Of a DNA stretch of 64,000 nt, positions 1 to 64,000 are shown one piece after another. The stretch comes from Chondrosia reniformis (taxonomy: Eukaryota > Porifera > Demospongiae > Chondrillida > Chondrillidae). How positions within the stretch are numbered: position 1 is the first letter of the stretch; the number at the start of each line of letters is the position of its first letter. The notes under the pieces are model-generated. The model made no database searches, was not told the origin of the DNA, and was given only the letters and a program-made list of their open reading frames with translations. A program made the position numbers and the translations under genes. The stretch spans positions 7,247,001 to 7,311,000 of the forward strand of contig OX359195.1 of the NCBI GenBank assembly GCA_947172415.1. The letters run 5' to 3'.

Positions 1-319
1 CAGCCATTGGCTCATTTGTCTGCAATCAAGCAAGCTACAGGTTAGCTACAAAGATCTAATACATCATGCTATGCCTACTCTGTAAACAAGCCTATAGGAA
101 ACTAAACCTGGAGAGAGCTTTGGATGAAGATACAGGAGTCTTTTCTTTTCTTTCTTCTTTTGCTCCACTGGGCCATGGGTGTGTCGGTACTTTAATGTGT
201 ATATTTCCAACATGCATATACTTGTATACATTTATATATGCATATTAATAATTTAGTAAGTAATCAGAGGGAAAGGAATATCAATTGGTAGATCAATTAC
301 AGTCTAAATTCTTTCACAG
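1..319. other. intron at left edge of the XDH gene
   Basis: There is no coding exon here. The stretch ends in a good acceptor (TTTCACAG at 312-319) for the first visible XDH exon. It contains a copy of a dispersed intronic repeat at about 60-181, listed separately. Confidence 0.6.
60..181 (+). repeat. dispersed intronic repeat, family R1, copy 1
   Basis: The copy carries the shared strings 'AAGCCTATAGG', 'GAGAGCTTTGGATGAAGA', 'TACAGGAGTCTTTTCTT' and 'GCTCCACTGGGCCA'. The same strings recur in order near 17768-17905, 39575-39700 and 47418-47560, partly at 21950-22003, degenerate at 52440-52515, and inverted at 17513-17610. It is a non-autonomous element of about 120-150 bp; its class is unknown. 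Confidence 0.75.
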
Positions 320-3300
320 GAGAGGCTGTGTATGTTGACGATATCCCAGAATATAAGAATGAACTGTATGGAGCCGTTGTTTGGAGCAGGCATGCCAGTG
401 CCAAGGTGTCCTTGGTTGACCCCGGTGAGGCCCTCTCCATGCCTGGAGTAAGGGCCTTCATCAGTGCTAAGGACTTGCAGGAACCAGAGAGCAATGCTTT
501 TAATATTGTAACTGTAACTGATGAGAAAGTATTTGTAGAAGATGAAGTAAGAATCATATATTGTATCTCTGTATGTGTGACCAATGTTTTTGCTTATACC
601 ATGCTAATAAACATTTATATTATAATAAGTTAAAATAAAGCTGCAATGCAATTCAGGCGATGTTGACAATGGTATCACGCGATCAGTCACATGATTAATC
701 ATTACTTGCTATTACTGTATAATAAGTTGATGTCTTTACAAGTTGGCCTGTGTGCTTCATTCAAAAGTTGTTAGCTCTTTATAGACTGCACTAAAGTCTT
801 GGTAACACAGTTTTGAAATTTCTGGTTGTCTAGGTAACCTCATTAGGTCAGATGATTGGTCTGGTGATAGCCAGTGATAGACAGACAGCCAAGAGAGCAG
901 TCAAAAGAGTAAAGGTCGAATACAAAGAGCTACCTCCATTACTAACCATACAGGTACAGTTGGTTAGATATCATTTAAAATGGTGTCACTTTTAGGTTAT
1001 TGGGTGATAAGGTAAAGTTGTACGTATATGTACTTAAGGTATAGATGTACATACGTGTATGTAAGGTATAGACGTACATATATGTAATTATAAGGTATAG
1101 ATATACATTATGTAAGGTATGTTTGTATATGTCTAAATGTTACACTGGGAGTAAGGTTGTATGTGATAGGTAGTATGTAGTACTCCACATTTTGAAGTAC
1201 GTTGCTGTTCTACAGGATGCTATTGCTGCAAACTCCTTTTATGAGCCCACGAGATTCATAAAGAAAGGTGATCCCAGGGATGCCTTTGCTAAGGCAGATC
1301 ACATTATTGAAGGCACTGTCTCTCAGGGAGGACAAGAGCATTTCTACTTTGAGACATATGCAGCCATTGTTATCCCCAGAGATGGAGATGAGTTGGAAAT
1401 TATCTCCTCCACACAGAATGCCAACCTCACTCAGTTGACTGCTGCCAAGGTTACAGGAATACCATCCAACAGGATAGTGGTCAAGCTGAAGAGAATGGGT
1501 GAGCTATAATGGCAGGGTCTTCCCCTCCTTGGGAACTAGCAGATTTTTATCCATGACCTTGCCTCAGTTGTAAACATTGTATATAAACTCTACATCTTTT
1601 GAGTTACTTGATTTCATTTACAAATTAGGAGGAGGATTTGGGGGAAAAGAAACAAGAACAGTTCTACTTACGTGTGCCCTTGCTCTAGCTGCTAAAAGGT
1701 ACATTATATACTGTATTTCTTTATGTCCAATGTTTTACTCACGCCCCAATATTTATAAGCATGCACATTTAATAGGAAAGTGTCTATTTAGTCATTTTAT
1801 GTTTGTATACAATATGTTGTATACAATTACTGCGATAACTATTTCAGTGTATAATAATTGTATGTACTATATTTATGTATATGTAGGTGTGGTTGTCCTG
1901 TGCGCCTCATGTATGATAGAGATGAAGATATGGTGAGCACTGGGACTAGACATCCTGCCTATACTAAATACAAGGTAAGGTTTGAACATTAATCCCATAC
2001 GCAGGTACACAACAGTACATCAGACTTATTCTTATATACTTTGAGAATACTGCCTACTATTAGGTAGGTATCCAATGGAACACTGTATATTTGGATGTAT
2101 ACAGGTTGGTTGTTCTAAGAAAGGAAAGCTATCGGTGGTTGACATTGATGTTTACATAAATGGAGGTGCCACTTTGGACCTGTCTATTGCAGTGCTGGAA
2201 AGAATGGTGTCGCATTTGGCAAATGCCTACTCTATTCCCAATGCTAGTGTGAGAGGTAGAGCATGTAGAACCAACCTTCCCTCATGTACAGCGTTCAGGG
2301 GATTTGGTGCACCTCAGGGAATGTTGGTGGCAGAGAACATCATCGCCAAAGTAGCAGAGGTGAGGTAGTAGTTACAGTATTTTATAAGCAGAGGAAATCT
2401 GTTACGTTTCTATATCATACATACTGTAGACATGTAAGTTGGATGTCAATGATGTAAGGAGAATCAACTTGATGGTTGACAGAGACACAAACATATACAA
2501 CCAGCTGGTCTCTCCTTGTCACCTCCAGAGGTGTTGGGATGAACTGATGGTGAAAGCAGACATTGAAGAACGAAAGAAAAAGTTGGACAACTTCAACAAG
2601 TCAGTCATTTACAAATTTATATGTTTCTCTCAATAGGTATTCTATGCACATACAGTGACTTAATGCACAAGTATACTTGTGTACATGCATTAGTGCAGTT
2701 GATTGTGAATCCATTATTTGAGTTTATATTTGAATTTGTTTTTTGTGGCATGCAGAGGTTCAAAGTGGAAGAAACGGTCCCTCTCTATAGTTCCTACTTG
2801 CTTTGGCATTGCATTCGGTTCATCCTTCATGAACCAGGGAGGAGCACTGGTGCACATATACAGCGATGGCAATATTCTGCTCACACATGGTGGAGCAGAG
2901 ATGGGACAAGGTCTGCACACCAAGATGATCCAGATATGTGCTCGAGTGCTTGGAGTGCCAACCTCCAAAGTGTATGTGAGCGAGACTGCAACCAATACAG
3001 TAGCAAATGCACAGCCAACTGCTGCATCAATGTCAACAGATCTCTATGGCATGGCGGTTAAGGTAATTAGTGCCTAATAAATGTGTTAGCATGGTTCTTA
3101 ATATTGAGCATTACTGTATTTGAAGGATGCTTGTGAGCAACTAAAAGGTCGCCTTACACTATATATGGAAGCAAACTTGAAGGGATCTTGGGAGGACTGG
3201 GTCAAAGCAGCTTATTTTGACAGAGTTAATTTAAGTGCCAACGGATTTTACAAGTTTGCTATTTCCAAATGAAGTGTATTATAACTATTGATCACATGGC

Positions 3301-4430
3301 TTTATTTCCCCCAAAGGCTCCCTAATATTGGATATGACTGGACCACGGGAGAGGGGAATCTGTATTCCTATTTCACTTGTGGGGTTGCTTGCAGCCAGGT
3401 TGAGGTAGACTTGCTAACAGGAGAGTTTGAGATAGCTAGAACGGACATCTTAATGGATGTTGGTGAAAGTATTAACCCGGCAATAGATATTGGTCAAATT
3501 GAAGGTACACCAAATATACATATGGCATATACATATGTGTGTACTTATACCCTGTATACGTATGTATGAGATGCATAAATGTTTTAAGATACTCCCTAGG
3601 TTCAAGTACAATTCAGATTGTGATGCAAACATATCGGCTTCATTCAGAATTTAGTGCAAATTATTTGTGTAAATGTATAGATACAATAGAGAGCAATTGC
3701 TTAGATAATATATTAAACTGCAGGAGCCTTTACTCAAGGTGTGGGGTTATTCACATTGGAGGAGCATGTGTATTTGGATGGCAATGCAAGAGGTCAGATG
3801 ATTACCACAGGTCCTGGAGCCTATAAGATCCCGGGCTTCTCAGACATCCCAAAGGAATTTAATGTGTCTCTCCTGAGTGGAGTAGCCAATCAAAAGGCCG
3901 TATTTAACTCTAAGGTAATGACTCATAATACATGGTCAGTTTTCAAGAGATTTCTTCTGATTTACTTGAACACTTATTCTTTTAAGGCAATTGGGGAGCC
4001 GCCATTGTTTCTGGCTTCAAGTGTCTTCTTTGCCATTAGAGAGGCAATCAGGGCTGGCAGGTAAGCATGTGCATCAGGTGTACATACACATTTATACATA
4101 ATATATATGTTTAGAGAAGAACACCTTGTTAAGGATAGTAAAATATATTTTCTGGACTTATGTGGGAGCTGTTTGACAATGTGTCTAGGTTAGACCATGG
4201 TGTTGACGAATATTTTGAGTTGAATAGTCCTGCTACAGTTGAACGAGTTCGTATTGCATGTAGTGACAAAATATTGAAGGTATGTAAGCATTTATGATAT
4301 ATATAACCATCCTACATAATAGTTAATATTCTGTACATACATTGTAATCATCATTTTGAATGATTGTCTCTAGGTAGCCAAGGAGAGTGTCAAAAACAAT
4401 GGAAAGAGTTGGAACATACTACCTTATTAA
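320..4430 (+). CDS. XDH: xanthine dehydrogenase/oxidase, C-terminal half (5' end outside window)
   Basis: This molybdo-flavoenzyme oxidises hypoxanthine to xanthine and urate in purine breakdown; it is normally cytosolic or peroxisomal. Exons: 320-546, 834-953, 1216-1498, 1629-1698, 1889-1974, 2105-2359, 2430-2599, 2756-3062, 3126-3253, 3317-3504, 3724-3914, 3987-4060, 4189-4279, 4374-4430. They join in frame to about 748 aa. The visible part is the molybdopterin domain: [10 protein letters not shown] at the start, [46 protein letters not shown], and [12 protein letters not shown] holding the catalytic Glu. The Fe-S and FAD domains lie upstream of the window. XDH is preferred over aldehyde oxidase by overall likeness to vertebrate XDH ([23 protein letters not shown]), but close AOX paralogs cannot be excluded by eye. 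The stop is TAA 4428-4430. Confidence 0.93.
1010..1125. repeat. short degenerate tandem repeat in XDH intron
   Basis: About four imperfect copies of a unit containing AAGGTATAGA plus TGTACATACG, spaced roughly 27-35 bp, lie in the 954-1215 intron. Each carries a donor-like AAG/GTATAG. The array starts about 55 bases after the true donor, so it is a weaker case than the donor-anchored arrays described elsewhere in this window. Confidence 0.5.
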
Positions 4431-4609
4431 GATTACATAGCTATACATAATGAGAGGAAAATTATTATTATTCTCAATCTTGCAATTGCTTTGATCAGTA
4501 TAAATTACAGTTGCATAGTACAACTGTACTTCTATGAAAACAATTGTTTGTTTACCCTGCTATAGTCAACCTATATTAATTATTTCGCAATACAACCAAA
4601 AGTCGAAAA
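4431..4609. other. short intergenic gap
   Basis: This gap of 179 bp separates the XDH stop and the transporter start, both on the + strand. It is AT-rich. The transporter promoter must lie here or inside XDH. No clear TATA box or other site was recognised. Confidence 0.5.
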
Positions 4610-6639
4610 ATGGCCGACTCCACTAGTGCTACAGGCTCGAGTTCGGGAAGACGTGATATTGTAACTTCAGATAATTGTGAAAAAATTAAGCTAGTATGTT
4701 TTATTTTCATAGCAGCACTTGGAGCGATAAGTTTTGGCATCGCTCTGGTATACTCATCCCCGCTACTCGGCGACCTGCTGAGTCGGGATAACTTTACTTT
4801 GTGGGAAGACGGCTTCCGGGAGTGTGCTTATCAGACCCTTATTGGACCTATGGCGCCGTTAGGAGCAACATTTGGCGGAATTATCAGTGCGCTCGCTGTA
4901 ACTGCTTTCGGATTGGTCTACTCGATGCAGATTTGTGGTTGTATATTTCTTCTCGGCTGGGCTATGCTCGGTTCGTCCAACTTCGTTGCGTCGCCTGACG
5001 CCTTCAGAGGTCTAATACTGACTGGCAGAACGATAACTGGGTTTGCTCAAGGATGGATAGTAGCCATCCTACCGGTGAGTGTGTCTCTGTATCATAATAT
5101 ATATAATATAGTGTCGTACGTACGTATATCTATGGTACCACTCACGTACATTATAGTGATTTCCTTGTTATTACTTTTGTGATCTTTGTTGTTGCTGTCG
5201 AAATTTTAGACAAAAGGTTTTGAATACAAAGATTTTGCATTGTGGAATATAATTTATAATTTATTTATGTGTAATAATCAGGATAGAATGTTCAGAACAG
5301 CTGTCGATTCCAATGGAAAAGGCTAGAGAGAGGAGGAGGACTGTATCCTTATCAAAAGCTTAAAGCTTATAGCAATAGTGAGGTCAAGTGTCTAGACTTT
5401 GCTTCCTAATCTGTGAATTAGATCTACATTGCTGAGGTCGCTCCAGAGAAGTGGAGAGGAAAGCTGCAGATCTTAATGCAAGTGGCTGTTGGGGTTGGCT
5501 CCTTTCTGACCTTTATCCTTGCCTACGTTTTGGAAGACTATTGGAAGCTAGCCTATATATTTGCTGGTTTCTCATTAGCTCATGCATGTCTCCTCTTCTT
5601 CCTGAAAGAATCACCAAAGAGATCAAAAAATATCTTTAAAAATTTAAGATTTGCTAGCTTTTCTTTCTCCCTCAAAAGTCACTGTACACTCAAACCAGAA
5701 ATGTGTAAAGGCTTCAGTAGGCATTTGACAATTATTGTTATTCTTTATTGTTTTCAACAAATCACAGGTATTACTGTAATATCTTTTTACGCAACACCAA
5801 TATTTGTGGCAGGAGGAGCTGACAGTTGGAGCATAGATCCTCAACTTGCTGCTTCTATATCCATAGGACTTAGCCAAATTATTGGACCACTATTCTCCAT
5901 TTTATTTATTGAACGTGTTGGCCGCAAGGTCCTGCTGTTCTTTGGAGCTATAGGTATGGCTATTGGTAGTGCTGGATTAGCAACATACTTTGCAGTAGTT
6001 GATGGTTTTGATTTTAGTAGCCGTAACGACACAGATGAGTGTCTATTTAAGGTGACAGTGAACTCGGCTGAGGGTCAAGTTTTTAGTCCATTGGCTATTG
6101 TGAGTGTAGCTATTTTTGTGTTATCCTTTGCCATCTGCTGGTCCTCTCCAATGTACATCCTTGGCGCTGAAGTGTTTCCAGACAGGATTCGAGGAGTGGG
6201 AGTTGGAATTAGTATAACCTGCAATAGGATTACTGCTTCGGTGGTGGCTCTAGTTTTCCCTATCATGTCCAGAGCACTGGGACTGGCCATACCAATTTAT
6301 GTACTAACATTCCTATCTATCCTAGCTGCTATCTATGTGGTCTTCTTTGTGCCAGAGACTAAGGGAAAACCCCTTGGGCTAGTGTTTTATAATAAGATTA
6401 GTATCGTTCGTAACATAAGGGATTTTATTGAATATGCTAAAGTGATGTTCTGTCTGAAGAATCAGTGGGCCGTTTATGAACTTAATGAGGTGCAAGATCC
6501 GTATAAAGGCAGATCCTGTCTCAATTGCTGGTACAAAAGGGAGCAGTATCAGTTGAACAGTGTACCATTTGAAGGGCCTCTGCAAGTAACTATACCAGAT
6601 GCCTTATCACACAGAACAATAGCCGAAACTCGGTTGTGA
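4610..6639 (+). CDS. GLUT-like sugar transporter, major facilitator superfamily
   Basis: A predicted 560-aa plasma-membrane carrier of hexoses or a related polyol, SLC2/sugar-porter family. There are two exons, 4610-5074 and 5422-6639, joined in phase 0 (ILP/IYIAEVAP). Family signatures are in order. After TM1 comes a long TM1-TM2 loop. Then IYIAEVAPEKWRG ends the N-half; QQITGITVISFYATPIF marks TM7; ERVGRKVLLFFG is the RxGRK loop of the C-half; GAEVFPDRIRG matches the E-R motif after TM10; VPETKG lies after TM12. The N-terminus MADSTSATGSSS is cytosolic and polar. The start is the first ATG after in-frame stops. The substrate cannot be told from sequence. The C-tail has a Cys pair (SCLNC) of unknown role. 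The length fits the 470-560 aa norm. Confidence 0.92.
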
Positions 6640-6941
6640 TATCATATACAGTAATGGATGTATCATTATCAGACTATGATTTTTAACAATATTTAGCAAT
6701 TTATTTAATTAATATTCAACAGAGGTGCAATATATTTAAAGGAAGAATTGAACTATATATGTATGATGATTTTTATAATTAATTATGATACACATTACGT
6801 ATATTGATATACATTATATACGTTCTATGAATTCTATACTGTTAGATTTCCTAATTAATCCGCAACAAGCTATACAGTAAAATGGCGATAGAATGTTTAC
6901 ATTGTATTAATATTGAAGGATCGTTCCCCTAAAGAGATCGA
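6640..6941. other. intergenic gap between transporter and REV3L
   Basis: About 300 bp, AT-rich, no coding signal. It must contain the transporter 3' end and the REV3L promoter. No specific site was recognised. Confidence 0.5.
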
Positions 6942-9900
6942 ATGGAAGAGAGCTTCTTCTCGTGTAGAATATTTCATGCAGACTATTATCTCGCCGATCC
7001 TACAAAGAATATCGACGTGACCTTTTCCAACTTTAGATGTGCCGTCACGAAGAAGGTTCCTGTAATTCGCATATTCGGTGCCACCAAAGGAGGACAGAAG
7101 ACGTGTCTGCACATGCACGGAGTGTTTCCGTACCTCCTCGTGCCGTATCCGTGGAAGGAGGTGGATGGGAAATATATCCATCAGCTAGCATCAAGCATAG
7201 ATCGAGCACTCACCGTCAGCTCCGCAAGTGGATCATCAGCTAGCTTAGGGGACCACCAGCAGCATGTGTTCAAGATCATCCCAGTGGAAGGAATGTAAGT
7301 TCAGCTTTGAAGGTGACACTTATCTCCTAAAACCTTTGTGTTCATTAATAAAATACTGGTTTCCTCCACTTTTTACATGTAGACCTTTCTATGGTTATCA
7401 TGAAAATAAGGAGATATTCCTGAAGATCTACATGTATAATCCAGGCCTAATAAAAAGGTAGAATGTGAAAAATGTAAAACTATGAAGATGATGTTTTTTT
7501 CTTATGGTATGCAGACTATCAGACCTTCTGCTCTCTGGAGCTATCATGAATACTGTACTGCAGCCTCACGAAGCACATGTTCCATATATCCTGCAAGTAA
7601 GCGTCCCCCAAGGTGTTGTATATCACTAAATAATAATCCTAATAATACCTACGTACACATATGTAGTTTTTGATGGACTACCACTTGTATGGGATGAATT
7701 TTATACATCTGAGGATGGTCCAGTTTCGGTGCTCTGGTCACGAAGCATCGTCCCCAAGTGAACTGTTGGACCCCTCTTGTGCTATTAGCTCAAAACCTTT
7801 GGGAAAGTGGAACACTAATTTAATAGATAAGTATGTATTCACCTCTTTTTGGCTCTGGACATTTTTTGTGAATATAGAGAAGTCTTTGCATTTACAGATG
7901 TACAAAATACATATATATGAAACATTCAGACTGTTTTATGCAATAGTTGTTGCTAAAGCATTCTATTCCTCATTACTCCCAACAAGGGATTCAAATGTAT
8001 GCCTCTATTATGTATTGTGAGGTTAATGAAATGATGAGGCTATGAAAGCTCTAAAATTGACTTCGGATCATAAAGTCCCCTATTTTTAATATTTAATGAT
8101 TTTGTGTCTTATTGTGTGCATAGGAGACACTTAAATGCTTTGGCCAGAGTGAGTGTCTGCGAATTGGAGTGTGATGCAATTGCTGCAGATATACTAAATA
8201 AAGCTATGATATTGTCAAGTTCCGATTTGGAGCAGACGTTTTCAGATAATCCGGGGCTCAATGCACTGTGGATGGATGAAGTGGAGAGACGCAGGGAGCT
8301 GGGTAGTCAAAATAGCTATCCTGAGCTCTCTGTTCCACTTATTGAAGGTCAGCATTTCCCCACCGGTGTTGTTATATTAATTATGGATTTACTGAATGTT
8401 GTAATGTTGCCAAGTTTGTGTTCAATAACTATTTACTTACTAAAAACGTGTGTGTATACAGTGGTTTCATGTACCTGCCACAGAACGTCCACAGGCAGTA
8501 GTTCACCAAAGAGAGTTGAGGATGATGCAAGACTTTAGAGATATTGTGCAACAGCATCTAAGTGAAGCAGATACTGAAGGTGCTATACAAGCTGGGGCTG
8601 AAGACCAGCATGGCATTTCTGATCTCAGTCAAGCACACACGACTTTTGACCATTCTCAGCAAGATGTCAAACTATGTAGTAAGTCCCTTGGAAGTGTATT
8701 ATGTAGCAAATATAGTAATGATAATAATTTCCTTGGCTTACCTAAACCCTAAACCTTACATAACTTTTTAACTTGTCTACAGCTTCAGAAACCAGAGGAG
8801 AGGTCAATGAGGAGCATGTTTGTAGTGTACTTGAAAGTAGTCAAATAGCTTCATCTCAATCTTGTGAGTGAACTATTATGGGAGCACCGCACTTTCTCAT
8901 TATAATTGTGTATTACTTTACAAGTCCATTTAAGCTTTACCTGTATCATCCATTTCTCTTGTATATACATATGCAGCTGAAGCCTTAAACTCAGATATTT
9001 TGACCCTTCTTCTCAAATTGGCTTCATCCCAGTCCACTAATCCTAGCTCACAAGCTGAATTCTCACAAAATGATTCCCTTTCTGCTGCTCAAGTGCTATC
9101 ACAAAGCCTACTGCACAGCTCTCAGAAATCTCTCCTCTCTGGGTCACAAAGAACTGAGGAGATGTCTCTCTTTTCACCTGAAGACACCAGCCCACGTGAT
9201 GGTGGCAGCTGTCATTCCCAAAAGGGAACTATTTACACTCAAAAGGATACATCACCAGTGGATCCTGTAACCAGTGGAGAGTCTGTTGATTTGAAATCGC
9301 TCAGTTTACGGAGTGCATCCGAACTTTTCCTCCCCTTTTCTCAGACTCCATCTACTCCTGATGTTCCATTGCAAGGAAACCAGGAGTCTCCTCGTGATGG
9401 TTTGGAGATTGACCCTACTTCTCCTTCTCAAACAATGGATGAACGCTACAAAATATCACCTTCACAGCAGGTTGAGATGATTCTAACTTCAAGTACAAAC
9501 CATATGGAGAATTTATCAGACCTGTGTGATCCTGAGGAAGGTGATTTGCTAGAGTCTTTGATGTTGCTACAAGAAGATGCAAGAGAGACTGAGATTATGT
9601 CGCAATGTCCATGGGAGATGAAGCAACATACTGACGCTGATGGGTTAGTTGGACAATACAATCATCACATATGTGTATACACACTGTATATGAATAATTG
9701 AAGTGATAATCTTACCACAAGTAATTATTCACAAAGAGGGAAAAGCATGAAGGAAGCAACTGCTGAGAATTGAACACAGGACAGCTGGTTATGACCACCA
9801 GTGCTCAGCCACTGAGCTACAACTACCACAGCAATGCTTCATTCCCTCTACATTACACTAACTGCAATTAAGTGACCATTCACACTAATTAGTGATGATT

Positions 9901-12900
9901 TCCCAAAACAAGCTCTTAATCAGAGATATAATTCCCTCTTGCACAGGAAGAATAGCTATTCTACCTCTGACCAGCCTGGTACCAGCAACGACCAACAAAG
10001 TATAGTTCATATACCACAACTGGATGGTTCTAATGATCACAGAGCTAAAACCCAAAATATGTATAAGAGAAAGCATCAAAAGGTTCTAGGAACTACTCGG
10101 AGATACCAACTTAGACGGTCAGTAAAATCTGACTCCTACTCTGCTCTAGTTAGGAGCATTAGAGAGGCATCAACAGATGTTGGAGGTGACGTCAGCTCCG
10201 AGCCTAGTGACCCACCACCTGTGGTTGCCACTGGCGATGGTGGTCTGCTGAAGGAGAACAGAGCTACACTAGTCAAGCGCGCCAAACACAGCAGCATGTA
10301 CCCACTGATTAAGAGATTGAAACTTGTCAATTCTGATCCAACCAGAGATATCTCTAAGCAGTTTGAACCAGACAGTCCCAAGAAGAGAAGGGAGGACATG
10401 CCATCTGAAAACAAAAAGGTTTTAAAATTGAAAAGACACAAGAAGAGAGCTCAGTCCATCAGGAGCACAAGCAAAAGGACATTACCCACCAGTGTTGCCA
10501 CAAAGAACCTCACACATGAAACTACAAGTCCTCAACTAGGGTCGGACATAATGGAAGGCCCTACTGGCATTGTCATCCCAACTGGCCAATCAAATTGCCT
10601 TGTTTGCCCCGGACCATCAAACACTGTACCACCTGCCACACCAGATTCAGATGATACGCTGTCTCTAAATTCTGAGAAGGAGTTAGCCCTGTGCCATTCT
10701 ACACCTGCTCCATCCGGGGAAGGTAATCCTATAAGAATTTCACTGAATATAGCAAAGGAAACACCATCCAGCGGAAGCAGCAGATGTTCAACTGCCAATC
10801 TTCCATCTCCTCCACTTCTTGCACACTATTCCTCAGATGAAGAGAAAGGTCAATTTCTAGAAATTGGGGACTCTGGGAATAATGACTTTCAATTGCAGCT
10901 CAAATCATCCGCTGAAAGTTTTGTAGGTGTTTGTCCAGAATCATGTTCTTCTGCCAAAATACCTGATTTGGTACCAGTAGAAGACAGCCTACAGCAAAGC
11001 TTTATCAAAGACATACCTCCAAAAGGATCTGTTTTAGTACCTGTACACCTGCCACCCACTTTGCAGACCTTGCTTGAAAGTTCTAAAAGTTATGGAATTC
11101 CAGAAGTACGACACCAAACAGCATATTTTAGCAATCCAAATGATGTTCCAAATAACAGGCAAGTGTCAGCAATTTAGGGCCAAATTATAGACTTGTATGT
11201 ATATACATGATTATAATAATACCATGAGCATCAGCAACATTTATTTAACAGGCTAATTTTAGAACACTTTGACCTATAGATCTTCATCAGCTATATATGA
11301 AACTATTTCCTAGGAAGTGAATGCTATTTTGTAACGATCTCGTTCTGCAGAAGCAGTGTACCCCATCCCAAGAGTAAGATGCCATACGAACTGCATTCCT
11401 TTGATCCACCAGCTACCACGTCCAAGTCTTCTTTGACCACCAGGTTTCATTTATCTGGTATCAACCATTGGAGAACAGTTATCCAAGTCCTGTATTCTAC
11501 TTCATCTGACGATAAGGCATCTATCTCGAAGAGTTCAAAGTCCTCCAAATCAGATGCATCACTCACTAAACTCCAAAAGTATCAACAGTCAATCAAGCAG
11601 AAAGCATCACAATATCGAGGCGTGGCCACTGTTATTGTCCCAGTAACCCCGCCCCCTTCATTGGCACACTTGCAGTTAACCTTTAAACCAAAGGGTGGAA
11701 GAGAGTGTGTAGAGAAGAGTGCCCCTGTGGCAGAGGACCTACCAAGTCAAAGCTCTGTGAATTCAGAAAAGAAAGTGAGAGACTTGAAATTCTCACCGCC
11801 TTCAAGTTCACACCAGAGGAGCACATCTGATGCACTGATGATACCTTTGGCGAGTACCCCAATGTCTCTTCTGCATCCCTCGCCTCCCAAGCGGCCCTTT
11901 CTCTACCCCAGTCCAGTGGGTACCAGATCTTTGCTCAGGGATGGTGAAGGCCAGGCCTGCACAGACCAGCAGAAGGAGTTGACAACACCAAAGTTTGGAG
12001 TAGCAAGACATCTTGTAAGTGTAAATTGAACCGCCTTCCGTATTGGAACCCTTAGTTAAGATATCTTTATGGACTACCTAGGTTTATGACCTACAGAACT
12101 TGTTCTGTAAACATCTCAATGAAATTCATTACTTCAGTGTCTTGTAAACTATATGTGTGCTGTATACTGTACTGATCTGGCATACTGTTATTGGCTGCCT
12201 TTAGGTTCAGACTCCTGGTGTTTCATCTAGTCAGTCTTGGAAGAGAGAATCTTCACAAATAGATGGTCCTACTCCAAAGAATCTTTATGGATTTCAACAC
12301 AGCCTCTCGCTACCAGATGAGAAGCCTAAAGGAAATCCGATGCACAAGGTACATGGCTCCTTTGGTATACCTCTCCCCCTCAGGGTAGGATAGGTCGGCT
12401 CCTTTGGTATACCTCTCCCCCTCAGGGTAGGATAGGTCGGCTCCTTTGGTATACCTCTCCCCCTCAGGGTAGGATAGGTCGGCTCCTTTGGTATACCTCT
12501 CCCCCTCAGGGTAGGATAGATTGGCTACTATGGTGATTTACATCTCAATTCTCACTACCCTAACACTGTTATACTATAGGTGCAGTACTTGACTACCCTA
12601 AGTGTCGAACTGCACACGCAAACAAGAGGAGACAAGCTTCCTGATCCAGAGTTTGATGAGGTACTGGCTGTGTTCTATATGGTCCACAATGACTGGGACA
12701 CAGACAAGTCTGAACAAACTGGTATTATTGCTATTAACCTGAAATCAGGGATACCTGGCTCTCACCTAGAGTACCTTAATGGTTGCGGTGTTAGCAGTCG
12801 TGTAAACATTATTCATGTGGCCAGCGAGGGAGAGCTCTTTGATGTACTGGTGCAAATTGTGTACTCCCTTGATCCTGATATTCTGATTGGCTATGAGGTA

Positions 12901-15900
12901 GAGCAGTTGTCATGGGGATATCTCATAGAGAGAGGGATGCATTTAAACAAAAACCTAATTAAACTACTCTCCAGAACTCCAGGTAAGCTGAATATTCATT
13001 ATATATTATTATTATATATTGTAGTTTTTGAGATAAATTTAATCTTATCTTATGTAAATAGATTTGGAGTCTGATAGATTTATAAAAAGACCAGATGCAA
13101 GTAGATTTCTCACTGACACTTACATTGTTGGTCGTAAAGTTATAAATGTCTGGAGAATAATGAGAAATGAGGTGAAACACGCTTTTGAATCATTCCAACC
13201 CGTCGTGTTCAGACACATCATATTTTTTATTCTGTTTCTTTCTATTTTAGATTGCACTGACCAACTACAGGTTCGAGAACATAGCCTACCATGTCCTCCA
13301 TCAGCGGTTGCCTAGATACACTTTCAAAACATTAAGCAAGTGGTACAGGAACAGTCATCTTCAACAAAGGTGAATACACGTGTTCAGTATCTCCATCCCT
13401 CACTCTCGCGCTCTAAACATGTGTAATGGGTATTTTCATTGTTGGATTTAAGTGAGAGTCAGCAGGGAATACTGCCTATCCCACCCACCAAACTTGTTGG
13501 TGTTGACTTTGATTATTGACTAGCTACTGCTAGATACTTGGCTTGTAGAAGAGATGGCATTCTACAATGTAAAGCTTCAGTTAGGACAACACTTGTAGTT
13601 TACAGTATCAAACGTTTCATGGCCACAGTTATGATTATCATTATCACCTCATGAATGATATTACCACTATTGCCACACCTATGATTATCATTATCACCTC
13701 GTGAATGTGATAAGTTGTAATTTCTTATCTACACATACATATATACGTAGATGCGTGGTGGTTGAATATTATCTTGTCAGATGTATTGCAAACTACCAAC
13801 TTTTGGAGAATTTCAACATTATTGAACGAACCAGTGAATTTGCCAGACTCTATGGAATTCTGTTCAGTTCAGTACTGACTAGAGGAACACAGGTACATTT
13901 GTATACACATACTATAGATATATTTACACACATGCAACAGTATATTATTGTAGTACACACATGATGATTGTATGTATTGTTACGTTGTGTGCAGTTCAGA
14001 GTGGAGTCAATGCTTTTGAGACTGGCTCATCCCAAGAACTTTGTGGCAGTATCACCAAGTGTACAGCAACGAGCAAGGTTGGTCCAGTTGGGTCCATATA
14101 TAGTCATAGGTGTATCCTCAATGACCACTACCCTGAAACAGTTGACCACTCCCACTCAGTTTGGTTAGCATTTCCTTATTAGGATGGCAGCTCCTGAGCA
14201 TGTACCTCTGATTCTGGAACCCAGGTCTGGATTTTACAGTGATCCTGTTTTAGTGCTGGACTTTCAATCTCTTTACCCTTCCATCATCATTGCTTACAAC
14301 TATTGCTTCTCCACATGTCTCGGGAGAGTTAACCATCTTTCAAAGTTAGTAGTTCTTGATTGTGTATGCATATATATGTACTACCGTGACAGATTTGATA
14401 TGTATGTATAGATTATTTATTAATTGGATTATGTATGTTGGGCAAAGCTATACAGAGTACGTTTGTATATACTATGTATAGCTTTGCCCAAAGTTTGAAA
14501 TTTCCAAATATTGGCAAGCTTTAATTATGCAAGAGTCTTAAACAGCCTCTTGTAGGCTAGCTTTTTCCGATTGTAATATGATTAAGTACTATACAACTGT
14601 ATGAATGTACGTATATGTGTATTGAATGTAGAAATGATAGCTTCCCATTTGGAGCTTTGAATCACTCTGTACCAGTGGAGACACTGAAGGTAGTGAACCT
14701 TAGAAATATGTGTCGAAATCGTAAGACCTGTCTTGTGGCTTTGTTGTAGAATATCTCTGAAGATGTCACTATTGCTCCAAATGGTGTTGCTTTTGTGAAG
14801 CCTAACGTTAGAAGAGGAATTATACCCCAGTATGTTACAAAATCACCTATTTACGTACATGTGAATGAATTTAACCCTACTTTTGGTAGTGATTGCATGT
14901 ATGTGTGTATCTATATATGTTTATGAGCACCTAGTTCATTTTCTATTTGGATTATTGATGACATAGCTATTCAGATTAGCATAATTGTTTACAATAGAAT
15001 GCTAGAAGAAATTTTGAGTACCAGAATAATGGTGAAATCGTCCTTAAAGTGTCACAAAAAGGACAAGGTGTTAGAAAAGATTCTTGATGCTAGACAGGTA
15101 GGATTAAAGTTGATCGCCAATGTGACATTTGGCTACACTGCTGCACACTTTTCAGGAAGAATGCCCTGTGTAGAGGTGAGGGTGTTTTTAGCCCCATTAT
15201 ATTATTCACATATTTATAAGTATGCCTGTATACTTGTAATTAGGGACACTAGCACTATCTACGTATATAGTGAAGGGTGTAAATATGATCTGTTATCACT
15301 GTCTTTTATGAACTGAAAGTCAATAAAAATGTGCAATATACATACATGTACTCCTAAAGCGTTGTCCCTGTTGTAGATAGGGGACAGCATTGTTAGCAAA
15401 GCACGTGAGACTCTGGATGATGCAATTCGTTTTGTAAACAAAGAGGCTCGATGGGATGGTCAAGTAATATATGGAGACACAGACAGTCTGTTTGTTCTGC
15501 TGAAGGGAGTCTCAAAGGATGAAGCATTTTGCATTGGGGAAGAAATTGTTAAAGAGGTAACAAGAAGGAACCCAAGCCCTGTAAAGCTAAAATTTGAAAA
15601 GGTACTACTTACTCTATTAATTTTAGAATGGTACAGTTTCTTGACAGAAAAGTAGTTTTGTTGCATTGTGAGAATAAAGATAGAGATTAATCCTTGTTTG
15701 CTTCATTTTGTTAATTTTATGAAAATTTTAATTCATATTAATTTTTATTCACTTAATTCAATGTTAAACCTCTATCGATTTATTTACGTACGTATTTGTT
15801 ATACTTAAGGGCATTTCATTATTTTCTTAGGTTTACCTACCTTGCTTGCTAGAGACTAAGAAGCGATATGTGGGTTACATGTATGAGACGAGAGATCAAG

Positions 15901-18112
15901 TCGAGCCAGTGTTTGATGCAAAAGGGATTGAGACTGTGAGAAGAGATAACTGTCCTGCAGTGCCAAAAGTATGTCAAACCTTGTTCCCACAGTTTTTACT
16001 GATAGACATACGTACACAGTACCTTTTTTTTCTATATACATACGTATGTACGTAAATAGCAATTATAATATTTTTTGACCTCATTATAGTTGATGAAGGC
16101 CTATGGGTCGAAATGTTCAAATTACGTACATAGTAGAATTAACTAAAACATTGGTTGACATAGGTAGCAGAAAGTCTGTTATCTAAACATATTGATCAGC
16201 CTAACAATACTTGTATTGTATAGATTTTGGAGAAGTCTTTAAAACTTCTTTTTGAGAGTAAAGACATGTCTTTTGTGAAGTCTTACGTCCAAAATCAGTT
16301 GAAGAAGTTACTTAGTGGACAAGTTACTTTGAATGACTATGTATTCGCAAAGGAATATCGGGGACGTAACAGCTACAGACCAGGAGCCTGTGTCCCAGCA
16401 CTGGAGTTAGCAAAGTACAGTACATCTATACATTCATTTTTTAGGAAAACACGTTACATATAGTAAAATCAAAGAAGGATCAAATAGAAATTTCTTCTAA
16501 CTGTGTTAAAGCCATCTTTTCAGATTTGTCATCCTTCAAGTTTTTGAGTGCCTAGAAGCACTTATGCAAGTAAGGTATGAAATTCTTTTTCCCCTTCTGC
16601 AGCAAAATGGTTGCAGCCGATAGAAGGGCGGAGCCTAGGGCTGGAGAGAGGGTGCCCTATGTCATTGTGTATGGCCTACCAGGACTGCCTTTAATCAAAC
16701 TTGTGAGAAGGTATACAGATCATGAGTGCAACCTTACATGCACTAGAGTGATATACAGTATTTCTACAGACCAGAAGATGTCCTGACTTCCTCTTCACTG
16801 AACTTGAACAGTGCTTACTATGCGGAGAAGCAAATTTTGCCATCACTTCAAAGGGTTTTTTCTCTGATGGGAATAAATGTATTTGATTGGTACGTAGACA
16901 TCAAAGCTTGTACAGTTGCTTAATTGGCAATTGGCTCATTTTTCCAGTTATAAGTCTATTTAACAGATACACTCCTTCTGTCCCTCTTTGTTTTCTGATA
17001 TATATATAATTAGTTCTGTGTAACTGGGCACTAAATGGAGTTTTATTGACACTTTGCAGGTATAACGAATTACCTGCTTTATCTCAAAAGATGGCTACTG
17101 GTAAAGGTAAACGGAAGGTAAGTACTTTATATTCAGTTTATATTCAATAAAATGAGGATTTGAAATGAAAGTTGCATATTGCCTTTAAGACCACTTTAGG
17201 AAAGTTCTTTTCAAGTCTCCACTGCTTCATCTGTGGAGAGGTAACATCTGCTGGTGACATATGCTCAGCCTGTATGAATGACAAGCAAGGTGTAGCAGTT
17301 TACTTATCTGAATCCTTAAGAGGTAATGGAAAGAAGATTGCTGAATTAAATATGGTTAGTTACTTAATGAGTACTTCATTAACATGCATGCATCTTTTAA
17401 ATCCAGCTGTAGCAAGGTTACATGTTTTATAACTCCTCAATTAATGCATTGGATAACTAATGCATTGGATAACCTTTGAAAGCTATATAAGAACTGACTA
17501 TGATGTGTATAAAACAGCCGTCTGGCCCAGTGGAGAAGAGGAGAAAACTCTTGTATCCTCATCGAAAGCTCTCACTAGGTTTAGTTCCCTATATATAGGC
17601 CTTTTACTCTAAAGTAATTGTAGATTATTCATATACGTACGTATGTATGTATGCATAAACTACCTGCGTATATCTCAATATAGTCTCTATAATACATATG
17701 TTGTATCATATTTGGGGACAAATGTGATACTCAATGTTTGCACACACACATGAAAAAATCTAATATATCATTTTCCTACATGCTACCTATTCTGTAAAAA
17801 AGCCTATAGGCAACTAAACCTGGAGGGAGCTTTGGATGAAGATACAGGAGTCTTTTCTTTTCTGTCTTCTTTTCTTCTCTTCCTTCTTCTGCTCCACTGG
17901 GCCACACATGTACGTACCAAATGATGTCTCATGTAAGATGTAATATTTTGTAGTTTTGTCAGAACTGTTGTGGCTATGTCTGCAAGGAAGTAACTTCTGG
18001 TTGCACATCTCAGGACTGTCCTGTTTTTCATGCTTTGCACAGAGCAAAAGTAGCTATCAAAAAAACTGAAAATGTTTATTTTAAAACTTTCAATCTGCTA
18101 GAAGATTGGTGA
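6942..18112 (+). CDS. REV3L: DNA polymerase zeta catalytic subunit
   Basis: B-family translesion polymerase (nuclear) that extends from mismatched or damaged primer ends with REV7 and the POLD2/POLD3 subunits. Exons: 6942-7294, 7383-7457, 7515-7596, 7667-7830, 8124-8347, 8462-8678, 8783-8863, 8977-9643, 9947-11158, 11351-12014, 12205-12348, 12580-12982, 13062-13171, 13251-13369, 13751-13892, 13995-14077, 14183-14344, 14632-14689, 14750-14829, 14998-15175, 15377-15601, 15831-15968, 16224-16414, 16603-16710, 16770-16889, 17060-17117, 17190-17354, 17954-18112; about 2,130 aa (human is about 3,130). Visible: N-terminal KKVPVIRIFGATKGGQKTC; a long low-complexity middle; DGPTPKNLYGF; motif A DFQSLYPSI; motif B region KLIANVTFGYT; motif C YGDTDS; KKRY; C-terminal CysA (HCFICGE...CSAC) and CysB (CQNCC...DCP). 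The 8347/8462 junction does not keep frame with the GT-AG ends I see. Confidence 0.95.
9697..9830 (-). repeat. tRNA-derived SINE, copy 1 (REV3L intron)
   Basis: Read on the minus strand it begins with a tRNA-like head: GTAGCTCAGTGGCTGAGCAC (A box), a CAT anticodon-like loop (GGTCATAACC) and GTTCAATTCTC (B box). A body containing TTCATGCTTTTCCC and TTACTTGTGGTAAGATTATC follows. Related copies lie at 28510-28610, 29237-29351 and 35573-35702, all on the minus strand. Confidence 0.75.
11255..11300 (+). repeat. core-motif repeat (TTTGACC...TCTTCATCAG), copy in REV3L intron
   Basis: The string GAACACTTTGACCTATAGAT followed by CTTCATCAG matches a core found at 16091-16118 (inverted), 20617-20646, 46145-46171 and 51775-51803. 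It lies in the GC-AG intron 11159-11350. The termini of the element are not visible here. Confidence 0.6.
12355..12522. repeat. 42-bp minisatellite, 4 copies, directly after a REV3L 5' splice site
   Basis: Four near-perfect copies of a 42-bp unit (starting GGCTCCTTTGGTATACCTCT, ending GGGTAGGATAGGTC) begin six bases downstream of the donor at 12349. Each unit also contains a pyrimidine tract plus CAG (CTCTCCCCCTCAG), a plausible decoy acceptor, and a GGTATAC donor-like string. Confidence 0.95.
14439..14490. repeat. short perfect hairpin in REV3L intron
   Basis: TGGGCAAAGCTATAC is followed about 22 bases later by its reverse complement GTATAGCTTTGCCCA. This 15-bp perfect stem sits in intron 14345-14631. 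It may be a tiny foldback relic. Confidence 0.8.
16086..16120 (-). repeat. core-motif repeat, inverted copy in REV3L intron
   Basis: TTGATGAAGGCCTATGGGTC followed by GAAATGTTC is the reverse complement of the GAACATTTCGACCC...TTCATCA core. No flanking inverted repeats were seen. Confidence 0.6.
17513..17905. repeat. inverted pair of R1 repeats inside the last REV3L intron
   Basis: A minus-oriented R1 copy (about 17513-17610, starting GTCTGGCCCAGTGGAGAAG) faces a plus-oriented one (about 17768-17905, ending CTCCACTGGGCCACACATG) across a spacer of about 155 bp. The pair could fold into a stem of roughly 90-100 bp in the pre-mRNA of intron 17355-17953, just before the terminal exon. The right arm is the left edge of the segment duplicated at about 21942. 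Confidence 0.8.
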
Positions 18113-18874
18113 AGCTTTTTGAATTATTCATTTTATTTTCATGAATTTAGAATTATATATATCATGTACAATTTTAGACTTACAAGTAGATAATACTTAC
18201 AGATGTAGTGAAAATTTTATTTATATACATTAAATTTTCTGAAATTCACAGGATATAGATACTTTAGGGAGGTCTGTGAGTGCTAACACCAAGTTCATAT
18301 GCATTTGCTAGATTTTCAAAAATTTATAATAGCTACATATATGGTACAGTGCAAAACTTACATCAACAAACTCTATATATATATGCGGCGAATTAACTAT
18401 AACATGGAGGAACCAAATAAGATTTAACATGATGCTATATATATAGCGATTTTATCTCAAGCGCTTGTATCACTATAATATAGAAAAATTACTACTCGAA
18501 TTACTATTCTGACTCTTCAATTAATCTCAGCACAGCATCCTCAAAAGAAATAAATTGCTCCACTTTATAAGCTTTACTGGAACACCATCACCGCGATATT
18601 AACTTTATCGATGTTCTCCGCTGTGTCGTGTGCAGCAAAGTTGCTGGACCGATGTAATGTAATGTTATTGACCTTCCTCTCAAAAGTATTTGAAATAAAT
18701 TTCACATGCATATGGACTGCCATAGCCAGAAGTTCTTCCGTTATAGGCTCGAGGTAGATGTATAAAGGTAGCAGCCAATCAGCTCACATGTTTAGATCCA
18801 GCAGACCAATTGCAAGTCAGCATCTGAAAGCATCAGCAGTCAGCATCTAAGAGATCGTACCAAAAGTGTATACC
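18113..18874. other. REV3L 3' flank and promoter side of the FN3 gene
   Basis: Non-coding. It contains the degenerate MAN2C1 5' relic at 18512-18715 (separate entry). The rest is AT-rich sequence shared in part with 22210-22850. Confidence 0.6.
18512..18715 (-). pseudogene. relic of MAN2C1 exons 1-2
   Basis: On the + strand, AATCTCAGCACAGCATCCTC then AAATTGCTCCACTTTATAAG matches MAN2C1 exon 2 (33736-33790). GGACCGATGTAATGTAATG, then ATTGACCTTCCTCTCAA, matches exon 1 (33955-33996). Reading frame and length are not kept; the intron between the two is shortened and altered. The relic lies just upstream of the secreted FN3 gene. This mirrors the live arrangement, where MAN2C1 diverges from the SRCR/FN3 GPCR. 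Confidence 0.8.
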
Positions 18875-21443
18875 ATGATTCTCTATTCTGTTACTAAACT
18901 TTGCATCATCCTTGTGATAATTCTCTCTCAAGGTGAGTGATTAATCCTATGCAGATATCAATAAGATAGATATACAGTATAACTTGAACACTTGCAATGC
19001 TGCCGGAACATTACAACCAAATCAAAGTTACCAGCACCAGTAGCTGTATTAGTTGTCATGTCATATAGGGTGTATGCACGCAGTATTTGTTTACGGTATT
19101 GATCAGAAAGAATGAATTGTTATAATTAAACCAATTTATCCATAATATGTCATTTGACTTTAATACTAATCAATCACCCAGATCTACATGGGATAGATAC
19201 GTACATGCAGATAGATACATGTAGTTAATTAAAATTGGATGACAGGGAGTATAATATACAAACATACGTATATAGCGATACATAATAATATGCTGTATAT
19301 AAATATACAGGTAACTGTTTCAAAGAGATAGAATCAAAGAGGGAAACTTCTACCTGTGAATGTCCTTTACCATGTGAGTATATATATATATATAACCTTT
19401 ATATATTATAATATGTATTACATGTATATACACTTACATAAATTTGACATATATGCTACCTTAACAGTTACTGCCTTAACAATAGTGGAGTGGCAATTAA
19501 CGTGTCAATGCAAAGCTAAGATTTCATTAATTGGAGAGGGCTGTATATATATGTGCGTATATGTATTAACATTTTAGAATATACTGCTTGATTGAGTTTT
19601 GAATGCCTATGTGCAACTGTGTATACAGTATGTAATAATTAATTATGCAATGACTATAACAAATTCTGTAATTTGCACATATAAGGTATAAACAATATTT
19701 GCTTAAGTGGTAACTTGATTGATTTGATACGATTATATTTAATTATATACTGGTAATCACTTACCCGTAGGTAGGCTATATATAGTATTTTTAGGTCTAT
19801 AGGGAAACCAATTAAAAACATATACTAATAGGATTGATTAAAAGTGGTTAGAAAATATTCTGTGGGAAATTTTACAGTTACTAAGTTAATTGGATTTAAA
19901 ATGGCTTCGTATAAAATTCTATATAGAAGTTGTTCCCATAACTGTCCATATATAGCTAGAACCATGCAGACTAAAGCTTATAGTATATTATGTCAAGTTT
20001 GAAATGTTCTTATATAATATACTATTGAATTTTGTTGCTGATATATAGCTACAGGGTGCCTAGTATAGTAGTCATTGGTTAAAGGCCTCCCCTGATTAAA
20101 TAAGCAATCCGATCCAATCCAATACAAGCTATATTACATACCAACCAGATATATATGCATGCATGTTACATTGAATATTGCTATTTTATAGTAGATAAAG
20201 TAACAATTGAGAGGGTAAATCACTTTTCAAGTACCGGAAAGCCTGCTATTTATGTCAGATGGAGTACACCTACGAGTGACGATCCAATAACAATATATGA
20301 CATAGATTTTAGAATCGTTGGCTCTCCATGGGATTATTACGAGGCACGAGCTAATTCAATATCTAGAGAATTCCGTAGTCTTCTAGTTGGAACCACCTAC
20401 CAAATCAGAATCAGAGCCGTCTATACAAACAGAAATGGAGCATGGAGTGACATAGTCAATATAACTACACCAGGTGGTAAGGGAATTGTATATATGTTAA
20501 CCGTTGCAATGTTTATAGTCAAAAATAAATAAATAAAGGTATATGTATAATGATATTGAAACAATCCTTTCAGATTTAGGAGCGTTAAGAGTCTGTTGAA
20601 GAGAATTATTCATCTTGAACATTTCAACCCTGAGGGCCGTCATCAGCAAGTCGAAGTGCCACAAAGGATGCCCTCCTTATATAGGGTGTGGACCTCCTGA
20701 CATAGCACTTCTGGTCATGTGACTTCCACTCCCTGGGCAAACAAAGGGGGCCCATGATGGATCCAGAATCAGACCAGCATCAAGGTTCATCATTGATCTT
20801 CTTTGTTGGATCTCATCCTAAGGTAAAGTCTGGTATAGTAGACTGCCTATACCACAAAGCTGAATGGATTTGCAAACAGGATTCTACCCTGGAAGATGAA
20901 AGGAAGCATGTCCAGAATGTTCTAATTGTAAATGTTCGCCCAGGGAGTGGAAGTCACATGACCAGAAGTGCTATGTCAGGAGGTCCAAACCCTCAGGGTC
21001 GACATATTCAAGAGGAATAATTCTCTTCAACGGACTGCGTCTCTTAACGCTCCTAAATCTGAAAGGATTGTTTCAATATCATCTGAAATCAACACAGTCT
21101 GAAATCCTTACTCAATTATACATGTACACTGCATGCATAATATTATATTGTTATGCACCATGTAGCACCAGATCAAATAACTGCTGTCAGACTGATAAAA
21201 GATAATAATGCAATAATTATAAAGTGGAGGAATGCTCCAGATAGCAATCAAGTGATACAATTCTATGACATTGAATACAAAGTTAATGGTTCTAATATTT
21301 GGAAAAGCAAGAACATCTATCCCTTCTATTTATACACAAAATTGGGTAATCTTGGTATCGGGATAACATATTTAGTGAGAGTAAGAGCAATATCCTTTTA
21401 TGGATTTGGAAAGTGGAGTGATATAGCATCAATTACTTTGTAG
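18875..21443 (+). CDS. small secreted protein with two fibronectin type III domains
   Basis: Four exons, 18875-18932, 19311-19373, 20192-20476 and 21166-21443, join in frame to 227 aa. Exon 1 encodes a signal peptide (MILYSVTKLCIILVIILSQ). Exon 2 encodes a short Cys-containing segment (GNCFKEIESKRETSTCECP). Exons 3 and 4 each encode one FN3 domain (TYQIRIRAVYTNRNGAWSD; TYLVRVRAISFYGFGKWSD). There is no transmembrane segment, so it is probably secreted. The architecture (signal exon, short Cys exon, phase-1 FN3 exons) is that of the large receptor at 34702, so it looks like a shortened paralog of that gene's 5' end. The stop TAG 21441-21443 overlaps a GTAAGT donor-like string, so loss of downstream exons is possible. 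Function unknown. Confidence 0.75.
20550..21082. mobile_element. foldback DNA element with long terminal inverted repeats
   Basis: The left end ATGATATTGAAACAATCCTT and the right end AAGGATTGTTTCAATATCAT are exact reverse complements. Homology continues inward through TTTAGGAGCGTTAAGAG and GAGAATTATTC, and further through GGACCTCCTGACATAGCAC and GGTCATGTGACTTCCACTCC, so each arm is about 145-185 bp. Total about 533 bp, inside the FN3-gene intron 20477-21165. No transposase is encoded, so it is non-autonomous. The left arm carries the GAACATTTCAACCC...CATCAGC core seen in smaller repeats here. Confidence 0.85.
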
Positions 21444-21892
21444 TAAGTAAATTCAGTTTTTTATTAAATTAGACAAATGAACTGATTGCAATGCATTATA
21501 ATTAGTTATTTGTATATACGTACCTTGTCCAGGTATATAACAGATGTATATGTGTCATAATGAGGTGTATATGTATAACATTACATATATATTATTGCTT
21601 TGTAGAGAGCTGAATCATCATCAATTCATGAAGTGCAATACGTACAGCTATAAATAATTACAGAGTGAAACTTGATAGAATAAAGGTGTGAAACTTCTAA
21701 TATTTTGTAGCAAAACTGATATACGTATAAACATATAAACTGTAAATCATACAGTATGCATGGAAGAATTAAAGGAACACAAACTGGTCAAGCATATGCA
21801 TATTACATGTATATTATATATACATGAATTTTAATCTTAGACCATTACCTAGCTTACATGTACAGGTGATAAAGTACTAATAAATATAATCA

Positions 21893-21940
21893 ATCAATCA
21901 ATCATAGAATCATAGAGAGTCCAAAGTAATAATAATAATT
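21893..21940 (+). repeat. direct repeat bounding the second copy (left)
   Basis: AATCATAGAATCATAGAGAG followed by TCCAAAGTAATAATAATAA matches 23555-23602 (ATCATAGAATAATAGAGAG, then TTCAAAAGTAATAATAATAA). The two repeats bracket the duplicated block. The right one abuts the 3' end of MAN2C1. Confidence 0.75.
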
Positions 21941-22050
21941 ACCGGAGTCTTTTCTTTTCTGTCTTCTTTTCTTCTCTTCCTTCTTCTGCTCCACTGGGCC
22001 ACACATGTACGTACCAAATGATGTCTCATGTAAGATGTAATATTTTGTAG

Positions 22051-22209
22051 TTTTGTCAGAACTGTTGTGGCTATGTCTGCAAGGAAGTAACTTCTAGTTG
22101 CACATCTCAGGACTGTCCTGTTTTTCATGCTTTGCACAGAGCAAAAGTAGCTATCAAAGAAGCTGAAAATGTTTATTTTAAAACTCTCAATCTGCCAGAA
22201 GATTGGTGA
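22051..22209 (+). pseudogene. duplicate of the REV3L terminal exon (CysB), open and with intact acceptor
   Basis: It corresponds to REV3L exon 17954-18112, with the same TATTTTGTAG acceptor and the same length to a TGA stop. All cysteines of the CysB segment are kept (FCQNCCGYVC, then SSCTSQDCPVF). It differs from the first copy by a few residues (G to S, KT to EA, F to L, L to P). It stands alone, with no other REV3L exon nearby, so it is either a dead copy or a remote alternative last exon. Confidence 0.75.
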
Positions 22210-22602
22210 ATTTTTTTAATTATTTTATTTTCATGATATATCATGTACAACTTTTACAAGGGAAGTCTGTGAGTGCTGACAACAAGTCATTCGTGTATCC
22301 CCATATGCATTTGCTAGAATTTCAGCACCAAGTTAATGTACAATTGCAAAAAGTTTGATATATGAAAATTTTATGATGAGGGATACGTATGTACCTATAC
22401 AGGGCAAAATAACATTGTACATTGTAGAAAGCTAACTGAAGAACAAACACTGTAGATATAGAGGAACCAAATATAACAGTAACTGTACATGTAATGAAGA
22501 ATAGATGCTATATAGTCTCTACAAATACATATTATTGTACTGAAATTTTAACTTTTCAATGTTCTCAGTTGCATGTGTCTTGTGTGCCAATTTGATATAA
22601 TA

Positions 22603-22660
22603 TATACCTTCCTTTCAAGTTGACATCAGTAAAGTACGTATCTTAAATAAATATTTAGGG
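22603..22660 (-). pseudogene. second relic of MAN2C1 exon 1
   Basis: CCTTCCTTTCAAGTTGACAT, then CAGTAAAGTACGTATCT and AAATAAAT, matches MAN2C1 exon 1 on the minus strand (33978-34023). In this stretch it is closer to the live exon than the relic at 18512 is. Confidence 0.7.
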
Positions 22661-23610
22661 GCCATGCAGCGGAATTTTGGACTGCTACTATTGTTACTAT
22701 ATACGTACATTACACTAGCTGAAAGTTCTTCCGTTATAGTCTCACATGCAGCAGACCAATTGCAAGTTGATTAGCATCTGAAATTTTATAAGAGATTTAG
22801 AGATGTACCAAGAGTGTCCTATGTATATATACCGTACCATAATTCTATGTTCTGTTACTAAATAAGTATATATATATATAGCTACCTTAATTAACCATTA
22901 CTGCCTTAAAAATATATACAGTAGTAGTGGAGTGGCAATTATCGTGTCAATGTAAGAGATAATTAATTTTGTAACTCGCACATATGGGGCATGAAATTGC
23001 TTAAATGGTAATTTGATTGTTTTTATGTGATTACTTTGACGTAATTATATTTAATCATATATACTGGTAATCATATAGCCGCAGGTGGCTGTGTATATAT
23101 ACTTTACAGGCCTAGGCTTAGGGAAACCAGTTTAACAAACACGTTGAAAATTGATTGCAATTGAAAGTGGTTAGAATACGAGATTCTGTATTTAGGAATT
23201 ATACCTAACCAGTTAAGAGTAAATTGCTGTTTACACTGACTAGTTTAAAAGTGCATATAATACCATTGAATTTTGTTGCTGATATTTTAGTAGATAAAGA
23301 TATAGCGATATATATAGCCAATTGCAAGTAGGCCTAAAATTATGGAGGTCTGTATATATTGTTGCCACCAAACATCTGCATATCCAGTAACTTTTAAGTG
23401 CTGTGTAATGTATCCTGAAATATAGGGTAAATTTGGAACTCTGCTTCATATGTACGTCATATGAGTCACTGTGCAAGTACGTATATACTGCCATCTCTAC
23501 TTCTAACTCCATTTTTTTTAATGTATAGGATTTGAATCACCAAAAGAAAAGAGTCCAATCATAGAATAATAGAGAGAGTTCAAAAGTAATAATAATAACT
23601 AAGACTTAAA

Positions 23611-26600
23611 TTAGAATAGCAACTTGTAGGTTACAATTTCAAAAGGGTACATTTGAACTTCAAAACTGCCACTCCACTCTTCAAAACCATCACATTCCTC
23701 CAGCATACTGCATCTGCAAGGGAGTTAACAACTATAGTTAACCAAATTATGAAAAAGAGTAAACTATGCTTAGCCTAGTTAAGTCACCTTTTAAAACTGG
23801 TAAAATTAACTGATGATGTGATTGTGGAGGTTGAATGGGCACCAAAAGATTCATAGAATCGGACGACTAGACAGTCTTCTACTAAATCTTCTCTCTAAGA
23901 AAATAATGATGGAGTAAGCTGGTCACAAGACATAAGATTAGAAGCAATATATACTTACAAACACTATTAAGAGCCACTGCTATTAGGAATAAACCAGATG
24001 CTACTGTACTTCATGGATTACCTTACTAATTGCTTGGGTTTTCAATTAAGTGTACATATGGTTACTCACGAGTTTAATGGTTTCAAGTATTACAGCAGGA
24101 TTACTGGATGTGAACAGAGAGTGCACAAGATCATGTTCTACACAAATATCATTACAATCAATAAAATAATTATTGTTTATGCCACAACATTATGTATTAT
24201 AAGCTCCACATATGGACTAACTCGAATGTTTGGTATCTGGTGGCCCCAATGATGATTTGTTCTTCACAGTCTGTAATAGCAATGGACTGTTGAAATTGTA
24301 TGCATATTGGATGACATTGGCATCCTGAAAGGAACCTGAGGCGAGAGGTTACACTTTGAAAATAGTGACAGTAAGAGATACAGAGGAAAGGGGTAGCTGA
24401 TACACATATGTATACATATACATACCTTCATGAGGCATTATACCATAGGAGAATGAGTGCTTTCCCATATCTGAATTCCCGTCTGGGGTCTTAGGGGACC
24501 TTAAGCTGCATTCCATTGAGACGAGCACAAAAGTAAAGTCACAGAAATCAGTCATTCCAAACATGTTCATGCAGACTTACAGTGACAAACTCATTACACT
24601 CCCTCTGGTGGAGTGGCCATATTTGCAATCATTTAGTAGAGATACTCCAAATCCGTATTCAGAGAGATCCACCCACTTGTGGCCGCTCACCTCAAATCTT
24701 GCTTGGTCCCAAGAGGTGTTGAAATGGGTTGGACGCTTCACATGTCCAAACTGAATCTCATATGTCGCATCTAGTGATTTGACATTGACTGGAAACTCAA
24801 CCTTCAAAATCTTATGGCTTTCATGCCAGTCAACCTACATACACACAGAGGTGACCTTGACATTTTGTTGACATTTTTGGAGGTTCCACTGTCAGCTAGG
24901 TTACCTTATACATGTGAGATTTGTGAACTATTGACATACGTATCAAGTGAATGTCTGCACTATGTTATTATTTACTTGGGTATCAAAATGCAAAATGGGG
25001 GACTCTGCCTCCAGTGAAATAACTTGATTAATAGTGCTATCCTTGCTGATCCTCAGTGTGAAGGAAACAGCTGCCCTGAGAGGTCCCCTCTCTTGAATAG
25101 ATACACATTCACCCAATAAAGGACATCTAAAACAATACAAGGTAGGATTTAGCAATTTACTTGGAAATATGTTTGATTGAATGATTGGTAATAAACAGTA
25201 GCTAACTGTATGTGCTTGACCTGAGGCTTGAAATTTAAGTGCAATTAAATGATATGCTGCACATAATTGGAAATGGCTACAGTTCAACAACACCGTATAA
25301 AGTACGTATACATTAACACAGAACCTTGTTTCCAAGTGGTATTCCATGACGTCCCAGGCATCCCAGAAGAGGGGAACATCATCAAAGATAACCATTTGAT
25401 TGGCTACTGAACTAGGAGCTACGGCTTCTCTGAAAACAGAAAGATATCATTGGTCAGTCTGTACTATGCGGGTTACATGCTCTAAAGCTTCCTTTAACTG
25501 ACCTTCTTGTCTTCTTGTATAGGAGGGAGGATACCACACCATCAGAGGTAACGGTTGCCTTGACGATGGCATTTTCTAGTACAAAGGTACTTCCAACCTG
25601 CAAATTCAATAAATCACAAAACTGTAACTGACATTATCAAATTAGTCCCATTGTTGGTATCTGAGAACACAATACTACCCTCGATCTTATTGGAGAGAGC
25701 ACAACCTGCAACTGCTCTCTTCATTGTCCTTAAACTGTGGGTACACAGGATTGGATTTGAGCCTAACTACTACAAGTGGTGTACACTGGTATAGCATGTA
25801 TTGATACATGGTGTGAATACTTATCATGATGTGATTTTAGTAAAACTGTATAAGGGTCCAATACTTGCAATCCATATACTTTCATCTGCCCATAACCTGA
25901 TATGCCATACTGTAGGTACATACCTCAGTGACAGAGACTTTATCATATTCCTCAATCACAGCAAGTTCAGCATAACCTACTCCGGGGCACTGAGTCATCG
26001 CTACAATACATTTACATATAATAAATCATGCGTATATCTAATATAGAGAGATTACCAGCAAAATCAAGGATATTTAAAAAAAAACATGCAAAGGACATAC
26101 ATATGTATATAGCATATGGTAAGTACTGTTACCACAGTGTCAATCAAGGCACCAACCTATTACATCTCCGTTTGACAATTTCTGAGCAGATTTTAGCTCA
26201 TCAGTTTTATCGTGGGAAGAGTGTGTTTGTGAACAGGAAAGGGGTACATTTACAACCTCCCTCCTCTCCCAAGCAAGAGAGTTGAAAACAAGACAGCTAC
26301 TTTCAATGTTATGCTTCTCAGAATGCTGTAACGAATCAAAGAAACAAAGTGTGTCTCAATGCTAAAATGATAGTTATGTGTCAATAAACATAAGTGAATT
26401 GGAAAGCCAAAATATATATAGTTGCTTCTCTTTGAGATAGATATGGGATTGAGTTTCAAAATAATAAAAAACCTGATTTATACTAAAACGTCCACAGGAT
26501 CACATAGTAATAGTATCTACTTGATTTATATTAAAAGTGCCCACAGGATCATATAGTAATAGTATCTACTGCACCTTGTTGACAATTCTCCTCAACAGAT

Positions 26601-29600
26601 CATCTTGGAGCAGTGTCAAGCTAGGGATAATGTCTACAGAGGAGATCCACATACGTATATAATCTATAATTTAATTATTGGTTGATCAATTGTTTCACTG
26701 AAGTTGACCAATTACCCTTTTCATAAATCTCTTTAACTTCCACATGAACCTATGGAAGGAATAAAATTAATTCTCAGTCTAGACTATGAGGAATGAACAG
26801 CTAATTGTGTTACACATACACATACGTATATTGTAAAAGCCTAAATGGACATGTAGCAGTAGGCAATTATAATATCACTATAGCAACTGTTTCCTATTGA
26901 CAGTTGTCTCATACCTTTTCAATAGAGCTCCCAGGAAGGACATCATGAAATTGGTTGAGCAACATCTTATGCCAGACAGTCTTCAAATCTGACATCTCCT
27001 TGGAGAAACCTTTAACATAGCCTTGCTGTGAAGCACACAGACTTAGTAGAAATTCAACTTGATGCAGCAGAAATTCCACCTGACGATTATACTTCTTTAT
27101 CTACAGTTAAATTAATAGCGTACTGCAACCCAAAAGGAGTCACAAATTTAATCTAATGATAAATCTTGAAAATATAAGTAACAACTACTCTTGAAAAATA
27201 CACTTAGAGACATCTTCAAAATATAAAGGATCTACAGATATGTAAGCATACTTGAGCTTGTGTGGTATACGTTCCTCTGTGCAGTTCCAAATAAAGCTCT
27301 CCTTTCCAGGCACACAAATTACTTTTGTCCTTATCTTCAACCTCCTGGAAAAATGCCTGAGGGGAACCCCCCTGAGTGACCTTTGGTATGCCATCGACAT
27401 CACCAAGTCTCTTCAGAGACTCTAACATGTCCTCCCTATGAGAACATGAATGTACTGTAGGTCAGCCATTTAATTTGATTACTGGTAGGTATGGTCAAGG
27501 TTTACTCACGTGGGGCCTCCCCCTCCATCACCATGACCAAAAAGAAGGATGGCAGAGCGACTGCGTCCTTTATCCTTGAACTGACTTTCAGTCTTCAAAA
27601 CCTATTTGTTTGGGTACATCCGAAATTGGTTTTGAAATAGAGATGAAATTACCCAAGTTATACTAACATCTTTTTGTAATTTCTATTCTATTAAACGTAG
27701 ACTGTTCATACATAACATTCATACTCACATCTGCAGCACTTCCATCACTTCCATAAGTGTCAGCAGGTGGAAAGTGTGTAAGGACGCTATAGAAACATAC
27801 GTAGATAAAAAGAAATGTGTTCTGTAACCACATGTAATTCAATATCTATTATTATTATTATTATTATTATTACTCAGCCAGGCTACTTGAACAAATTTCT
27901 CATACCTTGTTCCGTCCAATCCTTCCCACATGAATGTGTTATGCTAAGCAGTTATAAAAACATGATTAAAATTGTTCTCTAATGAGAAATAGATTGAGCT
28001 CACTGGAAACTTGTTGGTGAGGTTCCAGCTGATCTTCTGCGTCAGAAAGTACTTCATGCCTGCTTGCACTGCAATCTGGGGGAGCTGAGCTGAATAACCA
28101 AACGTGTCGGGAAGCCAAAACACAGTGGAAGATAAGCCAAATTCCTTCCTAAAAAACTCTTGTCCATAAAGAAACTGTCTAACGAATGCCTCTCCACTTG
28201 GAATGTTGCCATCCTTAAGGACAAAACACAAAGAGAGGATACTTAGTTGTAAACATATCCCAGGACGGTGTATGGCTTTGAAGTAGTATGTACTGTACAT
28301 CAATACAGTGTAAATATGCCTCAGTATACTAACCATTTCAACCCAGGTTCCCCCAACAGGAAGAAATTGTTTGGATTTGACCATTTCCTTAATGTCATCA
28401 AAGAGGCTGGGATAGTGCTCTTTAACCCAGGCCAGCTGCTGCACCTGTTGGATTTGAGTAGGCAGTGATACATGTATATACATACATATGTACAGTATGT
28501 ATGTACTCAAAGTGATAACCAAACCACAAGTAACGATTCTTAGACATCATGCAGAAGGAAAAACATGAAAGAAGTAATTGCTGGGGCTTAAACCAAAGAA
28601 CGGCCCCATTCATGTTAGGTTTGCCCTCTTATAATAACTACAAAGTAGATAATTACAATAGTTGCCATTGACACTAGGTGCTAATTGTGACAGTAATTTT
28701 GTTTATCAGCAAAAGCTGATACTAGCCAGAGAACCAGCCCATATGTGTGTATATCCACCTTACGTATGTGTATATTATGTATAATATATATGTACATATG
28801 TATATGTGTACATATGTGTACGTATATGTGTATATACGTGTACGTATATGTACCTGAACATAGGCCATAGTCTAATATAATAAAAAAGAGATATGGTGAG
28901 TACATATTAGTGCAACCACAAGTATGGGTACACAGTTCAATGACCTTTCAGCTACTTAACATGGTCAGCATCCGCTTACTTGAGAGCAGGCGAAGACATA
29001 GGAAGAATACTTCTTCATCAACAGGATCTGAGAGGCCCAGCTTCTAGCACACTTCCTTATTGTCTCCGAATATGGCCATAACCAGGCTATAGGGAAAACA
29101 GTGGAAGAGACTACAGCTGATGGTTGGGCAGCTAGTGTAAGATATGGTTCACTAACACTGCTATGGGTCAAACATTCCTACATTGTTTTAGTTAATAGGT
29201 ATATGGATGGATAGAATCATAATACTTATGAATAATCAAGTGATAATCAAACCACAAGTATTTATTCTCAACCATGAGGAGGGATACATGAAAGAATCAA
29301 TTGAATCCAGGATATAGCTGGTGGTGACCACCAGTGCTCTGCCACTGAGCCTTGTTAGATAAAGCTAGCTACGTATGTACACAACACTCTAATGTACCAC
29401 AGTCAATGCACACAACACTCTAATGTACCACAGTCAATGCACACAACACTCTAATGTACCACAGTCAATGCACACAACACTCTAATGTACCACAGTCAAT
29501 GCACACAACACTCTAATGTACCACAGTCAATGCACACAACACTCTAATGTACCACAGTCAATGTACACAACACTCTAATGTACCACAGTCAATGCACACA

Positions 29601-32600
29601 ACACTCTAATGTACCACAGTCAATGTACACAACACTCTAATGTACCACAGTCAATGCACACAACACTCTAATGTACCACAGTCAATGTACACAACACTCT
29701 AATGTACCACAGTCAATGCACACAACACTCTAATGTACCACAGTCAATGCACACAACACTCTAATGTACCACAGTCAATGCACACAACACTCTAATGTAC
29801 CACAGTCAATGCACACAACACTCTAATGTACCACAGTCAATGTACACAACACTCTAATGTACCACAGTCAATGCACACAACACTCTAATGTACCACAGTC
29901 AATGCACACAACACTCTAATGTACCACAGTCAATGCACACAACACTCTAATGTACCACAGTCAATGCACACAACACTCTAATGTACCACAGTCAATGCAC
30001 ACAACACTCTAATGTACCACAGTCAATGTACACAACACTCTAATGTACCACAGTCAATGCACACAACACTCTAATGTACCACAGTCAATGTACACAACAC
30101 TCTAATGTACCACAGTCAATGTACACAACACTCTAATGTACCACAGTCAATGTACACAACACTCTAATGTACCACAGTCAATGTACACAACACTCTAATG
30201 TACCACAGTCAATGCACACAACACTCTAATGTACCACAGTCAATGTACACAACACTCTAATGTACCACAGTCAATGTACACAACACTCTAATGTACCACA
30301 GTCAATGCACACAACACTCTAATGTACCACAGTCAATGTACACAACACTCTAATGTACCACAGTCAATGTACACAACACTCTAATGTACCACAGTCAATG
30401 CACACAACACTCTAATGTACCACAGTCAATGTACACAACACTCTAATGTACCACAGTCAATGTACACAACACTCTAATGTACCACAGTCAATGCACACAA
30501 CACTCTAATGTACCACAGTCAATGTACACAACACTCTAATGTACCACAGTCAATGTACACAACACTCTAATGTACCACAGTCAATGTACACAACACTCTA
30601 ATGTACCACAGTCAATGTACACAACACTCTAATGTACCACAGTCAATGTACACAACACTCTAATGTACCACAGTCAATGTACACAACACTCTAATGTACC
30701 ACAGTCAATGTACACAACACTCTAATGTACCACAGTCAATGCACACAACACTCTAATGTACCACAGTCAATGTACACAACACTCTAATGTACCACAGTCA
30801 ATGCACACAACACTCTAATGTACCACAGTCAATGTACACAACACTCTAATGTACCACAGTCAATGCACACAACACTCTAATGTACCACAGTCAATGTACA
30901 CAACACTCTAATGTACCACAGTCAATGTACACAACACTCTAATGTACCACAGTCAATGTACACAACACTCTAATGTACCACAGTCAATGCACACAACACT
31001 CTAATGTACCACAGTCAATGCACACAACACTCTAATGTACCACAGTCAATGCACACAACACTCTAATGTACCACAGTCAATGTACACAACACTCTAATGT
31101 ACCACAGTCAATGCACACAACACTCTAATGTACCACAGTCAATGTACACAACACTCTAATGTACCACAGTCAATGTACACAACACTCTAATGTACCACAG
31201 TCAATGCACACAACACTCTAATGTACCACAGTCAATGCACACAACACTCTAATGTACCACAGTCAATGTACACAACACTCTAATGTACCACAGTCAATGC
31301 ACACAACACTCTAATGTACCACAGTCAATGTACACAACACTCTAATGTACCACAGTCAATGTACACAACACTCTAATGTACCACAGTCAATGCACACAAC
31401 ACTCTAATGTACCACAGTCAATGTACACAACACTCTAATGTACCACAGTCAATGTACACAACACTCTAATGTACCACAGTCAATGCACACAACACTCTAA
31501 TGTACCACAGTCAATGCACACAACACTCTAATGTACCACAGTCAATGCACACAACACTCTAATGTACCACAGTCAATGTACACAACACTCTAATGTACCA
31601 CAGTCAATGTACACAACACTCTAATGTACCACAGTCAATGCACACAACACTCTAATGTACCACAGTCAATGCACACAACACTCTAATGTACCACAGTCAA
31701 TGTACACAACACTCTAATGTACCACAGTCAATGTACACAACACTCTAATGTACCACAGTCAATGTACACAACACTCTAATGTACCACAGTCAATGCACAC
31801 AACACTCTAATGTACCACAGTCAATGTACACAACACTCTAATGTACCACAGTCAATGTACACAACACTCTAATGTACCACAGTCAATGCACACAACACTC
31901 TAATGTACCACAGTCAATGTACACAACACTCTAATGTACCACAGTCAATGCACACAACACTCTAATGTACCACAGTCAATGTACACAACACTCTAATGTA
32001 CCACAGTCAATGTACACAACACTCTAATGTACCACAGTCAATGCACACAACACTCTAATGTACCACAGTCAATGTACACAACACTCTAATGTACCACAGT
32101 CAATGCACACAACACTCTAATGTACCACAGTCAATGCACACAACACTCTAATGTACCACAGTCAATGCACACAACACTCTAATGTACCACAGTCAATGCA
32201 CACAACACTCTAATGTACCACAGTCAATGTACACAACACTCTAATGTACCACAGTCAATGTGACAGTGTCCAAAAGCATGGATTTTCAACTGAGCAGATC
32301 CATTTGTCTCTTGAAAGAAATCTGTGGCACTTTTATGTAACCTGGAGGTAGTTGGAATTGATTGACTTTTGTAATTTAAGAAACTCAAGTTGTTGATTAC
32401 TTAGCAACCACTTGCGTACGTCCACTCACACTTGCAACTGTTCACTGGAAAAAGTGGTACATCCATTTATAATTTCATTTGCTTTATACAGTGCTTCAAA
32501 AGCTCTATGTGAAGTCTGTGGAATGCTCTGGAAAAGAGGGGAATATTTAATAATCACTAATGTGCAAACATTCAGGTAATGTGTCAAAAGAATGAATGTT

Positions 32601-34073
32601 TATGTATAGCAGTGTATGACCACAAATTAAACTGTGCTTGCTAAGCAACCCTATGTCCAATGGAGCATGACTAATGGTAAAGTGTGTGTGTGAGTAGAGC
32701 TCACCTTAGCAATACTCAACAACACCCTCAAGTCCATCAAGAGGCTATAGACATCAACATCAAACACTGCAACCTCTGCCCTCCTTATTGCATAATACTG
32801 TTCTGGGTTGGGAGGGTTAATCATGCCGTTCATACCTGCTCCAAACATGCCGTTAGCAGCTGCCTCAATGTAGAGACAAAATGACTCTCCCCCCTGGGCT
32901 GAGTCAGTCAGTGTAAAATCATATCTATGCTGCACATCACCACCTGTAAGCCCCTGAGCATGAAGAGAAGTTAGAAGCTAGGAAAGAGGACTTCGAAAAC
33001 AGATATAGGGATAAGCTATAAGTATAAATATAATTGATTTCATTTGGTGAAATATGTACATAAGCAAAGGTCTATGATAATATTATGTCCATAAGTTTAG
33101 GATATTGAATAATACCTAATGATTTACTAATTAAAACAAATGAAATGAAAATGAAATAATATAGAAAAAGAATAAACAAAAACAAATATAAAAATGGGAA
33201 ATGGGACTGAAAATTAATACATAGAAAAAAAAAGATTGAATTGGGCAACAAGCTGGCCCATTTGTGTGCAGTACTGAGGCTGCATCAGCCCTCCAGTATT
33301 ACCATAGAAACCCATTGAATTATATTCCAGAACAATAGCCTGGAGTCCCAATACATCTTACAGTGACCTACTCATGAATATATTGTCCCGTACCTGCAGA
33401 GGTTTTCCATTGGTCCAAATCTATATGTAGCACACACAAAAAGGAACATGTACAGATTAGATTAACAAAAGATATCGTAAAACATCCATCACACGACTGA
33501 AGATTTCACCATTGAGCACCGCTCACCATTGCTTCGCATCCACTGTCCCATCTGAACCTAACTCTCCTCCCAGTCCACCCGGCAGGAATATCAAGTTTAC
33601 ATTCAAACCAGTGAGTTGTCCATCTGTAGGAAAACGGGATCTCGAGAGACTTTTGAAGATCTCCCCTTTTGTACGACAACTGAACTCACGTCGGCCCAAT
33701 TCTGTAATTTAAGTCAACCTCGGTAGCACTCTTCAATCTCAGCACAGCATCCTCGAAAGAGATAACTTGCTCCACTTTAAAAGCTTTCAGCGAAGTCACT
33801 GGAACGCTCTCTGGATACAACCTATCAAGTAAACATACATAGAGGTAGATTTCGTTCATGAGTACGTATATATCATGTGCAAGTCCAGTACACTCTAGTC
33901 TCTACAGTGTACATGTAGCGAGGTATAGTCAACTTATTGATATAATTCTCAGTGGGACCGATGTAATATATTATTGACCTTCCTCTCAAGTTAACATCAG
34001 TGAAGTACGTGTCTGAAATAAATTTTTCCACTCTTTCAAATGTTGCCCTCCAATGTTTCTGAACAACGGCCAT
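23611..34073 (-). CDS. MAN2C1: cytosolic/lysosomal-type class II alpha-mannosidase 2C1
   Basis: GH38 enzyme that trims alpha-mannose from free oligosaccharides in the cytosol. Exons 1-28 (minus): 34073-33934, 33821-33690, 33623-33527, 33420-33394, 32929-32705, 32527-32430, 32341-32250, 29086-28980, 28444-28334, 28213-28004, 27943-27906, 27786-27729, 27601-27510, 27435-27252, 27100-26915, 26749-26716, 26633-26575, 26313-26157, 26000-25924, 25597-25503, 25429-25325, 25126-24976, 24834-24581, 24505-24426, 24335-24222, 24137-24070, 23894-23788, 23713-23611. They join to 1,066 aa (human about 1,040). Visible: N-terminal [20 protein letters not shown]; metal-site GHCHIDCAWLWP split by intron 7; [15 protein letters not shown] with the nucleophile Asp; [13 protein letters not shown] with the third metal ligand region; [39 protein letters not shown]. 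There is no signal peptide, which fits 2C1. Intron 7 holds a 2.9-kb minisatellite. Confidence 0.96.
28510..28610 (-). repeat. tRNA-derived SINE, body-only copy 2
   Basis: AGTGATAACCAAACCACAAG, then GAAGGAAAAACATGAAAGAAG and AATTGCTGGGGCTTAAACC, matches the body and B-box side of the 9697-9830 element. The tRNA-like A box is missing. Confidence 0.6.
29237..29351 (-). repeat. tRNA-derived SINE, copy 3 (MAN2C1 intron 7)
   Basis: AAGTGATAATCAAACCACAAG at one end and TGACCACCAGTGCTCTGCC, then ACTGAGCC, at the other match the SINE at 9697-9830. It lies about 25 bp from the edge of the minisatellite. Confidence 0.7.
29376..32261. repeat. 31-bp minisatellite, about 93 copies, containing the MAN2C1 exon 7 donor junction
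   Basis: The period is 31 bp without visible interruption over 2,886 bp. On the minus strand the unit is CATTGACTGTG (the last 11 bases of exon 7) followed by GTACATTAGAGTGTTGTGT plus A or G (intron). The copy next to exon 7 is the real exon-intron junction (exon ends 32250). The copies come in two forms, differing at one site (+ strand CAATGCA or CAATGTA). If splicing used any later copy, the frame would reach TGA within one unit. Confidence 0.97.
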
Positions 34074-34701
34074 CTTTTTAATTGGTGGGTGTGTGTAGTT
34101 ATAAAATTTTGGACAATTAATAATAATTTCCACTATATTATTATTTTACAATCTCCTGGAAAGTTTCCTCAATTCCTTGATTACTTATTAGACCACAGTT
34201 TTGTAGCTAATAGGTTAATTGAAAGTTTTCCCACTAATTATTAGCTATATGGACATAATTGTAGTCTACTAAAATTAAAATGAATGAATGGACTTTAATA
34301 TTGTACAGTTTACGTATAAGTGCTATAAATAAATAATCATAAACATTTGAATTTTGATAATAAAAAGTAGCAGGCAAAAGATTATTTGTTATATAATATG
34401 CTGATGTATGCTAAATGGCCAAGTTAAGTGGGAAACCTGTAATAGGCATTATATACTTTTGGGGAAATAGGTAAGAACACCTAGTAATGCGTGCACGTCA
34501 CCCATACAATCGTAGGGCTTCCCGCGATAGCGCTGTTATTGGCATACTATTCCTATATAATAGGTTGTACGTAGCTATACCAACATATATAAGGACTCTG
34601 TCTATCGCGGTCTCGAGTATATATAGCCACTAATCGATTCATCCCTTGAACTCTACATCGACTTAGAAGAAGTACTAGAGTTGCCAGCTGAATGTACCAG
34701 A
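34074..34701. promoter_or_regulatory. shared intergenic region of a divergent gene pair
   Basis: MAN2C1 (minus) and the adhesion GPCR (plus) start 628 bp apart, so both promoters should lie here. The segment 34480-34640 is less AT-rich and has several CpGs (GCGTGCACGTCACCC, CCCGCGATAGCG, CTATCGCGGTCTCGAG). Its position just upstream of the GPCR start suggests a core promoter. This is inferred from position and composition only. Confidence 0.45.
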
Positions 34702-37700
34702 ATGTCTAATCGCCCTCCTGCTAGTGATCGAGGCGCAATTATTCTGTTGCTGTTAATTTCTATAGGTATATAAATTGCATGTATATAGCTAATACCAATA
34801 TATATTTTGAATTATATATAATCTGTTATGCATATATAGTGTTAATTTGTGGGGCTCAATATTTTAACCTTTTTGTTATCAATGGACTACCTATAGCTCG
34901 ATTTAGTAGGCATAGCCTCGTATCTTTCCGTTTGAACTTGATCGAACAGGAAGAGCCCGTATTACCAAATTTGATAAGAAACTACTTTCTCTAAACACTT
35001 AATCAGCTAAGAGGAGCGATCTGAAACTAAGAATCATTCTAATTTGATTTTAATATATATTACACGAAGGATCCTATATATGTGTAATTAGTACGAGGTT
35101 TAAAATAAGCAATCCTTGTGATCAAAACACCTATAAACGTATAGCTATATAACTAGGTGTATAATACTAATTGCATTGTATTTTTAAACAGAGCAGATAT
35201 ATATATATATATATATGCTATTGGTATTATCTATAAAATGGTAAAAGTTATTGATGTATTCTAATTGCTTTAAAGTGTGTATTTTAAAACTGAAAGCTAG
35301 CAGTTAGGTGTTTTCCTGTTAATAACTCCTTATATGCAGTAGGCAGTAAACCATAAACATGTTTTGGATAGGAGTTTAGACAGAAACACTACTTAATCTT
35401 CATCTTTGGGAATGATGACATTTTATATTCACTTAGCATACACAGTTCAAATCTCACTGAATTGCATATGGACAAATCAACAATGGCTTTTTGATGTGTA
35501 ACAGAATGTGTATGTAATATATGTTATATATACATGTGCTCATTTGATTTATATGATTGTATATCACATGATAGTAAAACTACTAATAATTATAATCTTA
35601 AATTCACAAAAAGAGAAAAACACGAAACGGAAGTAACTATACTGGGAATTGAACCAATAATAACCGGTTATGACCACTTGTGCTTTGCCACTGAGTTTAA
35701 CCACACACAGTAATGCTACCCTCATGTCCCCCTCTTTATATATACTAACTACATGCAAAGAATTTATTGTACATTTGCATCTTTTATTCTATAATTCCCT
35801 AATAATATACATTTGCCCAAGATAATAATAATAATAATATTATTATTATTGAACTGGTTTCTACAGCATATAGTAAAATCATTAATATTGTTAATACTAT
35901 TGGTGCTGTAATCTGTCTTTCTTCATCATTTCCCTCCACCTTGCTCTGTCAGCTGCTGCACTTCTAAGTAGTTCTAAATCAGTAGTGTTGTGCAGTTTCG
36001 GGTTTCTTTCCTTAATATCAGCTTTTAGGATGTCCAGGAGGTTGGTTGTGTGATGGCCACGTCTCCCCCTGTACTTCTTGGCACCCTCTACTGCATACTG
36101 TAGGGCATTATGGGCTGGAGCATTTTGGTCCATGCATAGCACATGACCTAACATATTCCATCTAGCCTCTGTCGCTGTCTCAGATAGTGGTCTGGTGTTG
36201 CATCGCTTGTAGAGTGCCTCATTGGAGATGGTACTGTGTGGCCAATGGATAATAATAACCTCCACAAATTAGTGCAAACTGGATATGAAACTGCTCTCTA
36301 TTTGTCTAATTAAATGTATATGTAATTAATTACAATTTTGATTCTAAATAAGCACAGGTTTTGATCAGTTGATAATGAATTATCATATCTTGTCTACAGC
36401 TCAAAGGTACAATACTCTCACTGAGGGAGCAACATGTGATGACATTACTCCTAATGCAGGTGATATTCAAAGTAGCATGTGCAAAACATATTTTGGCATG
36501 TACAACAGTATACATCACCATTTACATACTGTATACGTATATACGTATATATACGCTCTTTCTCTCTTTTTTCACAATATTTATAATGTGGTTCTAGCAA
36601 TGATATATAAAAAGGTATTGCTCCAATATTATGTAAACAAAATTAAAACTAAGGACTTTGATTTATATTAGGCATTTTTCGACATACGTATATTGAATGG
36701 TATTTGATATTAATATTGTGTTGTGAAAATACAATGCACTATAATTTTTTGGCTTCTAATGAACTACATATACCAATTAGCTTATCTATATTAAGTAAAT
36801 TTCTTATAAACTAGCCAAAACTGAATTGATTTGTCATATACTATACACATGTTTTAATGTGTTATGATTCCAAACAATTATATAATGTAGATGTAGGATA
36901 TACGTACGTGTAACTGTATGTACGTACGTACGTATGTTTTGTGCATGGAAATGTTAATATTCATGCCTTTGTTGCATTTATTTTATTCCAAAATGGACAA
37001 TCATTTTCCAATCCAATTTAATAAATATACAAAACTGTCACTAGCTAAAACTATATATATATGTATATACTTACAGCATTATATATATACAGTACTTAGT
37101 AACTACATATTATGCTAATTTTTTACATACAGTAAAAAGCAAAAATGATCTTTAAAGTATTCCATATACATTATAATGTTTTATCTCTTTGATAATTTCC
37201 TCAATATTGTAATAATACGTAGTTCTACTTACTTCTAACCTCTGGGCAGACACTTGTTTATCCTAATTCTTTACTTATATATTTCTAATCTAAGTATTTG
37301 TTGTGCTATATAGAAGTATCAGTGAGACTGGTGGGTGGGTCCCATACAGCTGAGGGAAGAGTAGAAGTATTTTATGAAGGAGAATGGGGTACCATTTGTG
37401 ATGACGATTGGGGTATAGGTGATGCTGGGGTCATCTGCAGAATGCTTGGATATCCAACAGCCTTATCTAGTAAGGGAAATTCAGCCTATGGTGAAGGAAA
37501 TGGGACCATTCTCTTAGATGATGTCCAATGCAATGGAGATGAAGCAAACATAGCTGATTGCAGTCATAGTGGATGGGGAGTTAGCAACTGTGACCATGGA
37601 GAAGATGCTGGTGTGGAGTGTTCAAGTTGGTTTTGCATATACAATGAAGACCTTGTGTCATAGTTAACCTGTTCCATATACTAATCTGTTTCTGATGCTC

Positions 37701-40700
37701 TATAAATTCCTGAATATACGTAGTCCTATCACTTCATGTAATTATATTTTTCATAACAACTTAAGTGGAAAGAAGGATTTTACTCGAATAGTAATATTAG
37801 GTACTTATATACATTACATTTTGTTAGGTACACCATTAAGTGCTAAAGTAAGACTAACTGGTGGAGATACCGTAGCTGAAGGACGAATAGAAGTGCTGTT
37901 AAGCTCCAATGAAGCATGGGGCACCATTTGTGATGATCACTTTGACTACGCTGATGCACAAGTCATATGCAGAATGCTAGGATATGCTGGAACACTCAGG
38001 GTACAAAGCTTTGGGGCAGGAAGTGGTCCTATCTGGTTTGATGATGTGGCCTGTGAAGGAGATGAGTCTTCCATTTTAGAGTGTGGTCATGCTGGACTTG
38101 GTGATTCCAACTGTGGTCATGCTGAAGATATTGGTGTTGTATGTTTAGGTACGTAAGAATGTATAATATTACAAGATATTTCTCTACAGTTACTGAGTTT
38201 ATATAGGGCCAATCATTTTATATATAGGTGATGCAATCACTAGTGTACCAGTTAGGCTTGTTGGTGGCTCCTCTTCCACTGAAGGAAGAGTAGAGTTATC
38301 CATCAATGGAGAATGGGGTACAGTATGTAATGATGGATGGGATTTTGCAGATGCTAAAGTGGTTTGCAGAATGCTAGGTTACCCAGGTGTCATTGGTACA
38401 GCTGAAGTTGATACGTTTGGACAAGGAAGTGGAACTATATGGCTGGACAACGTTGACTGCTCAGGATATGAGTCATCTTTATCAGGATGCACCCACAAGG
38501 GATGGGGAGCTCAGCCTGGATGTGATCACTCTCAAGATGTCGGTGTCATCTGTTCTGGTAAGAGAATATTAACTACATACCTGACATGCAATGAAGTGCT
38601 ATTAGAGTATCAAATTCCATTTACACATTTGCAGCTTCAATTCCAAATGTTCAAGTACGATTAGCAGATGGAGATGACTCTTTAAGTGGTAGAGTTGAGG
38701 TGTTTTATAACAGTCAATGGGGAACCATTTGTGATGATGAATGGAGTTTTTCTAATTCAAAAGTTGTTTGTAGCATGTTAGGACATGGTGGTGTCATAAG
38801 AAGCTACACTCACGGAGGAGGTAGTGATCCAATCTGGTTGGATAATGTAAACTGCAGAGGAGATGAGACAAGTATCGCAGATTGTTTGCATGAAGGTTGG
38901 GCAGTAGAAGATTGTTCTCATTCTGAAGATATTGGAGTAGTCTGTTCAGGTATGCAAGTATCAATATATTTTATCAGTATTTATCTATTTCAAAACTCCC
39001 ACATGTACTGATCTAATGTTATTACTTGTGTTCCAAGGCCTTTAACAGGTATATATATATATGCAATTACATTCCTATACTGTATATATGTAAATGTGTA
39101 TTATGTTGAATTAATTAGTAGTATATATTATATGTATGTATATAACTTGTATTTGAGACACCTTAGAGATAACAATGTCATGTATTTCCTTTTAGACACA
39201 CAAGTAGAGTTCAGTGTTAGATTGGTGGGTGGATCCACTGCCTCTGAGGGTAGAGTAGAGGTAAATTACAATGGAACTTGGGGTACAGTCTGTGATGATG
39301 ATTGGGACTCGAACGATGGCAGAGTCATCTGTAGAATGTTAGGTTTTCCTGATGTGGTATCAATTAGTGGCCAAGCTGCCTTTGGAGAAGGAAGTGGATC
39401 CATTATTTTGGATGAGGTTGCTTGTAATGGCCATGAAAAAACCATAGCAGAATGCTCTCATAGTGGACTGGAAATCAATGATTGTGGCCACTCTGAAGAT
39501 GCTGGTGTAGTTTGTGCAGGTATAGATGATTATTGAGATATAACTTTTGTATGTACATGAACATGAGATATATACCATTTTCCTACATGTTATGCCTTTT
39601 TAAAAGAGCCTATAGGGGAACTAAACCTGAAGAGAGCTTTGGATGAAGATACAGGAGTCTTTTCTTCTTTCTTTTCCTTTCTTTCATCTTCTTCATGTAT
39701 ATATATAATCTGCTGCATGTGTTTTTCTCATTAAAATGATACTATAAACTACACTACTGTACAAGTAAAAGAAAAATGTAAAGTTAAGAAGCAAAAGATT
39801 ATTTAACATTTTTTTAGGAAATCAAATTACAAAACCTCAATGTGTGACTGTAATGGAAGGATCTTCTAACAGTGTTTCCTTGAATGTGTCTTGGTGTGGA
39901 ACCTGCGGTGTAACTTACATGGTAAGGTATTCCACATCTAGTGGAACTATTTCTGAGCCCCCATTAAGAGCTGCAAGTGTCTCAGTCACAAGTGGTAACT
40001 CTACTCTCTTAACTGGACTGAGCCTTGATACCACTTACTATGTGTGGGTGGCAGCGGTATCATCTGGTACTCAAGGACCTTACAGTAATAGAGTATCAGC
40101 TACAATAAGATCAGGTACGTATATATATAAGTATACAGGATGTACATATATATGTACGTACATATATATAGTTATATGCAATATTTTTTTCCTTCTCTTT
40201 ATATTTGTGTAGGTATGTATGTATATATATGAACAAATTATGTTATACGTATGTTGTTATGTCTATGTGTTATATATGTGTAAACCAAATGTTAATTCCT
40301 ACATTTAAAAATTGTCCAATTTAAAACATAAATATGTAATTGAAATGATTCTTCATGCACTAATAATGTAATTCAGAATCTACAAAAATTTAACTGATGA
40401 CAAAATCTTTGCTATAAATCCTGTGCAAAAGGTGTTATTAGAGATACAAGTTGACAGCAATCAAAGCTGGGGTACCCATGCAGGCTCCACATGCACAAGT
40501 TATTTAACTTGAAATACCTGGTTGTTTATGTGCATGGCCAAGTGTCACTCCCTGCAATTGAAAAATTAATAAATAGCACTTTTGTAAAATATACAATTCA
40601 TCAAACAAATTACTAAATCATAAAGGTACCTATAGTAAACAGTTGTTAATTTTTAAAAAATATGAAAGTTTATTTCTGTATTGCAATTGGTACATATATG

Positions 40701-43700
40701 TAAGTATGTATGTCATTTTTAGTACATTATTATTTACTAAATAATTCTCCATAATGGTAGTAGTTCCTGGACAAGTTAGCAATATCCAGATTACTCAGAC
40801 AGTATCCAATGGAATGACCAATTTAAGAGTTACATGGAATCAGCCAACCAGTGATCGTCCCATACAACACTATGAAGTACAGTACAGGAAACAAGGTGTA
40901 TCCAGTTGGACCTCAGTAACACCAAACCCAACCACCAGACAGACTATTATAAATAATGTGGATAAAGGTAGTGTTTATAATGTTCGAGTGAGAGCTGTGT
41001 CTGATGTTGGATCTGGACAGTGGAGAAGTGCTACTAGTCAGAGGACATATAGAGGTAGGCAATTAAGACATTTGATTTTTTATTTTATATATACGTATTA
41101 GAAGTATATGTCATTTCCATGTTATGATTTATATATTTTTAAAGCAATGTCAATTCCTAAATTGTTTTAATATGTACGTATTATAATGATTCTCCATATT
41201 GCTAATTGTTATGTAGTTCCACCGCAAATTAGCAATGTTCAGTTTAATCAGACAGTATCCAATGGAATGATCAATTTAAGGGTTACATGGAATCAGCCAA
41301 CCAGTGATCGTCCCATACAGCACTATGAAGTACAGTACAGGAAACAAGGTGTATCCAGTTGGACCTCAGTAACACCAAACCCAACCACCAGACAGACTAC
41401 TATAAATAATGTGGATAAAGGTAGTGTTTATAATGTTCAAGTGAGAGCTGTGTCTGATGTTGGATCTGGACAGTGGGGAAGTGCTACTAGTCAGAGGACA
41501 TATAGAGGTAGGCAAGACAGTTGAATGCTTTATTTTACGTATATTAGAGGTATATATCATTTCCATGTTATGATTAAAGCAATGTCAATTCCTATTAAAT
41601 AAATTGCTATAATATTTGTATTGTAATGATTCTCCATATTGCTATATAATTGTTATGTAGTTCCACCGCAAGTTAGCAATATTCAGTTTACTCAGATAGT
41701 GTCTAGTAGAATGATCAATTTAAGGGTTACATGGAATCAGCCAACCAGTGATCGTCCCATACAGCACTATGAAGTACAGTACAGGAAACAGGGTGTATCC
41801 AGTTGGACCTCAGTAACACCAAACCCAACCACCAGACAGACTATTATAAATAATGTGGATAAAGGTAGTGTTTTTAATGTTAGAGTGAGAGCTGTGTCTG
41901 ATGTTGGATCTGGACAGTGGAGAAATGCTACTAGTCAGAGGACATATGGAGGTAGGCAAGACAGTTGAATGTTTTATTTACGTATATTAGAGATATACTG
42001 TATGTCATTTCCATGTTATGATTAAAGCAATGTCAATTCCTATTATTTAAATTGCTATAATATTTGTATTGTAATGATTCTCCATATTGCTAATTGTTAT
42101 GTAGTTCCACTGCAAGTTAGCAATATCCAGATTACTCAGACAGTATCCAATGGAATGACCAATTTCCAAGTGACATGGAATCAGCCAACCAGTGATCGTC
42201 CCATACAGCACTATGAAGTACAGTACAGGAAACAAGGTGTATCCCGTTGGACCTCAGTAACACCAAACCCAACCACCAGACAGACTACTATAAGGAATGT
42301 GGATAAAGGTAGTGTTTATAATGTTCGAGTGAGAGCTGTGTCTGATGTTGGATCTGGACAGTGGGGAAGTGCTACTAGTCAGAGGACATATAGAGGTAGG
42401 CAAGACAGTTGAATGTTTTATTTACGTATATTAGAGTTATATGTCATTTCCATGTTATGATTAAAGCAATGTCAATTCCTATTAATTAAATTGCTATAAT
42501 ATTTGTATTGTAGTGATTCTCCATATTGCTATATAATTGTTATGTAGTTCCACCGCAAGTTAGCAATATTCAGTTTACTCAGATAGTGTCTAGTAGAATG
42601 ATCAATTTAAGCGTTACATGGAATCAGCCAACCAGTGATCGTCCCATACAGCACTATGAAGTACAGTACAGGAAACAGGGTGTATCCAGTTGGACCTCAG
42701 TAACACCAAACCCAACCACCAGACAGACTATTATAAATAATGTGGATAAAGGTAGTGTTTTTAATGTTAGAGTGAGAGCTGTGTCTGATGTTGGATCTGG
42801 ACAGTGGAGAAATGCTACTAGTCAGAGGACATATGGAGGTAGGCAAGACAGTTGAATGTTTTATTTACGTATATTAGAGATATACTGTATGTCATTTCCA
42901 TGTTATGATTAAAGCAATGTCAATTCCTATTATTTAAATTGCCATAATATTTGTATTGTAATGATTCTCCATATTGCTAATTGTTATGTAGTTCCACCGC
43001 AAGTTAGCAATATCCAGATTACTCAGACAGTATCCAATGGAATGACCAATTTCCAAGTGACATGGAATCAGCCAACCAGTGATCGTCCCATACAGCACTA
43101 TGAAGTACAGTACAGGAAACAAGGTGTATCCCGTTGGACCTCAGTAACACCAAACCCAACCACCAGACAGACTACTATAAGGAATGTGGATAAAGGTAGT
43201 GTTTATAATGTTCGAGTGAGAGCTGTGTCTGATGTTGGATCTGGACAGTGGGGAAGTGCTACTAGTCAAAGGACATATAGAGGTAGGCAAGACAGTTGAA
43301 TGTTTTATTTACGTATATTAGAGTTATATGTCATTTCCATGTTATGATTAAAGCAATGTCAATTCCTATTAATTAAATTGCTATAATATTTGTATTGTAG
43401 TGATTCTCCATATTGCTATATAATTGTTATGTAGTTCCACCGCAAGTTAGCAATATTCAGTTTACTCAGATAGTGTCTAGTAGAATGATCAATTTAAGGG
43501 TTACATGGAATCAGCCAACCAGTGATCGTCCCATACAGCACTATGAAGTACAGTACAGGAAACAGGGTGTATCCAGTTGGACCTCAGTAACACCAAACCC
43601 AACCACCAGACAGACTATTATAAATAATGTGGATAAAGGTAGTGTTTTTAATGTTAGAGTGAGAGCTGTGTCTAATGTTGGATCTGGACAGTGGAGAAAT

Positions 43701-46700
43701 GCTACTAGTCAGAGGACATATGGAGGTAGGCAAGACAGTTGATTTTTTTATTTACGTATATTAGAGATACATATGTCATTTCCATGTTATGATTAAAGCA
43801 ATGTCAATTCCTATTATTTAAATTGCCATAATATTTGTATTGTAATGATTCTCCATATTGCTAATTGTTATGTAGTTCCACTGCAAGTTAGCAATATCCA
43901 GATTACTCAGACAGTATCCAATGGAATGACCAATTTCCAAGTGACATGGAATCAGCCAACCAGTGATCGTCCCATACAGCACTATGAAGTACAGTACAGG
44001 AAACAAGGTGTATCCCGTTGGACCTCAGTAACACCAAACCCAACCACCAGACAGACTACTATAAGGAATGTGGATAAAGGTAGTGTTTATAATGTTCGAG
44101 TGAGAGCTGTGTCTGATGTTGGATCTGGACAGTGGGGAAGTGCTACTAGTCAGAGGACATATAGAGGTAGGCAAGACAGTTGAATGTTTTATTTACGTAT
44201 ATTAGAGGTATATGTCATTTCCATGTTATGATTAAAGCAATGTCAATTCCTATTAAATAAATTGCTATAATATTTGTATTGTAGTGATTCTCCATATTGC
44301 TATATAATTGTTATGTAGTTCCACCGCAAGTTAGCAATATTCAGTTTACTCAGATAGTGTCTAGTAGAATGATCAATTTAAGGGTTACATGGAATCAGCC
44401 AACCAGTGATCGTCCCATACAGCACTATGAAGTACAGTACAGGAAACAGGGTGTATCCAGTTGGACCTCAGTAACACCAAACCCAACCACCAGACAGACT
44501 ATTATAAATAATGTGGATAAAGGTAGTGTTTTTAATGTTAGAGTGAGAGCTGTGTCTGATGTTGGATCTGGACAGTGGAGAAATGCTACTAGTCAGAGGA
44601 CATATGAAGGTAGGCAAGACAGTTGAATGTTTTATTTACGTATATTAGAGATATACTGTATGTCATTTCCATGTTATGATTAAAGCAATGTCAATTCCTA
44701 TTATTTAAATTGCTATAATATTTGTATTGTAATGATTCTCCATATTGCTAATTGTTATGTAGTTCCACTGCAAGTTAGCAATATCCAGATTACTCAGACA
44801 GTATCCAATGGAATGACCAATTTCCAAGTGACATGGAATCAGCCAACCAGTGATCGTCCCATACAGCACTATGAAGTACAGTACAGGAAACAAGGTGTAT
44901 CCCGTTGGACCTCAGTAACACCAAACCCAACCACCAGACAGACTACTATAAGGAATGTGGATAAAGGTAGTGTTTATAATGTTCGAGTGAGAGCTGTGTC
45001 TGATGTTGGATCTGGACAGTGGGGAAGTGCTACTAGTCAAAGGACATATAGAGGTAGGCAAGACAGTTGAATGCTTTATTTTACGTATATTAGAGGTATA
45101 TGTCATTTCCATGTTATGATTAAAGCAATGTCAATTCCTATTAATTAAATTGCTATAATATTTGTATTGTAGTGATTCTCCATATTGCTATATAATTGTT
45201 ATGTAGTTCCACCGCAAGTTAGCAATATTCAGTTTACTCAGATAGTGTCTAGTAGAATGATCAATTTAAGGGTTACATGGAATCAGCCAACCAGTGATCG
45301 TCCCATACAGCACTATGAAGTACAGTACAGGAAGCAAGGTGTATCCAGTTGGACCTCAGTAACACCAAACCCAACCACCAGACAGACTATTATAAATAAT
45401 GTGGATAAAGGTAGTGTTTATAATGTTCAAGTGAGAGCTGTGTCTGATGTTGGATCTGGACAGTGGAGAAATGCTACTAGTCAAAGGACATATAGAGGTA
45501 GGCAAGACAGTTGAATGTTTTATTTTACGTATATTAGAGGTATATATCATGTCCATGTTATAATTAAAGCAATGTCAATTCCTATTATTTAAATTGCTAT
45601 AATATTTGTATTGTAATGATTCTCCATATTGCTAATTGTTATGTAGTTCCACTGCAAGTTAGCAATATCCAGATTACTCAGACAGTATCCAATGGAATGA
45701 CCAATTTCCAAGTGACATGGAATCAGCCAACCAGTGATCGTCCCATACAACACTATGAAGTACAGTACAGGAAACAAGGTGTATCCAGTTGGACCTCAGT
45801 AACACCAAACCCAACCACCAGACAGACTACTATAAGGAATGTGGATAAAGGTAGTGTTTATAATGTTCAAGTGAGAGCTGTGTCTGATGTTGGATCTGGA
45901 CAGTGGGAAAGTGCTACTAGTCAAAGGACATATAGAGGTAGGCAAGATAGTTCTATAATTATAGGAGGTAAATAATGTATTTGGTATTATTTATTAATCC
46001 AACGTTGTATAACAATGAACTCTGCTGTTAAATAATGTATAATTCATAAATAACCAGAAATATACATGTGTTGCTGTAACAAAGGCAAGAAGGTAATTAT
46101 TGTAATAATTTGTGTAACAGCAACATTAGATCTTCGGTATAGAAAATTTCAACCCATAGGTCTTCATCAGCAGTAGATCTAATGTGGCTGTTGCTCAATA
46201 GTGTTTATATTTCAAATATAAATTTGAGTCACAAATATTTTCAGCATTATTTATTCTCTATATTATAGTTCCCAGTACAGTAACAGGTTTATCACTACAG
46301 CACAGAATAGTTTCCAGCAATCCAGCTATCCTAATCTCTTGGACCAGACCTTCAAGTGAAAGACCTGTTCTACATTATGAAGTACAGTACAGGATCAACG
46401 GTACCGATAGTTGGAGCATCCTATCACCAAACCCTAATACTACATCGACAACTCTGCAATCACTTCAACTTGACACTGCCTATGAGGTTAGAGTGAGAGC
46501 TGTGTCTGATATTGGGATTGGAGGATGGAGCATCATTGTCAGTGGAGATACACATAGCAGTAAGTGAATATTAGTTCTTTAATTATTGCATGATTATTGA
46601 CAAATTAATCCACTCTTATACATACGTATACATACGTACATACATACGTACTCTTATACATACGTATATCTTACCAACTTAAAGTCTAGTAGTGTAGATT

Positions 46701-49700
46701 AGGATGCAAGCAGGACCAATTTTGTTTACATTCAATGGTAGGCTACAGTTGTGTAATACTTTTCCTTAAAAAAACCCAAGTAAATGTTAAAGGGATGTTT
46801 GTACCTATATTTTATTCCAATCCATATATCACTTGAATCCTTTAGTACCCGATCAAGCCACTAATGTAATGCTAGTCCAGAGTATCACATCTGGACAGCC
46901 TTCTCTTAACGTCACCTGGACTCCTCCTTCAAGTGATCAAGCAATACTGTATTATGAAGTAGAGTATAAAGTTAGTACCTCAGACAGTTGGACATCGCAG
47001 ACTCCAAATCCAACAGCTACATCAACTGTGTTGGAAGGTCTTCAAATTGGGATATCTTATAAAGTGAGAGTGAGAGCTGTGTCTGAACTTGGGAGTGGAA
47101 CATGGAGCAGTGAAGTTCAAAGTGTTACATTTGATAGTAAGTCAGCTGCTCTAAATAAGTGTCAAAAGCTGCTCTAAATAAGTGTCCAAAGCTGCTTAAA
47201 TAAGTGTCCAAAGCTGAGACGACTGTACTAAATTCTTCTTTTTTTATAAAAATTCTGCATGCTCTGCACTATACAACATATGGCAATAGACCTTAATATA
47301 TTATTAGAGCTATAGATAAGGCTACGTAAGTATGGTACTTCATCTCGTCATTCAGAGGAAAATGATCAGATGGAGACAGACAGTATTTCTGATATTTCAT
47401 GAAAAATCTAATACTGTATACCATTTTCCTACATGCTATGCCTATTCTTTAAAAAGCCTATAGGGGAACTGAGCCTGAAGGGTGAAGATACAGGAGTCTT
47501 TTCTTTCTTCATTTCCTTTCAACTTCTTTCATCTTCTTCTCCACTGGGTCAGACAGCTGTTTCTGGGAATTCCACCCAGCAGTGATACTGGGAGTCTTTG
47601 TCTTTTTCTTTATCTTGTACTATTCATCAGCTACTTAAGGAGTATTTAATTTGTTGGCCCATGTAATCCTCTCAGTATATATATATACATTAATCATTCC
47701 ACATATATATGTGTTATACAGTTCCTAGTACTACAAGAGGTCTCATGTTGCAAAATAAAGTGATTTCCGCAAAACCGGCAATACTAGTTTTCTGGAGTCC
47801 ACCTTCAAGCGATAGAGTTATTCTACATTATGAAGTGCAGTACAGAGTCAATGGCACCGCCAGTTGGAGTATGCTGTCTCCAGATCCAACTACTACATCA
47901 GCCAATCTACCCAATCTTCAACTCAGAACTGTTTACCAAGTGAGAGTGAGAGCTGTGTCTGATCTAGGTAATGGTGCATGGAGCAGCGAAATTGAAGAGA
48001 CTACAGAAAATGGTATGTACTTCTAACAATATTTCCAGATCAAAATGTTGTATATATATACATATATAAGTACTGTATATGCATATATATGCATATGTAA
48101 AGAAATAACTTAGTTTATTAAGATGTTTTTGTATGTTCATATGTATGTATGTACATATGGATAATCTAGAGCACAATTTCTTAAAGACATGGTGGATTTT
48201 CCACAAAAGCTTGAGTTAGCAATTGGTCCTCTAAAAGCCTTTGGTCCTTGGGTAGAATTTCCACCTCAGCTACAGTACATCTGAGATGCTGCAACAGTCT
48301 ATGTGTGTGCATACGTACATACATATAATAACCCAACATTGATACGTACATATATAGATAAGATTAGCAATTCAATTTGTTGGTTTTCAGTTCCAGGTAA
48401 AGTGTCTAATATAATGGCATCTGCAAGTATTGTATCTGGACAACCATCTATAAATGTCCAATGGAATCCACCTTCAAGTGACCAAGCAATAGTTTATTAT
48501 GAAGTAGAGTTTAAAATCAGCACAAGAAACAGATGGACAACACATGGTTCAAACATAACATCAAATTTGACTAGTTTGACTGGTCTGAATCTCGGAGAGA
48601 GGTACCAAGTAAGAGTAAGAGCTGTCTCTGTTCTTGGAAGCGGAGACTGGAGTGATACAGTGGAAGAGGTCACTTACAATGGTAATTCAGTCTCTACTTG
48701 AGTGTGTCCCTTATAACACACACTCTTCCTCTTCTTATGGTTCCACTAGTTCCTAGAGCTCCATCCAGTGTGTCACTGCAAAATTCTGTGGTTTCCAGCA
48801 ATCCAGCCATTTCCATCTCCTGGACTAAACCACCAAGCGATAGAACTATTCTACACTATGAAGTACAATATAAGATCAATACTACATCTACTTGGAGTGT
48901 ACTTTCACTTAACATTTCTACTACATCTGCTACACTGAAAACAGTACAGTTAGGAAGTGCTTATGAAATACGAGTGAGGGCTGTGTCTGATCTTGGAAGT
49001 GGAGTGTGGAGTGAGGTTGCTAATATAGTAACAATAAATAGTAAGTGTTAAATCACTAATTTTTGTAATATGTTGCACTCTACCTGTAACATGTACACTG
49101 TATGTACATATAAAGGCTATTACTATAAGGTTTATAAGATTTAACATAGATTTTCGCTTCACTTCTTAACACGGCACACTTTTAACTATATATTTATGTA
49201 TAATTCCGAAATATTATATTCTCTTAGCACCAGATCAAGTGACTAATGTAATGCTAGTCCAGAGTATCACATCTGGACAGCCTTCTCTTAACGTCACCTG
49301 GACTCCTCCTTCAAGTGATCAAGCAATACTGTATTATGAAGTAGAGTATAAAGTTAGTACCTCAGACAGTTGGACATCGCAGACTCCAAATCCAACAGCT
49401 ACATCAACTGTGTTGGAAGGTCTTCAAATTGGGATATCTTATAAAGTGAGAGTGAGAGCTGTGTCTGAGCTTGGGAATGGAACATGGAGCAGTGAAGCAG
49501 AAAAACCTACTTTCAATAGTAAGACCAACATATATACACATACATTACTTGATAATGTGAACCAATTTAAAGTCTTTCTAATTATTCAGCTTGCAGTTAA
49601 TAAGTAACTGAAAATATTTTCTGCTCCCATATTATTTCCCTATAAATATTAATCCTGTGTAAAGGTTGGTTTCAGCATGCACAATCAATTTAATTTCTTT

Positions 49701-52700
49701 CTATAGTTCCTAGGCCTCCTACAGAACTGTCATTGCAAAGGACATTGGATTCCAACAATCCAGCATTTGCTGTAACCTGGGTTCATTCTTCTACAAGTGG
49801 TAGCCCTATTCTGCATTACGAAGTGCAATACAGAGTTAGTGGCACAGCGAGCTGGAGTGCACTATCATCAAACCCAACTACTACATCTGCTACATTGTCA
49901 TCACTTCAAACTGGAACATCTTACCAAGTGAGAGTGAGAGCAATTTCAGAAATTGGAAGTGGCAATTGGTCTGACTATGTGTCAGAGACTACATATAATG
50001 GTATGAATAAACTGTACCTTTATGCGTTATGTATATATGTATATATGCTGTATATAGACTTTTCACTTTACTGTAAAACATATTTATCTTCCAAAGTTCC
50101 TGAAGCAATCGGACCAGCGACTGTACTTCAATCTGGAGATCCTACTTCACCTTCACTCAACATTTCTTGGTCAGTACCTCCAAGTGACCTTCCAGTGCTT
50201 TACTATGGAGTGAACTATCGGAGGAACAATACACGACTCAAATGGCTTGAATATAATACAACTGATACAATAGCTATTTTGAACAATCTTCAGTCAGGAA
50301 CTGTTTATGAAATCAGGATATATGCAGTATCTGTACTTGGCAAAGGAGAATATCGCTCAGTATATAGTGTAACCACCTTTAAAGGTAAGAAAGAATCTTT
50401 GGTCTTCACTGTTATGTATACGTAAGTGCTTATGTGTTTACACACATATATAGCATGTATAGAAAGAGGGTAGGTTGTATCATACTTATGTACGCTTCCT
50501 TTTTAGGCTTATTCACATCAAGTGTCGGTAAGAACAAGGTTATACTGTACATACGTATTATACATAATATACATAACATATAGTATATGGATTGTTTACG
50601 TACATCCCTACTTTGAGAGTACTACCGTGCTCTATCCAAATTGAGGTTGATAGGTTTCAATCTTATACAAACCTATCTTCCCTATAGAGTCATCTTCTTC
50701 CGATGCAACAGCACCAACAAGTAGTGAGAGTGAGTGTCCAATATATTACTGTGCAGTATTTTTGGAATTGCACAGAACATTGTACAATATGGTATATATA
50801 TAATATTTTAAACATATACGTATATCTATTCTACAGTTATACCCACTTCTACAAGCACAACATCGTCAACAACAATTACTCCTACCCCACCCCCACCTAG
50901 TAAGTTAGTAAATGTATATATTTCCTACCCCACCCACACCTAGTAAGTTATATTTCCTACCCCACCCCCACCTAGTAAGTTATATTTCCTACCCCACCCC
51001 CACCTAGTAAGTTATATTTCCTACCCACCCCCACCTAGTAAGTTATATTTCCTACCCCACCCCCACCTAGTAAGTTATATTTCCTACCCCACCCCCACCT
51101 AGTAAGTTATATTTCCTACCCCACCCCCACCTAGTAAGTTATATTTCCTACCCCACCCCCACCTAGTAAGTTATATTTCCTACCCCACCCCCACCTAGTA
51201 AGTGTATATACAAACTTATGCATACGTATATACTATATGTTACTTTATATCTCTGATATTATGTTTAGGTTGTCCAGAAATATTTATGTTCACTGGAGCT
51301 TTAGTTGGTGAGATCCAGTCCATACCATGTTCTTCTCTGAGCCCAAACCTCTACGGTGGTAGAATAACTATCGAGTGCCTGGAGAGTGGAATGTGGGGCA
51401 CACTGGATATTTCACAGTGCACATTCAAAAAGGAAGGAGTAAATGGTCTTCTTCTTGTTGAAGTAACTGAGGAATCTAAAGTGCTTTATGTAAGGGGTTC
51501 CATATTTTATACAGTATTAATACATACTCCAGGGTAAATCCTTTTTCTATCAAATAGTCCCATCAGATTGTAAATGGAACATCATATTCTGTCATAGTCC
51601 TTGAAAATCCTGATATCAGCGAAGTCAATAACAATCTCAAAGAGAAAGGATTTGATGGATCAATGCTATTTATGGATAAACTAGGTATATACGTACAGTC
51701 TGTATAACTTTTGGGATGGTACATCCTTCGACTTTTGAGTGTTTAAAAACGCAGTTTTGTTTCATTTCTTGGTCAAACATTTCGACCCTGGGGATCTTCT
51801 TCAGTGACTGAGGTATCATCCCAAAGATAGGTTTGATGCAGTTAGAAGGAATCTTTATTCTAGCCAAGTAATGTGAAATGTTTATTGTGGTTTGTTGGTA
51901 CATAATTAAACCAATTGGGATGTATATGCATATAAATATGTAATGTACGTATGTATAGTTATTATAAAAGGGAGGGTTTGTAAGAGTGTCAATCTATATA
52001 TTATATTCTCAGATGAATGCAGCTGTTGTGACACAAATTCAATAATAATTTCTGGATCCCTCAACGATTCTTATTCTGTCTGCTTTGGAAGTATTGGATC
52101 ACAATCAGCTTGCACATGTAGGGGAGAAGATAATATAGTAAGTATGAGTCAATGTATTTATATATATTATATTATGTATATATAGATCACTGTGTATATA
52201 TATATATTCTGTATTATGAATAATATAGAACATATAATCATTTCCTGTAGATATGGTCGACGTGTTTCATGTGTGACTAAGTAATCAATTGATTAAAGGA
52301 AACTGTATTCCTTGACGTTTTATGTACTTATATATATACACAATGAAGTGGGTAACCGGTATATTTTATATACTTATGTATATTATAAATCTAAAACTAC
52401 ACCTATGACCTATGACCTATGACCTATGACCTACAACTATAAGATAGGGAATTAAACATAAAGAGTTTTGGATATAGACAAATCTTAATTAAAAGCCTCT
52501 GTTCCACTGGGTTGTGTGAAGATTAGTAGTATATTTATTCTCCAGTGTAAAGCTCTTTACATTACTACTGCGGATCAAATGTGCACTTTGGATGTGGATG
52601 AAGATGGAATACCTGATTCCAAGGTGAATAGCTTCGTATATATTTCTGCTGATGATCATACGTATATACATATATTGTACTTACTGCACTAAAGTGACTA

Positions 52701-55700
52701 CTTCACTATAATAGGATGAATGTATTGGTTGCTGTTCAGAAGAGACCATTAGTGAAAATATAAATTGGGAAACAACCCTCCATGGCTTTACAGCAGAAAT
52801 TACCTGTTCTAGTATTCAAAGTAACTTTTCTGATGCCATTGCTTCAAGAAGGTGCAGTAATAGAGGAAAATGGGAGAGAGTAGACATTTCTTTATGCACA
52901 TTTAAGAATGGAACTGTGAAGGACAGGATTTTAGTTATTAATCCTACAGAAAAAGTGCCTAAAAATAGTAGTCTGAATGCCACAATATCCAAAGTTAAGA
53001 AAGATTTTGAGATTAAGGTTTGATTTTTACTATACAGAAACTTAATACTGTTTAGTATTATATGTATATACCTCACATTTGCTAGAGTAAGAGTTGTATT
53101 TTTGCTTAAAATGTCCACTTTATTGTTTATATTAATATGCGTAGAATATCTATATAGTGCATGTACGTATGTTATCTACGTATACAGTGCATTTATTTAC
53201 TGACAATTTTAGGTTGAAAATACTCTTAAAAACTCCAGCAATGGTTCTGCTAACACCAACTTTACAGTACAAGTTATATCTACTGATAACTCAACGCTAA
53301 CTGTAGTTGTTATATTTGATGAGAAAGTAGACATTGACCCAGAAGAAATTCCCCAAGACAATGTGTCAGACATTTTTATTCCTTCAGGTATGGAATATAC
53401 TTATGTATTTATGTCCTGTTAATTGCTATAATTGATGACCAATATAGATAAATGTTAGCAAAAGCAAATATTGTTCTTACATTAAAATAGATAAATGTTC
53501 TTGTGAGGAAAGCTCAATGAGAGAAATAGTAACTAGATTATGTATTGGTGTTGGGAGATCATGTGACTGCACTGGAAAGTCTGGATGCAGGGTGAGTGTG
53601 TTATACATTTATGTCCAAGTGTGCATATACGTATGTCTGCTACATGTTCATGCTAGACCAGAAAGACATTATCCTGTAGGGATGACCTTTTTCAAAATAT
53701 TATATAAATGGTTCAGGTGTGGTGTGTATGTACATACATAGTTATATGTATACATGTACATTTATTTCAGACTCAAGACTGTATATATAGCAAATTAAAG
53801 TGACATAATTTCATGTTAATTATGTGCATTTTATTTTTTCATGAATTTCCCCAAACTCAGTGTATTCCTCCATTTATAAGTAATGTGGATAGGAATTGTG
53901 AACTGGATAGCGATCTAGATGGAATTCCAGATTCTATGGTAAATAACAGTATGTCTTTTGTATAGATAAAACTAGTTGTATGCAACACATTATGCGTACG
54001 TATATGCTTATAAACATGTTCTTCCATTTAGGATCCTTGTCCTTCTGTGGCTGGAATATGCCCAAGTAAGGATATTATCGCAAATGGCATAGCACACATA
54101 AAGAGCTATATTGTGTATATATGTATATGTATATGAAGTAATAAAGGGTACTTGTAACCAATTCGTATGTACTAGTAGCACCCCAGATATCACCCGGTTG
54201 CCCTGATAATGTGATGTATATGTATATAGATGTGACTATCGATGGAGAATGCAGTGCAGAGACAGATTCTGTTTGGCAACTAAACTGGCCTCGTATTGGT
54301 CTTGGAGAAATAGCCCACACACTCTGTCCATCAAGAGGAATGAGTGGAGCATTAGGTACGTACGTACATTATTTATAGTATAGTATATGTATAGCTGTAT
54401 GTGTAAATTTATATTCAAAAGCTATGTCATATATAATAATACTTGTACTATATACAGTGTATATGTGCATATTTAGATTATGCATCCAGAAAATGCCAAA
54501 CAGATGGTATTTGGGAGCCTGTAGATGCCAGTCAATGTGAATCGCAAGAGTTTAAGGATGTTGGATTTAAAGTAAAAATAATAGTCATTATAAATATACA
54601 GTATGTGGTTTTATCAGATACGTTAAAGTACGTGTATATTTCATAATTTCTGATGTATACACTCTAAATTAAATCCTAATTATCCTTAATTATCAATTTG
54701 TGTACAATTTATATTTTATAAGAAAGAATATTCATTTTGTTAAACTCTATTAGGTAGACACATTGAAGGACAGCCTCAAGGACTCAAACGCTACTAATCA
54801 ATCTTTGTCAGAGCCGGCTAGAAAACTAATTAGAAATTTGACAGAAGACCTTAGCTTGATTACTGCCCAGCAGAATAATACTAATACATCTACTACTATT
54901 CTTCCAAAGGATTTAAAAACATTGGTTGATGTTTTAGATGGAATTTCAAAGTACACATGCTAATGCAGTGATATGTGTACATATGAATCATTATATATGT
55001 CTAAAGACATTAACATGCCACATACTAGTATATGTATGTTATCTTTATAATACAGCTTTAGCAGAGACAATGATCTATTTGATCCACAGAGTCCTGAAAC
55101 TAACAAAACTATAAATGTAAGGATACATGTACATACCTTGAAATTAATTATTTATACCCCGTTGCCATGGCAATTAACTGATAACGCACTCTCTGCCATA
55201 TATTAAGTACAGTATTATTTGATGAAGATATACAGTGTGACCGAATCAATTCCACTTTTTAGCCACGTTGATTTCAGGCTTCCTGATTGCCATGGCGATG
55301 GTGTAGAAATTAGTTATAGCCCATCACCTCAGACTTAACTTCTACCAAAATATAATTAATTACTCATTGACAACCTCAGCCTCATATTATCTTTCATTTA
55401 TATATATATAGTCCTTGCCTCTGGGCTATAGCTAATATACAAAATGTGTATATATATAGTTTAACACCCTTTAGAATGTTGCTAATGTATTGAGTAATAT
55501 ATTGGAAGAAAATAACAGAGCAGCCTTTGATCAAAACATGAAGAATGCAGAAAAGAATGAGACTACATTATCAACTTCAATCTTAGAATCAACAGAGGAA
55601 GTTGCTACTGGCATGACTCAGACATTAACAAAATCTAAAATCAATATTGTTCTCAGTAGACCCAATTTTGGTGGGTACTATATACTCCTATATAAATGTA

Positions 55701-58700
55701 TATATACACACTGCAATACATATCCATATTAATGTCTTACTTACATTCAGGATTAGAAGGAAATAAAATAAATTTCAAGAAGAGATCATCACCAGTTTTG
55801 TTCCCTGGCAGCATTGGCCTTGGAAACTTTAGAAATAAAGAGCTCATACCAAGAATAACAATTCCACCAAGTTTTATTAAAAAGGCAGTAGAAAAACCAA
55901 AGAATCCATCACGTATGTATTATGTTTACATGTCTTCTCTTGATCAATTGTATACATACGTGATGGTGAGACATGTTTTTGTGTGTGTAATGCAGGGGTT
56001 ATAGATGACTAATAATTACCGTATCTTAACATTAATAGTGTTACCCTGTATATCATTAGACGTAGAGATTGTAGTTGTAGTAGAGTTGCTAGGTTGTTGT
56101 TTGATGACCAATCCCTTTCGAAAGTTTGGGTATTTGGTAACTTAGCGACTCCAGAATACCCAGTGCTACTGATGAGGAGTGGTATTCTCCGAAAAGGCCT
56201 TCTAGCACATTGGTATAGTTGTGAGTACATATAGTCTACTGCTCTAAGACCTTTCTTTCAATTGTATACATAGTTATATATATCATCTAAAATGCATTTC
56301 AGCTACAAGTGAACCAGTAACTACACCTTCAATCACTGTTCCTCCAACTACTGCTGAACCTGTGACAACGCCTCCTCAAAATGACGAAGTAGCAGAAGAA
56401 GAAGAAACAGTTAATGTTGTGAATTTTGTTATGAATAACATAGAAGAACTCCTACCACCAGAAATTTCAAAAGAGGAGTGAGTTTCTTTTATTTGTACGT
56501 CCACATATAATACATATGTATGTCCGTTTTATATATGCGTATGTATTTTAATATCAACTCAACATGTAATTAAGTATACATTATTTATTGTATATAGTAT
56601 ACTTGTTTCATCCATATACATGTATGTACATAAGTACATATTAATACGTACATAACCAATATCCATGTATTTGTACACTGCAGCGATGTCTCAGAAAAGT
56701 TGACTAAAGGTTTACCTCTGGTATTTTCAGACAAAGAGTGAGCATCTTTTTGTGAAATATTGTATATGATACTACGTATGTGATATGTTATTTTTCTGTT
56801 GATAAATACTGTCCATTATTTTGTTGCCAAAGGAAGCACAACTTTCCTGAAAATGCCACTATAGTGCCAGCATCTTTGGTTGTGTCCAGTCAAATTCAAG
56901 GCTTCAAGAACCCATCTGTTTCAAAAGCTGATGAGAAAGTTCAGATTGATTTTGATTTGAAAGTATGCAAACCAGACATACGTACACATATACTGTACAC
57001 GTGTAGCGATTAAGTATATATACCTGTATTATTGTACATGTATACATGCATACCTGCATATATAGACATTTATATAAATACACATATATACATACGTACG
57101 TACGTAATATATACGTATATTTAGAACACAATCTATGCTATTCAAGTTCCTGATGGAATGAAACTAGAGTATACTTGTGTGTTCTGGGACTTTGGGGCCA
57201 ACGGTGGAAGTGGAGGGTGGTCTACTAAAGGAGTTAAGCTCTCTAAGCAGATATTCAATGAGACTACAAAGAGAACTCAAGTGACTTGTGAAAGTACACA
57301 TTTAACTAGTTTTGTGGTCCTAGTGTCAGTTACAGATGAAGCAGTGAGTTATGCATGCAATCTCAATATTCCCGTGTGGCCATCTTCAAGTGTCTTGCAG
57401 TTCCCTGTTAAATAGTTCTTCACTTAATTCCTCCTCCCACCTACGCTGTAGCCAACCAGTACTCTAGGTTTTAATGTTCTGACCTACATTGGATGTGGTA
57501 TCTCATTGATATGTCTCCTTCTATCAATAATATTCTTCCTAAGTCTGAGGTAAGTTTATTGCAGTAGGCAATAGCAGCATGCAGTAATCTTACTCAATTT
57601 TAAATGTCTTTTATTAGATACAGATCTCAGTTTATATCTATATCTAATATAGATTTGCGTAATACATACGTACATATGTACGTACACACATATATTTATT
57701 TAGGAAGGAATTAATAAAGAAGGTTCACAATTATGTGCATTTGAATCTCTGTATTGCTCTGACATTTGGACTAATCATATTCCTGGCTGGAATAGACACT
57801 GCAACAGCAGTTCCAGTGAGTTAAGCACATCTATATAATTATTATAGCTACCTTTCAATTCCTTTCATGAATACTATTATAATTATTCTTCAATTTTGAC
57901 TGTATCTATTAGATTGCCTGTAAAGTAGTGACCGCTCTGATGCACTACTTCTTCCTATCAGTGTTCACTTGGTCACTCTGTGAAGGAGTTCTCATCTACA
58001 ACCTTCTTGTTAAAGTGTTTGGAGCTAATGAAAAGAAGTGGATCTACATCTACACTGCACTTGGATGGGGTATATACATTGCTAATCATGCAGTCTATAT
58101 ACTGCCTGCATACATACATGGTTATCTTAGGGCTAAACGGAATGTCTTCTTTCTACAGGTCTACCAATTCCAATTGTGGTAGTTTCAGCTGCTGTAAGGC
58201 ATGAGTTTTATTTCAGGAGAGCTTCTTTTGACACTGAAAATTCTTTTTATGACCATATACAGGCGTAAGCATACACAACCAACCAATTGGTAAAATTTAA
58301 TATATACGTATGTAATGTACATTAGTTAAAGTCCATAGTCAAATGTCTACATTTCCATTACTTTACTTCTAGATGTTGGCTCCCACCTCATCTTGGTCTA
58401 ATTTGGGCTTTTGTAGGACCTATGATTCTCATAGTATTGGTAATTTGCAACTTGATGAATTTATTTGGATGTATATAGATCCCAATTATATATATGTTGT
58501 ATACATATATAACTGGATACACTTAGGTAAATGCAATACTCCTGACTATTAGTATGAGAGGTTTAGCTAGAAACAGGAACACGGACTCAAAACCTGGTAA
58601 AAAGAAATTTATTGAAACTGGAAAGTGAGTAAATATTGTTTTTTCATTTTTCACTTACAAATTCTACTATTATATTTCAAAGAAAGTTTAATTTCAATTT

Positions 58701-59826
58701 GCCAACATGCAGGCAGCTTCTGAAGACTGTGGTCATCTTGCTTCCTCTGTTCTGCTTCACATGGATCATTGGTTTGTTTGCAGTGGCACCTGAAGCTCAA
58801 GTGTTTGCATACATCTTTATTGTGTCCAACACCTTACAGGTAAATTGAGCTCATATGTATGTAAATACATGTACAAAATACCTTTATATATATATACACA
58901 CATTCACCATCATCAAATACGTACATTAAGTATATATGCACAGGCAATTATATTTTCTCAATACTATGTATAATGTTTATTCTCTAGGGGCTCTTTATAT
59001 TTTTGCTTCATGTTGTAAGAAACGAAAAAGTTTGGAGTAAGATAAAGAAATGTCTTCCTGAATGTAAAATAAAGGTTAGTATTCTATATTCATACACATA
59101 CAGTATGCATAATGTTAATATTAAATGTGCATATTATTTACCTTCAATTAAATATATACAACACATTTGTTTTCCTTAGGGAATTACCAGCTTCACAAGC
59201 AAAGGTATGTACTGTATTATAATAATGTAATTTTCCAGTAAAGGGAACATATATATATATATATATATATATAAACTTTATGATGATATGCCCATTTTGT
59301 TTCTAGGTCCTTTCTTGGAGCCATATGAATTATTTAATTATTTATTTATTTATATTATTTATATTAGATTACCTTAGTATATTGTAACTTGCACTGTATA
59401 TACTATAGCTAGAATTATAAAATGTAAATTCTGAATGCATCATGCTAATAGATATGTATATGCATGCTTAATATGTAAACCTGTCATTGTTTATATTTCT
59501 GTCTGTATGTAGGCACTGATTCAACTGGTCATTCTACAATGAAGTCTAATTTGTATATGAGTAGCCCTATAAAAATGACCAGTTCAGTTGGAGAAGGTTA
59601 CGATTTGATTGTAAAAAAGGAGGAAGATAATGACAGTATTAAAGAAGGTAAAGAGTTAGAGATGAAACTTGATAATGTTCATGATTATGAAGAAGTCGAT
59701 AAAGGTGCCACCACATTCGGTAAAACAGAAACAGTTGAAAGTACAGAGTCAAAGAAGGAAGAAGATATGGAAGCAACTAATTATAGAGTTGCTAATGAGA
59801 GTGATGAAGCAATCACAGCAGTTTGA
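34702..59826 (+). CDS. giant SRCR/FN3 adhesion G-protein-coupled receptor
   Basis: Surface receptor predicted to bind extracellular ligands and signal through G proteins after GPS self-cleavage. Coding exons: 34702-34765 (signal), 36400-36459, five SRCR 37314-37625, 37828-38148, 38228-38557, 38635-38949, 39196-39519; FN3 39818-40114; twelve FN3 40764-45937; eight FN3 46269-50384; 50507-50527, 50688-50723, 50837-50899; 51269-51489, 51558-51684, 52013-52137, 52546-52623, 52715-53017, 53213-53387, 53491-53591, 53861-53938, 54032-54065, 54230-54355, 54477-54571, 54754-54950, 55056-55116, 55475-55670, 55751-55912, 56303-56477, 56684-56737, 56833-56962, 57125-57343, 57452-57549, 57704-57815, 57913-58069, 58159-58264, 58373-58439, 58527-58624, 58713-58839, 58988-59074, 59180-59204, 59513-59826. 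Summed they keep one frame, 3,936 aa. That the whole run is one transcript is inferred from phase continuity. Confidence 0.82.
34840..34994 (+). other. possible alternative second exon giving a 72-aa membrane protein
   Basis: Joined in frame to the signal exon 34702-34765, this stretch reads [18 protein letters not shown] onward to a TAA at 34992-34994. It would make a short protein of about 72 aa with one hydrophobic segment. The acceptor is CATATATAG. The alternative is plain intron sequence. The main receptor skips it and uses 36400. Confidence 0.35.
35573..35702 (-). repeat. tRNA-derived SINE, copy 4 (GPCR intron)
   Basis: AACACGAAACGGAAGTAAC, TGGGAATTGAACCAATAAT, ACCGGTTATGACCACTTGTG and TTTGCCACTGAGTTTAACC match the family at 9697. 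The B box (minus GGTTCAATTCCCAG) is well preserved. Confidence 0.7.
35890..36265 (-). mobile_element. LINE (non-LTR retrotransposon) fragment, C-terminal end of the polyprotein
   Basis: The minus strand encodes about 120 aa containing [50 protein letters not shown] and [10 protein letters not shown]. The pattern RxxxLGHVLRM...GRRG...DRxxWR is typical of the region after the reverse transcriptase domain in many LINEs. No RT core or endonuclease is present, so this is a 5'-truncated copy. It sits in the intron before exon 36400. Confidence 0.8.
37314..39519 (+). other. SRCR domain block (5 exons, 5 domains)
   Basis: Each exon encodes one scavenger receptor Cys-rich domain of about 105-110 aa, all flanked by phase-1 introns. 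All five have the VRL...G.VEV opening, WGT(I/V)C(D/N)D, (V/I)(I/V)C.MLG, W or L-D-x-V-x-C and C.H......C.H..D.GV.C. Six core cysteines are visible per domain, as in group A, but each domain sits in one exon, as is usual for group B. Confidence 0.93.
39575..39700 (+). repeat. dispersed repeat R1, copy in GPCR intron
   Basis: It shares CCATTTTCCTACATG, GAGCCTATAGGGGAACTAAA, GAGAGCTTTGGATGAAGATA and CAGGAGTCTTTTCTTC with the other R1 copies. It lies between SRCR5 and the first FN3 exon. Confidence 0.8.
40115..40763. other. intron before the FN3 array
   Basis: An intron of about 650 bp, AT-rich, with TACGTA-type strings near its start. No repeat family or gene was recognised. Confidence 0.5.
40764..45937 (+). 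repeat. tandem array of 12 near-identical FN3 exons (higher-order dimer repeat)
   Basis: Exons of exactly 291 bp start at 40764, 41217, 41661, 42105, 42548, 42992, 43435, 43876, 44319, 44763, 45207 and 45647. Introns of about 150 bp are nearly identical too. Two types alternate. A has [30 protein letters not shown] and SVYNV. B has [30 protein letters not shown] and SVFNV. The A+B unit is about 887 bp. The first two and last two exons are mixed or older forms; the middle eight are nearly clean dimers. Each exon encodes one FN3 domain, phase 1 to phase 1, so changes in copy number keep the frame. Confidence 0.96.
46113..46195. mobile_element. miniature foldback with the core motif
   Basis: GTAACAGCAACATTAGATCT at the left and AGATCTAATGTGGCTGTTGC at the right form imperfect inverted ends around TTTCAACCCATAGGTCTTCA and TCAGCAG. 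The whole is about 83 bp, in a GPCR intron. Confidence 0.75.
47138..47216. repeat. 23-bp minisatellite starting at an FN3 exon donor
   Basis: About 3.5 copies of TAAGTGTCAAAAGCTGCTCT+AAA begin with the intron's own first bases (donor GTAAGTCAGCTGCTCTAAA at 47137). Confidence 0.9.
47418..47560 (+). repeat. dispersed repeat R1, copy in GPCR intron
   Basis: TACCATTTTCCTACATGCTA, AAAAGCCTATAGGGGAACTG, GAAGATACAGGAGTCTTTTC and TTCTCCACTGGGTCAGA match the family. The GAGAGCTTTGGAT stretch is shortened. Confidence 0.8.
50870..51202. repeat. 32-bp minisatellite, about 9 copies, containing the linker exon donor junction
   Basis: The exon 50837-50899 ends CCTACCCCACCCCCACCTA before GTAAGTTA. The same 19 exon bases plus 13 intron bases (GTAAGTTATATTT) recur about nine more times with a 32-bp period (first spacing 40, one copy a base shorter). 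Every copy therefore has the complete 5' splice site. Reading through from the exon meets a TAG in the next copy. Confidence 0.95.
51708..51826. mobile_element. small foldback with the core motif
   Basis: CTTTTGGGATGGTACATCC at the left and GAGGTATCATCCCAAAG at the right form inverted ends around AAACATTTCGACCCTGGGGA and TCTTCTTCAG. It lies in a GPCR intron. Confidence 0.7.
52385..52515 (+). repeat. 10-bp simple repeat and degenerate R1 fragment
   Basis: ACCTATGACC-type decamer repeated about four times at 52390-52430, then an R1-like stretch (AGATAGGGAATTAAACATAA, GAGTTTTGGATATAGA, TCTGTTCCACTGGGT). It ends shortly before exon 52546. Confidence 0.6.
57125..57343 (+). other. GPS (GPCR proteolysis site) exon
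   Basis: [23 protein letters not shown] and [17 protein letters not shown] fit the GPS pattern. The HL/T cleavage tripeptide is intact. Two of the usual four cysteines are absent (GC is GV; CxC is CES), so only the first and third remain. Confidence 0.9.
57452..59074 (+). other. seven-transmembrane region, family B2 (adhesion)
   Basis: TM1 [23 protein letters not shown]2 [21 protein letters not shown]3 [21 protein letters not shown]4 from [21 protein letters not shown]2 CW (ACWLPP) into TM5 [18 protein letters not shown]6 [22 protein letters not shown]7 [18 protein letters not shown]. These match adhesion GPCR consensus (WxxCE in TM3, CW in ECL2, QG in TM7). Confidence 0.95.
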
Positions 59827-60278
59827 TATTAATACGTATGTATCACATGTGTGCATCAATATTGGAATGTGTGTAATTATAACATATACGTACATATGCA
59901 TTACTGTTTACTACGAATGATTGTTTACACTTGTTTAATTTTGATAATAATTTCAGCCTAAATACTTTAATAAAATGTGTATTAATGATCATGGTATAAC
60001 AGTGCTAACTAATTTTTAAAATGGATATTTGATATATGTATATACATACGTATATTCGCTGTAAAAGGGAAGGAAATAATGTAGGAAAAACATACGTATG
60101 GTGGTTGTGTTTCCTGTCTAGTATATATAGCATCTCTTATAAATAGAACTAGCTAGGTTACAAAATCTGATCCTGATCCACTTATAATTCAAATCATCTG
60201 CTGGCAGTATACTAAAACCCGAGAGCATTATTTGAAGTATTGAAATTTTTGGTGTCTTGACAACTGGAATTGCCAAAA
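59827..60278. other. intergenic gap after the GPCR
   Basis: About 450 bp. It holds a likely poly(A) signal AATAAA at 59969-59974, 143 bases after the stop, and must contain the promoter of the next gene. Nothing else was recognised. Confidence 0.5.
59969..59974 (+). terminator. putative polyadenylation signal of the GPCR
   Basis: AATAAA in CTTTAATAAAATGTG, 143 bases downstream of the TGA at 59824-59826. Confidence 0.5.
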
Positions 60279-63200
60279 ATGATTGGTCATTCTTCTACTA
60301 GTGGAAGTGTGCTTAAGCTTGTTGTGTTGCTGTTATTTAAAGGTAAAGGAGCTGTAAATATACGTACTACATTTTATTACAATAATTTCCTTTCCTTAGC
60401 TTCATTATATAATTAAATCCTATGTCCATGCAAAAAATTTGGATATATTATTAACATAATATATGGTCAAGGCTTACCATAAAAGGCAAACTTAATATGA
60501 CTTGTATCATAGAATTTGTTCTTCTATTACAATTATACGTATATATATATGTATAGAAGCCAACTAATACTACATAATGTACATATACATGACAGCTCTG
60601 AGAATCTTTTGTATGAATTATATAAACTGTCTAACTTACCTTGCAAATTACACTTTTTTATTCTCACTGTATTCTGTGTATATAGCATATATACTACATC
60701 TATAAATCAATTAGAGTTATATGAATATACATATATATACATATATGACAATATAAATTGTATATATAATTCAATATTTATGGCAATATACTTACATACA
60801 TACGTATATACCTTATTAATTAATTTCAATTATGAATTTCCTCTATAACTTCAGAGGAATCAGTAGTCATGCGAAACTGATGAATAACATGTTTTTCTCT
60901 TGTGTTATACTTGACCAATGAAGTATTTTGTGGTGCTTGTCAGATAACTGGCCATGGGTAGCTTATATTTCCTATTATTTTGACATCTCTATAGCTGTTA
61001 TTTGGTTCATCTCATTTTATTGCTATAAATTGACCATCTCATTTTGTATTTGGATAGCAGTGTATAGTGTTTAAAGGATAAATGTTTTACATAAAGAGGG
61101 AATGGATCCGGAGAGGTGCAGGCAGTACATATTCATGCTCAAACTAATTAATAACTAACTAATAGACAATCTATAAACTGTCACCATCTAACACCTACGT
61201 ACGTATATAGACGAAAACTATGTTATACATAATACTTATATGTACTATGTAATTAGGCCAGCATGGATGATAGGGTTTGGTCATTATCTATATATATAAT
61301 ATTATTTACTACCTAGAGTAGTGTAAGTTACAAATATATATGTAGAGTACTAACAACACTACAACCAAGTACTACTTAGTGCAAGTTACAAATTGCTCTG
61401 ATCTCTAGGAAAGTTATATATAATCAAGTACGTATAAACATTACCTATATAGTCCAAATATGTAATTACTGCACTGTATAGTGTATATATCATACACCAT
61501 AAAATGTATCATAGAAGATATTATTCTACCAGCTAAGTGACTGAAGTCTAATCTGGCTGGTTGGTGTATTATTAGTGATTATTCACTTGTTGCATCATAG
61601 CCTTTGCAGGTTTAGTCCTCATATTATACAAGTTATTGTTCAATGCATTGTCAAAGTTATTTCATCTTGTTTATGATCTTGTATATATGTACATGTATAT
61701 ACTGTAAGTAAATAAAGTGAAGTTAATGTTGCTTTTGCAGTGATTGAAAGTCCATCTCCAACAAGAGTAACTGTTGGGAATAGCTCTGTCACTAGTACTC
61801 TTACACCTTCCATTAACAAATCAGTAGAGCTGCAGTGTTTTAATAAAAATGCATTTACACACAAAGAGTGGTACACTACTGGAAGTGAAGTAAATCCCAC
61901 TTCAAATGAAATAACAACCAAATCTGGAAATACTAGGATATTGGCTTTCTCTTCATTTGCTCCACGTCATGCTGGAACATACACTTGTTTGGCATCTTCT
62001 AGTGGTGATACTCAGACCAAGACAACATATGCTGTCATCCTTGGTGAGTATATATAATTGTAGTATATAATATTTCCCTTATTCCATGTAATAGAATTTT
62101 AAGTACATATTATATACTTTTGATATGTTTGTTTGCATGCATGTTTATGCATGAAGTTGCTTAAATATTTTACTGATTCTATCTATAGAACTATTTCAAA
62201 TAAAAGCTGCATGCATATGCACTGTCTGTCTCTGTATATTATTATTGATTATTGATTTAAGTGCACTGTGTGACGTACACACTATAGGGATACATGGCCC
62301 CATACAATGATGAAAACTTATTGTGTATATAAATTACAGTAGAACCCAGTTATGACCATATTTGGGCCCAACCTGTAGTGGGTAGGTGATCTTTATGTTA
62401 TATATGCATTGCTCCTCAAAACATGTATATAAACATAAGAATAGAATATATAATTTTTACTATCAAAGTACAGCAACTAAATTCATGTGGGGTGAGGATT
62501 TTTGTGATTATATTTTCGTGAAGCTCTTAGTGTGCCCGTGCTATCAACATGCAGCTAGAGTAATCAGACGTTTACCTTGTCTCGCTACTGGCGCTCTGGA
62601 AGAGCACTGCTGACAGGCTCTAGATATGTCTTCGTTTTATCTACGACTGCGTTCGTGGGTGTCACGTATTTAAACACGGATATCTGGTCGGCTTCGATAG
62701 GAGCAGTTCTGCATTGCGAACGGGAAGCTAGGAGTTGGCGTTCTGCGTATATACCATACTACGGTGGTACACGATTACACGAGATAGGTCTGTGAATTTT
62801 CACGTTTTTATTTTGAAAAATTGCGAAATTTACTTCCCGGTGAAAATTTGGATAATAACTGATTTGCGTTTTCCAACTCTGCACTGTTCTGCGATAAGTA
62901 ATTCATACGTTAGATTGCATGGAGCTCGAATAATGGTTGCTTATCCTATTTAAATTCATGTAGTTAATCCCTCAGCAATTAACGCAATTACAGTTGGCAG
63001 GACTGATGATCCAGCTACTCCTATCACTATAACACCTACCCTCAGTCAACCTATAAAGTTGGAATGTGAAAGGAATGGTACCGGTATAGGAAAGAACTGG
63101 TTCACTGATGGAAATAAAACAGTGGCTAACACTTTTGGATCTCTCTGCAATATAGGCGGCAGGACAATAATTATTTCAACCTTTAGTTCAATTCATACAA

Positions 63201-63663
63201 GTACATACACATGTAATGTGAATAATACTGAATATCCAGTAATACTAGGTTAGTGATGCAATAAATTAGAGTATTTGCCTATTGGAATGTTACTTCAAGA
63301 TAATTTGTAAGGCCATCTTAATTCCCATTTTCACAGAAACTCCACCTCCTCCACCTAGTATACCTAAACCAACTAAAGTTAAAAACATCACAATAACTGA
63401 TTCAGGAGAAACCTTACAATTGAATGTTTCATGGATCCCGCCTTCAGGAGAAGATCTTAAAAATTATTTATATGTAGTTATGTATTCAACTAAAAGAGGT
63501 AATAAAACAGATCCACCATCTGATGCTATGAAGAGATCAGGAATTAAAGATACATACACTATACTGACTGGACTTCAATCAAATGCCACATACTATGTTT
63601 GGGTAGCAGCTGAAATCCTTGGAGCCAGAGTTCAAGGAGAATATAGGAGAACTTCATTTGAGG
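60279..63663 (+). CDS. Ig/FN3 surface or secreted protein, 5' part (continues beyond window)
   Basis: Signal exon 60279-60342 (MIGHSSTSGSVLKLVVLLLF), Ig-like exon 61741-62043 (VELQCFNKN, then HAGTYTCLASS), second Ig-like exon 62964-63248 (IKLECERNG, then STYTCNVNN), then FN3 exon 63337-63663 with a proline-rich lead (ETPPPPPSIPKPTKV) and YYVWVAAEILGARVQGEY. All junctions are phase 1, as in the GPCR upstream. The FN3 resembles the first FN3 of that receptor (YYVWVAA). The right edge cuts the gene. It may be another adhesion GPCR or a cell-adhesion protein; this cannot be decided here. Confidence 0.78.
60343..61740. other. 1.4-kb first intron of the Ig/FN3 gene
   Basis: AT-rich, many TACGTATATA strings. 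No gene or repeat family was recognised. The acceptor is GCTTTTGCAG at 61731-61740. Confidence 0.5.
62560..62960. other. CpG-rich patch in an intron
   Basis: About 400 bp with many CpGs outside the TACGTA context (CTCGCTACTGGCGCTC, CTACGACTGCGTTCGTGG, GGTCGGCTTCGATAGG, GCGAACGGG, TTGCGAAATTTAC). It contrasts with the CpG-poor introns around it. It could be a recent insertion or an internal promoter. No ORF with known homology was recognised. Confidence 0.5.
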
Positions 63664-63664
63664 G

Positions 63665-63898
63665 TAAGTCACATGCTCATTTTACATACATAAGTCAAAA
63701 GTCACTTGCTCAAATGTGTGTTTTGCATACATAAGTCACAAATCACTTGCTCAAATGTGTGTTTTGCATAAATAAGTCACAAGACCCATGCACTCAAATG
63801 TGTGTTTTGCATAAATAAGTCACAAGACCCATGCACTCAAATGTGTGTTTTGCATAAATAAGTCACAAGACCCATGCACTCAAATGTGTGTTTTGCAT
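63665..63898. repeat. 41-43-bp minisatellite starting at an FN3 exon donor
   Basis: The intron begins GTAAGTCACATGCTCATTTT. Units with AAGTCACAAGACCCATGCAC, TCAAATGTGTGTTTTGCATA and AAT then repeat about five times. The start of each unit resembles the start of the intron. Confidence 0.92.
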
Positions 63899-64000
63899 GT
63901 TAAAGAAAGATAATATAATAAGTATGGTAACTAAAATTTAGTGTTACAGTAATATGTAGATCTTGACTTACTCCATGCTATATACTTTAACCCCGTAGCA

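Follow-up and report, generated by a model that had tools for sequence, protein, structure and literature searches.

Tandem repeats whose units span exon–intron boundaries have been described in amphioxus under the name of mirages (PMC3087553), with Canestro 2002 as the naming paper according to the citation in PMC3902484. In the available parts of these accounts, splice signals are present in many but not all copies of the amphioxus mirages, alleles vary in length and RT-PCR results suggested that splicing is not disturbed (PMC3087553), and further lancelet mirages are given for PGBD5, Adh and troponin C (PMC3902484). The amphioxus globin BflGb9, as described in the accessible text, is also among the mirage cases compared here.

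In 1995, Turri et al. reportedly described, to go by the title, a human IFI6 (6-16, G1P3) minisatellite with multiple splice donors, the unit of which is said to be 12 bp long and in frame. According to the accessible part of another account, splicing of IFI6 makes use of two downstream repeat units of the minisatellite as donors (PMC4526556). Human segmental duplications also contain minisatellites with a unit of about 30 bp, some of them at exon–intron boundaries and accompanied by alternative transcripts, and 66% of the intron-type repeat changes in that survey, in the portion available, were accompanied by a transcript in which the repeat stays exonic (PMC2812944). The earthworm metallothionein gene, in the excerpt available, carries large minisatellite clusters in intron 1 of a working gene (PMC12783039).

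Here, we describe a 31-bp minisatellite in a predicted MAN2C1 gene of the sponge Chondrosia reniformis, found in a 64-kb window (the whole stretch of DNA analysed, 64,000 nucleotides; GC content 36%). The GC content, the short introns and the SRCR–FN3–7TM neighbourhood would suit a demosponge, as opposed to amphioxus. Similar to the mirages, as far as their published descriptions were accessible, its unit spans the boundary, the authentic boundary lies at the edge of the cluster and the inner copies carry splice signals. However, the two BflGb6 haplotypes reportedly contain 6 and 3 units, each of 150-160 bp, at 81-100% identity, whereas the MAN2C1 array comprises 93 units of 31 bp that vary at a single site; units of the amphioxus Adh3 mirage measure 10-72 bp. 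In BflGb6 it is the 3′ end of an intron that is repeated, in MAN2C1 a 5′ end, and the amphioxus mirages were examined for length polymorphism and by RT-PCR, whereas the MAN2C1 array is known from the sequence of one haplotype alone.

The likeness to IFI6, judged from the text available on that gene, lies in repeat units that carry donor sequences (93/93 in MAN2C1). However, the inner units of IFI6 yield further mRNA species, whereas those of MAN2C1 would all yield a stop; the frame-keeping unit length reported for IFI6 has no counterpart in MAN2C1, where 92/92 inner donors lead to a stop. Repeats in the human segmental duplications number 4 on average and new introns were proposed for them in the accessible text (PMC2812944), whereas no intron gain is proposed for MAN2C1. 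The earthworm clusters resemble the MAN2C1 array in being intronic, and the accessible text leaves unstated whether their units contain a splice site (PMC12783039).

Among the literature matches listed, which were mostly topic-based and were judged as listed, there was no MAN2C1 array of this kind, and the sponge matches listed held no such array by title. We regard the kind of array as already known, if rare, and the MAN2C1 case as a new and unusually long member of it, set apart from the compared cases, as far as their available descriptions go, by its copy number, the near-identity of its units and the stop to which every inner copy leads.

Table 1 Coordinates of the MAN2C1 junction, the 31-bp array and other donor-associated arrays in the window.
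Feature	Position	Strand	Description
MAN2C1 gene model	23689..34058	-	28 coding exons, 27 introns; splice-aware alignment
MAN2C1 exon 7	32250..32341	-	Ends GHCHID plus TGT G; splice-aware alignment, Pfam Glyco_hydro_38N, Ams1 alignment
MAN2C1 intron 7	29087..32249	-	3163 bp, phase 1
MAN2C1 exon 8	28980..29086	-	Splice-aware alignment
Authentic 5′ splice site GTACAT (predicted)	32244..32249	-	Outermost copy
31-bp minisatellite	29375..32261	-	93 full units and one partial; TRF, unit-by-unit reading
tRNA-derived SINE-like element	29227..29362	-	Core match 29227-29350, 5′ end by eye; 74% to 9689-9817, E 1e-17
Second donor-copying array	50837..51209	+	Predicted exon 50837-50899, donor 50900, array 50917-51209
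FN3-exon donor 63664 and 43-bp array	63664..63898	+	TRF start 63680, 16 bases inside intron
FN3-exon donor 47137 and 23-bp array	47137..47216	+	TRF start 47144, 7 bases inside intron
42-bp array in REV3L-like intron	12349..12534	+	Starts 12355, 6 bases past donor 12349
Array at 26474			Starts 4 bases inside intron

Anatomy of the MAN2C1 array

Based on sequence comparison, the gene that houses the array is identified as an animal-type MAN2C1, a sugar-trimming GH38 alpha-mannosidase. The joined peptide of exons 7 and 8 matches Glyco_hydro_38N in Pfam (6e-65) and aligns with the solved alpha-mannosidase Ams1 (1.1e-63), ungapped through GHCHIDxAWLWP across the exon 7–8 junction. Exon 7 and intron 7 were identical in all four versions of the gene model, three of which barred phase-0 introns. 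The model was guided by a human MAN2C1 sequence (481 of 973 aligned residues identical) and contains 0 in-frame stops, a result that is partly built in since the alignment penalised stops heavily; the gene ends are unrefined and the donors of the introns at 24217 and 25324 are poor. Judged on these alignments, the predicted model appears good, short of being proof of an intact gene. A donor three bases further upstream, which by eye would give HIDSWLWP and leave the GH38 motif one residue short, was not preferred.

Exon 7 continues directly into the array. TRF reported a period of 31 with 93.1 copies, and reading the units one by one gave 93 full 31-bp units, from 32260 to 29378, in only two variants ending in TGTGTA (n = 48) and TGTGTG (n = 45), the last base (A/G) being the sole variable site. 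A search with the unit pattern allowing up to 3 mismatches recovered these 93 units and no further match in the window, against a mean of 0 in 100 shuffles. The unit is made up of 11 exon bases (12 counting the A/G-variable base) and 19-20 intron bases, donor included, and straddles the predicted exon–intron boundary; a GT donor is present in 93/93 units and the real junction is the outermost unit. The 93-fold head-to-tail copying of one MAN2C1 exon–intron junction is thus confirmed.

The unit pattern had 0 matches in prokaryotic and viral contig collections, a result that says little about animal relatives, and the MAN2C1 exon-5 peptide had no relative in the viral contigs and one distant bacterial locus in the prokaryotic contigs, which was left unused. 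On its 3′ side the array is closely followed by the SINE-like element. Intron 7 compares with a next longest intron of 535 bp and a median of 127 bp for all 27 introns in the model, and would measure about 308-311 bp with the array cut to one unit.

The first-pass annotation of this DNA had proposed about 93 copies of a 31-bp unit in MAN2C1, with the metal-site motif spanning the junction, and these proposals agree with the counts and alignments above, as do its coordinates for exons 7 and 8 with those from the splice-aware alignment. Its division of the unit into 11 exon and 20 intron bases stands as such, becoming 12 exon bases if the A/G base is counted. For the array span it gave 29376-32261, of which 32261 was recovered and the start was not, TRF placing it at 29375 and the full units ending at 29378. 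The annotation mentioned neither the name of this kind of array nor its precedents.

Reading frame and strength of the inner donors

When exon 8 was joined computationally to each of the 93 donors, the frame was kept for the outermost donor only (1/93), which bears out the earlier claim that the authentic 5′ splice site has been copied and that the real one is the outermost copy. The remaining 92/92 donors gave the same truncated product ending in a stop, as had also been foreseen; with any of them the product would break off early in the GH38 N domain. All 92 inner donors are identical in their core splice site. Scored with a simple matrix, the authentic donor reaches -0.9, the third lowest value of the 27 donors in the MAN2C1 model.

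Recursive splicing through ratchet points was ruled out, since AGGT is absent from the array and from intron 7 (0 in each). A hairpin hiding the inner donors was likewise dropped, because the predicted RNA fold was no better than that of shuffles (z -0.83 for exon plus array, z -0.20 for the inner array). Exon 7 contains a 9-base stretch that, judged by eye and from the predicted fold, can pair with CUGUGGUAC, and the A/G site is compatible with pairing either way (GUACA with UGUAC/UGUGC).

Origin and turnover of the array

The tetramer ACAT occurs at both array edges, in the exon (cACATtg) and in the intron (gtACATac), separated by precisely 93 x 31 bases. If the original junction carried two ACATs at a distance of 31 bp, a slippage duplication would have been possible, and we infer that the array was born through such a duplication between one exonic and one intronic tetramer. 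Both outer edges carry A at the variable site, and therefore A looks ancestral and G derived. The array would then have expanded to 93 units, homogenised through multi-unit unequal exchange or long-range conversion.

The order of A and G along the units has 51 runs, compared with a shuffled mean of 47.5, and a longest repeat of 11 (P 0.53); no higher-order structure or clustering in this order was seen across the 93 units. Turnover was simulated under six models with 150 runs each, the criterion being at least 51 runs of A/G. This value was reached in 0/150 simulations of single-unit slippage, in 0/150 with blocks of mean 3 and in 53/150 with blocks of mean 8, and conversion reached it in 0/150 when confined to within 5 units, in 14/150 within 20 units and in 45/150 when allowed anywhere.

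Other arrays in the window

A second array, on the opposite strand at 50917, also copies a donor. It is a 32-bp minisatellite with units that include about 20 exon bases, and of its 10 GTAAGT donors (50900-51198) the first keeps the frame and 9/9 inner ones lead to a stop. The exon pair was predicted solely from an open frame and splice consensus, and its joined peptide had no Pfam match. In the neighbourhood of this array SRCR and FN3 are clear and 7tm_2 falls just below the Pfam cut-off; the SRCR, FN3 and 7TM domains probably form part of one gene. A stop within the first inner unit of both donor-copying arrays is not unlikely given AT-rich sequence.

At the FN3-exon donor 63664 the inner copies read ATAAGT where the donor has GTAAGT (5/5), and the inner copies at 47137 also read ATAAGT (3/3), with the register set by eye at both loci. 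At the REV3L-like locus the DNA_pol_B_exo1 match covers the downstream exon only, and a separate gene model also uses donor 12349.

Nine arrays were kept from 14 TRF rows with a period of at least 20. The rows dropped were a 444-bp exon-scale array, the near A/T-only rows at 19381 and 52159, which lie in no modelled intron, and the rows at 50917 (period 127) and 63699, which double kept arrays. Six of the nine arrays start no more than 18 bases from a predicted donor, whereas those at 1008, 13631 and 28800 lie away from donors. This compares with 2.5 expected under uniform placement (P 0.010) and 3.6 expected with the last 45 intron bases barred (P 0.051), under anchoring limits set post hoc, after data inspection, and we treat donor anchoring of arrays in the window as a lead. 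The intron end for the array at 63680 was provisionally taken as 63998, and in the models of other genes the REV3L path within the 12349-12579 array is wrong, as is an XDH exon of zero length. Among 60 modelled introns, two below 50 bp were dropped and at least 3 of the remaining 58 are spurious; figures for the 58 introns are rough and were unused.

Splice-site choice in MAN2C1

We propose that a mirage-type minisatellite was born at the junction of MAN2C1 exon 7 and intron 7, and that the outermost donor is spliced and the remainder removed as intron, which we hold to be rather probable. Exon definition and the order of transcription are established splicing knowledge, and applied here by inference both would favour the outer copy: exon 7, together with its 3′ splice site, would define the first downstream donor, and the outermost copy, being transcribed first, would be chosen and the rest of the array spliced out. 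Since the donor cores are identical, position must decide the choice. Occasional use of an inner donor would give a premature stop and probably NMD. The open reading frame of the MAN2C1 model, in which stops were penalised, suggests that the outer donor is used enough. The same reading is supported by analogy with the published amphioxus mirages, which share the layout and, in the portions available, reportedly do not interfere with splicing, and by the presence of the second donor-copying array within the window.

However, the weakness of the authentic donor does not explain why it should prevail over identical copies. MAN2C1 introns are mostly short, and if cross-intron pairing rules in this gene, the innermost donor, with an intron of ~310 bp, would be favoured; intron definition would favour inner donors. 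The use of inner units in IFI6, the human repeat survey and the stop penalty in the model also count against outermost-donor use. Donor preference has been reported, in the part of the source available, as intron-proximal for SRSF1 and intron-distal for hnRNP A1 (PMC5585400).

Alternatively, as the first-pass annotation suggested, the array could act as a copy-number rheostat in which inner donors compete and MAN2C1 output drops as the array grows, via truncated and decayed transcripts. The identical cores and shared stop of all inner donors fit such competition, the weak donor makes it plausible, and human IFI6, in the account available, provides inner units used as donors. However, equal competition of 93 donors would nearly silence MAN2C1, yet the model, with stops penalised, is open, and the amphioxus mirages are described in the accessible text as free of splicing interference. 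We consider the rheostat unlikely, and use of the outermost donor with the array tolerated as intron likelier than copy-number or NMD tuning. A wider proposal, that minisatellites arise again and again at 5′ splice sites of this genome and that MAN2C1 is a 93-step donor ladder in which copy number sets output and only the outermost donor leads to a working enzyme, would also take the inner copies at 47137 and 63664 as silenced at the first donor base (ATAAGT in place of GTAAGT), as though selection acted against live ones; this appears improbable to us.

It is equally doubtful that the array marks a damaged or low-expression allele, in which a recent harmful expansion would be borne by the other allele or by tolerance of low MAN2C1. 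The near-complete identity of the 93 units implies that expansion was recent or turnover is fast, and any inner-donor use would truncate the protein early in the GH38 N domain, but no coding damage was found elsewhere in the model (stops penalised) and tolerance is suggested by the second donor-copying array, which lies in a different gene nearby. We think it very unlikely that the array is in part an assembly product, real but with a differing length or with its A/G order scrambled by misaligned reads: the order is indistinguishable from random, as reads misplaced by 31-bp multiples would also make it, but the window contains no N and the units are in phase throughout.

Finally, it is extremely improbable that the array is under selection as an RNA element, such as a bank of U1 sites shielding a long intron from early polyadenylation or a means of transcript retention: 93 donor copies within one intron, the single AATAAA of intron 7, which lies inside the SINE-like part, and the excess of G over C in the sense strand of the array (skew 0.52) would suit such a role, but the array donor is a poor U1 match (-4.1 kcal/mol vs -15.0 for the consensus, with the duplex outside the splice-site register), folding is no better than in shuffles, and with the array removed no long intron is left to protect.

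The choice of the spliceosome among identical neighbouring 5′ splice sites has mostly been studied in designed two-site minigenes. MAN2C1 is a natural transcript with 93 predicted donors, of which one choice works and each wrong choice would be readable as +31n, and the array could therefore serve as a natural test of splice-site choice in cells. Mirages, which in the compared literature, as far as available, come from amphioxus, may also be present in a second lineage of animals, in which donor-anchored minisatellites may be frequent.

Donor-associated repeats

Besides the MAN2C1 array, a 31-bp minisatellite built from an exon-intron junction, another minisatellite in the window copies a donor (5′ splice site). 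Its authentic donor is predicted to be the outermost of the GTAAGT copies, and with the exon pair called from open frame and splice consensus, a stop is met behind all inner copies (9/9 predicted exon joins).

In the arrays behind FN3-exon donors, ATAAGT replaces GTAAGT in every inner copy when the repeat register is set by eye (3/3 at 47137-47216, 5/5 at 63664-63898). The FN3 exon copy at 49224-49497, a 97.8% match to that at 46842-47115, has its donor without an array, and two subtypes of FN3-like domain alternate in the 444-bp repeat. Every 42-bp unit of the REV3L-like intron array contains a strong 3′-splice-site-like CTCTCCCCCTCAG; the MAN2C1 intron carrying the 49-bp repeat has a weak acceptor in the gene model.

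Repeats and SINE-like copies, in window coordinates
Feature	Position	Strand	Detail
Second donor-copying minisatellite	50837-51209	+	10 GTAAGT donors
Array just 3′ of FN3-exon donor	47137-47216	+	
Array just 3′ of FN3-exon donor	63664-63898	+	
Exon-plus-intron unit	40772-45952	+	444 bp, ~11.7 copies
REV3L-like intron array	12349-12579	+	42 bp, 6 bases into intron
MAN2C1 repeat	26574-26314	-	49 bp x 2, starts 4 bases past another donor
tRNA-derived SINE-like copy	29227-29362		
tRNA-derived SINE-like copy	28510-28580		
tRNA-derived SINE-like copy	9689-9817		
tRNA-derived SINE-like copy	35602-35717		

SINE-like family

The tRNA-derived family is dispersed over four positions, with one copy separated from the MAN2C1 array by ~12 bases. 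The tRNA-SeC called at 9752-9827 (Rfam tRNA score 36.2 bits) is probably a SINE head rather than a tRNA gene.
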